Source: Stagnihabitans tardus
Lineage (GTDB): Bacteria; Pseudomonadota; Alphaproteobacteria; Rhodobacterales; Rhodobacteraceae
Assembly (NCBI RefSeq): GCF_009925085.1
Contig: NZ_JAABNR010000001.1
Span: forward strand, 62,001-126,000
Direction: 5' to 3'
Length of the DNA stretch: 64,000 nucleotides
Shown here: in pieces, positions 1-64,000 of the stretch
Layout of the letters: each line of letters begins with the position of its first letter
Position numbering within the stretch: the first letter of the stretch is position 1
Notes under the pieces: generated by a model
What the model was told of the DNA's origin: nothing
Database searches by the model: none
The model's input: the letters and a program-made list of their open reading frames with translations, nothing else
Translations under genes and position numbers: made by a program

Positions 1-63
1 GCGCCCGTTGCCCTTTCTCGCCCTTTCGGCTAGTCAGCCCCCATCCATCACGGGAGATTTGAG

Positions 64-411
64 ATGAGCGAAATCAAGCGGATCGGCGTTGGCGCGCGGA
101 TGTCGGAAGCGGTGTGCTACAATGGCGTGGTCTGGCTGGCGGGCCAGGTCGGCGAGGGCGCCTCGGTGGCCGAACAGACCCGCGATTGCCTGGCGCAGGT
201 CGACCGCATCCTGGCCGAGGCCGGCACCGACAAGACCCGGATCCTGTCGACGCAGATCTGGCTGGCCGATATCTCGACCTTTGCCGAGATGAACGCGGTC
301 TGGGATCAATGGGTCCCGGCGGGCCACACCCCCGCGCGCGCGACGGGAGAGGCGAAATTGGCCGCTCCGAAATACCTGGTCGAGATCATCGTCACCGCCG
401 CCCTGGCGTGA
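64..411 (+). CDS. ridA: RidA/YjgF-family enamine/imine deaminase
   Basis: A 115-residue protein of the length typical of the RidA/YjgF/UK114 family, small cytosolic trimers that hydrolyse reactive enamines and imines released by PLP enzymes. The family pattern is visible: an N-terminal strand with VCYNGVVWLAGQV, a central helix, and the C-terminal ARATGEAKLAAP segment carrying the conserved substrate-binding Arg. The ATG follows a GGGAG ribosome site a few bases upstream. It is monocistronic here, with a hairpin terminator and an intergenic repeat directly downstream. Family assignment is secure; the physiological substrate is not evident from sequence. Confidence 0.9.
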   Translation: MSEIKRIGVGARMSEAVCYNGVVWLAGQVGEGASVAEQTRDCLAQVDRILAEAGTDKTRILSTQIWLADISTFAEMNAVWDQWVPAGHTPARATGEAKLAAPKYLVEIIVTAALA

Positions 412-417
412 CGGTCG

Positions 418-474
418 CAGGGGGGCTGCCTGCCCCCCTTACCCCCCCGGGGGGTATTTGGGCCAAATTGAAAG
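418..474 (+). repeat. Intergenic repeat, copy 1 (GC hairpin plus core)
   Basis: A G5/C6 hairpin (GGGGGCTGCCTGCCCCCC) is followed by a C/G tract and the 22-bp core TATTTGGGCCAA..TTGAAAG ending at 474. The same arrangement recurs through the window. It begins immediately after the ridA stop. The whole 412-836 gap between ridA and pgi is made of these repeats and two hairpin terminators; no gene is seen in it. Confidence 0.8.
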
Positions 475-476
475 CC

Positions 477-509
477 AAAGCGCGCCCGGATCTCCGCGGC
501 GCGCTTTTT
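477..509 (+). terminator. Rho-independent terminator of ridA
   Basis: AAAGCGCGCC pairs with GGCGCGCTTT (498-507), followed by a T run. It lies directly after the repeat core, so the repeat is probably transcribed with ridA. Confidence 0.75.
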
Positions 510-564
510 CATGGGGGATTCCGATGGTGGCGCGCCCGAGACGGGCGCCCCGCACCCGCCCGAA

Positions 565-654
565 GAGCGGGAGTTTCACACCTCCGCACCCGTTGCAAGA
601 AGCGGGGGTTTCACACCCCCGCACCCCCGTGGGATATTTGTGCAAGTATGAAAG
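565..654 (+). repeat. Intergenic repeat, copy 2 with duplicated hairpin
   Basis: Two tandem related hairpins are seen: GCGGGAG..CTCCGC around 567-587, and GCGGGGGT/ACCCCCGC at 602-622 with loop TTCAC. A C5 tract and the core at 632-654 (GGATATTTGTGCAAG then TATGAAAG) follow. Confidence 0.75.
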
Positions 655-724
655 ACGGATCTGGGGAGAGGTCTTGTGTCAGATCCGAGTTCGCGGCGAG
701 GTCAAAAGCACAGCCGCTCCTGAC

Positions 725-803
725 CTTTCACACGGAACCAAATATCCCCGCCGGAGGCAATGCGCCGAGCCGGTTGGGCCGCAGGCCCAGAGGCGAGATG
801 AAA
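725..803 (-). repeat. Inverted core (copy 3) joined to a second repeat type
   Basis: 725-747 is an inverted core facing copy 2. It is followed by CGCCGGAGGCA and then, at about 767-803, a GAGCCGGTTGG..CCAGAGGCGAGATGAAA block. The same block recurs at 57176-57216 and, inverted, at 8921-8957. Confidence 0.65.
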
Positions 804-805
804 CA

Positions 806-829
806 GTGAGGGCCCCTTGGGGCCCTCTC
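806..829 (-). terminator. Probable terminator of the zwf-pgl-pgi operon
   Basis: GAGGGCCCC..GGGGCCCTC palindrome just beyond the pgi stop. Read on the minus strand it is followed by only a short T-containing stretch, so confidence is moderate. Confidence 0.5.
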
Positions 830-836
830 CTTTGGA

Positions 837-2447
837 TCAGCTGCGGGCCCAGGCGACCAGGGCGGCGGTCGAGCCGTCCTTGCCTTCGGTCCCCGCGCGG
901 CCTTCCAGCATGGGTTGCAGGGCCAGCGCCAGCTCCTTGCCGAGTTCCACCCCCCATTGGTCATAGGAGTTGATGCCGAGGATCACGCCCTCGACAAAGA
1001 CCCGGTGTTCGTAAAGCGCGATGATCTGGCCGAGCGTGAAGGGCGTCAGTTGCTCATAGGCCAGGGTCGTCGAGGGGCGGTTGCCCGGGAAGACGCGGTG
1101 GCGGGCCTGGCGTTCCAGCTCGGCCCCGGTCAGGCCCTTTTTCGCCATGATCGCCGTGGCCTCCTCCAGCGAGCGGCCGCGCAGAAGCGCCTCGGACTGC
1201 GCCAGGCAGTTCGACACCAGGAGGAGATGCTGATGCGCCAGCTCGGGCTCGTGGCCCTTCTTGGCCACCAGGAACTCGCAAGGAACCACGCGGGTGCCCT
1301 GGTGGATCAGCTGGTAGAAGGCGTGCTGGCCATTGGTCCCGGGCTCACCCCAGACCACGGGGCCCGAGGCATAAGGCAGGTCCGCGCCATCCATCGACAC
1401 GCGCTTGCCGTTGCTCTCCATCTCCAGCTGCTGGAGATAGGCGGGCAGGCGCGACAGGCGCTGGTCATAGGGCAGCACGGCGCGGGTCGCATGGCCGCAG
1501 ACCTGATTGTGCCAGAGCCCCACCAGCGCCAGAAGCACGGGCATGTTGCGGGCGAGCGGCGCGGTGCGGAAATGGTCGTCCATGGCGCGGCCACCGGCGA
1601 GGAAGGCGTCGAAGGCCTCCGGCCCCACGGCAAGCGCGATGCCGAGGCCGATGGGGCCCCACATCGAATAGCGGCCACCGACCCAGTCCTCAAACCCGAA
1701 GACCCGGGCGGGGTCGATGCCATAGGCCGTGGTCTTGTCCAGGGCCGTCGAGACAGCACAGAACTGTGCGGCAGGGTTCGCCACCGCCTTGGCCATCCAG
1801 GCCTTGGCGGTATTGGCATTGGTCATGGTCTCGATCGTGGTGAAGGTCTTGGAGGCCACGATCACCAGGGTCGTCGTCGGATCAAGACCCTTCAGCGTAT
1901 CGGCGATATGGGCGCCGTCGACATTCGACACGTAATGCAGGCGCGGGCCATTGGCATAGGGCGAGAGCGCAATCGTCGCCATGGCGGGGCCGAGGTCGCT
2001 GCCGCCGATGCCGATGTTCACCACATCGGTGATCGCGCCCCCCTGCCCCTTGAAGGACCCGTCGCGCACGGCGCGGACGAAGTCATACATCCGGGCGCGG
2101 ACCGCGCGGACCTCGGGCAAGACGTCTTTCCCATCGACCGTCACCACGGCCTGATCCCCCGCCCGGAGCGCGGTGTGCAGGACGGCGCGGCCCTCGGTCT
2201 CGTTGATCTTTTCCCCGCCGAACATCGCGGCGCGCTTGGCTTGCAGGCCCGCATCCTCGGCCAGCGCGAGGAGAAGCCCCAGGCCCGTCTCGTCGATATT
2301 GGTTTTCGAATAGTCGAAGATCATGCCATCGGCGCTGACCGAGAAATTCTGCGCGCGGTGGTTCTGGGCGCCATGGCCGAAGAGGCTCAGGATCGGGCGG
2401 GAGGCCACCTTGGCGTGGTGGTCGAGAAGCGGCTGAAACTTGGTCAT
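837..2447 (-). CDS. pgi: Glucose-6-phosphate isomerase
   Basis: A 536-residue cytosolic enzyme interconverting glucose-6-phosphate and fructose-6-phosphate. The phosphosugar-binding core ([13 protein letters not shown]), the [11 protein letters not shown] segment and the EMESNGKRV signature are all present, and length fits the family. It is the last gene of a zwf-pgl-pgi operon; the ATG is one base after the pgl stop, implying coupled translation. The grouping with the oxidative branch suggests that fructose-6-phosphate is cycled back into the Entner-Doudoroff/pentose phosphate route, as is common in Rhodobacterales (inference). Confidence 0.97.
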
Positions 2448-2448
2448 G

Positions 2449-3117
2449 TCAGGCGGCCCAGTGAACAGTGGCTTGGGGGAGGACGGCGGCCACGGGGGCC
2501 TCCGTCGGCGAAAGGGTCAGGGCGCGCTGATAGGCGTCAAGCTTTTCCGGCCCGGTGATCAAGATGTGGATGTGACGCGCCTGTTTTAGGACCGGCGCCG
2601 TCAGGGTGATGCGGGGCTCTCCGGCGGCCTCGGCCCGCAGGGCCATCAGGACGGGGGCATTGCCCGCCAAGGCCTGGGCGAGCTTGTCGGCGCCGGGGAA
2701 AAGGCTCGCCGTGTGCATATCGGCGCCCATTCCCAGAAGCAGGCTGGTGATCGGCAGATGGGGGATTATGCCCTCGGCCAGCTTGTCCAGGGACTCTTCC
2801 GGCGTCTCGGTGGGCGCATAAAGTGGTACCAGGCGGGCCCGGGCGGCTTTGGCCACCAAAAGGCGTTCCTTCAGGAGCCGCGTGTTGGAGCGGGAGGACT
2901 CTTCGCCCACCCAGCGCTCATCGTTCAGCATGACGGCGACGCGGGGCCAATCGAGATCTTCTTGGGCCAGCGCATCGAAGATGGGCCCGGGCGTCGTGCC
3001 ACCGGGGACCGAGAGCGTGGCCGCCCCCTTGGAGAGCGCGGCGCGGAGTTCGCCTGCGATGGTCTGGCCAAGGCCCGCCATCAGGGCCTCGCGGGAAGGA
3101 TACTCCTTGAAGCTCAT
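2449..3117 (-). CDS. pgl: 6-phosphogluconolactonase
   Basis: A 222-residue DevB/Pgl-type enzyme hydrolysing 6-phosphogluconolactone, the product of Zwf. The N-terminal [16 protein letters not shown] phosphate-binding loop, the [15 protein letters not shown] segment and [14 protein letters not shown] are the family hallmarks. Its ATG overlaps the zwf stop as ATGA, and pgi follows after one base, so the three genes form a tight operon. Confidence 0.95.
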
Positions 3118-4565
3118 TTGATTTCCCGCCAGCGGCGGCCGTCGCGGTGCATCAGCATCAGGGCATCCTCGGGGCCCGAAGAGCCCGGGTCATACCCCTG
3201 GGGCTTGTCGCCGCGCGATTCCCAGCCGTTGATGATCGGATCGGTCCAGGCCCAGGCGGCCTCGACCTCGTCGCCGCGCATGAAGAGCGTCTGGTTGCCC
3301 CGGATCACGTCCATGATCAGGCGCTCATAGGCGTCCGGCACATCCTCGGCCTCGACCCCGAGCGCATCGGCGAAGGTCATGTCCAAGGGCACCTGCATCA
3401 GGCGCATGCCGCCGGGGCCGGGCTCCTTGATCATCACCATCAGGTTCATGCCTTCATTCGGCTGCAGCCGGATGACGAGGACGTTTTCCTTCCAGCCCTT
3501 CTCGCCGTCGAAGATCGAATGCGGGGGTTCCTTGAAGTGGATGGCAATCTCCGAGCTGCGCGCCCGCAGCCTTTTCCCCGTGCGCAGGTAGAAGGGCGTG
3601 CCCTTCCAGCGCCAGTTCGCAATCTCCACCTTCATCGCGATATAGGATTCGGTCTTGGAATTCGCATCCTCGCAATGTTCCAGGTAGCCGCCCTCGCCAT
3701 TGCCCGCGAGATACTGGCCCCGGACGATGTTCTGCGGCGGAACCGGCTGAAGCGCCCGGATGACCTTGACCTTTTCATCCCGCACGGCGTCGGGGTCGAA
3801 GTGATAGGGCGGCTCCATCGCGATCAGGCACAGAAGCTGCATCAGGTGGTTTTGCACCATGTCCCGCATCGCGCCCGACTTGTCGTAATAGGCGCCGCGA
3901 CCGTTGACCGACACGGTCTCGCCCACCGTGATCTGCACGTGGTCGATGTATTGCGCCTTCCAGATCGGCTCGAAGAGGATATTGGCGAAGCGCACCGCCA
4001 TCAGGTTCTGCACCGTCTCTTTGCCGAGATAGTGGTCGATGCGGTAGATTTGCGCCTCGGTGAAATACTTGGCCAGCACCTCGTTCAAGGCGCGGGCCGA
4101 GGCCAGGTCGCGGCCAAAGGGCTTTTCCACCACGATGCGCGACCAGGCGTCGGTGATGCCGTGGGAATGGAGCCGTTCCGCCAGGTCGGGGAAGATCGAG
4201 GGCGCGACGGAGAAGTAAAACGCCCGCACCACGTTTTGGCGGAGGGTGGATTTCAGAAGCTCCCAGCCGCCCTCTTCCTTGGCATCGACCGCGACATAAT
4301 GCAGCCGCGCGAGGAAGGCCGCGATCTGCGCGGGGTCCTGGCGGTCCTTGGCGACGAATTCGACCAGCGCCGCCTCGATGAAGGCGCGGAATTCGTCGTC
4401 GGAATACTTGGCACGGGCCGCGCCGATGATCCGGCTGTCGACATTCATCTGCCCCGCCAGGAAGCGACGGTAGAGACCCGGAAAGATCTTGCGGCGGGCA
4501 AGGTCGCCCGTGCCCCCAAAGATCACCAGGTCGAAATTATCCACTGGAATGACGCGGGAGACCAT
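3114..4565 (-). CDS. zwf: Glucose-6-phosphate 1-dehydrogenase
   Basis: A 483-residue NAD(P)-dependent dehydrogenase, first committed step of the oxidative pentose phosphate and Entner-Doudoroff pathways. FGGTGDLARRK near residue 15 is the nucleotide-binding loop, and RIDHYLGKETVQN carries the active-site His and Lys. Length is normal for the family. First gene of zwf-pgl-pgi, with a perfect LacI-type palindrome 22 bp upstream of the start, placing the operon under probable sugar-responsive control. Confidence 0.97.
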   Translation of the reverse strand: MVSRVIPVDNFDLVIFGGTGDLARRKIFPGLYRRFLAGQMNVDSRIIGAARAKYSDDEFRAFIEAALVEFVAKDRQDPAQIAAFLARLHYVAVDAKEEGGWELLKSTLRQNVVRAFYFSVAPSIFPDLAERLHSHGITDAWSRIVVEKPFGRDLASARALNEVLAKYFTEAQIYRIDHYLGKETVQNLMAVRFANILFEPIWKAQYIDHVQITVGETVSVNGRGAYYDKSGAMRDMVQNHLMQLLCLIAMEPPYHFDPDAVRDEKVKVIRALQPVPPQNIVRGQYLAGNGEGGYLEHCEDANSKTESYIAMKVEIANWRWKGTPFYLRTGKRLRARSSEIAIHFKEPPHSIFDGEKGWKENVLVIRLQPNEGMNLMVMIKEPGPGGMRLMQVPLDMTFADALGVEAEDVPDAYERLIMDVIRGNQTLFMRGDEVEAAWAWTDPIINGWESRGDKPQGYDPGSSGPEDALMLMHRDGRRWREIK

Positions 4566-4586
4566 CCGAACCTCGCTTGCCTGACG

Positions 4587-4602
4587 CCGTTAGCGCTAAC
4601 GG
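4587..4602. promoter_or_regulatory. LacI-family operator upstream of zwf
   Basis: CCGTTAGCGCTAACGG is a perfect 16-bp palindrome with the central CG step typical of LacI-family operators. It lies 22 bp before the zwf ATG. A LacI-family regulator of central carbon genes (CceR) is known in Rhodobacter sphaeroides; assigning this site to that regulator is inference. The rest of the 4603-4884 gap holds an AT-rich block (about 4765-4835) that probably contains the sbp promoter; nothing else is recognised. Confidence 0.7.
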
Positions 4603-4884
4603 ACACCGTTTTAACCCCGATTGCCCGTCCTGTCTAGCAAGACCATGCCCGGGGCGAAAGCAATGGATTACGCGGGCGAAGTTAAGCCCGGTCTAACGTC
4701 CAGGCAGGGCACAAGGGCGACGATCCGCCCTGTCCTTCCCCCAGCGCGGGCTTGCGGAGAGAGATATTCTCTAATCACGACAAAAATAGACGATATTCTT
4801 CTCTTGCTAAACACGACAAACTTGGTGGACATTTCAGGAATACGCCGCAAGGCGAATCTCTGACACGTTTCCATGGAGAAGATC

Positions 4885-5997
4885 ATGCTGACGACCATCA
4901 TCCTGGCGGGCACCGTCACGGCCCAAGGCGACAAGGTGGCCGAGCGCCCCGACGGCCGCGTCACCATCTCGACCGGCGCGCGCCACCTGACCGGCTGGCC
5001 GGTCCTGCGCCACCTGCGCACGGGTGTGGCGGCGCTGGTTCTGGGGCTGGCAAGCCTCGTTGCGGCCCCCCAGGCCGAGGCCGAAGCGCTGTTGAACGTC
5101 AGCTATGACCCGACCCGCGAGCTTTATGCCGAGATCGACGCGGCCTTTGCCACCTGGTGGGAAGCCCAGGGCAATCCGAAGCCGGAAATCCAGGCGAGCC
5201 ATGGCGGTTCGGGCTCCCAGGCCCGCGCGGTGATCGAGGGGCTGAATGCCCAGGTCGTGACCCTGGCGCTCGCCGCCGATATCGACAAGATCGCCAAGGA
5301 GGGCAAGCTGGCCAAGGATTGGCAGTCCAAGTTGCCGCACAACTCCTCGCCCTATACCTCGACCATCGTCTTCCTGGTGCGCGAGGGGAACCCCAAGGGG
5401 ATCAAGGACTGGGGCGACCTGGTGGCGGATGGCGTCGAGGTGATCACGCCGAACCCCAAGACCTCGGGCGGGGCGCGCTGGAACTACCTGGCCGCCTGGG
5501 CCTGGGCGCAGAAGAACGGCCAGGACCCGCAGGAATTCGTCAAGGCGCTCTATACCCATGTGCCGGTGCTGGACAAAGGCGCGCGGGATTCGACCACGAC
5601 CTTCACCCAGCGCGAGATCGGCGACGTGCTCCTGGCCTGGGAGAACGAGGCTTACCTGGCGCTGAAGGAATTGGGCGATGATCAATATGACATCGTCGTC
5701 CCCTCGGTCTCGATCCTGGCCGAGCCGCCGGTCGCGGTGGTCGATGCCAATGTGACGCCCGAACAGCGCCCCCTGGCCGAGGCCTATCTGAACTTCCTCT
5801 ATACCCCGGAAGCCCAGGCCATCATCTTCAAGAACTTCTACCGCGGCTGGGACACGTCCAAGGCCGATCCGGCCGACGTGGCGCGCTTCCCGCAGCTTGA
5901 CCTGGCCACCATCGCCGACTTTGGCGGCTGGGCGCAAGCGCAGAAGACCCACTTCGCCGATGGCGGCATCTTCGACCAGATCTACACCGCGCAATGA
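4885..5997 (+). CDS. sbp: Sulfate ABC transporter, periplasmic substrate-binding protein
   Basis: A type-2 periplasmic binding protein of the sulfate/thiosulfate family (Sbp/CysP), first gene of sbp-cysT-cysW-cysA. Family blocks such as [47 protein letters not shown] and the C-terminal [19 protein letters not shown] are clear. Start is placed at 4885 because GGAG lies 6 bases before it; 4873 is an in-frame alternative without a site. Unusually, about 43 residues precede the hydrophobic signal segment ([19 protein letters not shown]), giving a long hydrophilic N-terminus ahead of the export signal. The stop overlaps the cysT start. Confidence 0.92.
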
Positions 5998-6821
5998 TCG
6001 TTCAACGTTCCCCCATGCCGGGCTTCGCGCTCGGCCTGGGGGTCACACTGACGATGCTGTCCATCGTCGTGCTGATCCCCATCGTGGCCCTCTTCGTCGA
6101 GGGCTTTTCGGCTGGCCTGCCCGCGCTTTGGGGCTCTGCGACCTCGCCGCGCGTGGCGGCATCGCTTTGGCTGTCCTTCCGCCTGTCGCTGATCGCCGCC
6201 GTGATCAATCTCGGGCTTGGCCTGGTCTTGGCCTGGGTCCTGACGCGCTACCGCTTCCCGGGGCGGCGCATCCTGGACGCGGCGGTCGATCTGCCCTTCG
6301 CCCTGCCCACCGCCGTCGCGGGCATCGCGCTGACCGCGCTTTACGCCCCGAACGGCGCCTTTGGCAGCCTTTTCAAGGAAATGGGCGTCAAGATCGCCTA
6401 TACCCAATGGGGCATCCTGATCGCCCTGATCTTCGTCGGCCTGCCCTTCGTCACCCGCACCGTCCAGCCCGTGGTCGAGGAAATCGAGCGCGAGGTCGAG
6501 GAGGCCTCGGCGACCCTCGGCGCCTCGCGGTTCTACACCATCCGCCGGGTCATCCTGCCGCTCTTGATGCCCGCCGCCCTGACCGGCTTTGGCCTCTCGC
6601 TGGCCCGGGCGGTCGGCGAATATGGCTCGGTCATCTTCATCGCGGGCAACCTGCCCTTCAAGACCGAGATCGCGCCGCTTTTGATCGTGATCAAGCTCGA
6701 GGAATACGACGACCCCGCCGCCGCTGCCATCGGCATCGCCATGCTGGCCATCTCCTTCGGGCTTTTGCTCATCATCAACCTCGTCCAGATCATCAGCCGC
6801 CGGAGGATTGGACATGTCTGA
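5994..6821 (+). CDS. cysT: Sulfate ABC transporter permease CysT
   Basis: A 275-residue inner-membrane permease with about six membrane segments and the EAA-loop motif [15 protein letters not shown] near residue 170, the contact site for the CysA ATPase. Start ATG overlaps the sbp stop (ATGA). It pairs with CysW to form the sulfate channel. Family and order are standard for cys transporters. Confidence 0.94.
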
Positions 6822-7668
6822 CACCGTCATCTCGCATGTGACCTCTGAACCCCGGCCGGTCCGGGCCGCGCTGATCGGTTTCGCCGTCCTGGCCATGGCA
6901 CTTCTGGTCGGCGCGCCGCTGATCACGGTCTTTGCCGAGGCCCTGACCGATGGCCTGCCCGTCGCGCTTGAAAGCCTCTCGCATCCCGAGGCGGTGGACG
7001 CGATCCGGCTGACGCTGATCGTGGCCGCCGTCTCGGTGCCCTTGAACGCCATCTTCGGGATCGCCGCCGCCTGGACGATCACCAAGTTCCAGTTCAAGGG
7101 CAAGGCGCTCCTGCTGACGCTGATCGACATTCCCTTCTCGGTCTCTCCGGTCGTCGCGGGTCTTTGCATCGTCCTGACCTTCGGCGCCAATTCGGCCTTC
7201 GGCGGCTGGCTGGTGGCCAATGGTTTCCCCGTGGTCTTCGCCCTGCCCGGCATCATCCTGGCCTCGATGTTCGTGACCTTCCCCTTCGTCGCCCGTGAGA
7301 TCATCCCGGTGATGATCGAACAGGGCCGCTCCGAGGAAGAGGCCGCCCTGACCCTGGGCGCATCGGGATGGCGGGTTTTCTTCACCGTCACCCTGCCCAA
7401 TATCCGCTGGGCGCTTCTGTATGGCGTTCTCCTCTGCAACGCCCGCGCCATGGGGGAATTCGGCGCCGTGGCCGTCGTCTCGGGCAAGATCCGGGGCCTG
7501 ACCGCGACGATGCCGATCTCCATCGAGATGCTTTACAACGAGTACCAATCGGTCGCGGCCTTTTCGATGGCCGCTGTCCTGGCCCTCCTGGCCCTTGTCA
7601 CCCTCGCGCTGAAAACCCTGTTGGAATGGCGCTATGCCAGCCAGCTTGCCGCCAACCGTCGCCACTGA
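6814..7668 (+). CDS. cysW: Sulfate ABC transporter permease CysW
   Basis: A 284-residue second permease, about six membrane segments, with EAA loop EEAALTLGASGWRVFF. The ATG at 6814 is chosen over the in-frame TTG at 6808 because CGGAGG lies 7 bases upstream; it overlaps the end of cysT. PFSVSPVVAGL in the middle is typical of CysW. Confidence 0.94.
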   Translation: MSDTVISHVTSEPRPVRAALIGFAVLAMALLVGAPLITVFAEALTDGLPVALESLSHPEAVDAIRLTLIVAAVSVPLNAIFGIAAAWTITKFQFKGKALLLTLIDIPFSVSPVVAGLCIVLTFGANSAFGGWLVANGFPVVFALPGIILASMFVTFPFVAREIIPVMIEQGRSEEEAALTLGASGWRVFFTVTLPNIRWALLYGVLLCNARAMGEFGAVAVVSGKIRGLTATMPISIEMLYNEYQSVAAFSMAAVLALLALVTLALKTLLEWRYASQLAANRRH

Positions 7669-7677
7669 GGTCTCCCC

Positions 7678-8394
7678 ATGCAAATCGACATCGACGAAAT
7701 CTCGAAGCTCTTCGGCGCGACGGCGGCCCTGCATCCGGTCTCGCTCGCCCTGCCCTCGGGGGCGCTGGTGGCGCTCCTGGGGCCGTCCGGCTCGGGCAAG
7801 ACCACGCTGCTGCGCATCCTGGGCGGGCTGGAGTTCCCTGACACCGGCCGGGTGCTGTTTGACGGCCAGGACGCCACGGGCCTGACGGTGCAGGAACGCC
7901 GGGCGGGTTTTGTCTTCCAGTCCTATGCGCTGTTCCGCCATATGACGGTCTTTGAAAACATCGCCTATGGCCTGCGGGCCCGCGGTCGCCAGCGCCCCGC
8001 CGAGGCCGAGATCACCCGCCGCGTCACGCGCCTCCTGGAGCTGATCCAGCTTCCCGACATCGGCAAGCGCTATCCGACCCAGCTCTCGGGCGGCCAGCGT
8101 CAGCGCGTGGCCCTGGCCCGGGCGCTCGCCATCGAGCCCCGGATGCTGCTTCTGGACGAGCCCTTTGGCGCCCTGGATGCCAAGGTCCGCAAGGAGCTGC
8201 GCCAGGGGCTGCGCGATATCCATGACACGACCGGCCTGACCACGGTCTTCGTCACCCATGACCAGGACGAGGCCATGGAGCTCGCCGACCTGGTGGTCGT
8301 CATGTCCATGGGCCGGATCGAGCAGATCGGCCGCCCCCAGGACATCCGCGCCCGCCCGGCAAGCGACTTCGTCCGCAGCTTCATATCGGCATGA
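7678..8394 (+). CDS. cysA: Sulfate ABC transporter ATP-binding protein CysA, short form
   Basis: ATPase subunit with Walker [10 protein letters not shown] (residues 35-43), Q-loop VFQSYALF, signature LSGGQ (136-140), Walker [13 protein letters not shown] and the switch His in [11 protein letters not shown]. At 238 residues it stops directly after the nucleotide-binding domain, whereas CysA proteins are usually about 330-360 residues with a C-terminal TOBE-type regulatory domain. There is no frameshifted remnant downstream; the next gene starts within 5 bases. Either a naturally short lineage variant or loss of the regulatory domain. Confidence 0.9.
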
Positions 8395-8398
8395 AATC

Positions 8399-8875
8399 AT
8401 GAATGTGCATGTGATGACCAAGGCCCTTGACCAGATCGACCGCAAGATCCTGACGCAGCTGATGCGCGATGCGACCTTGCCCATCGCGCAGCTGGCCGAC
8501 CGTGTCGGCCTGTCGCAGACCCCCTGCTGGAAGCGCGTGCAGAAGCTGGAGGCGCAGGGGATCATCACCGGCCGCGTCGCCCTGGTCGATCCGGGCGCCG
8601 TGGGCCTGGGCCTCACCGTCCTGACCGAGGTCGAGGCCATGGACCACACGCCTGAATGGCGCGACCGCTTCCTGGCCACCGTCACCTCCTTCCCCGAGGT
8701 GATGGAGGTCCTGCGCCTGGGCGGCCAGTCCGACTATATGCTGCGCATCGTGGTGCCCGACATGCCCGCTTATGACGCGGTCTATCAGCGCCTGACCGAC
8801 AAGGTGCCGCTGAAGGGCGTGCGGTCGCGTTTCGTGATGGAGGCCCTGCACCGCAAGACCCATCTGCCGCTTTGA
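8399..8875 (+). CDS. Lrp/AsnC-family transcriptional regulator
   Basis: 158 residues: an N-terminal winged helix-turn-helix (LDQIDRKILTQLMRDAT through SQTPCWKRVQKLEAQGII) and a C-terminal RAM/ligand-binding domain (VMEVLRLGGQSDYMLRIVVPDM). The start is four bases after the cysA stop, so it is likely cotranscribed with the sulfate importer. That suggests amino-acid (perhaps cysteine/methionine)-responsive control of sulfur uptake, an inference. An in-frame ATG at 8414 is an alternative start. Confidence 0.88.
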   Translation: MNVHVMTKALDQIDRKILTQLMRDATLPIAQLADRVGLSQTPCWKRVQKLEAQGIITGRVALVDPGAVGLGLTVLTEVEAMDHTPEWRDRFLATVTSFPEVMEVLRLGGQSDYMLRIVVPDMPAYDAVYQRLTDKVPLKGVRSRFVMEALHRKTHLPL

Positions 8876-8892
8876 CCCCTGAAGGCAGAGGA

Positions 8893-8917
8893 GAGGGCGC
8901 AGAGGCGCCCTCATTCC
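8893..8917 (+). terminator. Terminator of the sulfate transport operon
   Basis: GAGGGCGC, loop AGAG, GCGCCCTC, then ATTCCTTT. Lies between the convergent Lrp and LysR genes. Confidence 0.7.
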
Positions 8918-8920
8918 TTT

Positions 8921-8957
8921 GCCTCGCCTCTGGGGCTGGCGCCCCAACCGGCTCAGG
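8921..8957 (-). repeat. Second-type repeat overlapping the lysR stop
   Basis: The reverse complement reads CCGCCTGAGCCGGTTGG, GGCGCCAGCCCC, AGAGGCGAGG, matching the GAGCCGGTTGG..CCAGAGGCGAG blocks at 767-803 and 57176-57216. It supplies the stop codon of the LysR gene. Confidence 0.6.
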
Positions 8958-9840
8958 CGGGGAGAACCTCGGCCAGCAGGGGGTTGGGAAAGCGCCGCTC
9001 CCGGGTGACGGCATAGAAGGTCTCGCTTATGCCTTCGAGCCGCGAGGCCTCGACGAGGGAGCCCGCCTGCAATTCGTCGCGCACGACGATGGGCGGGATG
9101 ATGGCGAGGCCTGCATTGGCGCGGGCCAGAAGACGGATCATCGCCATGTCGTCGACCTCGGCCGCGAAGATCGGCGCGACGCCGAGCCTTGCGGCAAGCG
9201 CGTCGAAGGCGGCGCGCAGGCCCGTCTCGCGGGTCGGGACGATCAGGGGCTGGCTGGCCAGCAGCCGTGCCAGGTCGCGGGGCACGGGGCCAACACGCGC
9301 GGGGCCCACGCGTTCGGGCGTGCCGATCAGGCCGATGGGCTGTTCGTCCAGCCGGTGGATCAGCCAGGGGCTGGAGGCGTCCCGCGCCGGGGCGAGATTG
9401 GTCAGGATCACGTCCAGCGCCAGGCCATCCAGCCCGCGCAGAAGCTCGTCCTGAGAGCCCGAGCGCAGCACGACCTCGACATCGGGGCGGCCGATCAGGG
9501 GCTGCAGGAACTGGATTTGAAAGTTGCGCGACAGGGTGGCAAGCGCCCCCACCCGCAGCGCGCGCCGCGCCCGTCCCGTCTCGCGCAGCGTGGCCGAAAG
9601 ATCCTCGGCGGTGCGGAAGATCGCCTCGGCATGGTCGAGCGCGATGCGCCCGGCCTCGGTCAGCACGAGGCCCCTGCCACGCCTTTCGAAGAGGTCCTGA
9701 CCCAGGGCCGCCTCGAGCGCGCGGATCTGGGTCGAAAGCGCGGATTGCGACAGGTTCAGCCCCCGCGCGGCCCCGGTCAGGGTGCCATCGCTGGCCACGG
9801 CGCGGAAAAGCCGCAGGTGATGCAGGTTCAGCTGGGCCAT
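8953..9840 (-). CDS. LysR-family regulator divergent from dabBA
   Basis: 295 residues. The N-terminal helix-turn-helix (residues about 3-62, HLRLFRAVASDGTLTGAARGL and SQSALSTQIRALE) is followed by a LysR substrate-binding domain with two alpha/beta lobes. It is divergently transcribed from the dabB-dabA pair across a 98-bp gap, the usual geometry for a LysR activator of the neighbouring operon. The effector is unknown; bicarbonate or CO2 status is an attractive guess only. The last codons lie in a repeated intergenic sequence. Confidence 0.88.
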   Translation of the reverse strand: MAQLNLHHLRLFRAVASDGTLTGAARGLNLSQSALSTQIRALEAALGQDLFERRGRGLVLTEAGRIALDHAEAIFRTAEDLSATLRETGRARRALRVGALATLSRNFQIQFLQPLIGRPDVEVVLRSGSQDELLRGLDGLALDVILTNLAPARDASSPWLIHRLDEQPIGLIGTPERVGPARVGPVPRDLARLLASQPLIVPTRETGLRAAFDALAARLGVAPIFAAEVDDMAMIRLLARANAGLAIIPPIVVRDELQAGSLVEASRLEGISETFYAVTRERRFPNPLLAEVLPA

Positions 9841-9938
9841 TCATCCACCACACAGAACGATTTCCCGCAATATATGTAATTTTCTGAAAGCATCACAAGC
9901 CCTAGGTTGCCGCTGTCCTGTCATAACCGGAGACCGCG
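9841..9938. promoter_or_regulatory. Divergent lysR/dabB control region
   Basis: The gap contains an AT-rich core (CGCAATATATGTAATTTTC, about 9866-9884), the only such stretch nearby, likely holding the LysR site and overlapping promoters. No precise T-N11-A box can be fixed by eye. Confidence 0.45.
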
Positions 9939-11483
9939 ATGGAGAACCTTCCCCTGCCTGCCCTGGCCCCGCTGATCCTGGCTGTCGCAGCCTGGGGCCT
10001 GATGCGCCGTCCGGGGCGGCGTCCGGGGGCCTTGCCGCTTGTCGCCGAGATCGCTGGCCTGGCCTCCTTGACCTTGGGCCTTGCGGGGCTTGGGCAGCTT
10101 GTGCTGCGGGGCCCGCTGGAACTTGCCCCCTTTGGAATTGCGCTCATGCGGCTGGATGCGATCAGCGGAGCGCTGTCGGTGCTGGTGGGGTTCACCGGCT
10201 GGATCGTCCTGCGCTTTGCCCGTCGCGCGATGGATGGCGAGGCGCGGGAGGGGCGGTTCCATGCCCTGACGCTTGCGGCCATCGCTTCGGTCATGGTCGT
10301 GATCCAGGCCGCCAACCTGCCCCTGGTCCTTGCGGGCTTCGTGGCCCTGGCGCTGGTTCTGCGCCAGCTTCTCTTGTTCTACCCCGAGCGGCCAGAGGCG
10401 CAGCGGGCGGCGGCCAAGTTCATCCGGGTCTGGGCGGCGGGCGATGTGGCGCTGGCGATGGCCATCGGGCTCTTGGGACTGGGCACAGGCACGGTCGAGA
10501 TCGCGGGCCTGAACCGGGTGGCAGAGCTGGAGGGCGCGGCAGTGCCGGGGCTGTGGCTTCTGGCGCTTGCGGCGGTGCTGAAGACCGCGAGTTTTCCGCT
10601 GCATGGCTGGCTGACCGAGGTGATGGAGGCGCCGACCCCGGTCTCGGCCCTGTTGCATGCGGGGATCATCGCGGCGGGCGGCTTCATGCTGATCTCGCTG
10701 GCGGGGCTGGTGCAGCAAAGCCCCGGGGTCATGGCGGCCCTTGTGATACTCGGCGGGTTCACCGCGCTGTTCGGCGCCCTGGTCATGCTGACGCAAAGCG
10801 CGGTCAAGACGGCGCTGGCCTGGTCGACCGTGGCGCAGATGGGCTTCATGCTGCTGCAATGCGGGCTTGGACTTTGGGCGCTGGCGCTTTTGCACATCCT
10901 GGCCCATGCGCTTTACAAGGCCCATGCCTTCCTCGCCTCGGGCGGGGCGGTGCAGACGGTGGCGGCGCAGCGCAAGCCGGGGCCGGTGGCGGTGCCAGGC
11001 CTGCGGGCGGTCGCGCAGTCCTTTGGCCTGGCGCTGGGGCTTTACCTGGTCGTGGCCACGGGCTTTGCCGTGCTGGCCGGAGAGAAGTCGCCCCAGGCGC
11101 TGGCCCTGGGGGCGATGCTGATCTTCGGCGTGTCCTACCTGATCGCCCAGGGCATGGCCGATGCCGCGCCCGGCGCCCTGACGCGGCGGACCCTGGCCGC
11201 CTCTTTCGCCGCAGCCCTGGCCTATTTCGGCTTCCAGGTCCTGGCCGAGATGCTGTGGGGGCCGGTCCTGCCCCCGGCGCCGCAAGTGGGGGCGCTGGAA
11301 GGCGCGCTGATCGTCCTGGCGGTCCTGTCCTTTGGCCTGGTGGCCTTTGCCCAGGCGCTGTTTCCGCTTTGGGCCCATCACCCCTCGACGGCGGGGCTGC
11401 GGGTCCACCTGGCCAATGGGCTTTACCTGAATGCGCTCTTGGACCGCCTGATCGGCGGCTTTCGCAGCCCGATGAAATCCTGA
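9939..11483 (+). CDS. dabB: DAB inorganic-carbon transporter, membrane subunit DabB (NuoL-like)
   Basis: A 514-residue polytopic membrane protein of the proton-conducting NADH-quinone oxidoreductase (NuoL/MrpA-like) family, with about 13-14 hydrophobic segments. Conserved family pieces include FPLHGWLTEVMEAPTPVSALLHAGIIAAGG-type segments (about residues 217-246) and a Lys-rich half-channel helix. It is not part of complex I: there are no other nuo genes and it is followed after 16 bp by dabA. In characterised DAB systems DabB passes cations to drive DabA. A GGAG site precedes the ATG. Confidence 0.88.
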   Translation: MENLPLPALAPLILAVAAWGLMRRPGRRPGALPLVAEIAGLASLTLGLAGLGQLVLRGPLELAPFGIALMRLDAISGALSVLVGFTGWIVLRFARRAMDGEAREGRFHALTLAAIASVMVVIQAANLPLVLAGFVALALVLRQLLLFYPERPEAQRAAAKFIRVWAAGDVALAMAIGLLGLGTGTVEIAGLNRVAELEGAAVPGLWLLALAAVLKTASFPLHGWLTEVMEAPTPVSALLHAGIIAAGGFMLISLAGLVQQSPGVMAALVILGGFTALFGALVMLTQSAVKTALAWSTVAQMGFMLLQCGLGLWALALLHILAHALYKAHAFLASGGAVQTVAAQRKPGPVAVPGLRAVAQSFGLALGLYLVVATGFAVLAGEKSPQALALGAMLIFGVSYLIAQGMADAAPGALTRRTLAASFAAALAYFGFQVLAEMLWGPVLPPAPQVGALEGALIVLAVLSFGLVAFAQALFPLWAHHPSTAGLRVHLANGLYLNALLDRLIGGFRSPMKS

Positions 11484-11499
11484 AACGACGGAGATCGCG

Positions 11500-13857
11500 A
11501 TGTTCCTGAAACATGACCTGACCGCCGAACCCGATGCGCAGAGCCTGTTGCGGGCGGCGGAGGCTGCGGTGCGTGCCCTGCCTCCGGCCTTTCCGCTGGA
11601 TGCCACGGTGGCGGTGAACCCCTTCCTCGGCCAGGTGCAGGAGAGCCTGGCCCAGGCCTCGGCGCGGCTGGCGCGGGTGGCGGGGGTGCGGGTGACGCAG
11701 GCGCGCGCGGACCTGGTGGCGCAGGTCCAGGCGGGGCGGATCGGCGATGAGGACCTGGCGGCGGCGCTGGCGGCTTCGGCCCTGCCGGGCAAGCCGGAGA
11801 GCCTTGGCGATCTGCGGGCCCGGATGCACGCATCCTCGCCCGAGCCGCGGGCCTTGCCGACCCTGGCCCACCTGGTCGAAAGGGTCACCGGCTGCGACTG
11901 GCCCGCGCTGATCGCCCGCAGCCTCGGGCTTTGGGCGGCGGGGCATTTCGACCGGGGCCAGGCGCTGTGGACGCCGCGTCCGGGGCGGGGGGCCTATGCG
12001 GCCTGGGTCGAATGGGCGACCCATGACCTGACGCCCGAGATCGCGGGGCTGCGGGGCTTTTGCGCCCAGGTGGCCGAGGCGCCGGACACGGCCGAGCGGG
12101 CGATCCTGCGGGCCTCGGCGCGGCTTGGGATCGGCGCGGAGGCGGCGGAGACCTGCTTCCACCGGCTCCTGGTGGACCTGGGCGGCTGGGCGATGCATGG
12201 GCGCTGGCAGCTTTGGCAGGCCGAGCTTGCGGGCGAGACCCTGCCCGTGATGACCGAACTGCTGGCCATCCGGCTGATCTGGGAGGAGGCGCTTTTGGCC
12301 CATTGCCCCGAGGTCGCGGGCGATTGGCGGGCCGTCGTCGCGGAACATGGCGCGGGCCTCGATCCGTCGTCCGACCAGGTGCTGGACGTGATCTTGCAGG
12401 GGGCGGCCGAGCGGGCGCATCAGCGGCGGCTGGCCTCGGTGCTGTCGGGGCCCTTGCCCTCTGTCGGGCGGCCTGCGCTGCAGGCGGCCTTTTGCATCGA
12501 CGTGCGGTCCGAAGTGCTGCGCCGGGCGCTGGAAACCCGCGACCCGGGGATCGAGACCCTGGGCTTTGCGGGGTTCTTCGGCCTGCCCCTGGCGCATCGC
12601 CCTGGGGGGACGGACGCGCTGCAAGCCCATCTGCCCGCTCTTTTGTCCCCTGCCCTGGTCTCGACCAGCCATGGCCCCGACGAGGCCAGCGACCGGATCG
12701 CCGCCCGGGCCAGCCGGGCCTGGGGCCGGTTCCGGCAGGCGGCGGTTTCCTCCTTTGCCTTCGTCGAGGCAGCGGGTCCGGCCTATGGGGTCAAGCTTTT
12801 GCGCGACGGTCTGGGGCTTGGGGGCGCGCCGCTGCCAGCGGGGCCGCACCCCCGGTTCGAGACCGCGCTGAGCGCCGCGCAAAAGGCCCGGACGGCGGCG
12901 GCGGTGCTGCGGGCCATGAGCCTGACGGAGGGCCATGCAAGGGTGGTGCTCTTGGTGGGTCATGGCGCGGGGATGACCAACAATCCGCAGGAAAGCGCCT
13001 ATCACTGCGGGGCCTGTTGCGGGCAGACCGGAGAGGTCTCGGCCCGGCTTCTGGCGGGGCTGCTCAATGACCCCGAGACAAGGGCGGGCTTGCCCGCCCT
13101 GGGGTTGGCGCTGCCAGAGGATACGCTTTTCGTGGCGGGGCTGCATGACACGGTGACCGACCGGGTGCAGCTTTACCGCGACAGGCCCGCGCCCGACCAT
13201 GAGGCCGATCTGCAAAGGGCCGAGGCCTGGCTGGCGAAGGCGGGGGGGATCGCGCGGGCCGAGCGGGCGCGGCGCCTGCCCGGCCCGGGCCCGGACCGGC
13301 GGGCGCGCGACTGGGCCGAGCAGCGCCCCGAATGGGGCCTTGCGGGGTGCAGCGCCTTCATCGCAGCGCCGCGCAGCGTGACGCGGGGGCGCGACCTGCA
13401 GGGCCGGGCCTTCCTGCACAGCTATGACTGGCGCAAGGACAAGGACTTCGCGACGCTGGAGCTGATCCTTACGGCTCCGGTCGTGGTCGCAAGCTGGATC
13501 AGCCTGCAATATCATGGGAGCAGCGTGGCGCCGCAGCTCTTTGGCGGCGGCAACAAGCTGATCCACAATGTCGTGGGCGGGATCGGGGTGATCGAGGGCA
13601 ATGGCGGAACCCTGCGCCCGGGCCTTCCGGTCCAGGCGCTGCACGATGGCGCGGCGCCTCAGCACGAGGCCCTGCGGCTTTCGGTCTTCGTCGAGGCCCC
13701 CCGGGACGCGATGACACAGGTGATCCGCCGCCACCCGGGCCTGGGTCATCTGGTGGGCAAGGGCTGGCTGCATCTCTTCGCGCTGGAGGAAGGAAGGGTC
13801 GTGGCGCGTCACCTTGGAGAGCGGGCCGATCCGGAAAACTCTTGGGAAATGACCTGA
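11500..13857 (+). CDS. dabA: DAB inorganic-carbon transporter, DabA (DUF2309, carbonic-anhydrase-like)
   Basis: 785 residues of the DUF2309/DabA family. The zinc-site residues seen in characterised DabA proteins are present with the right spacing: FCIDVRSE (C332, D334), GHGAGM (H488) and HCGACCG (C503). The C-x-D pair and the 15-residue H-to-C interval match the described active site. DabA together with DabB is known to perform energy-coupled, vectorial CO2 hydration and accumulate bicarbonate in the cytoplasm. All key residues are intact, so an active transporter is expected. No Rubisco or carboxysome genes are in the window, so the role may be anaplerotic. Confidence 0.93.
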   Translation: MFLKHDLTAEPDAQSLLRAAEAAVRALPPAFPLDATVAVNPFLGQVQESLAQASARLARVAGVRVTQARADLVAQVQAGRIGDEDLAAALAASALPGKPESLGDLRARMHASSPEPRALPTLAHLVERVTGCDWPALIARSLGLWAAGHFDRGQALWTPRPGRGAYAAWVEWATHDLTPEIAGLRGFCAQVAEAPDTAERAILRASARLGIGAEAAETCFHRLLVDLGGWAMHGRWQLWQAELAGETLPVMTELLAIRLIWEEALLAHCPEVAGDWRAVVAEHGAGLDPSSDQVLDVILQGAAERAHQRRLASVLSGPLPSVGRPALQAAFCIDVRSEVLRRALETRDPGIETLGFAGFFGLPLAHRPGGTDALQAHLPALLSPALVSTSHGPDEASDRIAARASRAWGRFRQAAVSSFAFVEAAGPAYGVKLLRDGLGLGGAPLPAGPHPRFETALSAAQKARTAAAVLRAMSLTEGHARVVLLVGHGAGMTNNPQESAYHCGACCGQTGEVSARLLAGLLNDPETRAGLPALGLALPEDTLFVAGLHDTVTDRVQLYRDRPAPDHEADLQRAEAWLAKAGGIARAERARRLPGPGPDRRARDWAEQRPEWGLAGCSAFIAAPRSVTRGRDLQGRAFLHSYDWRKDKDFATLELILTAPVVVASWISLQYHGSSVAPQLFGGGNKLIHNVVGGIGVIEGNGGTLRPGLPVQALHDGAAPQHEALRLSVFVEAPRDAMTQVIRRHPGLGHLVGKGWLHLFALEEGRVVARHLGERADPENSWEMT

Positions 13858-13935
13858 TCGCGGCACAATTCGAACCCTTGGCCGCCATGGGTGCCGCCGA
13901 TCCAGACTGGGTCATAACAACCCTCGGAGGCACCC

Positions 13936-15135
13936 ATGTCGATCGATCTTTCCAGCATTCCCGATGCCCTCGCAGCCGACCCGGGGCTCGCAGCGTCGGT
14001 CTCTGGCTCTGATCTGGCCCAGGGCCTGGCTGCGGCCACCACGCTGTCCAACTTGCTGGCGCAGACGCTGGATGGGCTTGGCGCGAATGCCGATGGACTG
14101 ATCTCGGTGACCGACATCCAGGCGGTCTCGGCCACGATCCAGGCCGATCCCGGGCTCTTCGCCCAGTTCCAACTGGCCCATGGCGACGATGCCAGCTGGG
14201 CGGAGACCGGGTTTCACCTGCTTCAGGGCGATGGCGGGAGCCTCACCTTCAAGGGCCGGAACTTCGTCGACACCGTGGCCGACGGGATGTTCCACTTCGG
14301 TTTCGCCACGGTGGGGGGGAAGTTCCTGAACGAGGATGGCGCGCTGAGCCGGACGGTGGAAAAGGTTGCGGCCTGGGTGAACTACTTCGTCAATGGGGTG
14401 GTGGCCTTCCAGGGCACGGCGCAGGACGACAGGCTGGAAAGCGGCGCCTATAGCGCGGTCTTCACGGGGGCGGAGCACGAGCTCTGGTTGATGGGAGCCG
14501 GGAATGACCGGGTCTCGGCGGGTATCGGCAACGACACGATCCACGGCGGCATGGGAAGCGACGCGCTCCTGGGCGACGGTGGCAACGACAGCATCATGGG
14601 CGAAGCGGGCGCGGACCTGCTGCAAGGCGGCGCGGGGGCGGACAGTCTCTACGGCGGGGCGGATGCGGACCGGGTCCTTGGTGGCGAAGGCGCGGACCTG
14701 CTGTCGGGCGGCGACGGCGCCGACTTCCTGCGCGGCGGCACGGGGGCGGACAGTCTTTACGGCGGAGCGGGGGCGGACCGGCTGCTGGGCGAAGAGGGCG
14801 CCGACCTCTTCGAAGGCGGCGCGGGGGCGGATCGCTTCGTGCTGACCGAGACCGTGCAGGCCTGCGACGTGATCGTCTTGCGCAGCGGCGACAGCGGGGC
14901 CACGGCCATGACGGCGGATCTCGTCCAGGGGTTCGTCTCGGGCATCGACAAGATCGACCTGACCGATCTGGGGCCGATCTCTTTCGAGACGGGGGGATTT
15001 TCGGCCTCCGGAGCCTCGGCCCATTACGACGGGCTGGCCTTGCGGATCGACACCACGGGCGATGGGACTTGCGACATGATGATCCGCTTCCAGGGCCTGG
15101 CGACGCTGTCGGCCAGCGATCTCTTGCTGGTCTGA
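13936..15135 (+). CDS. RTX calcium-binding protein 1, probable T1SS substrate
   Basis: 399 residues without a signal peptide. A helical N-terminal part (1-160) includes an EF-hand-like LGANADGLISVTDI stretch. About residues 190-305 are glycine- and Asp-rich nonapeptides of the GGxGxDxLx type (for example GGAGADSLYGGADADRV), which fold as a calcium-binding parallel beta-roll. The C-terminus ends in SASDLLLV, an Asp followed by hydrophobic residues as in type I secretion signals. No recognisable enzymatic domain. No exporter is adjacent. Confidence 0.88.
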   Translation: MSIDLSSIPDALAADPGLAASVSGSDLAQGLAAATTLSNLLAQTLDGLGANADGLISVTDIQAVSATIQADPGLFAQFQLAHGDDASWAETGFHLLQGDGGSLTFKGRNFVDTVADGMFHFGFATVGGKFLNEDGALSRTVEKVAAWVNYFVNGVVAFQGTAQDDRLESGAYSAVFTGAEHELWLMGAGNDRVSAGIGNDTIHGGMGSDALLGDGGNDSIMGEAGADLLQGGAGADSLYGGADADRVLGGEGADLLSGGDGADFLRGGTGADSLYGGAGADRLLGEEGADLFEGGAGADRFVLTETVQACDVIVLRSGDSGATAMTADLVQGFVSGIDKIDLTDLGPISFETGGFSASGASAHYDGLALRIDTTGDGTCDMMIRFQGLATLSASDLLLV

Positions 15136-15153
15136 CCCCCATTTGGACATGAA

Positions 15154-15188
15154 AAAAGGGGCGGCAGGGAAATCCCCGCCGCCCCTTT
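15154..15188. terminator. Bidirectional terminator between RTX 1 and GTA g15
   Basis: AAAGGGGCGGC and GCCGCCCCTTT form an 11-bp stem with A-run on the left and T-run on the right, serving the convergent RTX gene and the GTA operon end. Confidence 0.85.
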
Positions 15189-15207
15189 GTGTTTTGCGCC
15201 CTTGGCT

Positions 15208-18200
15208 TCAGACCGTGACCGTCACCGCAGGCCCTGCCCCATACCGGGTCGAGACCTGGGCCACCGCGATCGTCACCGCTCCGGTCACGCCATCCTCGGC
15301 CTGCATCACCGGCGTATAGGCCCAGGCGGGCAAGGCGCTGACCTCTTGCCGCAGGACCGTGGTGCCTTGCGAGACCGTGATCTCGTAGAGCTCGCTTTCT
15401 TCCCCCAGCGGCACTTCAACGCTTTGCCAGCTGTCGCCGTCGATCCGGGTCCGCCGGATCCAGGCCAGTTGGATCAACCCTCCCACCGCCCCCGTGGCCT
15501 CGAGATGCGAAACCGAGTAGGGTCGTAATCCGATGCCGTCGAAGGCCAGGCTTCGGCTGACGACCTTGGCATCGGCAAAACCCCGCTCCAGGGCGCCGAC
15601 CCGGTAATTCCGCGTCAGCCCCCGAGCCGAGAGCGGCAAGTCGATTTGCGGCACCGCGCCATCCAGCAGCACGAAGTAGCTGCCCGCCGGCCAATGGTCC
15701 GGCGCCACACCATCCGTCCCCGCCTGCCCCCTCAGCCGCACGCGGATGTCATAGGTGCGCGGCGCGACGAGGGTGGCCTCCTGGAACTGGATGATCTCCC
15801 AGTTGCCCGCCGTCCCATCCCCGATGGCCGCCACATTGACCCCGTTCAGCACATCGTCCTCCGAGGCCGAAGACAGCGTGCCCGAAGACAGTTTGACCCG
15901 CAGGGCAGGCCCCCGGTCCCAGACGCCCGAAGGCGCCGAGGCGATCTCGGTCATGGTGATGCCCAGGATCGAGGGCACGTCCAGGGCACGGTTCAGCGAG
16001 AACCCATCGACGCTGGCCGAACTCCAGACCGCGATCGAACCAGACCATGGGCTGACCGTCGCCGCGACATGGGGCGCGACAGGGTCTTCGCTGCCGGTCA
16101 GGAGAGGAAGATCCATGAACAGCGGGAAGACCTGCGAGGCGGCCGCACGGACCGCCGCGCGCGAGGTGGTGGAGTCGATATCCTCGGCCGGAAGATAGGC
16201 GCCCTGATCGACCCGGACGGCCTCCATCAAGAGCTGCTCGCCCGCCTCGACCTTGTCGATGCGGTAGGACTGGCCATCAAGCTTGACGAGATCCCCCGCC
16301 CCGATCCCCAGCATGGAGCGCGGCAGACCCAGCCGCACCCCATCCCTTGCCACGCGCGACTCGACCAGCCAGCGCTCGGCGATGGTGCGCGCCTCGGGAT
16401 TGGTCAGTTGCAGGGTCAACTCCGAGCCCGCAACCGCCGAAGAGGTCTCATCGGGGAAGATCGCCTCGGCGCTGCGGGTCTCATAGTCCCCTTCGGCCTC
16501 GACATAGCTGAGCCGGATCCGGCCCGGGGTCTCGACCACGCTGGCCCGCGCGGCCTCGATCCCGCTGTCCAGGTCGGACGAGATCGCCAGCTCGGCCCGG
16601 TCGAGCGAGGTCGCCGCAAGACCGCTGCGCAGCGTGAACCGCAGAACGCCCTCGCGCTCGGCGATGTTCAGTCCATAGGCCGTAACCAGGGGCTGCAGCG
16701 CCTGGCGCGCCGAACCAATGTCGTTGACCGTATAGCCCCGCACCAGGGCATGGGCTCCCGAGGCATCGATGCCGTCCACCAGCCCGGCATCGCCGCAAAT
16801 ATCAGCGACAAGCGCCGAAAGCGGCAATCCTCCGGTGCGCCCGTTCAGCCAGTGGCCATGCGCATAGTTAACGCCATCCGACCACAGGTCACCATCGGTC
16901 GGGAACTGCGGGAAGGGCCGCGCATCCCAGGCCCAGACATGGGCCCGCGACATGTCCAGCATGCGACCGCTGTAGAGGGTCGCCGCCGGATTGTTGGCTG
17001 CGTCACCCCAATAGGCGTTCACAGCCCGCATGTATTGCAGCTGGATCAGGTCATCGCGCCTCCCGTTCGATGCGCGGGGCAGCGCCGATTCCGAGGAATA
17101 GGCGTCAAGGAACAGGTTCGGCTGGTTGGTCGCCTTGTCGATGGCCGCGCAGCCGTATTCCGTGAACCAGATCGGCTTCGACCCCGGCACCCAGCCCGTC
17201 GCCGTCGCCTGCCGCACACCCGCGATACGGGGATGGTGCGCATGGCTCCACCATCCCGTCAGATCCTTTTTCCGATAGACCCAAGCCTCTCCGTAAGCGC
17301 CATCTTCGATGGGCTGGCGCAACTGGGCAGCCGCCGCGACATCCGAGGCATAGAACCAGTCATAGTTCTCGCCCCCTGCCACGTTGGCCTTGAGATAGTC
17401 GAGGTTGTAGATCGACCCGTAGGACGCATCCAGATGGTCCGACCCATCGCGCCAATCCGACAGGGACATGTAGTTGTCGATCCCAACGAAATCGACATTG
17501 GCATCGGCCCAGAAGGCATCGAGCGGGAAATAGAGGTTCCCGTCGACCTGGTATGACCCATATTCCGACCAGTCCGCCGCATAGCTGATCTTGGTTCCGG
17601 CACCCAGGATGCCGCGCACATCGGCCGCCAGTTGCCGCAACGCCTCGACCATGGGGAAGCTGCCTCCGGTCCCGCGGATTTGCGTCAGGCCCCGCAGTTC
17701 GGAGCCGACGCAAAAGGCATCGACCCCACCCGCCAGCGCGCAAAGATGCGCATAGTGCAGGATGAAACGGCGATAGCCCCAATCTTCGGTCCCGGTGTAG
17801 ACGACTTCGCCCGAGGCATGGCTGAACTGCGACGGCAGGGCGCTTCCCATGAAAGCCGCAACCTCGGCCTCGGCCGCTGCCGTCGCATCGGGCGACCCGG
17901 CGCGACCCGGCGCAACCGACAACGTGATCCGGCCGCGCCAGGGCAAAACGGGCTGGGTCCCCGCATCCGACCAGGGGTCCGGCAGAGTGTTGCCCGCAAT
18001 TTGCTCCATCAGCACGAAGGGATAGAACATCACGGCCTTGCCGGCGCCCTGGATCGCCTGGATTGCCTCGACCACCGATTGATCGGTCGGCGTGCCGCCG
18101 TAGATCACCTTGCCCCCGACCGAGGGCAGAACCTGCGCCGTGGCCCGTGTCAGGCCCGAGACCCTCCAGGGCATCTCGGCTCCATCCGTCGCCGCTTGAT

Positions 18201-19092
18201 CCACCTTGGGACGCAGTTTGCATTGGCTCGCACGAAGGTCGTCGCCAAACCAGCTGGTGACCAACGAGACCGACTCGACCCGAGGCAGTTCCTCGCCCAA
18301 TTGGTCCAGAGACTGGGAGAAGTCCGTGCGGTCTTCCAGCGTGTGAACATTGACCGAAAGGCTGACCCCCGGCCCGTCGTTGAAGCTGACCGGAGTCGTC
18401 GCCAGCGCATATTCCCCCGTCCCGGGGATCAGTGCCACACCCTTGACCACGTCGGCCAGGTCGGCCGCAGCTTCCTGTGTGCCCTTGAAGATTTCAAAGG
18501 TGAATTGCGGCACCCGGTTGCCGAAGCGGCTCAGGTCCAGGTCCTCGATCACCACATAGGCCACGCCGCGATAGCTGGGCGCCTGCCCTGCCCCTTCGAC
18601 CGCCTCGATCTTGGGATCGGGCATCTGGTCCTCGGAGCCCGGATAGAAGCGCAGGTCCAGGCTGCCCTTGGGCACCTCCATCCCATCGGCCCAGACGCGC
18701 CCCAGCCGCCGCGCCTCGTCCTGACAAAGCGCAATCGCCAGGCTGATCGTATAGCTGTAGCTGGTCGAAGCCGGGCGCGGCGAGCCCTTGGAGCCCTGCG
18801 ACCGATTCGCGGTCTCGAGGAACCGCGTGGCCCAGATGACCTCTCCCGAAACCCGCATCCGCCCCCAGACCCGGGGGATCGGCGCACCCTCGCTGGCCGA
18901 GGTCAGGGGAAAGCGCTGGATCCTCCCCTGTTCCACCGGGGCCGAACCGGCGCCAAGGATGCGCTGGTCGATGGCCTGCCCGATGGTGGCCCCGACGGCC
19001 CGCCCGATCACGGCTCCGGAAAGACCCAGGACCGTCCCGCCAAAGCCGGACCCCAAAGCTGCCCCTGCCGCCGACAGAAGAATCGTCGCCAT
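15208..19092 (-). CDS. g15: GTA g15, tail fibre / host-specificity protein
   Basis: A 1294-residue protein, last gene of the GTA structural operon and homologous to R. capsulatus GTA gp15. The N-terminus is a glycine/alanine-rich membrane-like segment; a GTA TIM-barrel glycosidase-like domain spans roughly residues 420-720 (FWADANVDFVGIDNYM, WFTEYGCAAIDK), followed by a phage tail-3-type domain (about 750-930). In the characterised particle this protein forms the tip/megatron contacting the recipient. The frame is intact and of normal length, although the upstream head genes are missing. Confidence 0.93.
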   Translation of the reverse strand: MATILLSAAGAALGSGFGGTVLGLSGAVIGRAVGATIGQAIDQRILGAGSAPVEQGRIQRFPLTSASEGAPIPRVWGRMRVSGEVIWATRFLETANRSQGSKGSPRPASTSYSYTISLAIALCQDEARRLGRVWADGMEVPKGSLDLRFYPGSEDQMPDPKIEAVEGAGQAPSYRGVAYVVIEDLDLSRFGNRVPQFTFEIFKGTQEAAADLADVVKGVALIPGTGEYALATTPVSFNDGPGVSLSVNVHTLEDRTDFSQSLDQLGEELPRVESVSLVTSWFGDDLRASQCKLRPKVDQAATDGAEMPWRVSGLTRATAQVLPSVGGKVIYGGTPTDQSVVEAIQAIQGAGKAVMFYPFVLMEQIAGNTLPDPWSDAGTQPVLPWRGRITLSVAPGRAGSPDATAAAEAEVAAFMGSALPSQFSHASGEVVYTGTEDWGYRRFILHYAHLCALAGGVDAFCVGSELRGLTQIRGTGGSFPMVEALRQLAADVRGILGAGTKISYAADWSEYGSYQVDGNLYFPLDAFWADANVDFVGIDNYMSLSDWRDGSDHLDASYGSIYNLDYLKANVAGGENYDWFYASDVAAAAQLRQPIEDGAYGEAWVYRKKDLTGWWSHAHHPRIAGVRQATATGWVPGSKPIWFTEYGCAAIDKATNQPNLFLDAYSSESALPRASNGRRDDLIQLQYMRAVNAYWGDAANNPAATLYSGRMLDMSRAHVWAWDARPFPQFPTDGDLWSDGVNYAHGHWLNGRTGGLPLSALVADICGDAGLVDGIDASGAHALVRGYTVNDIGSARQALQPLVTAYGLNIAEREGVLRFTLRSGLAATSLDRAELAISSDLDSGIEAARASVVETPGRIRLSYVEAEGDYETRSAEAIFPDETSSAVAGSELTLQLTNPEARTIAERWLVESRVARDGVRLGLPRSMLGIGAGDLVKLDGQSYRIDKVEAGEQLLMEAVRVDQGAYLPAEDIDSTTSRAAVRAAASQVFPLFMDLPLLTGSEDPVAPHVAATVSPWSGSIAVWSSASVDGFSLNRALDVPSILGITMTEIASAPSGVWDRGPALRVKLSSGTLSSASEDDVLNGVNVAAIGDGTAGNWEIIQFQEATLVAPRTYDIRVRLRGQAGTDGVAPDHWPAGSYFVLLDGAVPQIDLPLSARGLTRNYRVGALERGFADAKVVSRSLAFDGIGLRPYSVSHLEATGAVGGLIQLAWIRRTRIDGDSWQSVEVPLGEESELYEITVSQGTTVLRQEVSALPAWAYTPVMQAEDGVTGAVTIAVAQVSTRYGAGPAVTVTV

Positions 19093-19095
19093 GTC

Positions 19096-19542
19096 TCAGT
19101 CTCCTTTGGGGAAAACGAAATGCCCGGCAATCCGCCGGACCCAAGGGGCCGTCAGCGCGTTTTCAACCACGCCGTGCCCGGTATAGGCATGGATGAAGCG
19201 CGGCGCCGCGCCGCCCTCGCCCACGATGCCCAGATGCTTTGCGACAAAGCCCTGCAGCATGCGAAAGACCACAACGTCACCCGCCTTGAAGTCCGGGCCG
19301 CCCGGCAGCAACCAGCGCCGCGCGGCCTCCAGCATGACCTCGTCGCGCCGCGCCTCCGACCAGTCGACCGTATAGGGCGGCATGGCCTCGGGCTCGGTGC
19401 CCAGAAGCGCCCGCCAGACTCCACGCAGCAGCCCCAGGCAATCCGACCCAACCCCCTTCAACGAGGCCTGGTGCAGATAGGGCGTCCCGATCCAGTCCCG
19501 CGCCTCGGCCACCACATCGGGGCGCCCCATGTTTTCTGTCAT
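19096..19542 (-). CDS. g14: GTA g14, NlpC/P60-type cell-wall peptidase
   Basis: 148 residues of the NlpC/P60 family found in GTA and phage tails, thought to cut peptidoglycan for DNA entry. Catalytic Cys is C35 (GSDCLGLLR) and His is H103 (AKHLGIV), both present. It is preceded by g13 with an ATGA overlap and followed by g15 after 3 bp. Confidence 0.92.
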   Translation of the reverse strand: MTENMGRPDVVAEARDWIGTPYLHQASLKGVGSDCLGLLRGVWRALLGTEPEAMPPYTVDWSEARRDEVMLEAARRWLLPGGPDFKAGDVVVFRMLQGFVAKHLGIVGEGGAAPRFIHAYTGHGVVENALTAPWVRRIAGHFVFPKGD

Positions 19543-20426
19543 TTGAACAGGCTTTCCCCATCATTGGCCCCGCTGGAAATCGGGTAAGAGGTCATCCAGT
19601 CTTCACCCGGGATATGCGGAAAGCCCCGAAAGTTCAGGAAGTTGTTGAACTTTCCCCGGCAGGTCGCCGCCATCTTGTCGCAACCCGCCTCCAGCCGGAT
19701 GACGTCGCCCACCACCGGAGCCACGCCGAAATCCACCCAAAGCTCGATGCGCCGCGTCGCCACATCGTCCCGGTCGAACTTCACCAACCCGACCAGACCC
19801 TCGGACCCGCCGCTCAGCATCCGCGCCCGCCCCCGGTCGAACCAGCCCTCGGTGATCGAGGGCGCGCGGGCGATCCGGTAGACCCCCGGGCTCTCGATCC
19901 CCAGGATCACGGTCTCCAGCGAGAACCCCGCCTGGTCCAGGTCAAAGCGACACCGCCCATCCCCCAGAACCGCCGAGCACGAGCGCTGATAGCTCAACCC
20001 CTGGACCTGGTTCAGCTGATCGGCCAGCCCGCGCAACTCGGCCCGGAAGGCGCCCGAGGACCGGACAACCTCGCCAAAGGCCCCGCGAAAGCTCTTCATC
20101 CGCTGGCTGACATCCTGCCAGTTGACGATCCAGCTCTCGACCTCGGCCCCGTCGAAGCGCCCGGCGATCAGGTCCTCCTCTGTCACCGCCGCATCCGACA
20201 GCGCGCCCATGGCCTCGGTATTGTCCACCGACAGGCCATTGGTCTGCTGCAAGGTCCGCGCCGTCATGCCCGAGGCCGCCTTGAACGTGACCCCCTCGAA
20301 GGTCAGGTCGCGGTCATGATCGGTAAAGCCCAGGACCAGCCCATCCTTGCGTGTCACCGCCCAACAGGTGCTGACCGTCGAGATCCCCGTCCCCAGATGC
20401 GTCAGAAGATCGTCGCGCGCGCTCAT
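19539..20426 (-). CDS. g13: GTA g13, tail hub protein (DUF2163 / phiJL001 Gp84-like)
   Basis: 295 residues. N-terminal DUF2163 and C-terminal Gp84-like region. Four cysteines C150, C159, C249 and C256 (QRSC, GRC, AGC, ATC) are kept, the set proposed to hold an iron-sulfur cluster in the R. capsulatus GTA hub. Overlaps g12 and g14 by ATGA on both sides, so translation is coupled through the tail module. Confidence 0.92.
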   Translation of the reverse strand: MSARDDLLTHLGTGISTVSTCWAVTRKDGLVLGFTDHDRDLTFEGVTFKAASGMTARTLQQTNGLSVDNTEAMGALSDAAVTEEDLIAGRFDGAEVESWIVNWQDVSQRMKSFRGAFGEVVRSSGAFRAELRGLADQLNQVQGLSYQRSCSAVLGDGRCRFDLDQAGFSLETVILGIESPGVYRIARAPSITEGWFDRGRARMLSGGSEGLVGLVKFDRDDVATRRIELWVDFGVAPVVGDVIRLEAGCDKMAATCRGKFNNFLNFRGFPHIPGEDWMTSYPISSGANDGESLFK

Positions 20427-21055
20427 ATCCGCACCTCGATCACCGGAACCTGCGGGATTTCGCCTGCATGAAAGGTGGCGATGGTGACTGCGATCCGGTC
20501 GGTGTCAAAGCGCACCGGCACGTCGAACTCGCAGCCCGCCGTGACCGTGGCCCCCACCGCGGGCGGCAGTTGCAGCGTCACAACCCCCGTCGTCGCATCC
20601 ACCGAGAAATCCGCCCCCGGCACCCGCTCCGACCCATTGACGGCGATCTTCACCGTCCCGGCCACCGGCTTGGTGATCACCCGCGTCCAGCTCCCCGAAC
20701 CCGAGGCATAGGTCTTCGAAAGCTGAAACGTCACCCGCGTCCCATCTCCCGTGCCGATGACCTGATCGGTCGCACTGACCACCAGCGACGGCCGGCAGGT
20801 CTTGTAATCTGCCCAGTCCTTCCAGCGGAACGCATGCAACTGCCCGCGCCGCGCCTCGAAAAAGGTGATCAGCGTGTCGAGGTCATCCAGCGACCGCATC
20901 CCCGCCCCCGCATCGTAGCGGCGGCGGCTGTCCGACCAGGGAGAGTTGCGCTCTTCGAACCCATTGACCAGGGTCACGATCTCGGTCCGGCGCTCCGGGC
21001 CGCCGCTCGACCCCAAAGAGAGGTTCGTCGGATATCTCACATCATGAAATGCCAT
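20423..21055 (-). CDS. g12: GTA g12, distal tail protein (DUF2460)
   Basis: 210 residues with the DUF2460 pattern MAFHDVRYPTNLSLGSSGGP, EIVTLVNGFEERNSPWSDSRRRYDAG and FFEARRGQLHAFRWKDW. Start set at the MAFHDVRYP methionine conserved in GTA homologues; a longer upstream frame would run into g11. Forms the distal tail ring in the known particle. Confidence 0.93.
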   Translation of the reverse strand: MAFHDVRYPTNLSLGSSGGPERRTEIVTLVNGFEERNSPWSDSRRRYDAGAGMRSLDDLDTLITFFEARRGQLHAFRWKDWADYKTCRPSLVVSATDQVIGTGDGTRVTFQLSKTYASGSGSWTRVITKPVAGTVKIAVNGSERVPGADFSVDATTGVVTLQLPPAVGATVTAGCEFDVPVRFDTDRIAVTIATFHAGEIPQVPVIEVRI

Positions 21056-21062
21056 CTTTGCC

Positions 21063-21710
21063 TCACCGATTGCGGTTGCCGCGCGACAGGGCCTGCATGG
21101 CCTGGGCCGCGATCTGGCTCTGGCTGCGCTGGAAACCCGCCACATCCGGGGTCGAAATGTTCATCACCACTGTGACGCCGCCGCCTCCGCCCTGGGCGCG
21201 CACGCCCAGCTTGCCATCGGCGCCACGGGTCAAGGGCATGATCGCCTCGGGCCCCGCCTCGCCCATAAGCCCGGTGCCGCCCCGCATGCCAAAGGCCGTC
21301 GGAGAGCTCACGATGCCGCCTTGCGCAAAGGGCATCACCCGACCCGAGGAAAACGCCCCGCCATTGGCAAAGGCCCCGCCCAGAAGCGAGTTCAACCCAC
21401 CGGCGAGGAACCCGCCGACCGCGTTGCTCACCGGCTTCAGCGCCGTGTTGAAGACCGTCTGGGTCATGCTCCTGGCCAGCCCCCGCAGGGCATCATCCAG
21501 CCGCGAGCCACCGAAGACCACATCGCCGAAGGCCCGCGTCAGCCCGTTGCTGAAGCCCGAGGCCAGGGTGCTGACCTCGCGTCCGGTGAAGACCAGGCTC
21601 TCCTGCATCTTGGACAGCTCGGCTTCAAAGGTCGAAACCATGCCCACCGTCCCGGTCAGCGTCGTCTCAAGCGCCGCGATCTGGTCCGTCAGTTCTGTCA
21701 CTTCCGCCAT
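21063..21710 (-). CDS. g11: GTA g11, short tail tape-measure protein
   Basis: 215 residues, the short tape-measure typical of GTAs with very short-length tails compared with phages. N-terminal helical segment (LTDQIAALETTLTGTVGMV) and a glycine/alanine-rich C-terminal half (GGFLAGGLNSLLGGAFANGG). The ATG at 21710 follows GGAG by 6 bases, better than the upstream methionine at 21722. Its start lies inside the end of g10.1. Confidence 0.9.
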   Translation of the reverse strand: MAEVTELTDQIAALETTLTGTVGMVSTFEAELSKMQESLVFTGREVSTLASGFSNGLTRAFGDVVFGGSRLDDALRGLARSMTQTVFNTALKPVSNAVGGFLAGGLNSLLGGAFANGGAFSSGRVMPFAQGGIVSSPTAFGMRGGTGLMGEAGPEAIMPLTRGADGKLGVRAQGGGGGVTVVMNISTPDVAGFQRSQSQIAAQAMQALSRGNRNR

Positions 21711-21888
21711 TGGGCTCTCCATCGGGGAAAAGGGCCGCCAGCTCTTCCAGCCGCGCCCGAGTGAGCACCGGGGCGGATTTGTCCGCCCCGAGCATGATCC
21801 GCAGTTCGATGGGCGTCAGCTTCCAGAAGACCTCGGGCGTCAGCCGAAGCTCGAAAAGCCCCGCCCGCATCAGGCCCGGCCAATCCAT
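21667..21888 (-). CDS. GTA g10.1, tail assembly chaperone-like small protein
   Basis: 73 residues, matching the TIGR02216/phage tail-assembly-chaperone-6 type found between g10 and g11 in GTAs: MDWPGLMRAGLFELRLTPEVFW then LTPIELRIML. Its end overlaps g11 by 44 bp in another frame, an arrangement reminiscent of tail chaperones encoded ahead of tape-measure genes. Confidence 0.85.
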   Translation of the reverse strand: MDWPGLMRAGLFELRLTPEVFWKLTPIELRIMLGADKSAPVLTRARLEELAALFPDGEPNGGSDRTDGPDRGA

Positions 21889-22208
21889 CAGCTCTCACCC
21901 GGCACCGAAAAGGCCCGCGCCAGCAGCATCGCCGCGACCTTGGCCGCCACCAGGGGTCCCCCGCCGATCTCGACCTTCAAGAGGTCCGCCGCCGTCCCCT
22001 GCCAGCCACCGCCTCGCAAGCCCGCCACGACCAGCATCAGGACATCGCGGGTCGAGAACTTGTGGCTCTCGAACCGCGCGATCATCTCGATCAGGCTGCC
22101 CGCGCCAAGCTGATCCTCCAACTCGGCCAGGGCCCCCAGCGTCAGCTTGGCCACATGAGGCACGCCGTCCAGGTGCAGCGTCACCTCTCCGGTGAAAGGA
22201 TTGGCCAT
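21888..22208 (-). CDS. g10: GTA g10, gene-transfer-agent family protein
   Basis: 106 residues: MANPFTGEVTLHLDGVPHVA, LTLGALAELEDQLGAGSLIEM, and KFSTRDVLMLVVAGLRGGGW. This pattern is specific to GTA and related phage tail regions (tail assembly chaperone-like). One-base overlaps with g9 and g10.1 indicate tight coupling. Confidence 0.88.
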   Translation of the reverse strand: MANPFTGEVTLHLDGVPHVAKLTLGALAELEDQLGAGSLIEMIARFESHKFSTRDVLMLVVAGLRGGGWQGTAADLLKVEIGGGPLVAAKVAAMLLARAFSVPGES

Positions 22209-22621
22209 CAGAGCGCCGTGAAGGTCAGGGCGCCCGCCGAGGCCAGGGCCATGTCATAGGTGGCCTCGCCGTTGTAGGTGCCCGCATATTCGATCGAGGT
22301 GATCTGGAAGGCGCCCTCGACGATTCCGAACGAGGGGATGACGACCTGGAAATTCGGCATCACCCCGTCGAAGAAGATCTGCCGCGCCCTTGCGTCGGTA
22401 TTGGCATCGCGGAAAACGCCCGACCCCGACAGCGCCGCCGATTTCACCCCGGCGCCGCCCAGCAGTTCCCGCCAGCCGCCCGAGCTTTCCAGCGTCGTCA
22501 CATCCACGGTTTCGGCGTTGAAGGTCAGCCGCGTGGCGCGAAGCCCCGCCAGCGTTTCATAGCTCCCGCTCCCCGTCTGATCGACCTTGATCAGCAGGTC
22601 CTTGCCGCTTTGAACAGCCAT
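22208..22621 (-). CDS. g9: GTA g9, major tail tube protein (TP901-1 type)
   Basis: 137 residues of the phage TP901-1 major tail protein family: MAVQSGKDLLIKVDQTGSGSY, TFNAETVDVTTLESSGGWRELL, and the closing EGAFQITSIEYAGTYNGEATYDM. Complete. It now follows a truncated g8 remnant instead of an intact g8. Confidence 0.92.
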   Translation of the reverse strand: MAVQSGKDLLIKVDQTGSGSYETLAGLRATRLTFNAETVDVTTLESSGGWRELLGGAGVKSAALSGSGVFRDANTDARARQIFFDGVMPNFQVVIPSFGIVEGAFQITSIEYAGTYNGEATYDMALASAGALTFTAL

Positions 22622-22624
22622 GTC

Positions 22625-24070
22625 TTACTCCGTAAGGTTGATTGGAGCCCGTCCGACACGGCGAAATCCCGTGTCGAAACCAGGCGGGCAAACATCGATC
22701 AGAAGGCGACACGCGCCCGGAAGGTCAGGTCGATCCGCCGGGCGTCCCCGGTGTTCAGGCGCTTGGCCGTGGCGCGCAGGAAATAAAGCCCCACAAGCGC
22801 GCCCCGGGTCAGGGTCAGCTGCGCACCGACCAGGGCATCCGAGACCTCGGCCGCGACCGTCTTGGCCGTCATGAAGCCATTGGCATCGCTGATGACCGAG
22901 ACGGTGAACACATGGCAGGCCCAGAAGCGCCCGCTTCTCATCCGCCGTCAGGAAGTCCGCCCCCGCGACGCGTGCCCAAACCTGGTCACGTTCCACGGCC
23001 AGCGCCGGCACCTGGTCCAGGTCCGGCTTCAGCTCGACCGCCTCGCCGGTGAAACCGCTCAGCCAGGACGACAAAGCCGCCGTCACCCGCGTTGCCAGGG
23101 GCAGAACCGTCAGGCGGAAGAAAGCCCGGTTGGCCTCCTGGTAATTGGCGTAGGTCGCATCCCCCGGAATGCCGATCAGCATGGGCGGCACGCCAAAGGC
23201 GATGCAGATCTCCCGCGCCGCCGACAGCTTCGTCTCATGGAACTCCATGTCACTGGGAGAGAACCCCATCGGCTTCCAGTCCAAGCCCCCTTCCAGCAGC
23301 ATCGGCCGCCCCGCATTCCGCGCGCCCTGGTGATGGGCCTCGATCTCGCCCACCAGCCGCTCGTATTGCTCGTTGGTCAGCGTCCCCGCCCCATCGGTCC
23401 CCTTGAAGACCATGGCGCCCGAAGGCCGCGCCGCATTGTCCAGCAGCGCCTTGGACCAGGTCGCGGCCGAGGAATGGACATCCACCGACACCGCCGCCGC
23501 CTGCATGGGCGAGAGCCCGTAATGGTCGTCCTGCGGATGAAAGCTCTTGATATGGCAGATCGGCTGATATTCCGCCGAGACCGCAAAGCGATGCGTCCGC
23601 CCGTTGACGACATAGTCATAGGCCGCAGGCCAGCCATCCGCCCCCGGCACCACGTTCATCCGGTCCGAGCGCAAGACATGCAGCTCCCCCGGCAGCGCGC
23701 CCGTTCCCGGCACCGCCTCGACATAGGCATTCCCGGTCAAGAGCAGATGCCCATAAAGCGCCTCCAGCAGTTCCGCCCGCCCCTGGTGGGCATTGGGCTG
23801 CCGGATCAGCTCGGACACCGGATGCAGGTCATAGCGCCGCCCCTGGTCCTGCAAGACCAAAGGCAAGGCCGCCGCCGCCTCCGAGATCAGCTTGACCGCC
23901 CGGAACCCGATGGGATTGCCCAGGAAGCCCGATTTCATCAGGCTCACCGCATCCCGGGGCGACCAAGCCACCCGCCCCGAGGAGCCCCAAGCCACCACCC
24001 GCCCGACGGCGGAGGCCTTCTTTTCGACCACGGGAGACCCCGCGCCGCGCCTCAGAAAATCCAGGACCAT
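22625..24070 (-). CDS. g3: GTA g3, portal protein, 3' end replaced by deletion
   Basis: The frame encodes 481 residues. Residues 1-386 are HK97-type portal protein (SGRVAWSPRDAVSLMKSGF, NPIGFRAVKLISEAAAALPLV, GDATYANYQEANRAFFRLTV), ending in DEKRALLGLP, where GTA portals have only about 10-15 residues left. From residue 387 the frame reads out-of-frame g8 DNA for about 95 codons to a chance stop. So the protein has lost its natural C-terminus and gained an unrelated tail. GTA portals are normally about 395 residues. Confidence 0.88.
   Translation of the reverse strand: MVLDFLRRGAGSPVVEKKASAVGRVVAWGSSGRVAWSPRDAVSLMKSGFLGNPIGFRAVKLISEAAAALPLVLQDQGRRYDLHPVSELIRQPNAHQGRAELLEALYGHLLLTGNAYVEAVPGTGALPGELHVLRSDRMNVVPGADGWPAAYDYVVNGRTHRFAVSAEYQPICHIKSFHPQDDHYGLSPMQAAAVSVDVHSSAATWSKALLDNAARPSGAMVFKGTDGAGTLTNEQYERLVGEIEAHHQGARNAGRPMLLEGGLDWKPMGFSPSDMEFHETKLSAAREICIAFGVPPMLIGIPGDATYANYQEANRAFFRLTVLPLATRVTAALSSWLSGFTGEAVELKPDLDQVPALAVERDQVWARVAGADFLTADEKRALLGLPCVHRLGHQRCQWLHDGQDGRGRGLGCPGRCAADPDPGRACGALFPARHGQAPEHRGRPADRPDLPGACRLLIDVCPPGFDTGFRRVGRAPINLTE
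22654..22676. other. Hairpin between the g8 remnant and g9
   Basis: CGACACGG, 7-nt loop, CCGTGTCG within the 77-bp gap ahead of the abundant tail-tube gene. No T run follows, so an RNA-processing or stability element is more likely than a terminator. Confidence 0.5.
22699..22914 (-). pseudogene. g8: GTA g8 remnant (DUF3168), C-terminal half only
   Basis: About 71 codons in the frame from HVFTVSVISDANGFMTAKTV through ARRIDLTFRARVAF match the C-terminal half of GTA gp8 (tail terminator, DUF3168, usually about 135 residues). The N-terminal half is missing: immediately upstream the DNA is portal-gene sequence in another frame. No start codon with a ribosome site serves this frame. It marks the right-hand end of the deletion. 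Confidence 0.85.
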
Positions 24071-24191
24071 TCAGCCTCTCCTTGATTGCAGGGCCGCCCG
24101 ACGGCCAAACCTGTCCAGTGCCGCGCCCCCAAAGGCGCAGCCCAAGGCCCGCCGAAGCGGCCCCCAAAGGTCAGGCGACCCGCCCAACCCA

Positions 24192-24275
24192 TTTCATTGG
24201 TCGAAAAATATCCACGGGGGTCCTTGGGGGGAGCGTGCTCCCCCCAAGTTGGGGGGTCCGGGGGGCGAAAGCCCC
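24192..24275 (-). repeat. Intergenic repeat (copy 4) inside the GTA operon
   Basis: Inverted core at 24192-24212 (TTTCATTGGTCGAAAAATATCC), then CACGGGGG, hairpin TTGGGGGGAG..CTCCCCCCAA (24224-24247) and a second G6..C5 hairpin. It occupies most of the 258-bp gap between terminase and portal genes. The remainder of that gap holds nothing recognisable. Confidence 0.8.
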
Positions 24276-24328
24276 CGCGGCCTCCGCCGGTAGTCGACAA
24301 GGGCGCAAGCCCGCCGGAGACAACCGGC

Positions 24329-25741
24329 CTAAAGCCCGCGCACCTGCGGCTTGCCGATGCCCTTGGACCCTTCGATCAGCACCTCGGTCAAGGCCCAGAC
24401 CAGCGCATCCATCCTGTCCGGCGAGCCCTTGCCCTGATAGCCCGCATGGGTCATCTGGCACATCTGCTCTTCCAGCTTGGCCAGCCCCCGCACATGGGCC
24501 ACCCGGCCCTGTTCGTAAAGCGCGGCCACCGGTTCGGCCCGCAAGTATTTTCCCTTGGTCGCCGTCACCCGCTTGAAGGGCACCAGCGGATCGATGGACC
24601 TGACCACCTGCTCGACCATCTCGCCGCCCTGGTTGGTCTCCACGACCATCCGGTCGGCATTGTGCCGCTCCATCGCCGCCACCGCCGCCCGGGCCCAGCC
24701 ATCGGGCGAGGCTCCCTTGACCGAGGCATCCTCCAGGACGACTGCCCGCCAGGTGTTGACCGGCCCCTCCGTCATGGCGCCCACGACCACGATGCCGCAT
24801 TCGTCCGAGGCCTTGGTCGAGGTCACCGGCGGGTCCACCGCCACCACGATCCGGTTCAGCCGAGGCACCTCCTCCACCCGGATCGCATCCAGGCGATGAT
24901 GGCTCCAAAGCGCCCCTTCCAGGTCCTCCAACAGCTCGCCCTCCAGCTCCTGCCGCCCCAGGCTGTCCCCGGCATAGCGCGCCGTGACCTCCTCGAGGAA
25001 GCTCTTGGCCAGGTAAGCCTTGTTGGCCGAGGTCGGCGCATGGGTGCTGACCGTCGAGGGGTTCTTCATGATCGCCTTCAGGACGGCCACATTCTGCGGC
25101 GTCGTGGTGACCACCTGCTGGGGATGCTCCCCCAGCCGCAGCGCGAATTGCAGCATGTCCCAGGTCTCCTGGCCCTTCTTCCACTTGGCCAGCTCGTCCA
25201 CCCAGGCCGCATCGAACTGCGGCCCCCGCAAGCTGTCCGGGTCATGGGCGCTGAAAACCATCGCCTCCGCCCCGTTCGGCCAGACGAGCCGTTTCCGCGT
25301 CGCCTGCCACTCCGGCCGTCGATCGGGCGGAGAACACGCGAGAATCCCGCTGTCCCCCATGATCATGACCTCGCGGACCTGGTCCACCGTCTCGCCCACC
25401 AGCGCCACGCGGCGTGCCCGGCCCGGAGCCTCCGGCGTCGGCCCCTCGACCTGGGACCTGACCCATTCCGCCCCGGCCCTTGTCTTGCCCGCGCCCCGGC
25501 CCCCCATGATCACCCAGGTCTTCCAGGCCCCCGGCGGCGGCAACTGATGCGGCAGCGCCCAGAATTCGAAGAGCCAGGGCAGCGACAGAAGCGCATTGTC
25601 CGACAGCCCGCCCAGGAACTCGTCAACCTTCTCCTGCGTCGCGGAGGCAAGCCAGGCGGCGCCCGATCTCGTCCCGGGCGGCAGAAAAGTCGAGCGCGCG
25701 GGTTCCGACAGTCCCGGCAGCCTGTTTGCGGAGTTTATCAA
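24329..25741 (-). CDS. g2: GTA g2, large terminase (ATPase/nuclease)
   Basis: 470 residues in the longest frame. Walker A MGGRGAGKT (79-87), Walker B WVDE (180-183), and nuclease-domain Asp in VAVDPP (D303) are present, along with the late ALVWALTEVL. This motor packages DNA in GTAs. The longest frame begins at a TTG inside g1; no better ATG precedes the ATPase motif, so the true start is uncertain. Intact, although the capsid it would fill is missing from the cluster. Confidence 0.93.
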   Translation of the reverse strand: MINSANRLPGLSEPARSTFLPPGTRSGAAWLASATQEKVDEFLGGLSDNALLSLPWLFEFWALPHQLPPPGAWKTWVIMGGRGAGKTRAGAEWVRSQVEGPTPEAPGRARRVALVGETVDQVREVMIMGDSGILACSPPDRRPEWQATRKRLVWPNGAEAMVFSAHDPDSLRGPQFDAAWVDELAKWKKGQETWDMLQFALRLGEHPQQVVTTTPQNVAVLKAIMKNPSTVSTHAPTSANKAYLAKSFLEEVTARYAGDSLGRQELEGELLEDLEGALWSHHRLDAIRVEEVPRLNRIVVAVDPPVTSTKASDECGIVVVGAMTEGPVNTWRAVVLEDASVKGASPDGWARAAVAAMERHNADRMVVETNQGGEMVEQVVRSIDPLVPFKRVTATKGKYLRAEPVAALYEQGRVAHVRGLAKLEEQMCQMTHAGYQGKGSPDRMDALVWALTEVLIEGSKGIGKPQVRGL

Positions 25742-25946
25742 AACGGCCCCTCTCTTCCTGCATCAACTCGAAAGCGTCCCGCAGATCGCGGGCCAGCGCT
25801 GGCGTTTTTTTGACATCGGCCAAGGTGCCGTCCTTCACCTTCTTCAAGGCGCGCGCCAATTCCTCGGCCGCCTCCCTGAGGAGCGTTTCGGTCACCTCTG
25901 CCAGATCGACGGGGTCTTCATCCCCGGCTGCGAAATGTATGCTCAT
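25623..25946 (-). CDS. g1: GTA g1, small terminase-like protein
   Basis: 107 residues from the ATG at 25946 (MSIHFAAGDEDPVDLAEVTE). Mostly helical and charged, as in GTA gp1, the small terminase homologue that in R. capsulatus lacks sequence-specific packaging. The frame is open to 26069, but the upstream part would overlap the promoter. Ends overlapping the beginning of g2. Confidence 0.82.
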   Translation of the reverse strand: MSIHFAAGDEDPVDLAEVTETLLREAAEELARALKKVKDGTLADVKKTPALARDLRDAFELMQEERGRFDKLRKQAAGTVGTRALDFSAARDEIGRRLACLRDAGEG

Positions 25947-26040
25947 GCCTGATGGACCTGCCTTCCCATAGCCGGAAAAGGAAAAGCGGCGCCGGGCGCT
26001 GTACCCGGGCCGCTTGCCCACCTCTTCCATCATGTCCAAA

Positions 26041-26069
26041 CATATGCCATGGACCGTTCGGAAAGTCAA
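26041..26069 (-). promoter_or_regulatory. Candidate GTA operon promoter
   Basis: On the minus strand TTGACT (26064-26069) and CATATG (26041-26046) are 17 bp apart, about 95 bp upstream of the g1 start and downstream of the CtrA site. Assigned by eye. Confidence 0.5.
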
Positions 26070-26110
26070 ACGAAAAATCGAATGATATCAGCGACTTAGC
26101 GTGCGGGGCG

Positions 26111-26126
26111 TTAACCTCTTGTTAAC
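26111..26126. promoter_or_regulatory. Full CtrA-binding site upstream of the GTA operon
   Basis: TTAACCTCTTGTTAAC fits the TTAA-N7-TTAAC consensus of the cell-cycle regulator CtrA on both strands. It is 165 bp upstream of g1 and 42 bp beyond the candidate -35 box. CtrA is known to be needed for GTA expression in R. capsulatus. It also lies just after the mltG stop. Confidence 0.75.
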
Positions 26127-26150
26127 CACCCGACGCAACACCCCCCGGTT

Positions 26151-27329
26151 TCAGTTGCCGTCGCCCGTCCCCGAGCCATCGCCCTCGGCCCCCGCCGCCT
26201 CCAGCGCGCGCCACTTGGCGACGTTCTTGTTGTGCTCTTCCAGGGTCGAGGCAAAGGCATGGCCCCCCGTCCCATCGGCCACGAAATAGAAGAAATCCGT
26301 CGTCTCGGGGTTCAGCGCGGCCTCGATGGCGGCCTTGCCCGGGTTGCAGATCGGCGTCGCGGGAAGCCCTTGAATCACATAGGTATTCCAAGGCGTCTCC
26401 CGCTTCAGCTCGCTCTGCCGCAAGCCCCGGCCCAGGATCCCCTGCCCCTTGGTCACGCCATAGATCACCGTGGGATCGGTCTGCAGCCGCATCCCGTCGC
26501 GCAAGCGGTTCAGGAAGACCGAGGCCACCTTGCCGCGCTCCTCCGCCACCCCGGTCTCCTTCTCGATGATCGAGGCCATGATGAGCGCCTCCTCCATCGT
26601 CTCATAGGGCAGGCCCTCGGCCCGCTTGGCCCAGGCCTCGGCCAGCGTCGCCGACTGGCTCGCCTGCATCTTGGCGATCAGCGCGGCCCGGTCATCGCCC
26701 TTGGAGACCTCGTACGAATCGGGCGCCAGCACGCCCTCGGCCGGAACCTCCTTGATCTCGCCACTCAGGAAGTCGGCCGCCTTCAGGGCCTCGACGATGT
26801 TCCAGCTCGTCACCCCTTCGGCCAAGGTCACCCGCCAGCGCAGGTCGGGGTCATCGACCGCGTCCTTGTAGACCTGCGGCACCTCGCCCGAGGGGTCGAA
26901 CTTCGCCACCTCGACCAGCCCCGCCGTCGCCGCATCATAGGACCGCAGGATGACCTCGGCCCCCGCCACCCCGATGCGCAGGTTGACATCCTGGCCGCAG
27001 GTCGACTGGCCGCCCACGGTCAGCCGCTCGGCCACCTGCGCCATCGAGATCGCGGGCTCCAGCAAATAGCTCCCGAACTTCAGCTGCCCCGACTTGCCCG
27101 AGTAGGTCGTCCCGATGCGGAAGATCCTGGCATCCGAAATCGCCCCCTGCGCCTCCAGCCCCGCCGAAACCGCACTCATCGAGGCGCCGCGTTCGACCTT
27201 GAAGCAGATGGCCTGGCCGAGCGGCCCCGCCACCTCGTATTGCTTCTGCCCCCAGAGGATCACCCCCCCCAGGGCCAGAAGCGCCACGATGAACAGCGTC
27301 AGCGCATTCGAGGCGACCGAGCGCCACAT
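26151..27329 (-). CDS. mltG: Endolytic murein transglycosylase MltG
   Basis: 392 residues: one N-terminal membrane anchor (residues 8-27, ALTLFIVALLALGGVILW), then a periplasmic YceG domain. Catalytic Glu is E256 in SIIEKETG; VFLNRLRDGMRLQTDPTVIYG and LPATPICNPGKAAIEAALNP are the family signatures. It cleaves nascent glycan strands and is thought to end their elongation. ATG overlaps the fabF stop by one base (TGATG), so it is cotranscribed with fabF. Confidence 0.95.
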   Translation of the reverse strand: MWRSVASNALTLFIVALLALGGVILWGQKQYEVAGPLGQAICFKVERGASMSAVSAGLEAQGAISDARIFRIGTTYSGKSGQLKFGSYLLEPAISMAQVAERLTVGGQSTCGQDVNLRIGVAGAEVILRSYDAATAGLVEVAKFDPSGEVPQVYKDAVDDPDLRWRVTLAEGVTSWNIVEALKAADFLSGEIKEVPAEGVLAPDSYEVSKGDDRAALIAKMQASQSATLAEAWAKRAEGLPYETMEEALIMASIIEKETGVAEERGKVASVFLNRLRDGMRLQTDPTVIYGVTKGQGILGRGLRQSELKRETPWNTYVIQGLPATPICNPGKAAIEAALNPETTDFFYFVADGTGGHAFASTLEEHNKNVAKWRALEAAGAEGDGSGTGDGN

Positions 27330-28585
27330 CAGACTTTGCCCAGGACAAGGCTGGCATTGGTCCCGCCAAAGCCGAAGGAGTTGGACAGCGCCACGTCGAT
27401 TTTGCGCTTGACCGCCTTGTTGGGTGCCAGGTCCAGCTTCGGCGTCACCGCCGGATTGTCCAGGTTGATCGTGGGAGGCGCCACCTGGTCACGGATGGCC
27501 AGGATGCAGAAGATCGCCTCCACCGCGCCCGCCGCCCCCAGAAGGTGCCCGATGGACGACTTGGTCGAGGACATCGTGGCCTTGGCCGCATGCTCGCCCA
27601 GCAAACGCTCCACGGCGCCTAGTTCAATCGTATCGGCCATGGTGCTCGTCCCATGGGCGTTGATGTAATCCACCGCCTCGGGCCCAAGCCCGGCCCGCTT
27701 CAAGGCCATCTGCATCGACCGGAAGCCGCCATCGCCATCCTCGGACGGAGCGGTGATGTGATAGGCATCGCCCGAAAGCCCATAGCCCAGGACCTCGGCA
27801 TAGATCTTGGCGCCGCGCGCCTTGGCGTGTTCGTATTCCTCCAGGACCACGATCCCCGCGCCCTCGCCCATGACAAAGCCATCGCGGTCGGCGTCATAGG
27901 GGCGGCTTGCCTTCTCCGGCTCATCCGCGCGCTTGGACGACAGGGCCTTGCAAGCGTTGAAGCCCGCGATGCCAATCTCGCAGATCGGGCTTTCCGTGCC
28001 GCCCGCCACCATGACATCCGCATCGCCCCACTGGATCAGCCGTGCCGCATCGCCAATCGCATGGGCGCCGGTCGAACAGGCCGTCACCACCGAATGGTTC
28101 GGCCCCTTGAAGCCGAAGCGGATCGAGACCTGCCCTGAAACCAGGTTGATCAGGCTTCCGGGAATGAAGAACGGAGAAACCCTCCGCGCCCCCTTCTCCT
28201 TGATCAGCACGGCGGTCTCGGCGATGTTCTGCAAGCCCCCGATGCCTGACCCGATCATGACGCCGGTCCGGCAGCGCTCTTCTTCATCGGCCGGAACCCA
28301 TCCCGAATCCTGCACCGCCTGCACGGCTGCCGCCATGCCATAGATGATGAAGTCATCGACCTTGCGCTGTTCCTTGGGCTCCATCCAGTCATCCGGATTG
28401 AAGGTCCCGTTCGACCCATCGCCGCGCGGGATCTCGCAGGCATATTGCGTCAGCACGTTCACAGGGTCAAAGCGGGTGATCTTGCCCGCCGCCGACTGAC
28501 CGGCCAAAAGCCGCTCCCAAGTTGCCTCGACCCCGCAGGCCAAAGGCGACACCATCCCCAATCCCGTGACAACAACGCGACGCAT
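27329..28585 (-). CDS. fabF: 3-oxoacyl-ACP synthase II
   Basis: 418 residues from MRRVVVTGLGMVSPL. Catalytic triad visible: C170 (TACSTGAHAIG), H311 (NAHGTSTMADT) and H347 (KSSIGHLLGA). Condenses malonyl-ACP with acyl-ACP in fatty-acid elongation. acpP, fabG and fabD lie about 8-10 kb away on the same strand, separated by the RND and RTX genes; fabF-acpP separation suggests that the intervening block was inserted into an ancestral fabD-fabG-acpP-fabF-mltG run (inference). Confidence 0.96.
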   Translation of the reverse strand: MRRVVVTGLGMVSPLACGVEATWERLLAGQSAAGKITRFDPVNVLTQYACEIPRGDGSNGTFNPDDWMEPKEQRKVDDFIIYGMAAAVQAVQDSGWVPADEEERCRTGVMIGSGIGGLQNIAETAVLIKEKGARRVSPFFIPGSLINLVSGQVSIRFGFKGPNHSVVTACSTGAHAIGDAARLIQWGDADVMVAGGTESPICEIGIAGFNACKALSSKRADEPEKASRPYDADRDGFVMGEGAGIVVLEEYEHAKARGAKIYAEVLGYGLSGDAYHITAPSEDGDGGFRSMQMALKRAGLGPEAVDYINAHGTSTMADTIELGAVERLLGEHAAKATMSSTKSSIGHLLGAAGAVEAIFCILAIRDQVAPPTINLDNPAVTPKLDLAPNKAVKRKIDVALSNSFGFGGTNASLVLGKV

Positions 28586-28671
28586 CCTGCCCCTCTCTGT
28601 CAACCGGCGCGAGCCCGCGCCCTTTCCCGCCTGATACACGCGCAATCCGCAGCCTGCAACCTGCCCGGCGG

Positions 28672-28790
28672 TTGACATAAATTTGATATGAATGTAAATG
28701 GTCGGAACATTTTCGCCTCCATGGCCTCATATCGGGACCCCGGCCCTTGACATTTTGCCGCAGCGCGTCATATCGCTGAATGAACGTTCA
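28672..28790 (+). promoter_or_regulatory. TetR/RND promoter region with operator
   Basis: TTGACA at 28747-28752 and an ATATCG -10-like box 17 bp later are followed by the palindrome TGAACGTTCA at 28781-28790, 19 bp ahead of the TetR start: an autorepression geometry. A second TTGACA (28672-28677) with TAAATG 17 bp on lies upstream. Confidence 0.6.
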
Positions 28791-28808
28791 CTCCCACCGC
28801 ACGAGCCG

Positions 28809-29447
28809 ATGAACCACGCGCCCGCCCCCCTTGCCGATGCCCTGCCCGTGGTGGACCCCCGCCAGGCCGAGATCCTCATGGCCGTCCGTCAGGCTTTCGT
28901 GGAAAAGGGCTTCGACGGCGCCTCGATGCAGGACCTGGCGCGGGCGGCTGGCATGTCGGTGGGCAATTTCTACCGCTATTTCCCCTCCAAGGCGGCGCTG
29001 ATCCGCGCCATGGTCCTCCTGGACGCCGAAGAAATCCGCCGCGACTTCGGCATGATCCACGCCGCGCCCGACCCGATGGCCGCTTTGCGCATGGGCCTGC
29101 GCGAGCGGATCATGGGGCCGACCTGCTCGGAGGATTCCGCGCTCTGGGCCGAGATCGACGCCGCCGCGCGTCGCACGCCCGAAGTGGCCGAGGCCCATCG
29201 CCTGATCGAGACCGAGGTGCGCGGCCAGCTCGTCGCCGTCTTCGCCGCCGCCACCCATCTGCCCATCGCCGAGGCGAAGTGCCGCTTTTCCACCCATGCG
29301 GCCTTCCTCCTGACGCTCTTCAAGGCCGCCGCCTGCGTCCATCCGGGTGAAGACGTCGACATCGCGGCCATCCGCGCCATGATCGCCGAGACCATCGACC
29401 AGCGGCTCGACGAAATCCTCTCTTCTGCCGCACCTGCGCCAGATTGA
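28809..29447 (+). CDS. TetR-family regulator of the RND efflux operon
   Basis: 212 residues. N-terminal TetR helix-turn-helix at about residues 15-62 (ILMAVRQAFVEKGFDGASMQ then AGMSVGNFYRYFPSKAALI); the helical C-terminal part would bind ligand. It precedes the adaptor gene by 55 bp in the same direction, and a palindrome overlaps its probable promoter. Most likely a local repressor of the pump. Start at MNHAPAPL chosen; a longer frame would cover the operator. Confidence 0.88.
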   Translation: MNHAPAPLADALPVVDPRQAEILMAVRQAFVEKGFDGASMQDLARAAGMSVGNFYRYFPSKAALIRAMVLLDAEEIRRDFGMIHAAPDPMAALRMGLRERIMGPTCSEDSALWAEIDAAARRTPEVAEAHRLIETEVRGQLVAVFAAATHLPIAEAKCRFSTHAAFLLTLFKAAACVHPGEDVDIAAIRAMIAETIDQRLDEILSSAAPAPD

Positions 29448-29502
29448 TCCGCCAAGCTTGTCCCGCCGTATCTCATCCGTCCGAACTCGCGAAAGACCTT
29501 TC

Positions 29503-30579
29503 ATGCGCCTCGCCCTTCTCCTCGCCGTGACCCTCGCCGCCGCCCCCGTCCTGGCGCAAGAGACCGAGCCCGCAGCCCCTGCCGTCGAGGTGGCCCTGCC
29601 CGCGATCACCGTCTCCCAGGTCGAAACCCGCACCCTGACCGACCATGTGCTGGCCTCGGGCCTGATCGCCGCCGTCGAAGAGGTCTCCGTCGCCCCCCTG
29701 GTCGAGGGCCAGCCCATCGAGGCGCTTTTTGCCGATGTGGGCGAGGTGGTGACGGCGGGCCAGGTCCTGGCCAAGCTCTCGACCGCAACCTGGGAGCTCC
29801 AGCAAAGCCAGCTCAAGGCGACGCTGGCTTCGGCCCAGACCCAGGCGGCCGAGGCCAAGAAGACCGCCGACCGTTCGGATGCGCTTTTGAAACAGGGCGC
29901 GACCTCGGTTTCCGCCAATGACCAGGCCCGCGCGGCCCTGATCGCAGCCCAGGCCCAGGTCGATACGCTGATGGCCCAACTGGCCAATGTCGACCTGATG
30001 CTCTCGCGGACAGAGATCAAGGCCCCGGTCTCGGGCGTGATCCTGACCCGCAATGCCCAGGTAGGCGCCGTGGCTTCGGCCGCGGGAGGTCCGCTCTTCG
30101 TGCTGATCAAGGAGGGCGCGCTGGAACTGCGCGCCGATGTGGCCGAGGGCGACATGCCCCGCCTCGCTCCCGGCATGACCGCCAAGATCCAGCTCGCCGC
30201 CGATGTCGCGGCGCTTGAAGGTTCGATCCGCCTGATCGAGCCCGGCGTGGACAGCCTCACCCGCATGGGCCGCGCCCGCATCGCCATCGAGGCCGGTCCG
30301 GGTGTCCATACCGGCATGTATGCCGAGGCCAATATCGTCGTGGCCAGCCGCGAGACGACAGCCGTCCCCGTCACCGCCATCGGCTCCGAGGCGGGAGAGA
30401 CCACGGTCATGGCCGTCAAGGACGGCGTGGTCCACCGCACCGTGGTCACCACCGGCATCCGCGAGGGCGGCTGGGTCGAGATCACCTCGGGCCTGGCCGT
30501 GGGCGACCAGATCGTCACCCGCGCGGGCTCTTTCGTCGCCGACGGCGACAAGATCAACCCCGTCCCCGCCACGAACTGA
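29503..30579 (+). CDS. RND efflux periplasmic adaptor (HlyD/MFP family)
   Basis: 358 residues with a Sec signal (MRLALLLAVTLAAAPVLAQ). Lipoyl halves flank a coiled-coil hairpin (about residues 90-150, with QTQAAEAKKTADRSDALLKQ), followed by beta-barrel and membrane-proximal domains (GVILTRNAQVGAV, GMYAEANIVV). Links the RND pump to an outer-membrane channel. Ten bases before the pump gene. No outer-membrane factor gene is present nearby. Confidence 0.92.
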   Translation: MRLALLLAVTLAAAPVLAQETEPAAPAVEVALPAITVSQVETRTLTDHVLASGLIAAVEEVSVAPLVEGQPIEALFADVGEVVTAGQVLAKLSTATWELQQSQLKATLASAQTQAAEAKKTADRSDALLKQGATSVSANDQARAALIAAQAQVDTLMAQLANVDLMLSRTEIKAPVSGVILTRNAQVGAVASAAGGPLFVLIKEGALELRADVAEGDMPRLAPGMTAKIQLAADVAALEGSIRLIEPGVDSLTRMGRARIAIEAGPGVHTGMYAEANIVVASRETTAVPVTAIGSEAGETTVMAVKDGVVHRTVVTTGIREGGWVEITSGLAVGDQIVTRAGSFVADGDKINPVPATN

Positions 30580-30589
30580 GGACTGACAG

Positions 30590-33500
30590 ATGAACTTCTC
30601 CGCATGGTCGATCCGAAATCCCGTGGCGCCGCTTCTGGCCTTTGCGATGCTGCTGCTTGTCGGCATCCAGAGCTTTTACGCCCTGCCCATCACCCGCTTC
30701 CCGAACATCGACGTCCCGATCATCCTGGTCTCGGCCAACCAGCCCGGCGCCGCGCCCGCCGAGCTTGAAGGCCAGGTCGCCAAGGTGATCGAGGACGCGC
30801 TTGCCGGCGTTGCGGGGGTGAAAAACATCACCACCAACATCTCGGACGGCAATGCCTCGATGGCGGTCGAATTCCGGATGGAGGTTCCCACCGCCAAGGC
30901 GCTGCAAGACACCAAGGACGCGATCGACCGCATCGCCCAGGACCTGCCCGCCGATGTCGAAACCCCGAACATCACCCAGATGGACATCGAGGGTCAGGCC
31001 ATCCTGACCTATGCCGTCTCCTCGTCCTCCTTCACCTACCAGGACCTCTCGACCTTCGTCGACGAGGTGATCAAGCGCAGCCTGCAAGGCAAGACCGGCA
31101 TCGGCCGCGTCGATATCGCGGGCGGCGCCGACCGCGAGATCCTGATCGCCTTGGACCCGGTGCGGCTGGACAGCTACGGCATCACCGCGCAGGCGGTCTC
31201 GAACCAGCTCAAGATCACCAATGCCAATATCGGCGGGGGCCGGGCCGAGTTCGGCGCGGGCGAGCAGGCGATCCGCACCATGGGCGACACCCAGGACGTG
31301 GCCCGCCTCTCCGCCACCCCCATCGCGCTCCCCTCGGGCACGCAGGTGCGCCTCGACCACCTCGGCACGATCTCGGACACCACGCGTGAGCTGCGCTCTT
31401 TCGCCATGTCGGGCGACACGCCGGTCGTGACCTTCGGCATCTACCGCTCCAAGGGGGCCTCCGAGGTGACGGCGGCCGAAACCGCCTTCAAGGAAATCGA
31501 GCGCATCGCCAAGGACTACCCCGAGGTGCAGATCACCAAGGTCGATGACCTGGTGAAATTCACCTATGGCAATTACGAGGCCGCGATCGCCACCCTCCTG
31601 GAAGGCGCGCTCCTGGCCGTCATCGTGGTCTTCGTCTTCCTCAAGAACTGGCGCGCGACGCTGATTTCCGCCGTGGCCCTGCCCTTGTCGGCCATCCCGA
31701 CCTTCTGGGTCATGGACCTCCTGGGCTTCTCGCTGAACCTGGTCTCGTTCCTCTCGCTGACCCTGGCGACCGGGATCCTGGTCGACGATGCCATCGTGGA
31801 AATCGAGAACATCGCCCGCCATATCCGGATGGGCAAATCGCCCTTCAAGGCCGCGATGGAGGCCGCCGACGAGATCGGCCTCGCCGTCATCGCCACGACC
31901 TCGACCATCATCGCGGTCTTCGTGCCGGTCTCCTTCATGCCCGGCATCCCGGGGCAATATTTCCGGCAATTCGGCATCACGGTCGCCGTTGCGGTCTTCT
32001 TCTCGCTGGTCGTGGCGCGCTTGATCACACCGATGATGGCGGCCTACCTGATGCGCGCCAAGGATGGCGGGACCGAGCATGACCATGCCGACGGCCCGGT
32101 CACCCGCGCCTATATGCGCTTTGTCACGGCCTCGACCTCGCGGCGCTGGTATTACGCGACTTTCGCGGCCGCCGTCATCACTGTCGCGGGCTCGATCGGC
32201 CTGATGATGACCATCCCGGGCTCCTTCCTGCCGCCCGAGGACAATGGCCGCGTCACGGTCTTTGCCCAGCTCCCCCCCGGCTCGCGGCTGGAGGATACCC
32301 GCAGGGCCACCGACCAGATCTATGACAGCCTCAAGGACATCCCCCATGTCCAGAACATCCTGATCATGGGCGGCACCTCTCCGACGGGCGAGCTGGATGT
32401 GCGCAATGCCACGATCAACGTCATCCTCGAACCGCTGGACCATTCGCTGCTTCTGAAACTCAGCCAGGTCGCCTCGCGCATTCCCCTGATCGGCCCGCTT
32501 CTGCCCCAGGTGGAGAACAAGGGCCGCCCCGTGCCGCAGAACGAGATCTCGGCCGAGGTCTTCAAGCGCCTGGCCCAGATCCCCGATATCCGCGTCCGCA
32601 AGCTGGATGACCGGGGGCAGCCCGAGTTCTCCTACTCGCTTCTGGCCGACAACGACGCCGATCTGAACGCCGCCGCACGGATGATCACCGAGGCCCTGCG
32701 CAACGTGGATACGCTGGAAGACGTGATCGCCGACGGCGCCCTGCCGCGTCCCGAGCTTCAGATCACGCCCCGCGCCGACGAGGCCGCGCGGCTGGGGGTG
32801 ACGGCTGCAGCCATCGCCCAGACCGTGCGCGTGGCCACCGTGGGTGACTTCGACGCGGCCCTCCCCAAGGTCAGCCTCGATTCCAAGCTCATCCCGATCC
32901 GGGTGCAGCTCGACAAGGTCAACCGCGAGGATGTGGCGCGGATTTCCAACCTGAAAGTCCAGACCAAGACCGGTGCCATGGTGCCCCTGTCCACCGTGGC
33001 CGATGTGAAGCTGGGCGAAGGCCCTGCAACGGTCAAGCGCTTCAACCGTCAGCGGCTGGTCCTGATCGCGGCCAACCTGCCAGTGGGCGTGGCCCTGGGC
33101 ACGGCGGGCACGGACTTCGATACGGCGACCAAGAACCTCAAGCTGCCGGGCACCGCCAGGCTCGTGGCCTCGGGCGATTCCGAGGTCCAGGCCGAGATGT
33201 TCGCCTCCTTCATCAACTCGATGCTGCTGGGCCTGCTCTTGATGCTCTCGGTGCTGATCCTGCTCTTCGGCTCGATCATCCAGCCCTTCACCATCCTCTT
33301 CTCGCTGCTTCTCTCGGTGGGCGGCGTGGCCATCGCGCTGATCGTCACGGGCTCGGCCCTGTCGATGCCGGTGATGATCGGGATCCTGATGCTGATGGGG
33401 ATCGTGGCCAAGAACGCCATCCTCTTGATCGACTTCGCCATCGAGATGCGGGCGCGCGGCATGGACCGGGTCAGCGCGGTGATCGAGGCCGGCCACAAGC

Positions 33501-33868
33501 GCGCCCAGCCCATCGTCATGACCTCGATCGCCATGTCGGCGGGCATGCTGCCCTCGGCGCTTGGCGTGGGCGAGGGCGGTGCCTTCCGCGCGCCCATGGC
33601 CACGGCGGTCATCGGCGGCATCATCGTCTCGACCGTGCTCTCGCTGGTCGTGGTGCCCTCCTTCTACCTGATGATGGACGACCTCTCCTGGGCCTTGGGC
33701 AAGGTCTTCGGCGGGCTTTTCGGCAAGGGCGAGAAAGAGGTCAAGCCCGAGGGCAACGAGGTCCTGGCCGAGCGCATCGCACTCCTGGCGGCCGAACAGG
33801 CCTCCTTGCGCGACAAGCTCGAGGCGGTGCAACAGCCGCGCCTGCGTCCGGGCATGGCGGCCGAATAG
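30590..33868 (+). CDS. RND efflux permease (AcrB/MexF-like)
   Basis: A 1092-residue inner-membrane proton antiporter: twelve membrane segments in two halves with large periplasmic loops. The proton-relay acidic pair in TM4 (GILVDDAIVEIEN) and the second-half GIVAKNAILLIDFA are intact. The C-terminus carries an extra hydrophilic, helical extension (about 50 residues: EKEVKPEGNEVLAERIALL) beyond the last segment. Substrate not predictable from sequence. Confidence 0.93.
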   Translation: MNFSAWSIRNPVAPLLAFAMLLLVGIQSFYALPITRFPNIDVPIILVSANQPGAAPAELEGQVAKVIEDALAGVAGVKNITTNISDGNASMAVEFRMEVPTAKALQDTKDAIDRIAQDLPADVETPNITQMDIEGQAILTYAVSSSSFTYQDLSTFVDEVIKRSLQGKTGIGRVDIAGGADREILIALDPVRLDSYGITAQAVSNQLKITNANIGGGRAEFGAGEQAIRTMGDTQDVARLSATPIALPSGTQVRLDHLGTISDTTRELRSFAMSGDTPVVTFGIYRSKGASEVTAAETAFKEIERIAKDYPEVQITKVDDLVKFTYGNYEAAIATLLEGALLAVIVVFVFLKNWRATLISAVALPLSAIPTFWVMDLLGFSLNLVSFLSLTLATGILVDDAIVEIENIARHIRMGKSPFKAAMEAADEIGLAVIATTSTIIAVFVPVSFMPGIPGQYFRQFGITVAVAVFFSLVVARLITPMMAAYLMRAKDGGTEHDHADGPVTRAYMRFVTASTSRRWYYATFAAAVITVAGSIGLMMTIPGSFLPPEDNGRVTVFAQLPPGSRLEDTRRATDQIYDSLKDIPHVQNILIMGGTSPTGELDVRNATINVILEPLDHSLLLKLSQVASRIPLIGPLLPQVENKGRPVPQNEISAEVFKRLAQIPDIRVRKLDDRGQPEFSYSLLADNDADLNAAARMITEALRNVDTLEDVIADGALPRPELQITPRADEAARLGVTAAAIAQTVRVATVGDFDAALPKVSLDSKLIPIRVQLDKVNREDVARISNLKVQTKTGAMVPLSTVADVKLGEGPATVKRFNRQRLVLIAANLPVGVALGTAGTDFDTATKNLKLPGTARLVASGDSEVQAEMFASFINSMLLGLLLMLSVLILLFGSIIQPFTILFSLLLSVGGVAIALIVTGSALSMPVMIGILMLMGIVAKNAILLIDFAIEMRARGMDRVSAVIEAGHKRAQPIVMTSIAMSAGMLPSALGVGEGGAFRAPMATAVIGGIIVSTVLSLVVVPSFYLMMDDLSWALGKVFGGLFGKGEKEVKPEGNEVLAERIALLAAEQASLRDKLEAVQQPRLRPGMAAE

Positions 33869-33896
33869 CCCGAAAACCACGCCCGTTAACCCTGTC

Positions 33897-33930
33897 AACC
33901 CCGCGCGACACTTGCTCGCTGCGGGGTTTG
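33897..33930 (+). terminator. Terminator after the RND pump
   Basis: AACCCCGC and GCGGGGTT form an 8-bp stem, followed by TTGG. Moderately strong; lies between the pump and RTX 2. Confidence 0.5.
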
Positions 33931-33969
33931 GCTTATGTTGAATAAAGTTTTGCAACCGGGGAGGCCGGG

Positions 33970-35673
33970 ATGACGACCTATGTGATGTTCAACAACAACA
34001 TCGGCGCGGATATCTTCTACAACCTCGCCTCGGGTGACATCTTCCTGCAAACCGCATCCAGCTCCTTCGTCAGCTGGATGACGGTCTTCGAGACCGGCAT
34101 CTATGCCACGGGCCAGGGCGTCAGCGTCTCGGTCAACGGGCTGATGAACGTGGGCCACATCGACCTCCTGGGCGGAGACCAGGTGATCATCGGCGCCACG
34201 GCCACCGTGATGATGACCGCCGCCTACGGCTTCCACCTGACCGGAGACCTCGGCGCCGCCGTGACGACGCTTGACAACCAGGGCAGCATCTATTCAGCCA
34301 ATACGCCCCTCTCGGCCGCCCTGACCGTGCAGCTCGACAGCCCCACCGCCTTTGGCATGGGCCTTGGCGCGCGGCTGAACAACAAGGGCCTCATCTCCTC
34401 CTCGGGCACCGGCGTCGCCATCAACGAAGCCTCGAACGGCGCCGAGGCCTCGGCCATCCTGGTCAACAGCGGCGAGATCATCGGACGTCAGGCGGTGACC
34501 CTTTCGGGCGCCGCGGACCGCATCGTGAACCATGGGCAAATGACCGGCTCGCATGACGCGGTGATCTTTGGCAAGACCAACCAGACCTATGACTTCGCCC
34601 CCCATATCCTGAACACCGGCACCATCACCTTCGCCCGCGTGGACACCGGCAATCCCGCCGCTGCCGCCATCGCGCTGGAGCGGGGCCAAAGCCTGATGAG
34701 CTCGGCCGAGATCGTGAATTCCGGCCGGATCGACGGCCAGGGCAAGGCCATCTACCTCGACCTCGACAGCGCCAGCGTGACGAACACCGGGACGATCCTG
34801 GGCGATATCCTCTCGCTGGGCGGAGCCGTGACGATCTCGAACCACGCGGGCAAGATCCAGGGCAACATCACCACGGGGGCGGGCAGCGATACGCTGACCA
34901 ATGCCGCGACCCTGGTGGGCAGCGTCGATCTCGGCGCGGGCAGCGACATCATGGACCTGCGCGGCGGGCGCATCCTCGGCATTCAGACCATCACCGGCGG
35001 CGACGACAGCGACACCTATTACGTCAGCTCGGGGTCGACCCCGATCACCGAGAACGCGAGCGACCCAGGCATCGACCAGGTCTTTGCCGAATCCAGCTTC
35101 CGCCTGCGCAACGGGCTCGAAAACCTGACGCTGCTCGAGGGCGCCGACTTCAACGGCTTCGGCAACAACCTGAACAACACGATCACCGGCAACAATGGCG
35201 AGAACCGGCTCTTCGGCGCCATCGGCAACGACCAGCTGATCGCCAGCGCGGGGGACGACTCGCTGGAGGGCAACAGCGGCAACGACACGCTGTCGGGCGG
35301 CAATGGCGATGACATCCTGAACGGCGGCACGGGCACCGACCAGCTCACCGGCGGCGCGGATGGCGACATCTTCCGCTTTCGCCGCGTGAACGAGATGTCC
35401 AAGGTCAATCCCGACCTGATCACCGACTTCCTGCAGGTCGAGGACCGGATCGACCTCTCGGCGCTGGACGCCAACCGGGTCAACAGCCTCTCGGACGATG
35501 CTTTCCTCTTCATCGGCACCGCAGCCTTTTCGAATGTGGCCGGGCAGTTGCGCTACGAGATCGTCAGTGGCACGACCTCGCTGCACATGGACCTGAACGG
35601 AGACAGCGTGATCGACTATACGATCCGCGCCACCGGAAGCATCGCCTTCACGGCCTCGGACTTCCTGCTCTAG
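33970..35673 (+). CDS. RTX calcium-binding protein 2 with beta-solenoid repeats
   Basis: 567 residues, no signal peptide. Residues about 80-330 carry repeated N-x-G-x-I units (NQGSIY, NKGLIS, NSGEIIG, NTGTITF, NSGRIDG, NTGTILGD), typical of a beta-solenoid. Residues about 400-460 are RTX nonapeptides (GNSGNDTLSGGNGDDILNGG). It ends TASDFLL, the Asp-plus-hydrophobic type I secretion end. Same architecture as the protein at 53950-55518. Its stop overlaps the convergent ureohydrolase stop through a shared CTAG. Confidence 0.85.
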   Translation: MTTYVMFNNNIGADIFYNLASGDIFLQTASSSFVSWMTVFETGIYATGQGVSVSVNGLMNVGHIDLLGGDQVIIGATATVMMTAAYGFHLTGDLGAAVTTLDNQGSIYSANTPLSAALTVQLDSPTAFGMGLGARLNNKGLISSSGTGVAINEASNGAEASAILVNSGEIIGRQAVTLSGAADRIVNHGQMTGSHDAVIFGKTNQTYDFAPHILNTGTITFARVDTGNPAAAAIALERGQSLMSSAEIVNSGRIDGQGKAIYLDLDSASVTNTGTILGDILSLGGAVTISNHAGKIQGNITTGAGSDTLTNAATLVGSVDLGAGSDIMDLRGGRILGIQTITGGDDSDTYYVSSGSTPITENASDPGIDQVFAESSFRLRNGLENLTLLEGADFNGFGNNLNNTITGNNGENRLFGAIGNDQLIASAGDDSLEGNSGNDTLSGGNGDDILNGGTGTDQLTGGADGDIFRFRRVNEMSKVNPDLITDFLQVEDRIDLSALDANRVNSLSDDAFLFIGTAAFSNVAGQLRYEIVSGTTSLHMDLNGDSVIDYTIRATGSIAFTASDFLL

Positions 35674-36608
35674 CCACGCTGCCGCGCAATGACGCCAAGG
35701 ACCCCGGCCAGAAGCTGGGCCGCCGTCAGCGCGCCCTGCCCGTCGATATCGCGTTCCGGCATGAATTCCACCATGTCGAAGGCCACGATCCTCGCCTTTG
35801 CCGCGACGCCCTCGACCAGGTCCATGATGTCCCAGTAGCCAAGCCCCCCCGCCGTCCGTCCGATGACGGCAGGCATGATGCCGGGGTCCAGGGCATCGAG
35901 ATCGAGACAGATGACCACATCACCGCCCTCGGGGATGGAGGCCAAGGCTCGCCCAAGGCCCTGGCGGGCAATCTCGGCCATGGGCACGAACTGGACGCCC
36001 CAGGCGCGGGCCTCTGCCACGTCCTCGACTCGGGCCGAGCCGATGCCGCGCTGGCCCACCTGGATGATCCGCGCGACATGGACCATCTCGGAGGCGCGGC
36101 GCATGGGCGAGGACAGGCCAAGGCGCTCGCCCTGGACCTCGTCGCGCCAGTCGATATGGGCGTCGATCTGCAGGATGGTCAGGGTCCGGCCAAGCGCGGC
36201 CAGGCCCTCGAGCATCGGGATGGGCAGGGAATCGTCGCCGCCGACCAGGATGGGGACGGCGCCTGCGGCCAGGATGGTTTCGGTGGCCGCCCGGATGCGT
36301 CCCCGGTTGGCCTCCGGCGTCCGGGGGTCCTGATCCAGGTCGCCCGCATCGACCACGCGCAGGCCCGGGGGCAGCATCGGACCGCCGAGGTCGAAATGCA
36401 TATGCCCCCGCGCCGCCCCATAGGCCACCGCGGCCGCCCGGATCGCCTGGGGCCCCCCGGCGCAGTAGAAGCCCACCGAGGGATAGGGCGTGGCGCCGGC
36501 TGCGCCAAAAAGCACGATATCGGCCGACAAGGCCGCCCAATCCGCCTCGGGCAGGTCGAAGAAGGTCGAAGCCCCGCCCGCACCGAACATTTCTCCCAAA
36601 GTCGCCAT
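35670..36608 (-). CDS. Ureohydrolase (agmatinase/arginase family), unusual metal site
   Basis: 312 residues of the arginase/agmatinase superfamily. The DAHIDWRDE (D149, H151, D153) and CLDLDALDP (D236, D238) metal motifs are present, but the usual GGDHS motif reads GGDDS, so the His ligand is Asp (D126). The reaction is probably hydrolysis of a guanidino compound to urea, but the substrate is open; agmatinase is only the family default. Start MATLGEMFG follows AGGAGG-like sequence that is itself part of a tandem repeat. Confidence 0.85.
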   Translation of the reverse strand: MATLGEMFGAGGASTFFDLPEADWAALSADIVLFGAAGATPYPSVGFYCAGGPQAIRAAAVAYGAARGHMHFDLGGPMLPPGLRVVDAGDLDQDPRTPEANRGRIRAATETILAAGAVPILVGGDDSLPIPMLEGLAALGRTLTILQIDAHIDWRDEVQGERLGLSSPMRRASEMVHVARIIQVGQRGIGSARVEDVAEARAWGVQFVPMAEIARQGLGRALASIPEGGDVVICLDLDALDPGIMPAVIGRTAGGLGYWDIMDLVEGVAAKARIVAFDMVEFMPERDIDGQGALTAAQLLAGVLGVIARQRG

Positions 36609-36613
36609 GCTGA

Positions 36614-36674
36614 CCTCCTGCCCGCTTAACTTCCTGCCCGCTGAACTTCCTGCCCGCTGACCTTCCTGCCCCTT
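36614..36674 (-). repeat. 16-bp tandem repeat carrying Shine-Dalgarno-like sequence
   Basis: Nearly four copies of a 16-bp unit; read on the minus strand the unit is GGGCAGGAAGTTCAGC. The copy nearest the ureohydrolase start gives GGGCAGGAGGTCAGC immediately before its ATG, so the array multiplies the ribosome-binding site. Confidence 0.85.
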
Positions 36675-36750
36675 GTCGCAGCCTGACAAGATGGCACGCC
36701 CAGGGCAAGGGGGCTCCGCCGACTGCGCCGCCTGTCCTGCCCGCCGGGGC

Positions 36751-36809
36751 GCGCCCTGCCGACTGCCGGGACGGATCCCGTCCCGACCGGGGCCCAGTCG
36801 GCAGGGCGC
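36751..36809. repeat. Large imperfect palindrome
   Basis: GCGCCCTGCCGACTG (36751-36765) and CAGTCGGCAGGGCGC (36795-36809) are exact inverted copies around an inner CGGGACGG..CCGTCCCG. A further CAGTCGGCAG occurs at 36835-36844. Together with the tandem array and the acpP terminator this fills the 36609-36929 gap; no gene seen. Confidence 0.75.
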
Positions 36810-36877
36810 CGCGTTGCGTAAAAGCGGGCCCTGGCAGTCGGCAGAACCGCCCCCGGGGCCCCGCCCCCCCCCAAAGC

Positions 36878-36903
36878 AAAAGGCTCCCCGAAGGGAGCCC
36901 CGC
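36878..36903 (-). terminator. Terminator of acpP
   Basis: On the minus strand GGGGCTCCCTTCGGGGAGCC followed by TTTTGCTTT. Confidence 0.88.
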
Positions 36904-36929
36904 CATAGCCACTGCCCGGGGGCGAGTGC

Positions 36930-37163
36930 TTATTGCGCCTTGGTGATGAAGCCCACCGCATCGCCAAAGGTCTGGATCGTTTCGGCAGCGTCATCCGGGA
37001 TTTCGATCCCGAACTCTTCTTCGAAAGCCATGACCAGCTCGACCGTGTCGAGGCTGTCGGCGCCCAGGTCGTCGATGAACGAGGCGGTCTCGGTGACCTT
37101 CTCGGCCTCCACGCCCAGGTGTTCGACGACGATCTTCTTAACGCGATCCGCGATGTCGCTCAT
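36930..37163 (-). CDS. acpP: Acyl carrier protein
   Basis: 77 residues, acidic, with the phosphopantetheine Ser at S37 in [15 protein letters not shown]. Start MSDIADRVK is the conserved one; longer upstream reading frame is rejected. Carries growing fatty-acyl chains for FabD/FabG/FabF. About 200 bp after fabG on the same strand, with its own likely promoter in that gap and a strong terminator after it. Confidence 0.97.
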
Positions 37164-37360
37164 ATCTCTTCCTCTGTCGTTGGGGTCGCCCCCGTTCGAA
37201 TGGTGCGCCGTCAAGGGGGCGCTTTGTCCCTTTTCAGGGGTTGGCTTTCGCCTTCTCACCTTGCGCGCCTATAGCAAGCCCGCGCGCGCAAGGCAAACTG
37301 TTTCCCAAGTGCGACCGGTTCGGGGCGAAACGCGCCCTTGCCACGTCACGTCCCGGGCAA

Positions 37361-38098
37361 TCACAGCATGGCCATGCCGCCATTGACATGCAAGGTGGCG
37401 CCCGTGACATAGCCCGCCTCGTTCGAGGCGAGGTAAAGCACCGCCGCCGCGATATCGCCCGGAGACCCCATCCGCCCCGCCGGGATCTGGGTCAGGATAC
37501 GGCCCTTCTGCTCGTCATTCAGCTTGTCGGTCATGGCCGTGGCGATGAAGCCCGGCGCCACGCAATTGACCGTGATGTTGCGCGAGGCCACTTCGGCCGC
37601 CAGCGACTTGGACATCCCCACCATCCCGGCTTTCGAGGCGGCATAATTGCCCTGCCCCGGGTTCCCCGTGGCGCCGACGACCGAGGAGATATTCACGATC
37701 CGCCCCCAGCGCGCCTTCATCATCGGGCGCAACACCGCCCGGCACAGCCGGAAGGTCGAGGTCAGGTTGACCTCGATCACCTGGGCCCATTCCTCATCGG
37801 ACATGCGCATGAAAAGGTTGTCCTTCGTGACGCCTGCATTGTTCACGAGGATATCGAGCCCCCCCATGGCCTCCGAGGCCGCCTTGGGCAGGGCCTCGAC
37901 GCTGGCCGCATCGCCGAGGTTGGCCGGACAGACGAAAGCCCCGGTGCCAAGCTCGGCGGCGAGCGCCTCAAGCGGCTCCACCCGCGTGCCCGACAGCGCC
38001 ACCTTGGCGCCCGCCCGATGCAGCACCCGGGCGATATCCGCCCCGATCCCCCCCGAAGCGCCCGTCACCAGCGCCGTCTTCCCCGTCAGATCGAACAT
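37361..38098 (-). CDS. fabG: 3-oxoacyl-ACP reductase
   Basis: 245-residue short-chain dehydrogenase: cofactor loop TGASGGIGADI (residues 12-22), NNAG at 86-89, catalytic S139, Y152 and K156 (NYAASKAG). NADPH-dependent reduction of 3-oxoacyl-ACP. Start MFDLTGKTALVTG is standard. Downstream of fabD with a 181-bp gap containing a repeat core. Confidence 0.96.
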   Translation of the reverse strand: MFDLTGKTALVTGASGGIGADIARVLHRAGAKVALSGTRVEPLEALAAELGTGAFVCPANLGDAASVEALPKAASEAMGGLDILVNNAGVTKDNLFMRMSDEEWAQVIEVNLTSTFRLCRAVLRPMMKARWGRIVNISSVVGATGNPGQGNYAASKAGMVGMSKSLAAEVASRNITVNCVAPGFIATAMTDKLNDEQKGRILTQIPAGRMGSPGDIAAAVLYLASNEAGYVTGATLHVNGGMAML

Positions 38099-38202
38099 GT
38101 CATCTCCTGCCTGGGGCCCCGCCCCTGTTGCGCAGCCGTAAGCGCCGCCCGTTTCCCTTGCGGCCCGATGCGCCGCCCCAACCAAGAGGGCGCGCCCGCC
38201 CG

Positions 38203-38223
38203 TTTCATTGGTCCCAAATATCC
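38203..38223 (-). repeat. Repeat core (copy 5) between fabD and fabG
   Basis: Inverted core TTTCATTGGTCCCAAATATC, closely matching the copy in the GTA operon. GC hairpins are weak here. Confidence 0.65.
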
Positions 38224-38279
38224 TGAGGAGGGCTCGCGGGGAGGTGTTCAACCGCCCCGGGCGCCCCTCAGGGGCGACC

Positions 38280-39200
38280 TCAGCCCTTCAGGCCCGCCAC
38301 ATCCTCCGGCGTGCCCACCGCGCGCGTCGCGGCCTCCTTGGCAATCCGCTTGATCATCCCCGAAAGCGCCTTGCCCGCGCCGACCTCCCAGAACTCGGTG
38401 ACCCCTGCCGCCGCCATCCACTGGACCGATTCCCGCCAGCGGACCGAGCCCGTGACCTGTTCGACCAGCAGGGCCTTCAGGACGGCAGGGTCGCTGACCG
38501 CCTCGGCGCGGACATTGGCCACGACCGGCACTTTCGGCGCGGCAAAGGCAACCTCGGCCAGGGCGCCTGCCATGACATCGGCCGCAGGCTGCATCAGCGC
38601 GCAATGGAAAGGCGCACTCACCGGCAGAAGGATCGCCCGCTTGGCGCCCTTGGCCTTGGCGATCTCAAGCGCGCGCTCGACGGCCGCCTTGTGCCCCGAG
38701 ACCACGACCTGGGCCGGGTCATTGTCATTGGCGGCCTGGCAGACCTCGCCCTGGGCGGCCTCGGAGGCGACCTCGGAGGCTTGCGCGAAGTCCAGCCCCA
38801 AGAGCGCCGCCATGGCGCCGACATCGACCGGCACGGCCTCTTGCATGGCCCGGCCGCGGATGCGCAACAGCCGCGCCGCATCGGCCAGCCCGAAGACCCC
38901 TGCCGCACAAAGCGCCGAATATTCGCCCAGGCTATGCCCCGCCACGAAATCGCAAGAGGCCAGCCCCTCGGCCTCCAGCGCCCGGAAGGCCGCCAAAGAG
39001 GTCGCCATCAGCGCAGGCTGGGCATTGGCCGTCAGGGTCAGGGTCTCGAGATCGCCCTCCCAGATCAGGGCCGAGAGCTTTTCGCCAAGCGCCTCGTCCA
39101 CTTCGGCGAAGACGGCGGCGGAGGCCGGATAGGCCTCGGCCAGGGCACGGCCCATCCCGATGGCCTGGGCCCCCTGGCCCGGAAAGACGAATGCGCGCAT
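38280..39200 (-). CDS. fabD: Malonyl-CoA:ACP transacylase
   Basis: 306 residues. FPGQGAQAIGMG at the N-terminus and the nucleophile S90 in GHSLGEYSAL identify FabD, which loads malonyl onto ACP. The MRAFVFPGQ start is conserved; earlier methionines are rejected. First gene of fabD-fabG-acpP. Confidence 0.96.
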   Translation of the reverse strand: MRAFVFPGQGAQAIGMGRALAEAYPASAAVFAEVDEALGEKLSALIWEGDLETLTLTANAQPALMATSLAAFRALEAEGLASCDFVAGHSLGEYSALCAAGVFGLADAARLLRIRGRAMQEAVPVDVGAMAALLGLDFAQASEVASEAAQGEVCQAANDNDPAQVVVSGHKAAVERALEIAKAKGAKRAILLPVSAPFHCALMQPAADVMAGALAEVAFAAPKVPVVANVRAEAVSDPAVLKALLVEQVTGSVRWRESVQWMAAAGVTEFWEVGAGKALSGMIKRIAKEAATRAVGTPEDVAGLKG

Positions 39201-39444
39201 CTGATCCCCCATTACGCTGCGCCCCTTGTCGCGGCGGGGCCTTGGCTTGCGCATACTATTCCCCCCCGTGGCAGGCAAGCCCGGCGTGGGCCTGGGCCTG
39301 ACCCCTTGCCCCCGCAGCCGCGGTGCCTATATTGCAAGGATTGCGGGGCCGGAGAAGCCGGACCCCACCTGTTGCGCCGCAGGACAAGGACGGCGCCGCC
39401 CCGCTGCGGCGCTTTGCCGAGCCCTGGGCCGCACGAGCTGCGAA

Positions 39445-39873
39445 ATGATCCAGATGTCCCCCCTCCGCCGCAAGATCGTCTATGCGGTCAGCTTCGAAAC
39501 CCTTGCCATCCTGATGGGGGCCGCCGTGTTGCGGCTCTTCTCCGGCGCCCCGGCCGAGGCCACACTGGCGCTTTCGGTCTGTGGGGCCGCAATCGCCTTG
39601 GCCTGGTCCTTTGTCTTCAACACGGCCTTCGAGGCCTGGGAGGCGCGCCAGCCCGTCAAGGGCCGCTCTCTCCTGCGCCGCACCGCCCATGCCCTGCTCT
39701 TCGAATGCGGCATGACGGCCCTCCTTTTGCCCCTTACCGCCTGGTTCCTGTCCGTCGACCTCTGGACGGCCTTTGTCTACGAGCTGGGGCTGATCCTGTT
39801 TTACATGGGCTATGCCTGGGTCTTTACCTGGGCTTTCGACCGCATCGCAGGTCTGCCGGAGAGCGCGAGGTAA
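39445..39873 (+). CDS. PACE-family (BTP-domain) multidrug efflux protein
   Basis: 142 residues, four membrane segments as two bacterial transmembrane pairs. The conserved features include RRKIVYAVSFETLAIL with the membrane Glu E18, FVFNTAFEAWE, and the repeat-like RRTAHALLFECG plus GLILFYMGYAWVFTWAFD. Proton-driven efflux of cationic biocides or polyamines in known members; native substrate unclear. Start at MIQMSP; the open frame continues upstream through low-quality sequence. Stands alone, divergent from fabD. Confidence 0.85.
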   Translation: MIQMSPLRRKIVYAVSFETLAILMGAAVLRLFSGAPAEATLALSVCGAAIALAWSFVFNTAFEAWEARQPVKGRSLLRRTAHALLFECGMTALLLPLTAWFLSVDLWTAFVYELGLILFYMGYAWVFTWAFDRIAGLPESAR

Positions 39874-39874
39874 G

Positions 39875-39962
39875 CGGGGGGCTCCCGCCCCCCGCACCCC
39901 CCGGCCAAGGGGGAGCACGCTCCCCCTTGGAACCCCCGTGAGTATTTCGGCCAAATTGAAAG
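39875..39962 (+). repeat. Intergenic repeat, copy 6 (two hairpins plus core)
   Basis: G5..C6 hairpin, then AAGGGGGAGC..GCTCCCCCTT hairpin, AACCCCCGTG and the core 39941-39962 (AGTATTTCGGCCAAATTGAA). A complete example of the composite element, facing copy 7. Confidence 0.85.
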
Positions 39963-40030
39963 CGGAAACGTCCTGGCAATGGGCAAGGGAAGACCTGCGC
40001 CAGCATGAAGACCCACGGGCAGAGCCTCAT

Positions 40031-40127
40031 CTTTCAAATTGGAGGAAATACTCACGGGGATTTTCAAGGGGCCCGTGGGCCCCTTGAAGCGGGGGGTTCG
40101 GGGGGCGGCAGCCCCCCGATGCCTCCG
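40031..40127 (-). repeat. Intergenic repeat, copy 7, inverted partner of copy 6
   Basis: Inverted core 40031-40053, then CACGGGG, hairpin CAAGGGGCCC..GGGCCCCTTG and G6..C6 hairpin. Copies 6 and 7 form a 250-bp palindrome-like unit between the PACE gene and rpsF. With the rpsF promoter region they account for the 39874-40266 gap. Confidence 0.85.
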
Positions 40128-40138
40128 GCATAAAACCC

Positions 40139-40225
40139 TTGCGTTTCCCGGCCTCCCGGCTATAAGCCCCCAATCCTCGCATACCCATGAACCGGCGCAG
40201 CCTCTCGTGGACGGGCCGCGAGGCT
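40139..40225 (+). promoter_or_regulatory. rpsF promoter and 5' leader hairpin
   Basis: TTGCGT (40139-40144), 16-bp spacer, TATAAG (40161-40166). The leader contains a hairpin AGCCTCTCG (40199-40207) with CGCGAGGCT (40217-40225) and a CCGG stretch near the start codon. Ribosomal S6:S18 feedback leaders occur upstream of rpsF in other bacteria; match here is unproven. Confidence 0.55.
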
Positions 40226-40266
40226 CTTGCCCGTCCTATGAAGTGCGCCATGAAACCGGAGTTCAC

Positions 40267-40737
40267 ATGCCGCTTTACGAGCATGTCTTCATCGCGCGTC
40301 AGGACCTGTCCAACGCGCAGGCCGAAGGTCTCATCGAACATTTCTCCACGGTCCTCGCGGACAACGGCGGCAAGGTCGTCGAGCGCGAATACTGGGGCGT
40401 CAAGACGATGGCCTACAAGATCAACAAGAACCGCAAGGGCCACTATGCCTTCCTGCGTTCGGACGCCCCCTCGGCGGCCGTGCTGGAAATGGAACGCCTG
40501 ATGCGCCTGCATGACGACGTCATGCGCGTCCTGACCATCAAGGTCGACGCCCATCAGGAAGGCCCCTCGGTCCAGATGCAAAAGCGTGACGACCGTGAGC
40601 GCGGTGACCGCCCCGAGGGTGGTTTCGGCGGCGGTGAGCGTCGCGAGCGTTCCTTCGGCGACCGCCCCGACCGTGGCGACCGTCCCGAGCGTTCGTTCGG
40701 CGATCGTCCCGAGCGTTCTTCCGCCCCGCGTCGCTGA
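40267..40737 (+). CDS. rpsF: 30S ribosomal protein S6
   Basis: 156 residues. Core S6 (1-100) with MPLYEHVFIARQDLS and the REYWGVKTMAYKINKN strand, then a disordered charged tail of about 50 residues with RPERSFGD-type repeats, longer than in E. coli. Start at the conserved MPLYEH. First gene of rpsF-rpsR-rplI. Confidence 0.97.
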   Translation: MPLYEHVFIARQDLSNAQAEGLIEHFSTVLADNGGKVVEREYWGVKTMAYKINKNRKGHYAFLRSDAPSAAVLEMERLMRLHDDVMRVLTIKVDAHQEGPSVQMQKRDDRERGDRPEGGFGGGERRERSFGDRPDRGDRPERSFGDRPERSSAPRR

Positions 40738-40752
40738 GAAAGGATCTGACCC

Positions 40753-40980
40753 ATGGCCAACAAGCCCTTCTTCCGTCGCCGCAAGGTTTGCCCCTTCTCG
40801 GGCGACAATGCTCCGGCAATCGACTACAAGGACACCCGTCTCCTGCAGCGCTACATCTCCGAGCGCGGCAAGATCGTCCCGTCCCGCATCACCGCCGTCT
40901 CGGCCAAGAAGCAGCGTGAACTCGCCGCCGCCATCAAGCGCGCGCGTTTCCTCGCCCTGCTCCCCTATGCCGTGAAGTGA
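40753..40980 (+). CDS. rpsR: 30S ribosomal protein S18
   Basis: 75 residues: [12 protein letters not shown] then [18 protein letters not shown] and [20 protein letters not shown]. Binds with S6 in the small-subunit platform. Ribosome site GAAAGGA upstream. Confidence 0.97.
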
Positions 40981-40990
40981 GGAGATAAAC

Positions 40991-41575
40991 ATGCAAGTCA
41001 TTCTCCTCCAGCGCGTGGCCAAGCTTGGCCAGATGGGCGATGTCGTCAACGTCAAGGACGGCTACGCCCGCAACTTCCTCCTGCCCCAGGGCAAGGCCCT
41101 TCGCGCCTCGGCCTCGAACATCGCTTCGTTCGAAGCCAAGAAGGCCCATCTCGAGGCCCATAACCTCGAGACCAAGAAGGAAGCCGAAGCCGTGGCCGCC
41201 AAGCTCGACGGTCAGATCTTCGTTCTGATCCGTTCGGCCTCGGACGTCGGCGCGCTTTACGGTTCGGTCACCGCCCGTGACGTCGCCGAAGTGGCGACCG
41301 AAGGCGGCTTCGAAGTGAACCGTGGCCAGATCGTGCTCGACCGCCCGATCAAGGAACTGGGTGTCCACCCGGTGACGGTCACGCTGCACCCGGAAGTTTC
41401 GGCCAAGATCAAGCTGAACGTCGCCCGTTCGGTCGAAGAGGCCGAGCTGCAAGCTTCGGGCAAGTCGATCCAGGAACTGGCGGCCGAAGCCGAAGCGGCG
41501 GCGGAATTCGAAATCGCCGAGCTCTTCGACGATATCGGCGCAGCCAACGACTTCGACCCGCGCGACGCGCGCTAA
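40991..41575 (+). CDS. rplI: 50S ribosomal protein L9
   Basis: 194 residues. N-terminal rRNA-binding domain [17 protein letters not shown] with the [17 protein letters not shown] signature, long connecting helix and C-terminal domain. The acidic C-terminal extension of about 45 residues is common in alphaproteobacteria. Confidence 0.97.
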
Positions 41576-41591
41576 GGTCTGCGACAGTCTT

Positions 41592-41628
41592 GAAACCGCG
41601 CGGGGGCAACCTCGCGCGGTTTTTCCTT
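41592..41628 (+). terminator. Terminator of the rpsF operon
   Basis: ACCGCGCG and CGCGCGGT stem with GGGGCAACCT loop region, followed by TTTTTCC. Confidence 0.85.
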
Positions 41629-41770
41629 GCCCATGCCCTGGGGCATTTCCGCCGGGCCGCGTCAGGACGTTTTGAAAACCGATCAAGTTTTGCTATCTTT
41701 GCCCGAAGAAACGCCGTTTGCCTCGCCTTTCATCCTGCTTCCCCCCGATTTCAACGCCCAGGAGCCCGCC

Positions 41771-43180
41771 ATGGCCAATTTTCCCGCCACCGATGCGAAC
41801 GACACCTTTGCCGGGACCTGGAACGCGGACCGCTTCGTTGGCGGGAAGGGCGATGACGTGGCCTATGGCTGGGACGGCGCCGACACTTTCTTCGGAGGCG
41901 CCGACAACGACACATTCTTCGGCCAGGCGGGCAGCGACATCGGTTACGGCGGCACCGGCGACGACAAGCTTCAGGGCGGTGGCGATGTCGACACGCTTTA
42001 CGGCGGGGCGGGCAACGACTCGCTCATGCTCGGCACCTTCTCGGGCAGCGCGGGCGAGGCCTATGGCGGGACCGGCAACGACATGATCCAGGTGCTCTCG
42101 GGCGGCCTTGGCCTCGTGATCGACGGCGGCGCGGGGATCGACACGGCCGCCTTCTTCATGTCGCCGCAGAGCCCCACGGGGGATATCGAGATCGACTTCT
42201 CGGGCACGCCCCGGGCCTCCTCGGTCAATGGCGGCGCATTTACCCTGGTCTCGGTCGAGAAGCTCTATGCCTATATCGCCTCCGAGGGCCATCACCGGAT
42301 CATCGGCAGCGCGCTGGCGGATTCGGTCTGGCTGGTCGATCACGTCGATGCCTCGGTCGTCGACCTCGGCGCGGGCGATGACTTCGCCCATGTCGACATC
42401 GGCCGGGGTCACAGGGTCCAGGGCGGCACGGGGACCGACACGCTGCGCATCAACTCCACCGGCCCCGTGACCCTGGTGGTCGATGACGCCACCCAGACCA
42501 TCAGCGGCACCGGGGACACGCTGCAAGGCTTCGAGAATTACGAGACCGTGGTCGTGGGCGCCGCCTATGTCCTCTTCGGCGCGGGCAATGACGCGCTTTA
42601 CGGCGGCTATTATGACGATATCGGCCATGGTGGCGGGGGGCGGGACCTGCTGCGGGGCTCCAGGGGCGCCGATATCCTTTACGGAGACGAGGACCGCGAC
42701 ACGGTCTCGGGCGGGACGGGCAATGACCAGCTTTTCGGCGGCGAGGGCAGCGATGTGCTGAACGGCGGCCCGGGCGAGGACACGGTCCATGGCGGCGCGG
42801 GCGACGACGTGATCCGGGGTGGCAAGGCGGGGGCCGGGGTGCTTTGGGGCGACGAAGGGGCCGACCGCTTCGTCTTTGGCCTCGACGCGGTCTCGCCGCA
42901 TCTGATCATGGATTTCACCTCCGGAAGCGACAGCCTGCGCTTTGCCCGCAGCCTTCTGCAATTCGGGCCCAGCGATCCGGGCCCCCTGCCCGACGACCTT
43001 CTGTCCTTCGGCACGGCGCAAGGCGAGGCGGCGCAGTTCGTGTTGCGCGAGAGGGCCGACCTGGGAGAGCTTTGGCTCGAATGGGACCCCAATGGCGATG
43101 ACCCTGCGGGCGGCACCTACCTGATGCTGCGGCTGACGGCGGGAACGACGCTTGCGGCCTCGGATATCTTCCTGATCTAG
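41771..43180 (+). CDS. RTX calcium-binding protein 3
   Basis: 469 residues, no signal peptide. Two blocks of RTX nonapeptides, about residues 25-90 (GGKGDDVAYGWDGADTFFGG) and 300-380 (GGTGNDQLFGGEGSDVLNGG), flank a middle region of longer beta-rich repeats. Ends LAASDIFLI, again Asp plus hydrophobic residues. Start at MANFPATDANDTF after a GGAG; longer frame upstream runs into the rpsF terminator region. Function unknown. Confidence 0.85.
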   Translation: MANFPATDANDTFAGTWNADRFVGGKGDDVAYGWDGADTFFGGADNDTFFGQAGSDIGYGGTGDDKLQGGGDVDTLYGGAGNDSLMLGTFSGSAGEAYGGTGNDMIQVLSGGLGLVIDGGAGIDTAAFFMSPQSPTGDIEIDFSGTPRASSVNGGAFTLVSVEKLYAYIASEGHHRIIGSALADSVWLVDHVDASVVDLGAGDDFAHVDIGRGHRVQGGTGTDTLRINSTGPVTLVVDDATQTISGTGDTLQGFENYETVVVGAAYVLFGAGNDALYGGYYDDIGHGGGGRDLLRGSRGADILYGDEDRDTVSGGTGNDQLFGGEGSDVLNGGPGEDTVHGGAGDDVIRGGKAGAGVLWGDEGADRFVFGLDAVSPHLIMDFTSGSDSLRFARSLLQFGPSDPGPLPDDLLSFGTAQGEAAQFVLRERADLGELWLEWDPNGDDPAGGTYLMLRLTAGTTLAASDIFLI

Positions 43181-43291
43181 CGGAAGAGCCTGGCGGACAG
43201 GGGCAGATTTCCCCAAGGCCCCGGGCGTTCCGCGTCATCGCAGGTCGCCCTTGGGCCAGCAAAGCGCCGCGCCTTGGGCTGTCTTGGCGCG

Positions 43292-44230
43292 ATGGAACAC
43301 TCGTCCCGCAAGTTTGCCGCCATCCTTTGTCTCTGCGCCGGAATCGCGATCTTTTCCGTCCAGGACCTGATCCTGAAGCTGATTTCAGACCGCTATCCGC
43401 TGTCCGAGGCCATGGTGCTGCGGTCCCTGGCCGCCATTCCCTGCCTCTTGGTGCTGGTGCGGGTGCTGGATGGCGGCTTCCCGGGCCTCATCAGCCGGGG
43501 CTGGCCGATGATGCTCTGGCGCGGGATCCTGAATTTCCTGGCCTATACCGCCTATTACCTGGCGCTGGCTGCCCTGCCCATGGCCACGACCGTGGCGCTT
43601 TACTTCACCGCGCCCTTGTTCATCACGCTTCTGGCCGTCCTCTGGCTGGGCGAGCGCGTGGCGCTGCACCGCTGGGTCGCGCTTGGCCTGGGGTTCCTTG
43701 GCGTCGTGATCATGGTCCGCCCCGGGGCGCTCTTTGACCCCGCAGCCCTCCTGCCGGTCTTCTGCGGCCTGGCCTATGCGCTCTCGATGGTCATGGCGCG
43801 GCGCATGGGGCAAAAGGACAGCGCGGCCGCCATGGCCTTCTGGGGGAACCTCGCCTTCCTCGGCTGCTCGCTGGGCCTGGCGCTCGCCTTCGGCAGCGGA
43901 GCCATGGAGGCGGGGCTCCACCCCTCGCTGTCCTTCCTGACCCGCGCCTGGGTGACGCCCACAGCCACCGATGCCGCCCTGATGGCCGCCTGCGGGCTGA
44001 TCGCGGCCGTGGGCCTGACGCTCTTGACCCAGGCCTACCGCATCGGCGCCAGCGCGACCGTGGCGCCTTTCGAATTCACCTTCGCCTTTTGGGGCGTGCT
44101 TTGGGGCTGGCTCTTCTTCGACCAACTGCCCGATGGCATGGGCTGGGTCGGCATGGCCGTGATCATCGCGGCCGGGACCTATGTCGTGACCACCGAAAGG
44201 GCCGATCCGCCCGGCAAGGAGGTCTTCTAG
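43292..44230 (+). CDS. EamA/DMT-family transporter
   Basis: 312 residues with ten predicted membrane segments in two EamA halves. PLSEAMVLRSLAAIPCLLV and ALPMATTVALYFTAPLFITL are typical of the RhaT/YdcZ-like S-adenosylmethionine or amino-acid exporter branch, but the substrate cannot be told. ATG 43292 preferred over the TTG at 43274. Convergent with tig. Confidence 0.88.
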   Translation: MEHSSRKFAAILCLCAGIAIFSVQDLILKLISDRYPLSEAMVLRSLAAIPCLLVLVRVLDGGFPGLISRGWPMMLWRGILNFLAYTAYYLALAALPMATTVALYFTAPLFITLLAVLWLGERVALHRWVALGLGFLGVVIMVRPGALFDPAALLPVFCGLAYALSMVMARRMGQKDSAAAMAFWGNLAFLGCSLGLALAFGSGAMEAGLHPSLSFLTRAWVTPTATDAALMAACGLIAAVGLTLLTQAYRIGASATVAPFEFTFAFWGVLWGWLFFDQLPDGMGWVGMAVIIAAGTYVVTTERADPPGKEVF

Positions 44231-44301
44231 CCCTTCCGCCGGCAAGGCCCCTTGATCCAATCGCCCCAGGACCCGACGTCATCAAGGACAGGCCCCAATG
44301 A

Positions 44302-44328
44302 AAAAGGCCGCCCCGAAGGGCGGCCTTT
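44302..44328. terminator. Bidirectional terminator between EamA gene and tig
   Basis: AAAGGCCGCC, loop CCGAAG, GGCGGCCTTT with A- and T-runs on either side. Confidence 0.88.
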
Positions 44329-44347
44329 CCGGCAATCCCTGAGGGGA

Positions 44348-45682
44348 TTACATCTCGTCCAAAGCATCGACCAGCTTTTGCAGCTCGTCCTTCGAGATTT
44401 CCTTGTCGGAGACCTTGGCCTGGGCGACCAGGTGATCCACGACCTTGTCTTCGAAGATCGGCGCGCGCAGCTGCTGCTGGACTTGCACGTTCTTCTGGAC
44501 GAACTCGAAATAGGCGCGTTCCTGGCCCGGATACTGGCGGGCAGCGGTCAGCACGGCCTGGGTCATCTCGGCATCGGTCACGGTGACCTCGGCCTTGCGA
44601 CCGATCTCGGCCAGGAGGAGCCCCAGACGCACGCGACGCTCGGCGAGCTTCTTGTGCTCGTCGGTGGTCTCGATATGGCCATGGTTGTGGCCATGGTCAT
44701 GGGGGTTTTCGTCGTGCCAGAGCTGGTGGGCGATCTGGTTGGCTTCCGCCTCGACCAGGGCCGGGGGCAGGTCGAACTTCACGGCGGCATCGAGCTGGTC
44801 GAGCAAAGCGCGCTTCAGCACGGCGCGGGCGGCGCCGGCATATTCGGCCTCGAGCCGGGTCGAGACCTGGCCCTTGAGGGCCGCGAGGTCTTCGGCGCCG
44901 AACTTCTTGGCCAGCTCGTCATCGATCTTGGCTTCGACCGGCTTTTTCACGGCCTTGATCTTGCAAGCGAAAACCGCTTCCTTGCCCGCCAGGTGCGCCG
45001 CACCGTAGTTCTCGGGGAAGGTGACCTTCACATCGACATCTTCCTCGGCGGCATGGCCGACGAGCTGGGCTTCAAAGCCCGGGATGAAGGAGTTCGAGCC
45101 CAGAACCAGCGGGTAATCCTCGCCAGCACCACCGTCAAACGGCACGCCGTCGATCGAGCCCTTGAAGTCGATCGTGACCTGGTCGCCGTCCTTGGCCTTG
45201 ACGCCCTTCTTGCGGTCTTCAAAGGACTTGGCCGAGGAGGCCAGGTTCTTGATCGCCTCTTCGACATCGGCTTCGGCGGCCTTCACGGCGACCTTTTCCA
45301 GGCTCAGCGTCGAGGCGTCGAATTCCGGGATCGGCGGCAGGGCTTCGTAGGTCATCTCGACCACGACATCCTGACCCTCGGCCCAGCTCTCGCCGCCGAC
45401 CATCTTGACCTCGGGCTGCAGCGCGGGGCGGTCGCCGGTGGCGTCGAAGTGATCCTTCATCGCCGTGTCGATCGCCTCTTGCATGGCATCGCCCATGATG
45501 CGCTGGCCGAACTGCTTGCGCAGGATGGCCAAGGGAACCTTACCCTTGCGGAAGCCCTTGATTTCGACATCGGGCTGCGCTTCGACCAGCTTTTCGGTGA
45601 CCTTGGCTTCAAGCTCGGCCGCCGTCACGGTGATCGTATAGGCGCGCTTCAGCCCGTCCTTCAGGGTCTCGGTGACCTGCAT
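44348..45682 (-). CDS. tig: Trigger factor, ribosome-bound chaperone/PPIase
   Basis: 444 residues. N-terminal ribosome-binding signature GFRKGKVP (residues about 44-51), FKBP-type PPIase domain (about 160-245, [21 protein letters not shown]) and helical C-terminal arms. A His-rich [10 protein letters not shown] stretch lies in the C-terminal domain. Its ATG is only 23 bp after the 3' end of tRNA-Leu, leaving almost no room for a separate promoter. Confidence 0.97.
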
Positions 45683-45705
45683 GTTTCGTCCTTCTCATCC
45701 CAAAC

Positions 45706-45790
45706 TGGTGCGGGTGAAGGGACTTGAACCCCCACGCCTTGCGGCGCTGGAACCTAAATCCAGTGCGTCTGCCAGTTCCGCCACACCCGC
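45706..45790 (-). tRNA. tRNA-Leu (anticodon UAG)
   Basis: 85 nt with encoded CCA. Acceptor GCGGGTG pairs with CACCCGC; anticodon stem CTGGA/TCCAG with loop TTTAGGT gives anticodon TAG; long variable arm CGCCGCAAGGCG marks a class II tRNA; T-arm GGGGGTTCAAGTCCC. Reads CUA and other CUN codons. Confidence 0.95.
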
Positions 45791-46071
45791 AATCTGACGG
45801 GGGCCCCCGGTGGAGACCTGCCCGCAAAATCCGCGCCCTTCTAGCAAAGGACAAGGGGGGATGCGAGAGGAAAATTCAGCGGACGGCCGGCCAGTGCCTG
45901 GCGGGAAATCAGGCGATCCGGCTGGGGATTGGAAACAATTTTCGCAGAATACTGCCGGATTTCGGGGGGATATCGGGGGCTTTGTCGCCAAAGGGTCTCG
46001 CCGTTAACCCAATCTTGCCATATTCTTGGGGAAAAACAAAAGAGCAGAGGCATGATGCAGGAGAACCTTCC

Positions 46072-46554
46072 ATGGCGGCGACGTCTTCGATTGACACGGG
46101 TCTGGCGCAAGGCGTCGATGCCGTGACGCTGGCCGGGGTTGCGGGCGGGACCACGATCCTGACGCTGGATGGCGCCCTGCCGGTCGAGTTCCTCGCGCCG
46201 GGCGACCGGGTCCTGACCCGCGCAGGCTCGCGCCGCGTCGCAAGGGTCGAGGTCACCGTGGTCCGCAACGCCCGCATGGTCCGCATCGCGGCCGATGCGC
46301 TTGGCGTGGGCAAACCGGCCGAGGCGGTCCTCGTCTCGGAGGCCCAGGGCATCTTCATCCGCGACTGGCGCGCCAAGGCGCTTTACGGCCAGGCCGCCGC
46401 CGTGGTTCCGGCCGCGCGGCTCTGCGATGGCGAATATATCCGCGCCGAAGTGGTGGAGGAGGTGCGCCTCTTCTCCCTGGTGCTGGACAGCGCCGAGGTC
46501 ATCTATGCGGGCGGGCTGGAACTGGCCTGCGAAGGGCTTGCCGTTCCGGCCTGA
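46072..46554 (+). CDS. Hint-domain protein without the usual nucleophile
   Basis: 160 residues resembling the Hint (Hedgehog/intein) domains common in Rhodobacterales: GGTTILTLDGALPVEFLAPGDRVLTRAGSRRV near residues 25-57 and the late EYIRAEVVEEVRLFSLVLD. The residue before the GTTIL block, normally Cys in self-cleaving Hint domains, is not Cys (LAGVAGGTTIL), so autoprocessing is unlikely. No RTX repeats in this protein. AGGAG lies upstream of the ATG. In the preceding 45791-46071 gap no other gene is seen. Confidence 0.75.
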   Translation: MAATSSIDTGLAQGVDAVTLAGVAGGTTILTLDGALPVEFLAPGDRVLTRAGSRRVARVEVTVVRNARMVRIAADALGVGKPAEAVLVSEAQGIFIRDWRAKALYGQAAAVVPAARLCDGEYIRAEVVEEVRLFSLVLDSAEVIYAGGLELACEGLAVPA

Positions 46555-46568
46555 GGCGGGCCGCGGGT

Positions 46569-46610
46569 CCAAGAGAAAAGGGCGCCCTTGCGGGCGCCCT
46601 TTTCTCTTGG
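46569..46610 (+). terminator. Strong hairpin terminator after the Hint gene
   Basis: A perfect 19-bp stem: CCAAGAGAAAAGGGCGCCC, loop TTGC, and its exact complement, with A and T runs inside the stem on both sides. Confidence 0.85.
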
Positions 46611-46615
46611 AGGTA

Positions 46616-46800
46616 GCGGGGGCTGCCGCCCCCGCACCCCCGCATTCGGGGGACTGCCGTCCCCCGAGCCCCCAGCTTCAAGGGGAGCACGCTCCCCTTG
46701 AAAATCCCCGTGGAAATTTGGGCCAAGTTGAAAGGCAGAGCGCGCCTGGGTGATGCGCGGCTCATTGAAATGGTTGTGAGTATTTGGGCAAGCATGAAAG
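46616..46800 (+). repeat. Intergenic repeats, copies 8 and 9
   Basis: Copy 8 has three GC hairpins (G5..C5, G5..C5 and AAGGGGAGC..GCTCCCCTT), then AATCCCCGTGG and core 46712-46734. Core copy 9 (46779-46800) follows in the same orientation. They fill the gap between the Hint and nnr genes. Confidence 0.8.
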
Positions 46801-46829
46801 CAGGCTGCAGGTTAAGGTGGACCCGGGCC

Positions 46830-49178
<2,349 letters not shown>

Positions 49179-49249
49179 CCCATTCCAGAACACCGGGGCA
49201 CCGGATCACGCGGACCCCTTTGTAAACACCAACCCTGAAAGGCTAAAAG

Positions 49250-50659
49250 ATGAGCGCGATCAAAGATGCTCTGAAGCTGATGAAGGACGAGGAAGTCGAA
49301 TACGTCGATGTTCGCTTCACCGATCCGAAAGGCAAGCTTCAGCACGTCACCGTTGTGGCGGATCTCGTGGACGAGGACTTCTTCGAGGAAGGCTTCATGT
49401 TCGATGGCTCCTCCATCGCTGGCTGGAAGTCGATCGACCAGTCCGACATGAAGCTCATCCCCGATGCTTCCTCGGTCTATATCGACCCCTTCTACGCCGA
49501 AAAGACGCTTTGCGTTCATTGCGACGTGGTCGAGCCCGACACGAACGAGGCCTATGACCGCTGCCCGCGTCAGATCGCCAAGAAGGCCGAGGCTTACCTC
49601 AAGTCCTCGGGCATCGGCGATGCGGCTTACTTCGGGCCGGAAGCCGAATTCTTCATCTTCGACGACGTGCGCTATCAAGTCGCGCCGAACAAGGTGTCCT
49701 TCCAGCTCGACGCCGAAGCGGCGGCCTGGAACACCGATGCCTCCTTTGAGGGCGGCAACCTCGGCCATCGTGCGGGCTACAAGGGCGGCTATTTCCCGGT
49801 GAACCCGGTGGACGAAGCCCAGGACCTGCGCGGCGAGATGCTCTCCACCATGAAGCGCATGGGCATCAAGGTCGACAAGCACCACCACGAAGTGGCGACC
49901 TGCCAGCACGAGCTTGGCATGGTCTTCGGTTCGCTGATCGGTCAGGCCGACAACATCCAGAAGTACAAGTACGTCATCCACAACGTCGCGGCCGCCTATG
50001 GCAAGACCGTGACCTTCATGCCCAAGCCCATGAAGGGCGACAACGGCTCGGGGATGCATGTCAACATGTCGATCTGGAAGGACGGCAAGCCGCTCTTCGC
50101 GGGTGACAAGTATGCCGACCTGTCGCAGGAAGCCCTGTGGTTCATCGGCGGCATCCTGAAGCATGCCAAGGCGCTGAACGCGCTGACCAACCCCTCGACC
50201 AACTCCTACAAGCGCCTGATCCCGGGCTTCGAGGCTCCGGTGCTCTGCGCTTACTCCGCCCGCAACCGCTCGGGCTGCGTCCGTATTCCGTGGACCGAAT
50301 CGCCCAAGGCCAAGCGTGTCGAAGCCCGCTTCCCCGATCCGAGCGCGAACCCCTACCTGGCTTTCGCCGCCCTGATGATGGCGGGCCTCGACGGGATCAA
50401 GAACAAGATCGACCCGGGCCCGGCTTCGGACAAGGACCTCTACGACCTGCCGCCGGAAGAACTGGCCGCGATCCCGACGGTTTGCGGTTCGCTCCGGGAG
50501 GCGCTGGAAGAGCTGCAGAAGGACATGGACTTCCTGCTGCAAGGTGGCGTCTTCACCCGCGAGATGCTGGAGGCCTATGCCGAGCTGAAGTGGCAAGAAG
50601 TCTACAACTTCGAGCACACGCCGCACCCGGTGGAATACCAGATGTACTACTCCTGCTGA
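49250..50659 (+). CDS. glnA: Glutamine synthetase type I
   Basis: 469 residues. [10 protein letters not shown] (51-60), ATP-binding region [14 protein letters not shown] (259-272), and adenylylation Tyr Y398 ([10 protein letters not shown]) are all present. ATP-dependent synthesis of glutamine from glutamate and ammonium, regulated by PII through adenylylation. Preceded by GAAAGG. A strong terminator follows. Confidence 0.98.
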
Positions 50660-50679
50660 GCCGCAAGGCTGCACAGGGA

Positions 50680-50713
50680 AAGGGGCGCCCAGCCAAGGGC
50701 GCCCCTTTTGCTT
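50680..50713 (+). terminator. Terminator of glnBA
   Basis: AAAGGGGCGCCC, loop AGCCAA, GGGCGCCCCTTTT. Confidence 0.9.
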
Positions 50714-50745
50714 TGCGGGCGATTCGGATCGCGGTCAAGGTGGTT

Positions 50746-50911
50746 TGTCCAATCCGGACAGGTTGGCAAGTCCTGAGGGCGGAAGCATCGCCCCAAAAGC
50801 CTTGCCTAGACACAAATCGGACAGAAAGCAGACGGGGAGGCGAGATTTAATGTCTAAGTCACCTCGGACAGAATCGCATTTCGTCCAAAAATGTCTATGT
50901 CATTGCGGACA
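50746..50911. promoter_or_regulatory. Cluster of GGACA/TGTCC motifs upstream of the XRE gene
   Basis: GGACA occurs at 50756, 50819, 50866 and 50907; TGTCC or GTCC at 50746 and 50883; TGTCTA at about 50851 and 50892. Two pairs are inverted (TGTCC-N5-GGACA at 50746-50760). The 50660-50954 gap otherwise holds only the glnA terminator. Likely autoregulatory sites. Confidence 0.5.
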
Positions 50912-50954
50912 AAATACTCCGAATATGAGGCTATCCAGAACAAGGAGCCTCCAA

Positions 50955-51884
50955 ATGCACATCAACCCCGACAAACTGCGCCACCTGATGGCCAAGACCG
51001 AACTCCGCCGCGCTGCTGACCTTGCCGCCCGCTCCAAGGTGAGCGAAAAGACGATCGACCGCATCCTCGATGCCGAAGACCACAACTCGCAAACCACCAC
51101 TGTGACCCGCCTCGCCAGGGCCCTCGGCGTGACGCCCGAAGACCTTGCTCAGCCCCCGGCCCCCGGCGACTTGCGCCAACAGCAGGACCCAAACGCCTAC
51201 TCCTACCGCCATGCCTTTACCCTCACCGGCAGCGAGCGGCTGAACCTTGACCTCGTCGGGCATCGCTATGGGGTCTCCCCCGCCGATATCCTCAAGGCCG
51301 CCCCCGCCCTCTATGCGCTGGTGGCCGAGATGAGCCTCGCCAAGCGCCGCGCCGACCTGGACCTCGCCCGGCAGACGCGGCCCGTCGTCGCGCCCCATTT
51401 GCAGGGCGCCGCCGACATGGCCACCGGGCGGCTGGGGGAGGTGCTCTGTGCCGAAGAGGCCTCCATCGCCCGTGCCGACATCTTTGGCCGCCATCTGGAC
51501 AAGGTCTTCGCCGACCGCTTCGACATCGAGCCCCCCGCCCTCGACCCGTTCCATGATTTCATTCGGACTGCGGCAAAGGCGGCAAACCCTCACGCCTTCT
51601 CTGACCTTCTGGGCCGGGGAAACCTGCCCGAGAGGCTCTTCGAGGACGATCTCATCGCCATCAGCGGCGGGGACATCGCCGCCGCCTGGGCACTGGAGCA
51701 TGGGCGGGTGCGGATCCAGGACATTCCCGCCGAGCTGCGCTCCAATGACCGCAAGGCCGACCGGATCGCCTTTCTCGCCTCCTGTCTGACCGAAAAGGAC
51801 AGGGAATGGCTGGATTGCATCGCGAACATGACGCAGGACGCCCTCGCCGAAGACGAACAGAAGGAGCCCGACCATGGCCTCTAA
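50955..51884 (+). CDS. XRE-type helix-turn-helix protein with unknown C-terminal domain
   Basis: 309 residues. N-terminal HTH (residues about 5-60: HLMAKTELRRAADLAARSKVS, DRILDAEDH, TVTRLARALGVTPEDL). The middle (75-200) is an alpha-rich region ('SERLNLDLVGHRYGVSPADIL') of a kind found in phage-like and toxin-linked regulators. A GGAG site fits the 50955 ATG; the reading frame is open further upstream but crosses the motif cluster. Overlaps the next small gene by 11 bp, suggesting a two-gene unit. Function unknown. Confidence 0.75.
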   Translation: MHINPDKLRHLMAKTELRRAADLAARSKVSEKTIDRILDAEDHNSQTTTVTRLARALGVTPEDLAQPPAPGDLRQQQDPNAYSYRHAFTLTGSERLNLDLVGHRYGVSPADILKAAPALYALVAEMSLAKRRADLDLARQTRPVVAPHLQGAADMATGRLGEVLCAEEASIARADIFGRHLDKVFADRFDIEPPALDPFHDFIRTAAKAANPHAFSDLLGRGNLPERLFEDDLIAISGGDIAAAWALEHGRVRIQDIPAELRSNDRKADRIAFLASCLTEKDREWLDCIANMTQDALAEDEQKEPDHGL

Positions 51885-52074
51885 GCACCTGCGCGACTGC
51901 GCCCGCCTGTGCCGGGCGGCAGGCCTCTCAGTCTTGGGAGTCGAATTCGGCGGCAAGCATGTGCGGTTTCGGTGCGAGGAAGGGGTGATGATCCTGCCCT
52001 CCACCCCCAGCGACCGCCGCTGGGGCCGCAATGCCGCAGCGCAGGCCCGCCGGATGAAGCGCGACGCGGGCTGA
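51874..52074 (+). CDS. Small HicA-like/dsRBD-like hypothetical protein
   Basis: 66 residues, preceded by AAGGAG and overlapping the XRE gene by 11 bp. The GGKHVRFRC then LPSTPSDRRWGRNAAAQARR pattern (short strand, basic His, Pro-Ser-Asp loop, closing helix) resembles HicA-like small RNA-binding folds. No HicB partner is present; the upstream HTH protein may play the antidote/regulator role. Remote resemblance only. Confidence 0.6.
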   Translation: MASKHLRDCARLCRAAGLSVLGVEFGGKHVRFRCEEGVMILPSTPSDRRWGRNAAAQARRMKRDAG

Positions 52075-52178
52075 GCCCCTAAGTCGCGCCTCTGCGCGCC
52101 CCTTTCGCCTGCTCCTCAAGGCGCCCATGCCGTCCGCCGGGCCCCTCGCTCCCCCTTCCGGCACCCGCGCCCCTTCCC

Positions 52179-52236
52179 CTTTCACATTTGCCCAAGTATT
52201 CCGGGGTCCGGGGCAGCGCCCCGGGGCGCTCCACAG
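52179..52236 (-). repeat. Intergenic repeat, copy 10
   Basis: Inverted core 52179-52202 (CTTTCACATTTGCCCAAGT then ATTCC), followed by GGGGTCC and a GGGGCAGCGCCCC hairpin. The rest of the 52075-52399 gap is an AT-rich stretch (52305-52380) with half CtrA-like TTAAC motifs, probably the promoter of the following gene. Confidence 0.7.
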
Positions 52237-52399
52237 TCCCTGCCATTTCCAGAGACAATCCCCAGCGGCTTGCCCCGATTGTCTTTGCGGCGGAAACAAG
52301 GCGCATTGGTTAACAATACCTTTCTTTCTCCCAGATTTGCTCCGTTTCCCTCCACAATCCTTAACCATAACCAGCTCAGGAAAAACCGGGAGACTGACC

Positions 52400-53140
52400 A
52401 TGGGTCGCTATGACAATCGGTTCGCGAGTGACAGTGTTTTTCACACCTATTCCCCCTCTGCCCGTGCCGAGGTGATCGAGCGGCTGACCAATCCGGGCGG
52501 CCTCAGTGTCGGCCCGGCGCGGCTGGTGGCCGTCATCGACGGGATCATCCAGGAGGCGCTGGAAGAGACACCGATCGTGCTGTGGGAGGCCGAGGAGCTC
52601 ATCCGCTTTGAACTTCCCGAGGCGCGCATCCTCCTGGCCCTGCGCGAGGCCGAGACCCCGGCCCAGTCCGGCCTGACGCTTGGCGTCGTCTTCGAAGGCC
52701 CCAATGCCGAAGAGATCGCCTCCGCCCTCGCCCGGCTCATCGCCCGCACGATCCAGAGCCGCTTCCCGACCTTCGAACATGCCCCCGGCGCGGCGGAGGT
52801 CCCGGGTTTTGATGCGGAAAGTGCTGCGCTCTTCGACGAGCCGCTCAGCGGCAGCTCGAACGGCCTGCCCCCGGTCGACAGCCTGGCCGACCGGATGTGG
52901 AGCCGGGCCGAAGCCTGCGCCCCGGTGCCCCAGCGCCAGGCCGCGCCCCTGGCCGCGCCCCGGCCCTGGGCCTGGCTGGCGCGTCTGTCGCCAGGGCCCG
53001 CGCCCCGGTTTTCCTTGCCGGTCCTGCGGCCGATGCGCAGCTCGGTCCGGGCTCTTGCCTTCCTGCTTTTGGCCATGGGGCTGATCCAGGGCCCGATGGG
53101 ACCGGCCGCCCAGGCCGAGACCTCGAACACGGCGCCCTGA
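52400..53140 (+). CDS. Hypothetical protein with C-terminal membrane segment
   Basis: 246 residues. Not recognised. Residues 1-125 look globular and acidic (helical, with PARLVAVIDGIIQEALEETP and a repeated ILLALREAETP unit); 130-200 are Pro/Ala-rich and probably disordered; 212-235 is one hydrophobic segment (VRALAFLLLAMGLIQGPMGP) followed by a possible AQA cleavage-like site. Start chosen at MGRYDNRF, which has GGGAG upstream. Its stop is two bases from the convergent next gene. Confidence 0.7.
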   Translation: MGRYDNRFASDSVFHTYSPSARAEVIERLTNPGGLSVGPARLVAVIDGIIQEALEETPIVLWEAEELIRFELPEARILLALREAETPAQSGLTLGVVFEGPNAEEIASALARLIARTIQSRFPTFEHAPGAAEVPGFDAESAALFDEPLSGSSNGLPPVDSLADRMWSRAEACAPVPQRQAAPLAAPRPWAWLARLSPGPAPRFSLPVLRPMRSSVRALAFLLLAMGLIQGPMGPAAQAETSNTAP

Positions 53141-53142
53141 GT

Positions 53143-53910
53143 TCAGTGGCCCTGTTCGGTCAGGATCGCGATATCGGCGGGCGAGAGGCGCTCGGCCGCC
53201 ATGACCACGGTATGGATCGAAAAGACCACGGCCCCGGTCAGCGGCAGGCGCACCAGCGACTGCCGCTCTGACCGCATGAAAGGGCGCTCGCCGCTGCGGG
53301 GGCGGTAATCGGTCTGCGACTTGGGCTGATGCAGGGCCGGGTTGGCGTAAAGCAAAGCGTTCATCCGGTACAGGGGCTGCCCCGGGCGGATCATGTCGAA
53401 AAGCCGCTGCACCCGCCGCGCGAGGTCGCCCGCATAGCCCTTGACCGGCACATGGATCGTGGTCAGCGGATGGCCCAGCTTCTCGGCCAGGGTCCAGCTC
53501 GCCGGAAAGCACAGGATGGCGCCGGTCAGGACATGTTCCTCGCCCCGCGCCTCCATCAGGCAGAAGTCTTCCTGCAAGAGCCGCCCCAGGGTCAAAAGCG
53601 GCTGGCTGCGGTCGAGCTCCACCAGCACGCCATCGGGGCGGCGCATGGCCTGACCCTGCCGCGTGAAACCCGGGGGCAGATGGGCCAGGGCCGTGTCGTA
53701 AAGCTCTTCCGCCGCGGGCCGCGCCTCTTCGGTCAGGGCATGGACCGGCGCGGTGGCGATGAGCCTCTCGCGCTCGGCCATCTGGGCGGCATAGGCGTCA
53801 TCGACGCGCAGCCAGTCCGACATCTGCATGGGCACGATCCCCGGCAGGCGCCACAGCGCGGGCACGGTCCAGGGCAAGGGGTCGAGGCGGGTCTGAAGAA
53901 TGGGCTCCAT
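53143..53910 (-). CDS. DUF3445 protein, heme-dependent oxidative N-demethylase-like
   Basis: 255 residues with the DUF3445/HDOD pattern: WLRVDDAYAAQMAERERLIA, EDFCLMEARGEEHVLTGAILCFPASW, and PVKGYAGDLARRVQRLFD, then YRMNALLYANPALHQP. Characterised relatives use heme to remove methyl groups from dimethylamine-type substrates. That would fit a marine methylated-amine diet, but no partner subunits (dmm genes) are nearby. Family assignment good; activity inferred. Confidence 0.8.
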   Translation of the reverse strand: MEPILQTRLDPLPWTVPALWRLPGIVPMQMSDWLRVDDAYAAQMAERERLIATAPVHALTEEARPAAEELYDTALAHLPPGFTRQGQAMRRPDGVLVELDRSQPLLTLGRLLQEDFCLMEARGEEHVLTGAILCFPASWTLAEKLGHPLTTIHVPVKGYAGDLARRVQRLFDMIRPGQPLYRMNALLYANPALHQPKSQTDYRPRSGERPFMRSERQSLVRLPLTGAVVFSIHTVVMAAERLSPADIAILTEQGH

Positions 53911-53949
53911 CCCGCCTGAATGCCCGGTTCGGGCCGTAGGGAAAAGGGG

Positions 53950-55518
53950 TTACAGTATGAAATCCCCGCCATCCAGCAAGGGCACGCCGAGGTTCGAGGG
54001 ATTCTCGGTCAGTTGCACCCCGACAAGCCGGATCAATCCGCCGCCGAAATCGATCAGGTCGATGGTCACCGACTGGTCGGCCCAGCTTTCGGCGATGCGC
54101 CCGCTGAGCGCCACATAGCTGCCGATGCCGAAGACGGCGAGGTCCACCTTGTCCACCCCGTGCTGGAAATCGTTCACGACCTCGACCCCCGGGTCGCGGC
54201 GGAAGATGAAACGGTCGGCCCCCGCCCCCCCGGTCAGGACGTCGTTGCCAAGCCCACCCAGAAGCGTGTCGACCCCGTCGCCGCCCCCGATCTGGTCGTC
54301 GCCCGCCCCGCCCGACAAATAGTCGTTGCCGGTGCCGCCATCCATGCCATCATCCCCGGCATTGCCCTGCAGGAAATCATCGCCGTCCTGGCCCAGGACC
54401 GTGTCATCCCCGGCCCCGCCCTGGACGAAGTCCGTGCCCGCCTCGCCCCACAGCACATCCTGGCCCTCGGCCCCGATGAGCGTGTCGTTCCCCTCGCCCG
54501 CAAAGATCGTATCGGCGCCATTGCCGCCGTTGTTCTGGTCATTGCCCGCGCCCGAGGTGACGACATCCTCGCCATCCCCGGCCCGGATCGTGTCGTTGCC
54601 GCTGCCCGAGGTGACCTGGTCGTCGCCACCATTGCCGTCGATCCGGTTGCGGGCCCCGCCCGCATCGGTGATCGTGTCGTCTCCGGCGCCGCCGATCAGC
54701 GTGTCCCAGTCGTTTGCGCCCTGCAGCGTGTCGTCGCCCTCTCCGCCCCAGAGCTGGTTGCGCCCCCCGTCGCCCGACAGGAAGTCGTCGCCCGCCCCAC
54801 CGCGCAGGACATCGTTCTCGGTCCCGCCGCGCAGCGTGTCCGTCCCCGTGCCGCCGATCAGCGTATCGGCCCCGCCATCGCCCTCGACCAGGCCCTGAAG
54901 GCCGGCCGATCCGTCGAAGTGATCGGCCCCGCTGCCCAGCGAGATCCCGCCCAGGATCGTCCCGGCATTGACGACCGTGTCATCGGCCGCATTCAGCTGC
55001 ACCGTCCGCAACCCGCCATTGTCGCCCGAGATCAGGCCGGTGTTCTGCACCACGACCCTGGCCATGACCGAGACCGAGCCCAGGGTCAGCTCCCCGGTGA
55101 TCGTGCCGGAGTTCACGACCGAGATCGTCCCCTCTCCCGCCGCGAAGCCCGAAGTCGTCACCCCGCCCGAGATCGTGCCGCGATTGTCCAGCGTCAGCCG
55201 GGGACCCGCCGCGAAGATGCCCTCGGTCCCGCCGAAGATCGTGCCCAGATTGGTGATCCGTCCCAGGCCCGAGGTCAGGATGCCGTAAAACCCGGCCGAG
55301 ATCGCGCCGCTCGCCTCCACCAGGATCGAGCCGCCGTTGTGCCCGACCCCGGTCGATCCGCCGATGACATGGCCCGCGATGTCAAGAATGCCATCGTTCA
55401 TCGAAACCGGGATGTCGAGCTCGCTGGACAGGATGCCCTGGACGGAAATGAAGCCCAGCTCGCCCGCATTGAGCGTCCGCACCGTGGTATTGGCGTTTGT
55501 GATCACGAAGCTTGTCAT
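53950..55518 (-). CDS. RTX calcium-binding protein 4 with beta-solenoid repeats
   Basis: 522 residues, no signal peptide. Residues 60-200 carry N-x-G-x-I solenoid units (NLGTIFGG, NRGTISGG, NSGTITGE, NTGLISG, NAGTILGG). Residues 210-455 hold one of the longest RTX arrays in the window (GGTGTDTLRGGTENDVLRGG and many more). C-terminal region resembles the other three proteins and ends GGDFIL. Same domain order as RTX 2 (33970-35673). Function unknown. Confidence 0.87.
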   Translation of the reverse strand: MTSFVITNANTTVRTLNAGELGFISVQGILSSELDIPVSMNDGILDIAGHVIGGSTGVGHNGGSILVEASGAISAGFYGILTSGLGRITNLGTIFGGTEGIFAAGPRLTLDNRGTISGGVTTSGFAAGEGTISVVNSGTITGELTLGSVSVMARVVVQNTGLISGDNGGLRTVQLNAADDTVVNAGTILGGISLGSGADHFDGSAGLQGLVEGDGGADTLIGGTGTDTLRGGTENDVLRGGAGDDFLSGDGGRNQLWGGEGDDTLQGANDWDTLIGGAGDDTITDAGGARNRIDGNGGDDQVTSGSGNDTIRAGDGEDVVTSGAGNDQNNGGNGADTIFAGEGNDTLIGAEGQDVLWGEAGTDFVQGGAGDDTVLGQDGDDFLQGNAGDDGMDGGTGNDYLSGGAGDDQIGGGDGVDTLLGGLGNDVLTGGAGADRFIFRRDPGVEVVNDFQHGVDKVDLAVFGIGSYVALSGRIAESWADQSVTIDLIDFGGGLIRLVGVQLTENPSNLGVPLLDGGDFIL

Positions 55519-55715
55519 GGCTTGACCCTCGAATGGCGGCCGCCCCCTCGCGGCGCAATGAAATGGAACCGACCCGTCGCCGGGCCGTGGAATGGCAAAA
55601 GGTCTAGTCCAGCGCGGCGCGGTCCGTCAAGAAACATGACGATTGCGACAGGAACCGTCGCGGATCGTCGCGACGCCCCGCCTCGCCGCTTCAGACTGGC
55701 CGCAGGAGGAGCCCC

Positions 55716-57047
55716 ATGACCCAGACCTTCCCGCGCAAGATCGACCCGACCCGGGGCGACAGGCTCGCCGATGGCAGCCCCAATGACAACGACCGCATCG
55801 AGATCGGCCCGACGCAACTGGCCTTTGCCGAATGGGAGGCGGCGGGGGTCCGGCCTCCGAACCTGGAGAAGATGCGCCATGACCGCTGGGCGGCCCTGGT
55901 CAAGGGCATCCAGGCGCGGGACTATGCCGGGCTCTTGATGTTCGACCCGATGAACATCCGCTATGCCACCGACACGACCAACATGCAGCTCTGGAACGCG
56001 CATAACCCCTTCCGCGCCTGCCTGATCTGCGCCGATGGCCATATGGTGATGTGGGAATACAAGAACTCGCCCTTCCTCGTGACCTTCAACCCCCTGGTGA
56101 AAGAGCTGCGCACGGGGGCGAGTTTCTTCTATTCGGTGACAGGGGATACCTCGCCCGGGGATGCCAAAAACTTCGCCGCCCAGGTCGACGAGGTGATCCG
56201 CGCCCATGCCGGGTCAAACCGCCGCCTGGCCGTCGACAAGATCATGATCCACGGGCTCCGCGCGCTCGACCGTGCGGGCTTCGAGGTCATGGAGGGCGAA
56301 GAGCTGACTGAGCGTGTCCGCGCCATCAAGGGCCCCGAGGACATCGCCGCGATGCGCTGCGCCATGGTCTCCTGCAACCAGGCCATCACCGAGATGGAGG
56401 CTTTCACCCGCTCCGAAGTCCCCAAGGGCGGCGTCTCCGAGGATGCGATCTGGGCCGAACTGCACCGTGGCAATATCCGCCGGGGGGGCGAGTGGATCGA
56501 GACGCGACTCCTGGCCTCCGGCCCAAGGACCAACCCCTGGTTCCAGGAATGCGGCCCCCGGATCGTGGGCAACAACGAGATCGTGGCCTTCGATACCGAC
56601 CTCATCGGCGTCTATGGCATCTGCATCGACATCTCCCGCACCTGGTGGGTGGGCGACCGCGCGCCAAGGCCCGACATGATCTCGGCCTATGCCCATGGTC
56701 TGGACCATATTGCCCAGAACATGGCCATGCTGAAACCCGGCGCCCGCATCCGCGACCTTGTCCACCAGGGCCACCAGCTGGCGCCGAACTATTGGGCGCA
56801 GAAGTATTCCTGCAAGATGCATGGGGTCGGGCTTTGCGACGAATGGCCTTATGTGCCCTATCCGGACTCTTGGGTGGAGGGCAGTTTCGACCATGTGATC
56901 GAACCCGGCATGGTGCTCTGCGTCGAGGCGCTGGTCTCGCCCGAGGGTGGGGATTTCTCGATCAAGCTGGAAGAACAGGTGCTGATCACCGAAACCGGGG
57001 TCGAGAACCTGACGACCTATCCGATGGATCCCCGCCTGATGGGGTGA
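55716..57047 (+). CDS. dddP: DMSP lyase DddP (M24 peptidase fold)
   Basis: 443 residues closely matching the DddP branch of the M24 family: RKIDPTRGDRLADG, SPNDNDRIEIGPTQLAF, YATDTTNMQLWNAHNPFRA, ETRLLASGPRTNPWFQECGP. Metal and catalytic residues all kept: D293, D295, D305, H369, D375, E404 and E419, each exactly two below the Ruegeria DddP numbering. Cleaves dimethylsulfoniopropionate to dimethyl sulfide and acrylate. Monocistronic, divergent from RTX 4, with a repeat pair after the stop. Confidence 0.95.
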   Translation: MTQTFPRKIDPTRGDRLADGSPNDNDRIEIGPTQLAFAEWEAAGVRPPNLEKMRHDRWAALVKGIQARDYAGLLMFDPMNIRYATDTTNMQLWNAHNPFRACLICADGHMVMWEYKNSPFLVTFNPLVKELRTGASFFYSVTGDTSPGDAKNFAAQVDEVIRAHAGSNRRLAVDKIMIHGLRALDRAGFEVMEGEELTERVRAIKGPEDIAAMRCAMVSCNQAITEMEAFTRSEVPKGGVSEDAIWAELHRGNIRRGGEWIETRLLASGPRTNPWFQECGPRIVGNNEIVAFDTDLIGVYGICIDISRTWWVGDRAPRPDMISAYAHGLDHIAQNMAMLKPGARIRDLVHQGHQLAPNYWAQKYSCKMHGVGLCDEWPYVPYPDSWVEGSFDHVIEPGMVLCVEALVSPEGGDFSIKLEEQVLITETGVENLTTYPMDPRLMG

Positions 57048-57064
57048 CGCCCCGGAACAGCCGC

Positions 57065-57216
57065 AGGGGGGCTGTCTGCCCCCCGCTTCGCCCCCCCGAG
57101 GATATTTGTGCCAAATTGAAAGACACGAAGCCCTTTGCTCTTTCAACTTGGCGCAAATACTCCCGCCGGAGGCATCCCCGAGCCGGTTGGCGCGACGCGC
57201 CAGAGGCGAGATGAAA
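57065..57216. repeat. Intergenic repeats, copies 11 and 12, plus second-type block
   Basis: G6..C5 hairpin, C7 tract and core 57100-57122, then inverted core 57139-57162, then CGCCGGAGGCA and GAGCCGGTTGG..CCAGAGGCGAGATGAAA (57176-57216). Same order as 632-803. Fills the dddP-purB gap. Confidence 0.8.
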
Positions 57217-57295
57217 ACCTTGCGCCGCAGGCGCTCCGCTGGACTCCGCTGGCCTCGCGCGCTAAGGGGCGGCATCGCAATTGGAGGCCTTACGC

Positions 57296-58597
57296 ATGAT
57301 CCCGCGCTATTCCCGTCCCGAGATGGTCTCAATCTGGTCCCCCGAGACCCGCTTCAAGATCTGGTTCGAGATCGAGGCCCATGCCTGCGACGCCCAAGCC
57401 GCCATCGGCGTGATCCCCAAGGCCAATGCCGAGGCCGTCTGGAAGGCCAAGGACGCCACTTTCAACGTCGCCCGCATCGACGAGATCGAGGCCGTCACCA
57501 AGCATGACGTCATCGCCTTCCTGACCCACCTGGCCGAGATCATCGGGAATGACGAGGCGCGCTTCGTCCACCAGGGCATGACCTCTTCGGATGTGCTGGA
57601 CACGACCTTCAATATCCAATTGTGCCGCGCCTCGGACCTGCTTCTGGTCGCCATGGACCGGGTCCTGGCAGCCCTCAAGACCCGCGCTTTCGAGCACAAG
57701 GACACCATCCGCATCGGGCGCAGCCATGGCATCCATGCCGAGCCCACCACCATGGGCCTGACCTTCGCCCGCTTTTACGCCGAGATGGCACGCGGCCGCG
57801 CACGCCTGGTCGCCGCGCGGGCCGAGATCGCCACGGGGGCGATTTCTGGCGCCGTCGGGACATTCGCCAATATCGACCCCTCGGTCGAGGAACATGTCTG
57901 CAAGATGCTGGGCCTGGCGCCGGAACCCATCTCCACCCAGGTCATCCCCCGCGACCGTCATGCCATGTTCTTTGCCACGCTCGGCGTGATCGCCTCCTCG
58001 ATCGAGAATATCGCCACCGAAATCCGCCACATGCAGCGCACCGAGGTGCTGGAGGCCGAAGAGTTCTTCTCGCCCGGCCAAAAGGGCTCCTCGGCCATGC
58101 CGCACAAGCGCAACCCGGTCCTGACCGAGAACCTGACGGGGCTTGCGCGGTTGGTGCGCAGTGCGGTCACGCCCGCCCTCGAGAACGTGGCTTTGTGGCA
58201 CGAGCGCGACATCAGCCATTCCTCGGTCGAGCGCGCCATCGGGCCGGACACCACGATCACGCTGGATTTCGCCCTGCACCGCCTGGCGGGCGTCGTCGAA
58301 AAGCTGGTGGTCTATCCCGAGAATATGCTCCGCAACATGAACAAGTTCAAAGGCCTGGTCATGTCGCAGCGCGTGCTTCTGGCCCTGACCCAGGCAGGCG
58401 TGAGCCGCGAGGACAGCTACCGCCTCGTGCAAAGGAACGCGATGAAGGTCTGGGAAAAGGGCGCCGATTTCAAGACCGAGCTCCTGGCCGATCCGGAAGT
58501 CACCGCCGCGCTGTCTCCGGCCGAGATCGAGGAGAAGTTCGACTTGGGCTATCACACCAAGCATGTCGACACGATCTTTGCCCGCGTCTTCGGCTGA
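57296..58597 (+). CDS. purB: Adenylosuccinate lyase
   Basis: 433 residues. Signature [10 protein letters not shown] (about residue 265-274) with catalytic Ser loop, and [12 protein letters not shown]. Removes fumarate in two purine steps (SAICAR and adenylosuccinate). ATG 57296 preceded by TTGGAGG. A hairpin with T run follows the stop. Confidence 0.97.
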
Positions 58598-58617
58598 AGC
58601 GCCCGGGATGGAGCCCA

Positions 58618-58644
58618 GGGGGCCAGGCGCGCCTGACCCCTTTT
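58618..58644 (+). terminator. Terminator of purB
   Basis: GGGGGCCAGGCGCGCCTGACCCC with TTTT. Confidence 0.7.
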
Positions 58645-58736
58645 GCATTTTGCCCCGGCCTTTGAAAACAATCCGTCTAAACCTCACCTTAACCGGGAAG
58701 CGCCATCCTGACCCGGTCTGAAGAATCGGAGGTTTC

Positions 58737-59816
58737 ATGGCGTTCAATCCTGCGATGCTGGCATCCCTGACCAATACCGAGGGCTTTGGCGCCCCGGCCC
58801 TGCTTCCGGCTTCACGCCCGAAGATCCACCCCAAGGAAAAGGCCGCGATCATCGTGCGGCTCATGCTGTCCGAAGGCGCGCCGCTCAAGGTGACCTCGCT
58901 CCCCGAGGATATGCAGACCGAATTGACCCAGCAATTGGGCAAGATGCGCCGCGTGAGCCGCGAGACGCTGAAGGCCGTGGTCGAGGAATTCCTGGGCGAG
59001 CTGGAACAGGTCGGGCTGTCGTTTCCCGGCGGCCTCGAGGGTGCGCTCTCGATGATGGATGGCCATATGTCGGCCAATGCGGCCTCGCGGCTGCGCAGGC
59101 TTTCGGGCGGCAATGCCTCGGTCGACCCCTGGGAGCGGATCAACGCCATGTCGCTGGAGCGCATCGTTCCGGTGCTGGAGGAGGAAAGCATCGAGGTCTG
59201 CGCCGTGGTCCTCTCCAAGCTTCCCGTCCCCCGCGCGGCAGAGCTTTTGGCCAAGCTGCCCGGGGAACGGGCGCGGGCCGTGGCCTATGCGGTCTCCCTG
59301 ACCGGCAATGTCGATCCCGACACGGTCCACCGCATCGGCCTCTCGCTGGCCACGCAGTTGGATAGTCAGCCCTTGAAGGCCTTTGACGCCGGTCCCGGGG
59401 AGAGGGTGGGGGCGATCCTGAACGTCGCCGCCGCCTCGACCCGGGACGAGGTGTTGCGCGGCCTGCTGGAGCAGGACAAGGACTTCGCCGAGGTGGTGAA
59501 GAAGAACATCTTCACCTTCGAACATATCAAGGCGCGGCTCGGGCCGCGGGATGTGCCCAAGGTCATCCGCCTGGTGGATCAGAACCTGATCGTCACGGCC
59601 CTGGCCTATGCCATGGGGGTCCCCGACCTGGTGCCTTCCGCAGAACACATCCTGTCCAACCTGTCGCAGCGTCTGACCCAGACCTTGAAAGAGGAAATGG
59701 CGGGGCGCGGCAAGATCAAGGAAAAGGATGCCGAGGAGGCGATGGGGGCCATCGTCATGGCGATCCGCCAGCTGGAAGGCTCGGGCGAGGTCGTGCTGGT
59801 GGAACCCGAGCAATGA
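58737..59816 (+). CDS. fliG: Flagellar motor switch protein FliG homologue, unlinked
   Basis: 359 residues, normal FliG length. Middle/C-terminal order fits FliG: VEEFLGELEQ, LERIVPVLEEESIEVCAVVLSKLP, RGLLEQDKDFAEVVKKNIFTFEHI, then NLSQRLTQTLKEEMAGRG and AIRQLEGSGEVVLV. The torque-helix segment (VPKVIRLVDQNLIVTAL) lacks several charges of E. coli FliG. No other flagellar gene is in the window. Upstream, TAAA-CCTCACC-TTAAC (58678-58692) is a near match to a CtrA site, which would suit cell-cycle control of motility genes. GGAGG precedes the ATG. Confidence 0.8.
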   Translation: MAFNPAMLASLTNTEGFGAPALLPASRPKIHPKEKAAIIVRLMLSEGAPLKVTSLPEDMQTELTQQLGKMRRVSRETLKAVVEEFLGELEQVGLSFPGGLEGALSMMDGHMSANAASRLRRLSGGNASVDPWERINAMSLERIVPVLEEESIEVCAVVLSKLPVPRAAELLAKLPGERARAVAYAVSLTGNVDPDTVHRIGLSLATQLDSQPLKAFDAGPGERVGAILNVAAASTRDEVLRGLLEQDKDFAEVVKKNIFTFEHIKARLGPRDVPKVIRLVDQNLIVTALAYAMGVPDLVPSAEHILSNLSQRLTQTLKEEMAGRGKIKEKDAEEAMGAIVMAIRQLEGSGEVVLVEPEQ

Positions 59817-61226
59817 GTGGCGCGCAGCCGAAGCAGCGGCAAGGCCGCAGCATCGGCTGCACGCGGGAAGCGGGAGGGGCCAGCCCCTCCCGCACCCACC
59901 CCGCCGGAGGACCCTGGCCGGGCCCTCCGGACCTCCCGCGACATGTGGGGGGCGACGGAGGCCCGGCGGGCGTCGCCTGAGCCGGGTATGGTCCCTGGCG
60001 GAAGCGGAGGGGCACCGAAGCTGCGGCCTTGGGTTGACCAAGGCTGAAGGCAGGCCCCCGGCGCAAGCAGAACAACAGACCTGCTGCGTCTTTGGCGCTT
60101 GCATTGCAGCAGGTGGGAAGGGCCGCCGTCCTTTCGCTTAGGTGACGAGGCGTCAAGCTGCGCCTCAGGCACAAGGGCCTGTTGCGCGGCGGCAGAATGG
60201 CGGTCTTGGGCTTGAACCCGACGGCTGCGGAGTTGGAGGCTGCACCCATCGGCGCGGGAAGGGCGGGCTTTCATGGGTCGGCTTGTGGGACGAAGGGGAC
60301 CGGCCTGGCCCGCCAGGCTACAAGGAAAAGGGACCGCCTGCCCGCCTCTTGGACCTGGGTTTCTCGCGCTGCGCGGCGGGCAGGGAAAGGCGAGCCTCGG
60401 ATGCCGATGAAGAGGCAAACATGCGCCATGGCGGCCTCCTGGATCCGGAAAGTTTCCTTGGCCATCGGGGTTTTCCGCAGCGCCCGGGGGGAAGCAAGGC
60501 CTGGGTGCCAAGAGCAATGGTCCCGCGATCGGCGGTCCGGACGGCGGACCTCGGGGATCGAGGGGGTGGGCCTTGGCCCTATGTCCAAACGGGCAGAAGG
60601 GCGGGAAAGGGTCCGCGTCTTGACAGGGCGTTGCTTGTGGCCAGGCATGGGCCCCCTGAGGCATTCCCTCTCGGCGGGACCGCCATGTTTCGCGACCAAG
60701 GCGGCTCCCCCGCGCGGGAAAGAGACACGGGTGCAGCTTTCGGCCCCGGGGTCGACCCGGACAGAAGGATCCAGGGCTCGCCCCCGGTGCAGCCCGTCAG
60801 GGTCGGCGGACAAGGCCCTTGGGCAAGGGGACCCAAGGCCCGTGAACGCTCCCGGTCCGTAACGGAGCACTCAGGGTCTGCGGCATGCGGCCCTGTGACC
60901 GGCGCGGCCGCAAATGGGGGATGGGAGACGCAATCCGGTCGGGAAGCTCCGTGACGGCAAGTCATCCACCTGCGGGAAGTGACCCGTGCAGGCAAAAGAG
61001 GTTCGCCTGCCGCCTGTTTGCCGGTGAAGCGACCACCTGAGCAGGCCGCTTCCTTGGAGCGACCGTCCCGAGGCCGAAAGTCCGCGTCGAGACCGCCTTG
61101 CTCTCCTGCCCATCGGGGGGGAACTCTCCCCACTGCGCCATTCACGCAAAGCAGCAGAGAGGAAACGCTTTGCCCCGGCATACCGCAAGGCCGATTTCCC
61201 AGGCCCAGGGACAGGGCCGCATCCTC
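59817..61226. other. 1.4-kb region with no recognisable gene
   Basis: After fliG a double hairpin (GCGGGAGGGGC..GCCCCTCCCGC, and CCGGAGGACC..GGGCCCTCCGG, 59869-59931) resembles the hairpin half of the intergenic repeats. The rest (to 61226) has several open frames on both strands, but all are compositional by-products: no conserved motifs, no ribosome sites and Gly/Arg/Pro-rich translations. No tRNA, RNase P, tmRNA or SRP pattern was found. Possibly a decayed gene or an untranslated RNA locus. Confidence 0.5.
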
Positions 61227-61811
61227 TCAGGCGTCCAGCTCGGTATCCCAGTAGAGATAATCCATCCAGCTCTCGTGCAGGTGGCCCGGCGGGAAACGGC
61301 GGCCATGGGCCTGCATTTCCTCGGGCGTGGGCGCACGGGCCGGGCGGCGCAGATGCAGGCCCGATTGCTTCAAGGTCTTGTTGCCCTTGTGCAGGTTGCA
61401 AGGGCTGCAAGCGGCCACGACATTCTCCCAGGAGGTGATCCCCCCGCGCGAGCGCGGGATCACATGGTCGAAGGTCAGATCGCCCCGCGAGCCGCAGTAT
61501 TGGCAGCAGAATTCGTCCCTCAGGAAAAGATTGAAGCGCGTGAAGGCCACGCGCTTCTGGGGTTGGACGAATTCTTTCAGCACCACGACCGAGGGCAAGC
61601 GGAACTCGGTCCTTTGGCTTCGCACCGTCGTGTCATATTCGGTCAGGATCGTGACGCGGTCGAGCACGGCGGCCTTGATCGCCTCTTGCCAGGGCCAGAG
61701 CGAGAGCGGGTAGTAGGAAAGCGGCCTGAAATCGGCGTTCAACACCAGCGCGGGGCAGTGTTTCAACGTCGCAGGGTCGCGCACGAAAGAAGTTCGAAAA
61801 TCACCGTCCAA
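61227..61811 (-). CDS. HNH endonuclease
   Basis: About 194 residues from a TTG start (homologues begin near DGDFRTSFVRDPATLKHCPALV); the frame continues to an ATG at 61970. HNH core: CQYCG, LTFDHVIPRSRGG, NVVAACSPCNLHKGN, with two Cys pairs for zinc. This class is widely conserved and chromosomal in alphaproteobacteria, so it is not by itself a sign of a mobile element. The target is unknown. Confidence 0.85.
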   Translation of the reverse strand: MDGDFRTSFVRDPATLKHCPALVLNADFRPLSYYPLSLWPWQEAIKAAVLDRVTILTEYDTTVRSQRTEFRLPSVVVLKEFVQPQKRVAFTRFNLFLRDEFCCQYCGSRGDLTFDHVIPRSRGGITSWENVVAACSPCNLHKGNKTLKQSGLHLRRPARAPTPEEMQAHGRRFPPGHLHESWMDYLYWDTELDA

Positions 61812-62068
61812 AGCCGAGACCTTCCCTTCGGGTCCGCGCTTCAGGCACAAAATGCGCCGTTCTGCGCATGGAATCACTATATCTGGCGTTTCCTCAGTGG
61901 CAAGCCCCCCGCATCTGCGCCCTGCCCGGTTTTTGACAAGCTTGCGTGACGGGGCCATGACAAAGGCCACCCCGCGCGGGGCTTTGCCGGAAAATCCGGC
62001 ATTGGACGCCGGGGACTTGGCAGAAAGCCAAGGCGCCGCTATCAGGCGAGGAAAATGAGAGGGACAAG

Positions 62069-62512
62069 ATGCTCGACCGCCGCCTGATGATCCTTGGCCT
62101 TGCGGCGCTCGCCGCCTGCGGCCGCCGCCGTGAACCCGAGGCGCGCTATGCCGGACGCACGCCCGCCATGGACCGGCTGGTGGCGAAATATGCGCGCCTC
62201 TACGACATGCCCGAGAGCCTGATCCACCGCGTCATCCAGCGCGAAAGCGGCTATAACCCCGGCGCCCGCAACGGCCCCTATTACGGGCTGATGCAGATCC
62301 TGCCGCAGACCGCCCGCACCATGGGCTTTCGCGGCGAGCCCGAGGACCTGCTCGATGCCGAAACCAACCTGAAATATGCGGGCAAATACCTGCGCGGCGC
62401 CTGGCTCGTCTCGCGCCGGAACCAGGATCGCGCGGTGTCCTGGTATTCCAAGGGCTATTACTATGAGGCCAAGCGGATGGGGCTTTTGGAAGAGACCGGG
62501 CTGCGTGGCTGA
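62069..62512 (+). CDS. Lytic transglycosylase lipoprotein (SLT domain)
   Basis: 147 residues. Lipobox LAALAAC (C17), then an SLT domain with catalytic Glu E59 in IQRESGYNP and the GLMQILPQTARTMGF motif. Outer-membrane or periplasmic murein-cleaving enzyme. Ribosome site GAGGGA upstream. Short version without extra domains. Confidence 0.92.
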   Translation: MLDRRLMILGLAALAACGRRREPEARYAGRTPAMDRLVAKYARLYDMPESLIHRVIQRESGYNPGARNGPYYGLMQILPQTARTMGFRGEPEDLLDAETNLKYAGKYLRGAWLVSRRNQDRAVSWYSKGYYYEAKRMGLLEETGLRG

Positions 62513-62544
62513 GGGATTGCGCCGCCTGGACGGCGTCGCCCAAC

Positions 62545-62757
62545 CGGGGGGCTGCCGCCCCCCGGACCCCCTGCCTGGAGGGACCCACGGGGCCCCTCCA
62601 GACCTCCCCCGGGATATTTGTGCAAGTATGAAAGACGAAGGGCGCCCTGATCGAGGCGCCCTTTGCGTTTCATCTTTTCATAAATATCCACGGGGGTTCC
62701 AAGGGGGAGCGTGCTACCCCTTGGCGCAGGGGTTCGGGGGGCGCGCAGCCCCCCGAC
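62545..62757. repeat. Intergenic repeats, copies 13 and 14, inverted pair
   Basis: G6..C6 hairpin, GGAGGGACC..GGGCCCCTCC hairpin, core 62612-62634, a terminator hairpin AAGGGCGCC..GGCGCCCTT (62638-62663), inverted core 62667-62689, CACGGGGG, AAGGGGGAGC..CCCCTT hairpin and G6..C6 hairpin. The most complete palindromic unit of the family, between SLT and pgm stops (convergent). Confidence 0.85.
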
Positions 62758-62758
62758 C

Positions 62759-64000
<1,242 letters not shown>

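Follow-up and report, generated by a model that had tools for sequence, protein, structure and literature searches.

When examining a 64,000-nucleotide stretch of Stagnihabitans tardus DNA (hereafter, the window, that is, bases 62001-126000 of contig C1 in a 114-contig draft genome of 4.59 Mb), we observed that its minus strand, from position 26069 to position 15208, encodes an RcGTA-like gene cluster consisting of g1, g2, g3, a remnant of g8, g9, g10, g10.1 and g11 through g15. Among 40 relatives searched, the best portal match by far came from Rhodobacter sp. KR11 (G001), in which the cluster is complete; a passage of the 2026 description of this strain as Stagnihabitans lacustris likewise gives its GTA gene cluster as complete and continuous (PMC13209277). 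The features of the window cluster, with identities to KR11, are the following.

25623..26069, minus strand: homologue of g1, full length, 95% identity over 1-148, no Pfam match
24329..25741, minus strand: g2, large terminase, full length, Terminase_6N and Terminase_6C, 92% identity
22913..24070, minus strand: g3, portal, 386 of 394 residues kept, Phage_portal E 8.9e-87, 97% identity
22913..22915 (at 22914), minus strand: deletion junction, g3 codon 386 of 394 joined to g8 codon 62 of 132, placed by blastn and base-level comparison with the KR11 locus (L032)
22699..22914, minus strand: 3' remnant of g8, tail terminator, last 71 of 132 residues and the stop, own start absent
22208..22621, minus strand: g9, tail tube protein, full length, Phage_tail_2 E 1.5e-46, 93% identity
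21888..22208, minus strand: g10, full length, Phage_TAC_11 (GTA-gp10) E 2e-27
21667..21888, minus strand: g10.1, 73 aa, full length, 93% identity, no PHROG match
21063..21722, minus strand: g11, tape measure-like, 219 aa, PHROG tape measure families (best E 6.5e-19), no match in a Pfam search, 94% identity
20423..21145, minus strand: g12, distal tail protein, DUF2460 E 1.9e-88 over residues 34-239, 85% identity
19539..20426, minus strand: g13, baseplate hub-like protein, Phage_phiJL001_Gp84_N and Phage_BR0599
19096..19542, minus strand: g14, NlpC/P60-like protein, NLPC_P60 E 9.5e-4 (under the curated cut-off), PHROG minor tail protein E 6.1e-9
15208..19092, minus strand: g15, GTA TIM-barrel tail protein, 1,294 aa, GTA_TIM E 6.2e-141 and Rcc01698_C

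The passages of one account of RcGTA that deal with these proteins identify g3 as the portal, g8 as the tail terminator, g9 as the tail tube and g12 as the distal tail protein, and place the tail terminator between the stopper and the tail tube (PMC7296036). The g8 remnant matches Tail_completion_gp17 (E 5.9e-14) at profile positions 55-123 of 124 and is 90% identical to KR11 over its 71 codons; the real start of g12 is probably inside the 240 aa ORF. Outside the deletion, the cluster shows the synteny of g1-g15 together with the GTA-specific families GTA_TIM and GTA-gp10, and its gene order and orientation are the same as in the RcGTA-type cluster of KR11, with 92-97% identity for g1-g3 and g9-g11 and 82-89% for g12-g15. 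Common to both genomes are also three outlying genes that, in the S. tardus genome, contain no stops and match KR11 along their whole length or almost so, namely, a holin ORF (GTA_holin_3TM) and its endolysin-like neighbour (Glyco_hydro_108, PG_binding_3) on contig C6, and a gene for a 1,096 aa tail-fibre-like DUF2793 protein on contig C9; these are presumably, as the Pfam name suggests, the lysis and fibre genes of the GTA. Elsewhere in the window, a DabA gene (PF10070) is paired with a gene of the proton-antiporter type, followed further on by a LysR regulator (8953-13857), likely an inorganic-carbon uptake (DAB-like) operon near the GTA cluster, and two RTX calcium-binding repeat proteins are encoded at 13936-15135, directly behind g15, and at 33970-35673, about 8 kb beyond g1.

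Comparison of the reverse complement of window positions 14501-27500 with L032 by blastn yielded only two, abutting matches, 1-4587 to 854-5455 (83.8%) and 4587-12275 to 8710-16348 (81.2%), and the KR11 DNA left unmatched between them, about 3,254 bp, is the sole gap in the alignment of the clusters. Absent from the window relative to KR11 are g3.5, g4 (Peptidase_S78 prohead protease), g5 (Phage_capsid), g6 (Phage_connect_1), g7 (Phage_HCP) and codons 1-61 of g8; g6 and g7 presumably correspond to the adaptor and the stopper of RcGTA. Downstream of the junction, the last eight residues of the portal are replaced by 95 out-of-frame residues, in an ORF of 481 aa that runs to 22625. The original prediction that the capsid block was cleanly deleted is borne out, as a single event, by the one-gap alignment and by the g3-g9 spacing described below, and its placement of the end of the portal at residue 386 near 22913, followed in another frame by the second half of gp8, agrees with the junction at portal codon 386 and the out-of-frame start of the remnant at g8 codon 62. 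Its estimate of about 4 kb for the missing DNA was too high, and its "most of g3" proves to be the portal short of only those eight C-terminal residues; g1, g2 and g9-g15 are, as it stated, still open, across the full extent of their match to KR11.

The KR11 sequences at the two breakpoints, read by eye, have about 1-2 bases in common with the junction context. No repeat was found at the junction itself, and a single 10-base repeat pair flanks it, one copy lying about 470 bp to one side and the other about 300 bp to the other. An IS-mediated deletion was considered and rejected, as no transposase-like ORF was noticed and the junction bears no repeat. In an exact scan of IMG/VR, the 31-base junction was absent, which is weak evidence either way, as records very close to this genome may be missing there.

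The spacing of g3 and g9 was surveyed in 160 portal-bearing loci, namely, the best 80 from genome_contigs (KR11 included) and the best 80 from IMG/VR, two sets that are not independent because part of the IMG/VR loci seem to stem from genomes also represented in genome_contigs. In the 126 of these best loci that contain both genes, the distance from the g3 start to the g9 end is 4,909-5,386 bp, compared with 1,859 bp in the window (genome_contigs, 68 loci, 4,909-5,386 bp; IMG/VR, 58 loci, 4,924-5,241 bp). In another 32 (10 and 22, respectively), the contig ends within 3.6 kb of the portal, too short to tell, and the remaining two, L083 and L117 from genome_contigs, are disrupted otherwise. In 394 genomes of the family, nearly all from different genera, the portal (cut-off E 1e-30) was detected in 319, g9 (1e-15) in 305 and g5 (1e-50) in 316, with all three present in 301 and none in 69. 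At these cut-offs, only two of the 305 g9-bearing genomes are without a g5 match, that of the window and G335; G223 effectively joins them, since what g5 matches there is a distant capsid (36% identity) from a different contig, and G174 has distant capsids only.

Searches of the S. tardus genome yielded no g4-g8 elsewhere; the missing KR11 DNA, used as a query, matched only 113 bp at 69% identity, in the capsid gene of a prophage on contig C8, and a profile search with PF05065 gave that same capsid as the only one in the genome. This is what the proposed check for g4-g7 elsewhere in the genome has come to: no other copy, and the C8 capsid alone. A second GTA locus was rejected on the same searches. 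The C8 prophage (L038 17819-20000 and L039 1-15669) is siphovirus-like and separate from the GTA.

The remaining genes of the cluster are full length, with dN/dS of 0.06-0.25 between the window and KR11; two flanking control genes gave 0.11 and 0.17. The g8 remnant has a dN/dS of 0.142 to KR11, compared with 0.267-0.523 for the same segment in 15 intact-cluster pairs. Its two branches add up to 11 nonsynonymous changes; neutral evolution from the split onwards would have put about 41 on the branch to the window by itself, if each branch accounts for half of dS. Polarisation by five outgroups assigns 109 amino-acid changes in the cluster to the window branch and 144 to the KR11 branch (p 0.03, the window having fewer); the respective numbers are 7 and 18 for g13 (p 0.04) and 4 and 1 for the g8 remnant (p 0.38), the latter a non-significant lean to relaxed constraint. 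The cluster thus displays the picture of recent inactivation, that is, one lesion, no further stops or frameshifts and no excess of amino-acid changes. Given that the g8 remnant is without significant decay and the other genes are full length, the loss looks recent, and the sequence comparison suggests a deletion that is young relative to the split of the window lineage from KR11, with dS to KR11 of 0.16-0.83, mostly larger to the outgroups, making such age estimates rough. Relatives had been proposed at the outset as the means of dating the deletion, and comparison with KR11 gives this rough, relative age.

Beyond the window, we identified ten further clusters with different internal lesions and scattered breakpoints, in unrelated genera.

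G373: g5 codon 335 runs into g15 codon 960; a further ~3.9 kb between g2 and g3
G067: g5 to codon 141 and none of g6-g15 after it, nearly 15 kb having been fetched
G240: g3 codon 229 runs into g15 codon 984
G044, L238 2670-11893: head-block deletion, g3 codon 120 to g10; frameshifts and stops in g2 and tail genes
Gemmobacter caeni DSM 21823, L117 4434-7969: g3.5 codon 58 runs into g15 codon 642
Tabrizicola sp. bin.65 MAG, L083 8176-9427: break at g3.5 codon 75, then g15 from codon 1149 and a cysE-like gene
G305, L253 6129-13138: capsid kept (431 aa open frame), most else eroded
G335: g2 matched from codon 13 onwards and g9 from codon 31, with g3-g8 missing between them; none of g12-g15 found in the fetched stretch
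G223, L257 3949-11718: g2 up to codon 185, followed by g9, which begins at codon 71 and contains one stop; no stops in g10-g15
G018: g2 codon 373 runs into g15 codon 295

This follow-up was limited to genomes in which the portal, g5 and g9 disagree and to the two anomalous loci, while G018 turned up incidentally during a search for g15. Deletions confined to g10-g15 escape such a selection, so that no preference for the head block can be read from these cases. In Gemmobacter caeni, g2 is matched only in its last 51 codons, although 4.4 kb precede, and the Tabrizicola break adjoins an ORF that, by eye, reads like an IS3-type transposase. In G305, no portal, g4 or g7-g10 was matched and only pieces of g6 and g11-g13 were, the opposite of the case in the window; some other clusters have likewise lost the tail and kept head genes. 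G044 seems to represent a more advanced state of decay. In G424, from the same genus as G223, the capsid gives two matches (E about 1e-154), so the head loss in G223, too, looks local. Left out of the count were clusters that end with their contigs (L217, L240-L244 and, likewise, G006); L245 (G023), with about 1.65 kb after g5 in which g6-g8 find no match even at E 0.1, which may be a lesion; G420 (L239), which ends about 0.6 kb after a 118-residue portal fragment; G351, with only g5 codons 187-428; G052, G228, G263, G349 and G411, with short match loci only; and G003, G007, G013 and G014, in-genus genomes without a portal match.

How, then, is the gap in the window to be explained? In a draft of 114 contigs, the capsid block could be present in the cell and have been skipped by the assembler, but this is very unlikely: the junction lies inside a contig of 423,872 bp, the KR11 flanks at the breakpoints share next to nothing, the only repeat is the 10-base pair some way to either side of the junction, and the missing genes were found on no other contig despite a completeness rating of 99.76%. 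The gap being real, the capsid might be supplied in trans by the C8 prophage, with hybrid particles as the outcome. This prophage does have portal, capsid, terminase and integrase-like genes (the integrase-like match being under the Pfam cut-off), but its portal is only 25% identical to the GTA portal (query residues 172-414), its capsid, judging from the short match to the missing DNA, is unrelated to that of the GTA, and joining of head and tail would require g6-g8 as well, which makes such complementation barely credible. A different possibility, which overlaps with the explanation we favour and is a version of it, is that the deletion occurred while the sequenced strain was being grown in the laboratory and does not characterise the natural population; the strain may also be polymorphic for it. 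The recent look of the deletion and the inclusion of only one genome of the species in the comparison fit this origin, and nothing speaks directly against it, but a recent natural loss would look alike here, and we regard a laboratory origin as unlikely.

The remaining alternative is that the head was shed under selection and that g9-g15, together with the fibre and lysis genes, now make a particle similar to a tailocin. F-type tailocins are headless siphophage tails, and the window resembles them in the absence of head genes and the presence of tail genes; moreover, the tail block g9-g15 is conserved and complete, and G223 has independently lost its head genes, with g10-g15 free of stops and a g15 that evolves no faster than that of its congener G424 (72 vs 66 changes). 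However, in the window, unlike in F-type tailocins, the tail terminator is cut, with codons 1-61 of g8 gone from the tail module, and the terminase and portal remain; a working headless tail is unlikely because of the cut in g8, and g1, g2 and g3, useless to a tail, persist. The constraint on the tail genes (dN/dS to KR11 within the range given above), in a cluster whose deletion looks too young to be informative on selection, is equally well explained by recency. Furthermore, the tail tube gene g9 of G223 is itself truncated and contains a stop, the tail block of G044 carries stops and frameshifts after its head deletion, and other clusters have lost the tail instead. A selected headless tail is therefore highly improbable for the window. 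The same low probability applies to the broader proposition that no fewer than three lineages (the window, G223 and G044) lost the head independently of one another with g10-g15 left behind and that, where these genes are open (the window and G223), cells still produce the tail, together with its fibre and lysis genes, as a headless particle that may serve in antagonism or adhesion, and the genes are not simply on their way to decay.

We therefore consider it highly likely that an RcGTA-type cluster was inactivated by one recent deletion and that its bearer is probably a GTA non-producer. Given breakpoints that share 1-2 bases and the lack of a repeat at the junction, the ~3.25 kb would have been lost by illegitimate joining, with at most about two shared bases and no mobile element involved. 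On induction of the GTA programme, no particle would be built; tail proteins may still be made and, with the holin and endolysin-like genes open, induction might still lyse cells. The capsid, the protease, g6 and g7 being gone, no DNA-filled particle is expected from the known structure of RcGTA, and DNA-carrying particles are almost certainly no longer made. The original prediction that the cluster cannot make a capsid holds as well, with g5 gone and no GTA-type capsid elsewhere in the genome.

Loss of a GTA is not without precedent. In the relevant passages of one study, a GTA cluster counts as complete with at least 14 of 17 head-tail genes, and pseudogenised or lost clusters of alphaproteobacteria are already discussed (PMC10883770). 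The window cluster, with g3.5, g4, g5, g6 and g7 absent and g8 halved, falls short of that number and, like the pseudogenised clusters, has lost essential structural genes while their neighbours remain. It differs from most of the ten other broken clusters, which show tail loss or decay, in that it has a single lesion and its other genes are full length. No earlier report of this particular deletion was found in the open-licence PubMed Central literature. GTA loss is thus a known kind of event, and the case in the window looks to have been caught early; the remaining genes would be expected to decay as they have in other species.

Why bacteria keep GTAs, the makers of which lyse, is an open question, and non-producing cheaters are expected. 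The S. tardus lineage is plausibly a young cheater of this kind, or else one for which making GTAs no longer paid off. Pseudogenised clusters may, as a passage of the same study puts forward, represent recently emerged cheater lineages (PMC10883770), a picture that the window cluster would fit well. A natural head mutant with a single lesion, in which the rest of the cluster and the holin, endolysin-like and fibre-like genes are still open, and a related species with a complete cluster make up a pair in which the cost and the gain of a GTA could be tested.
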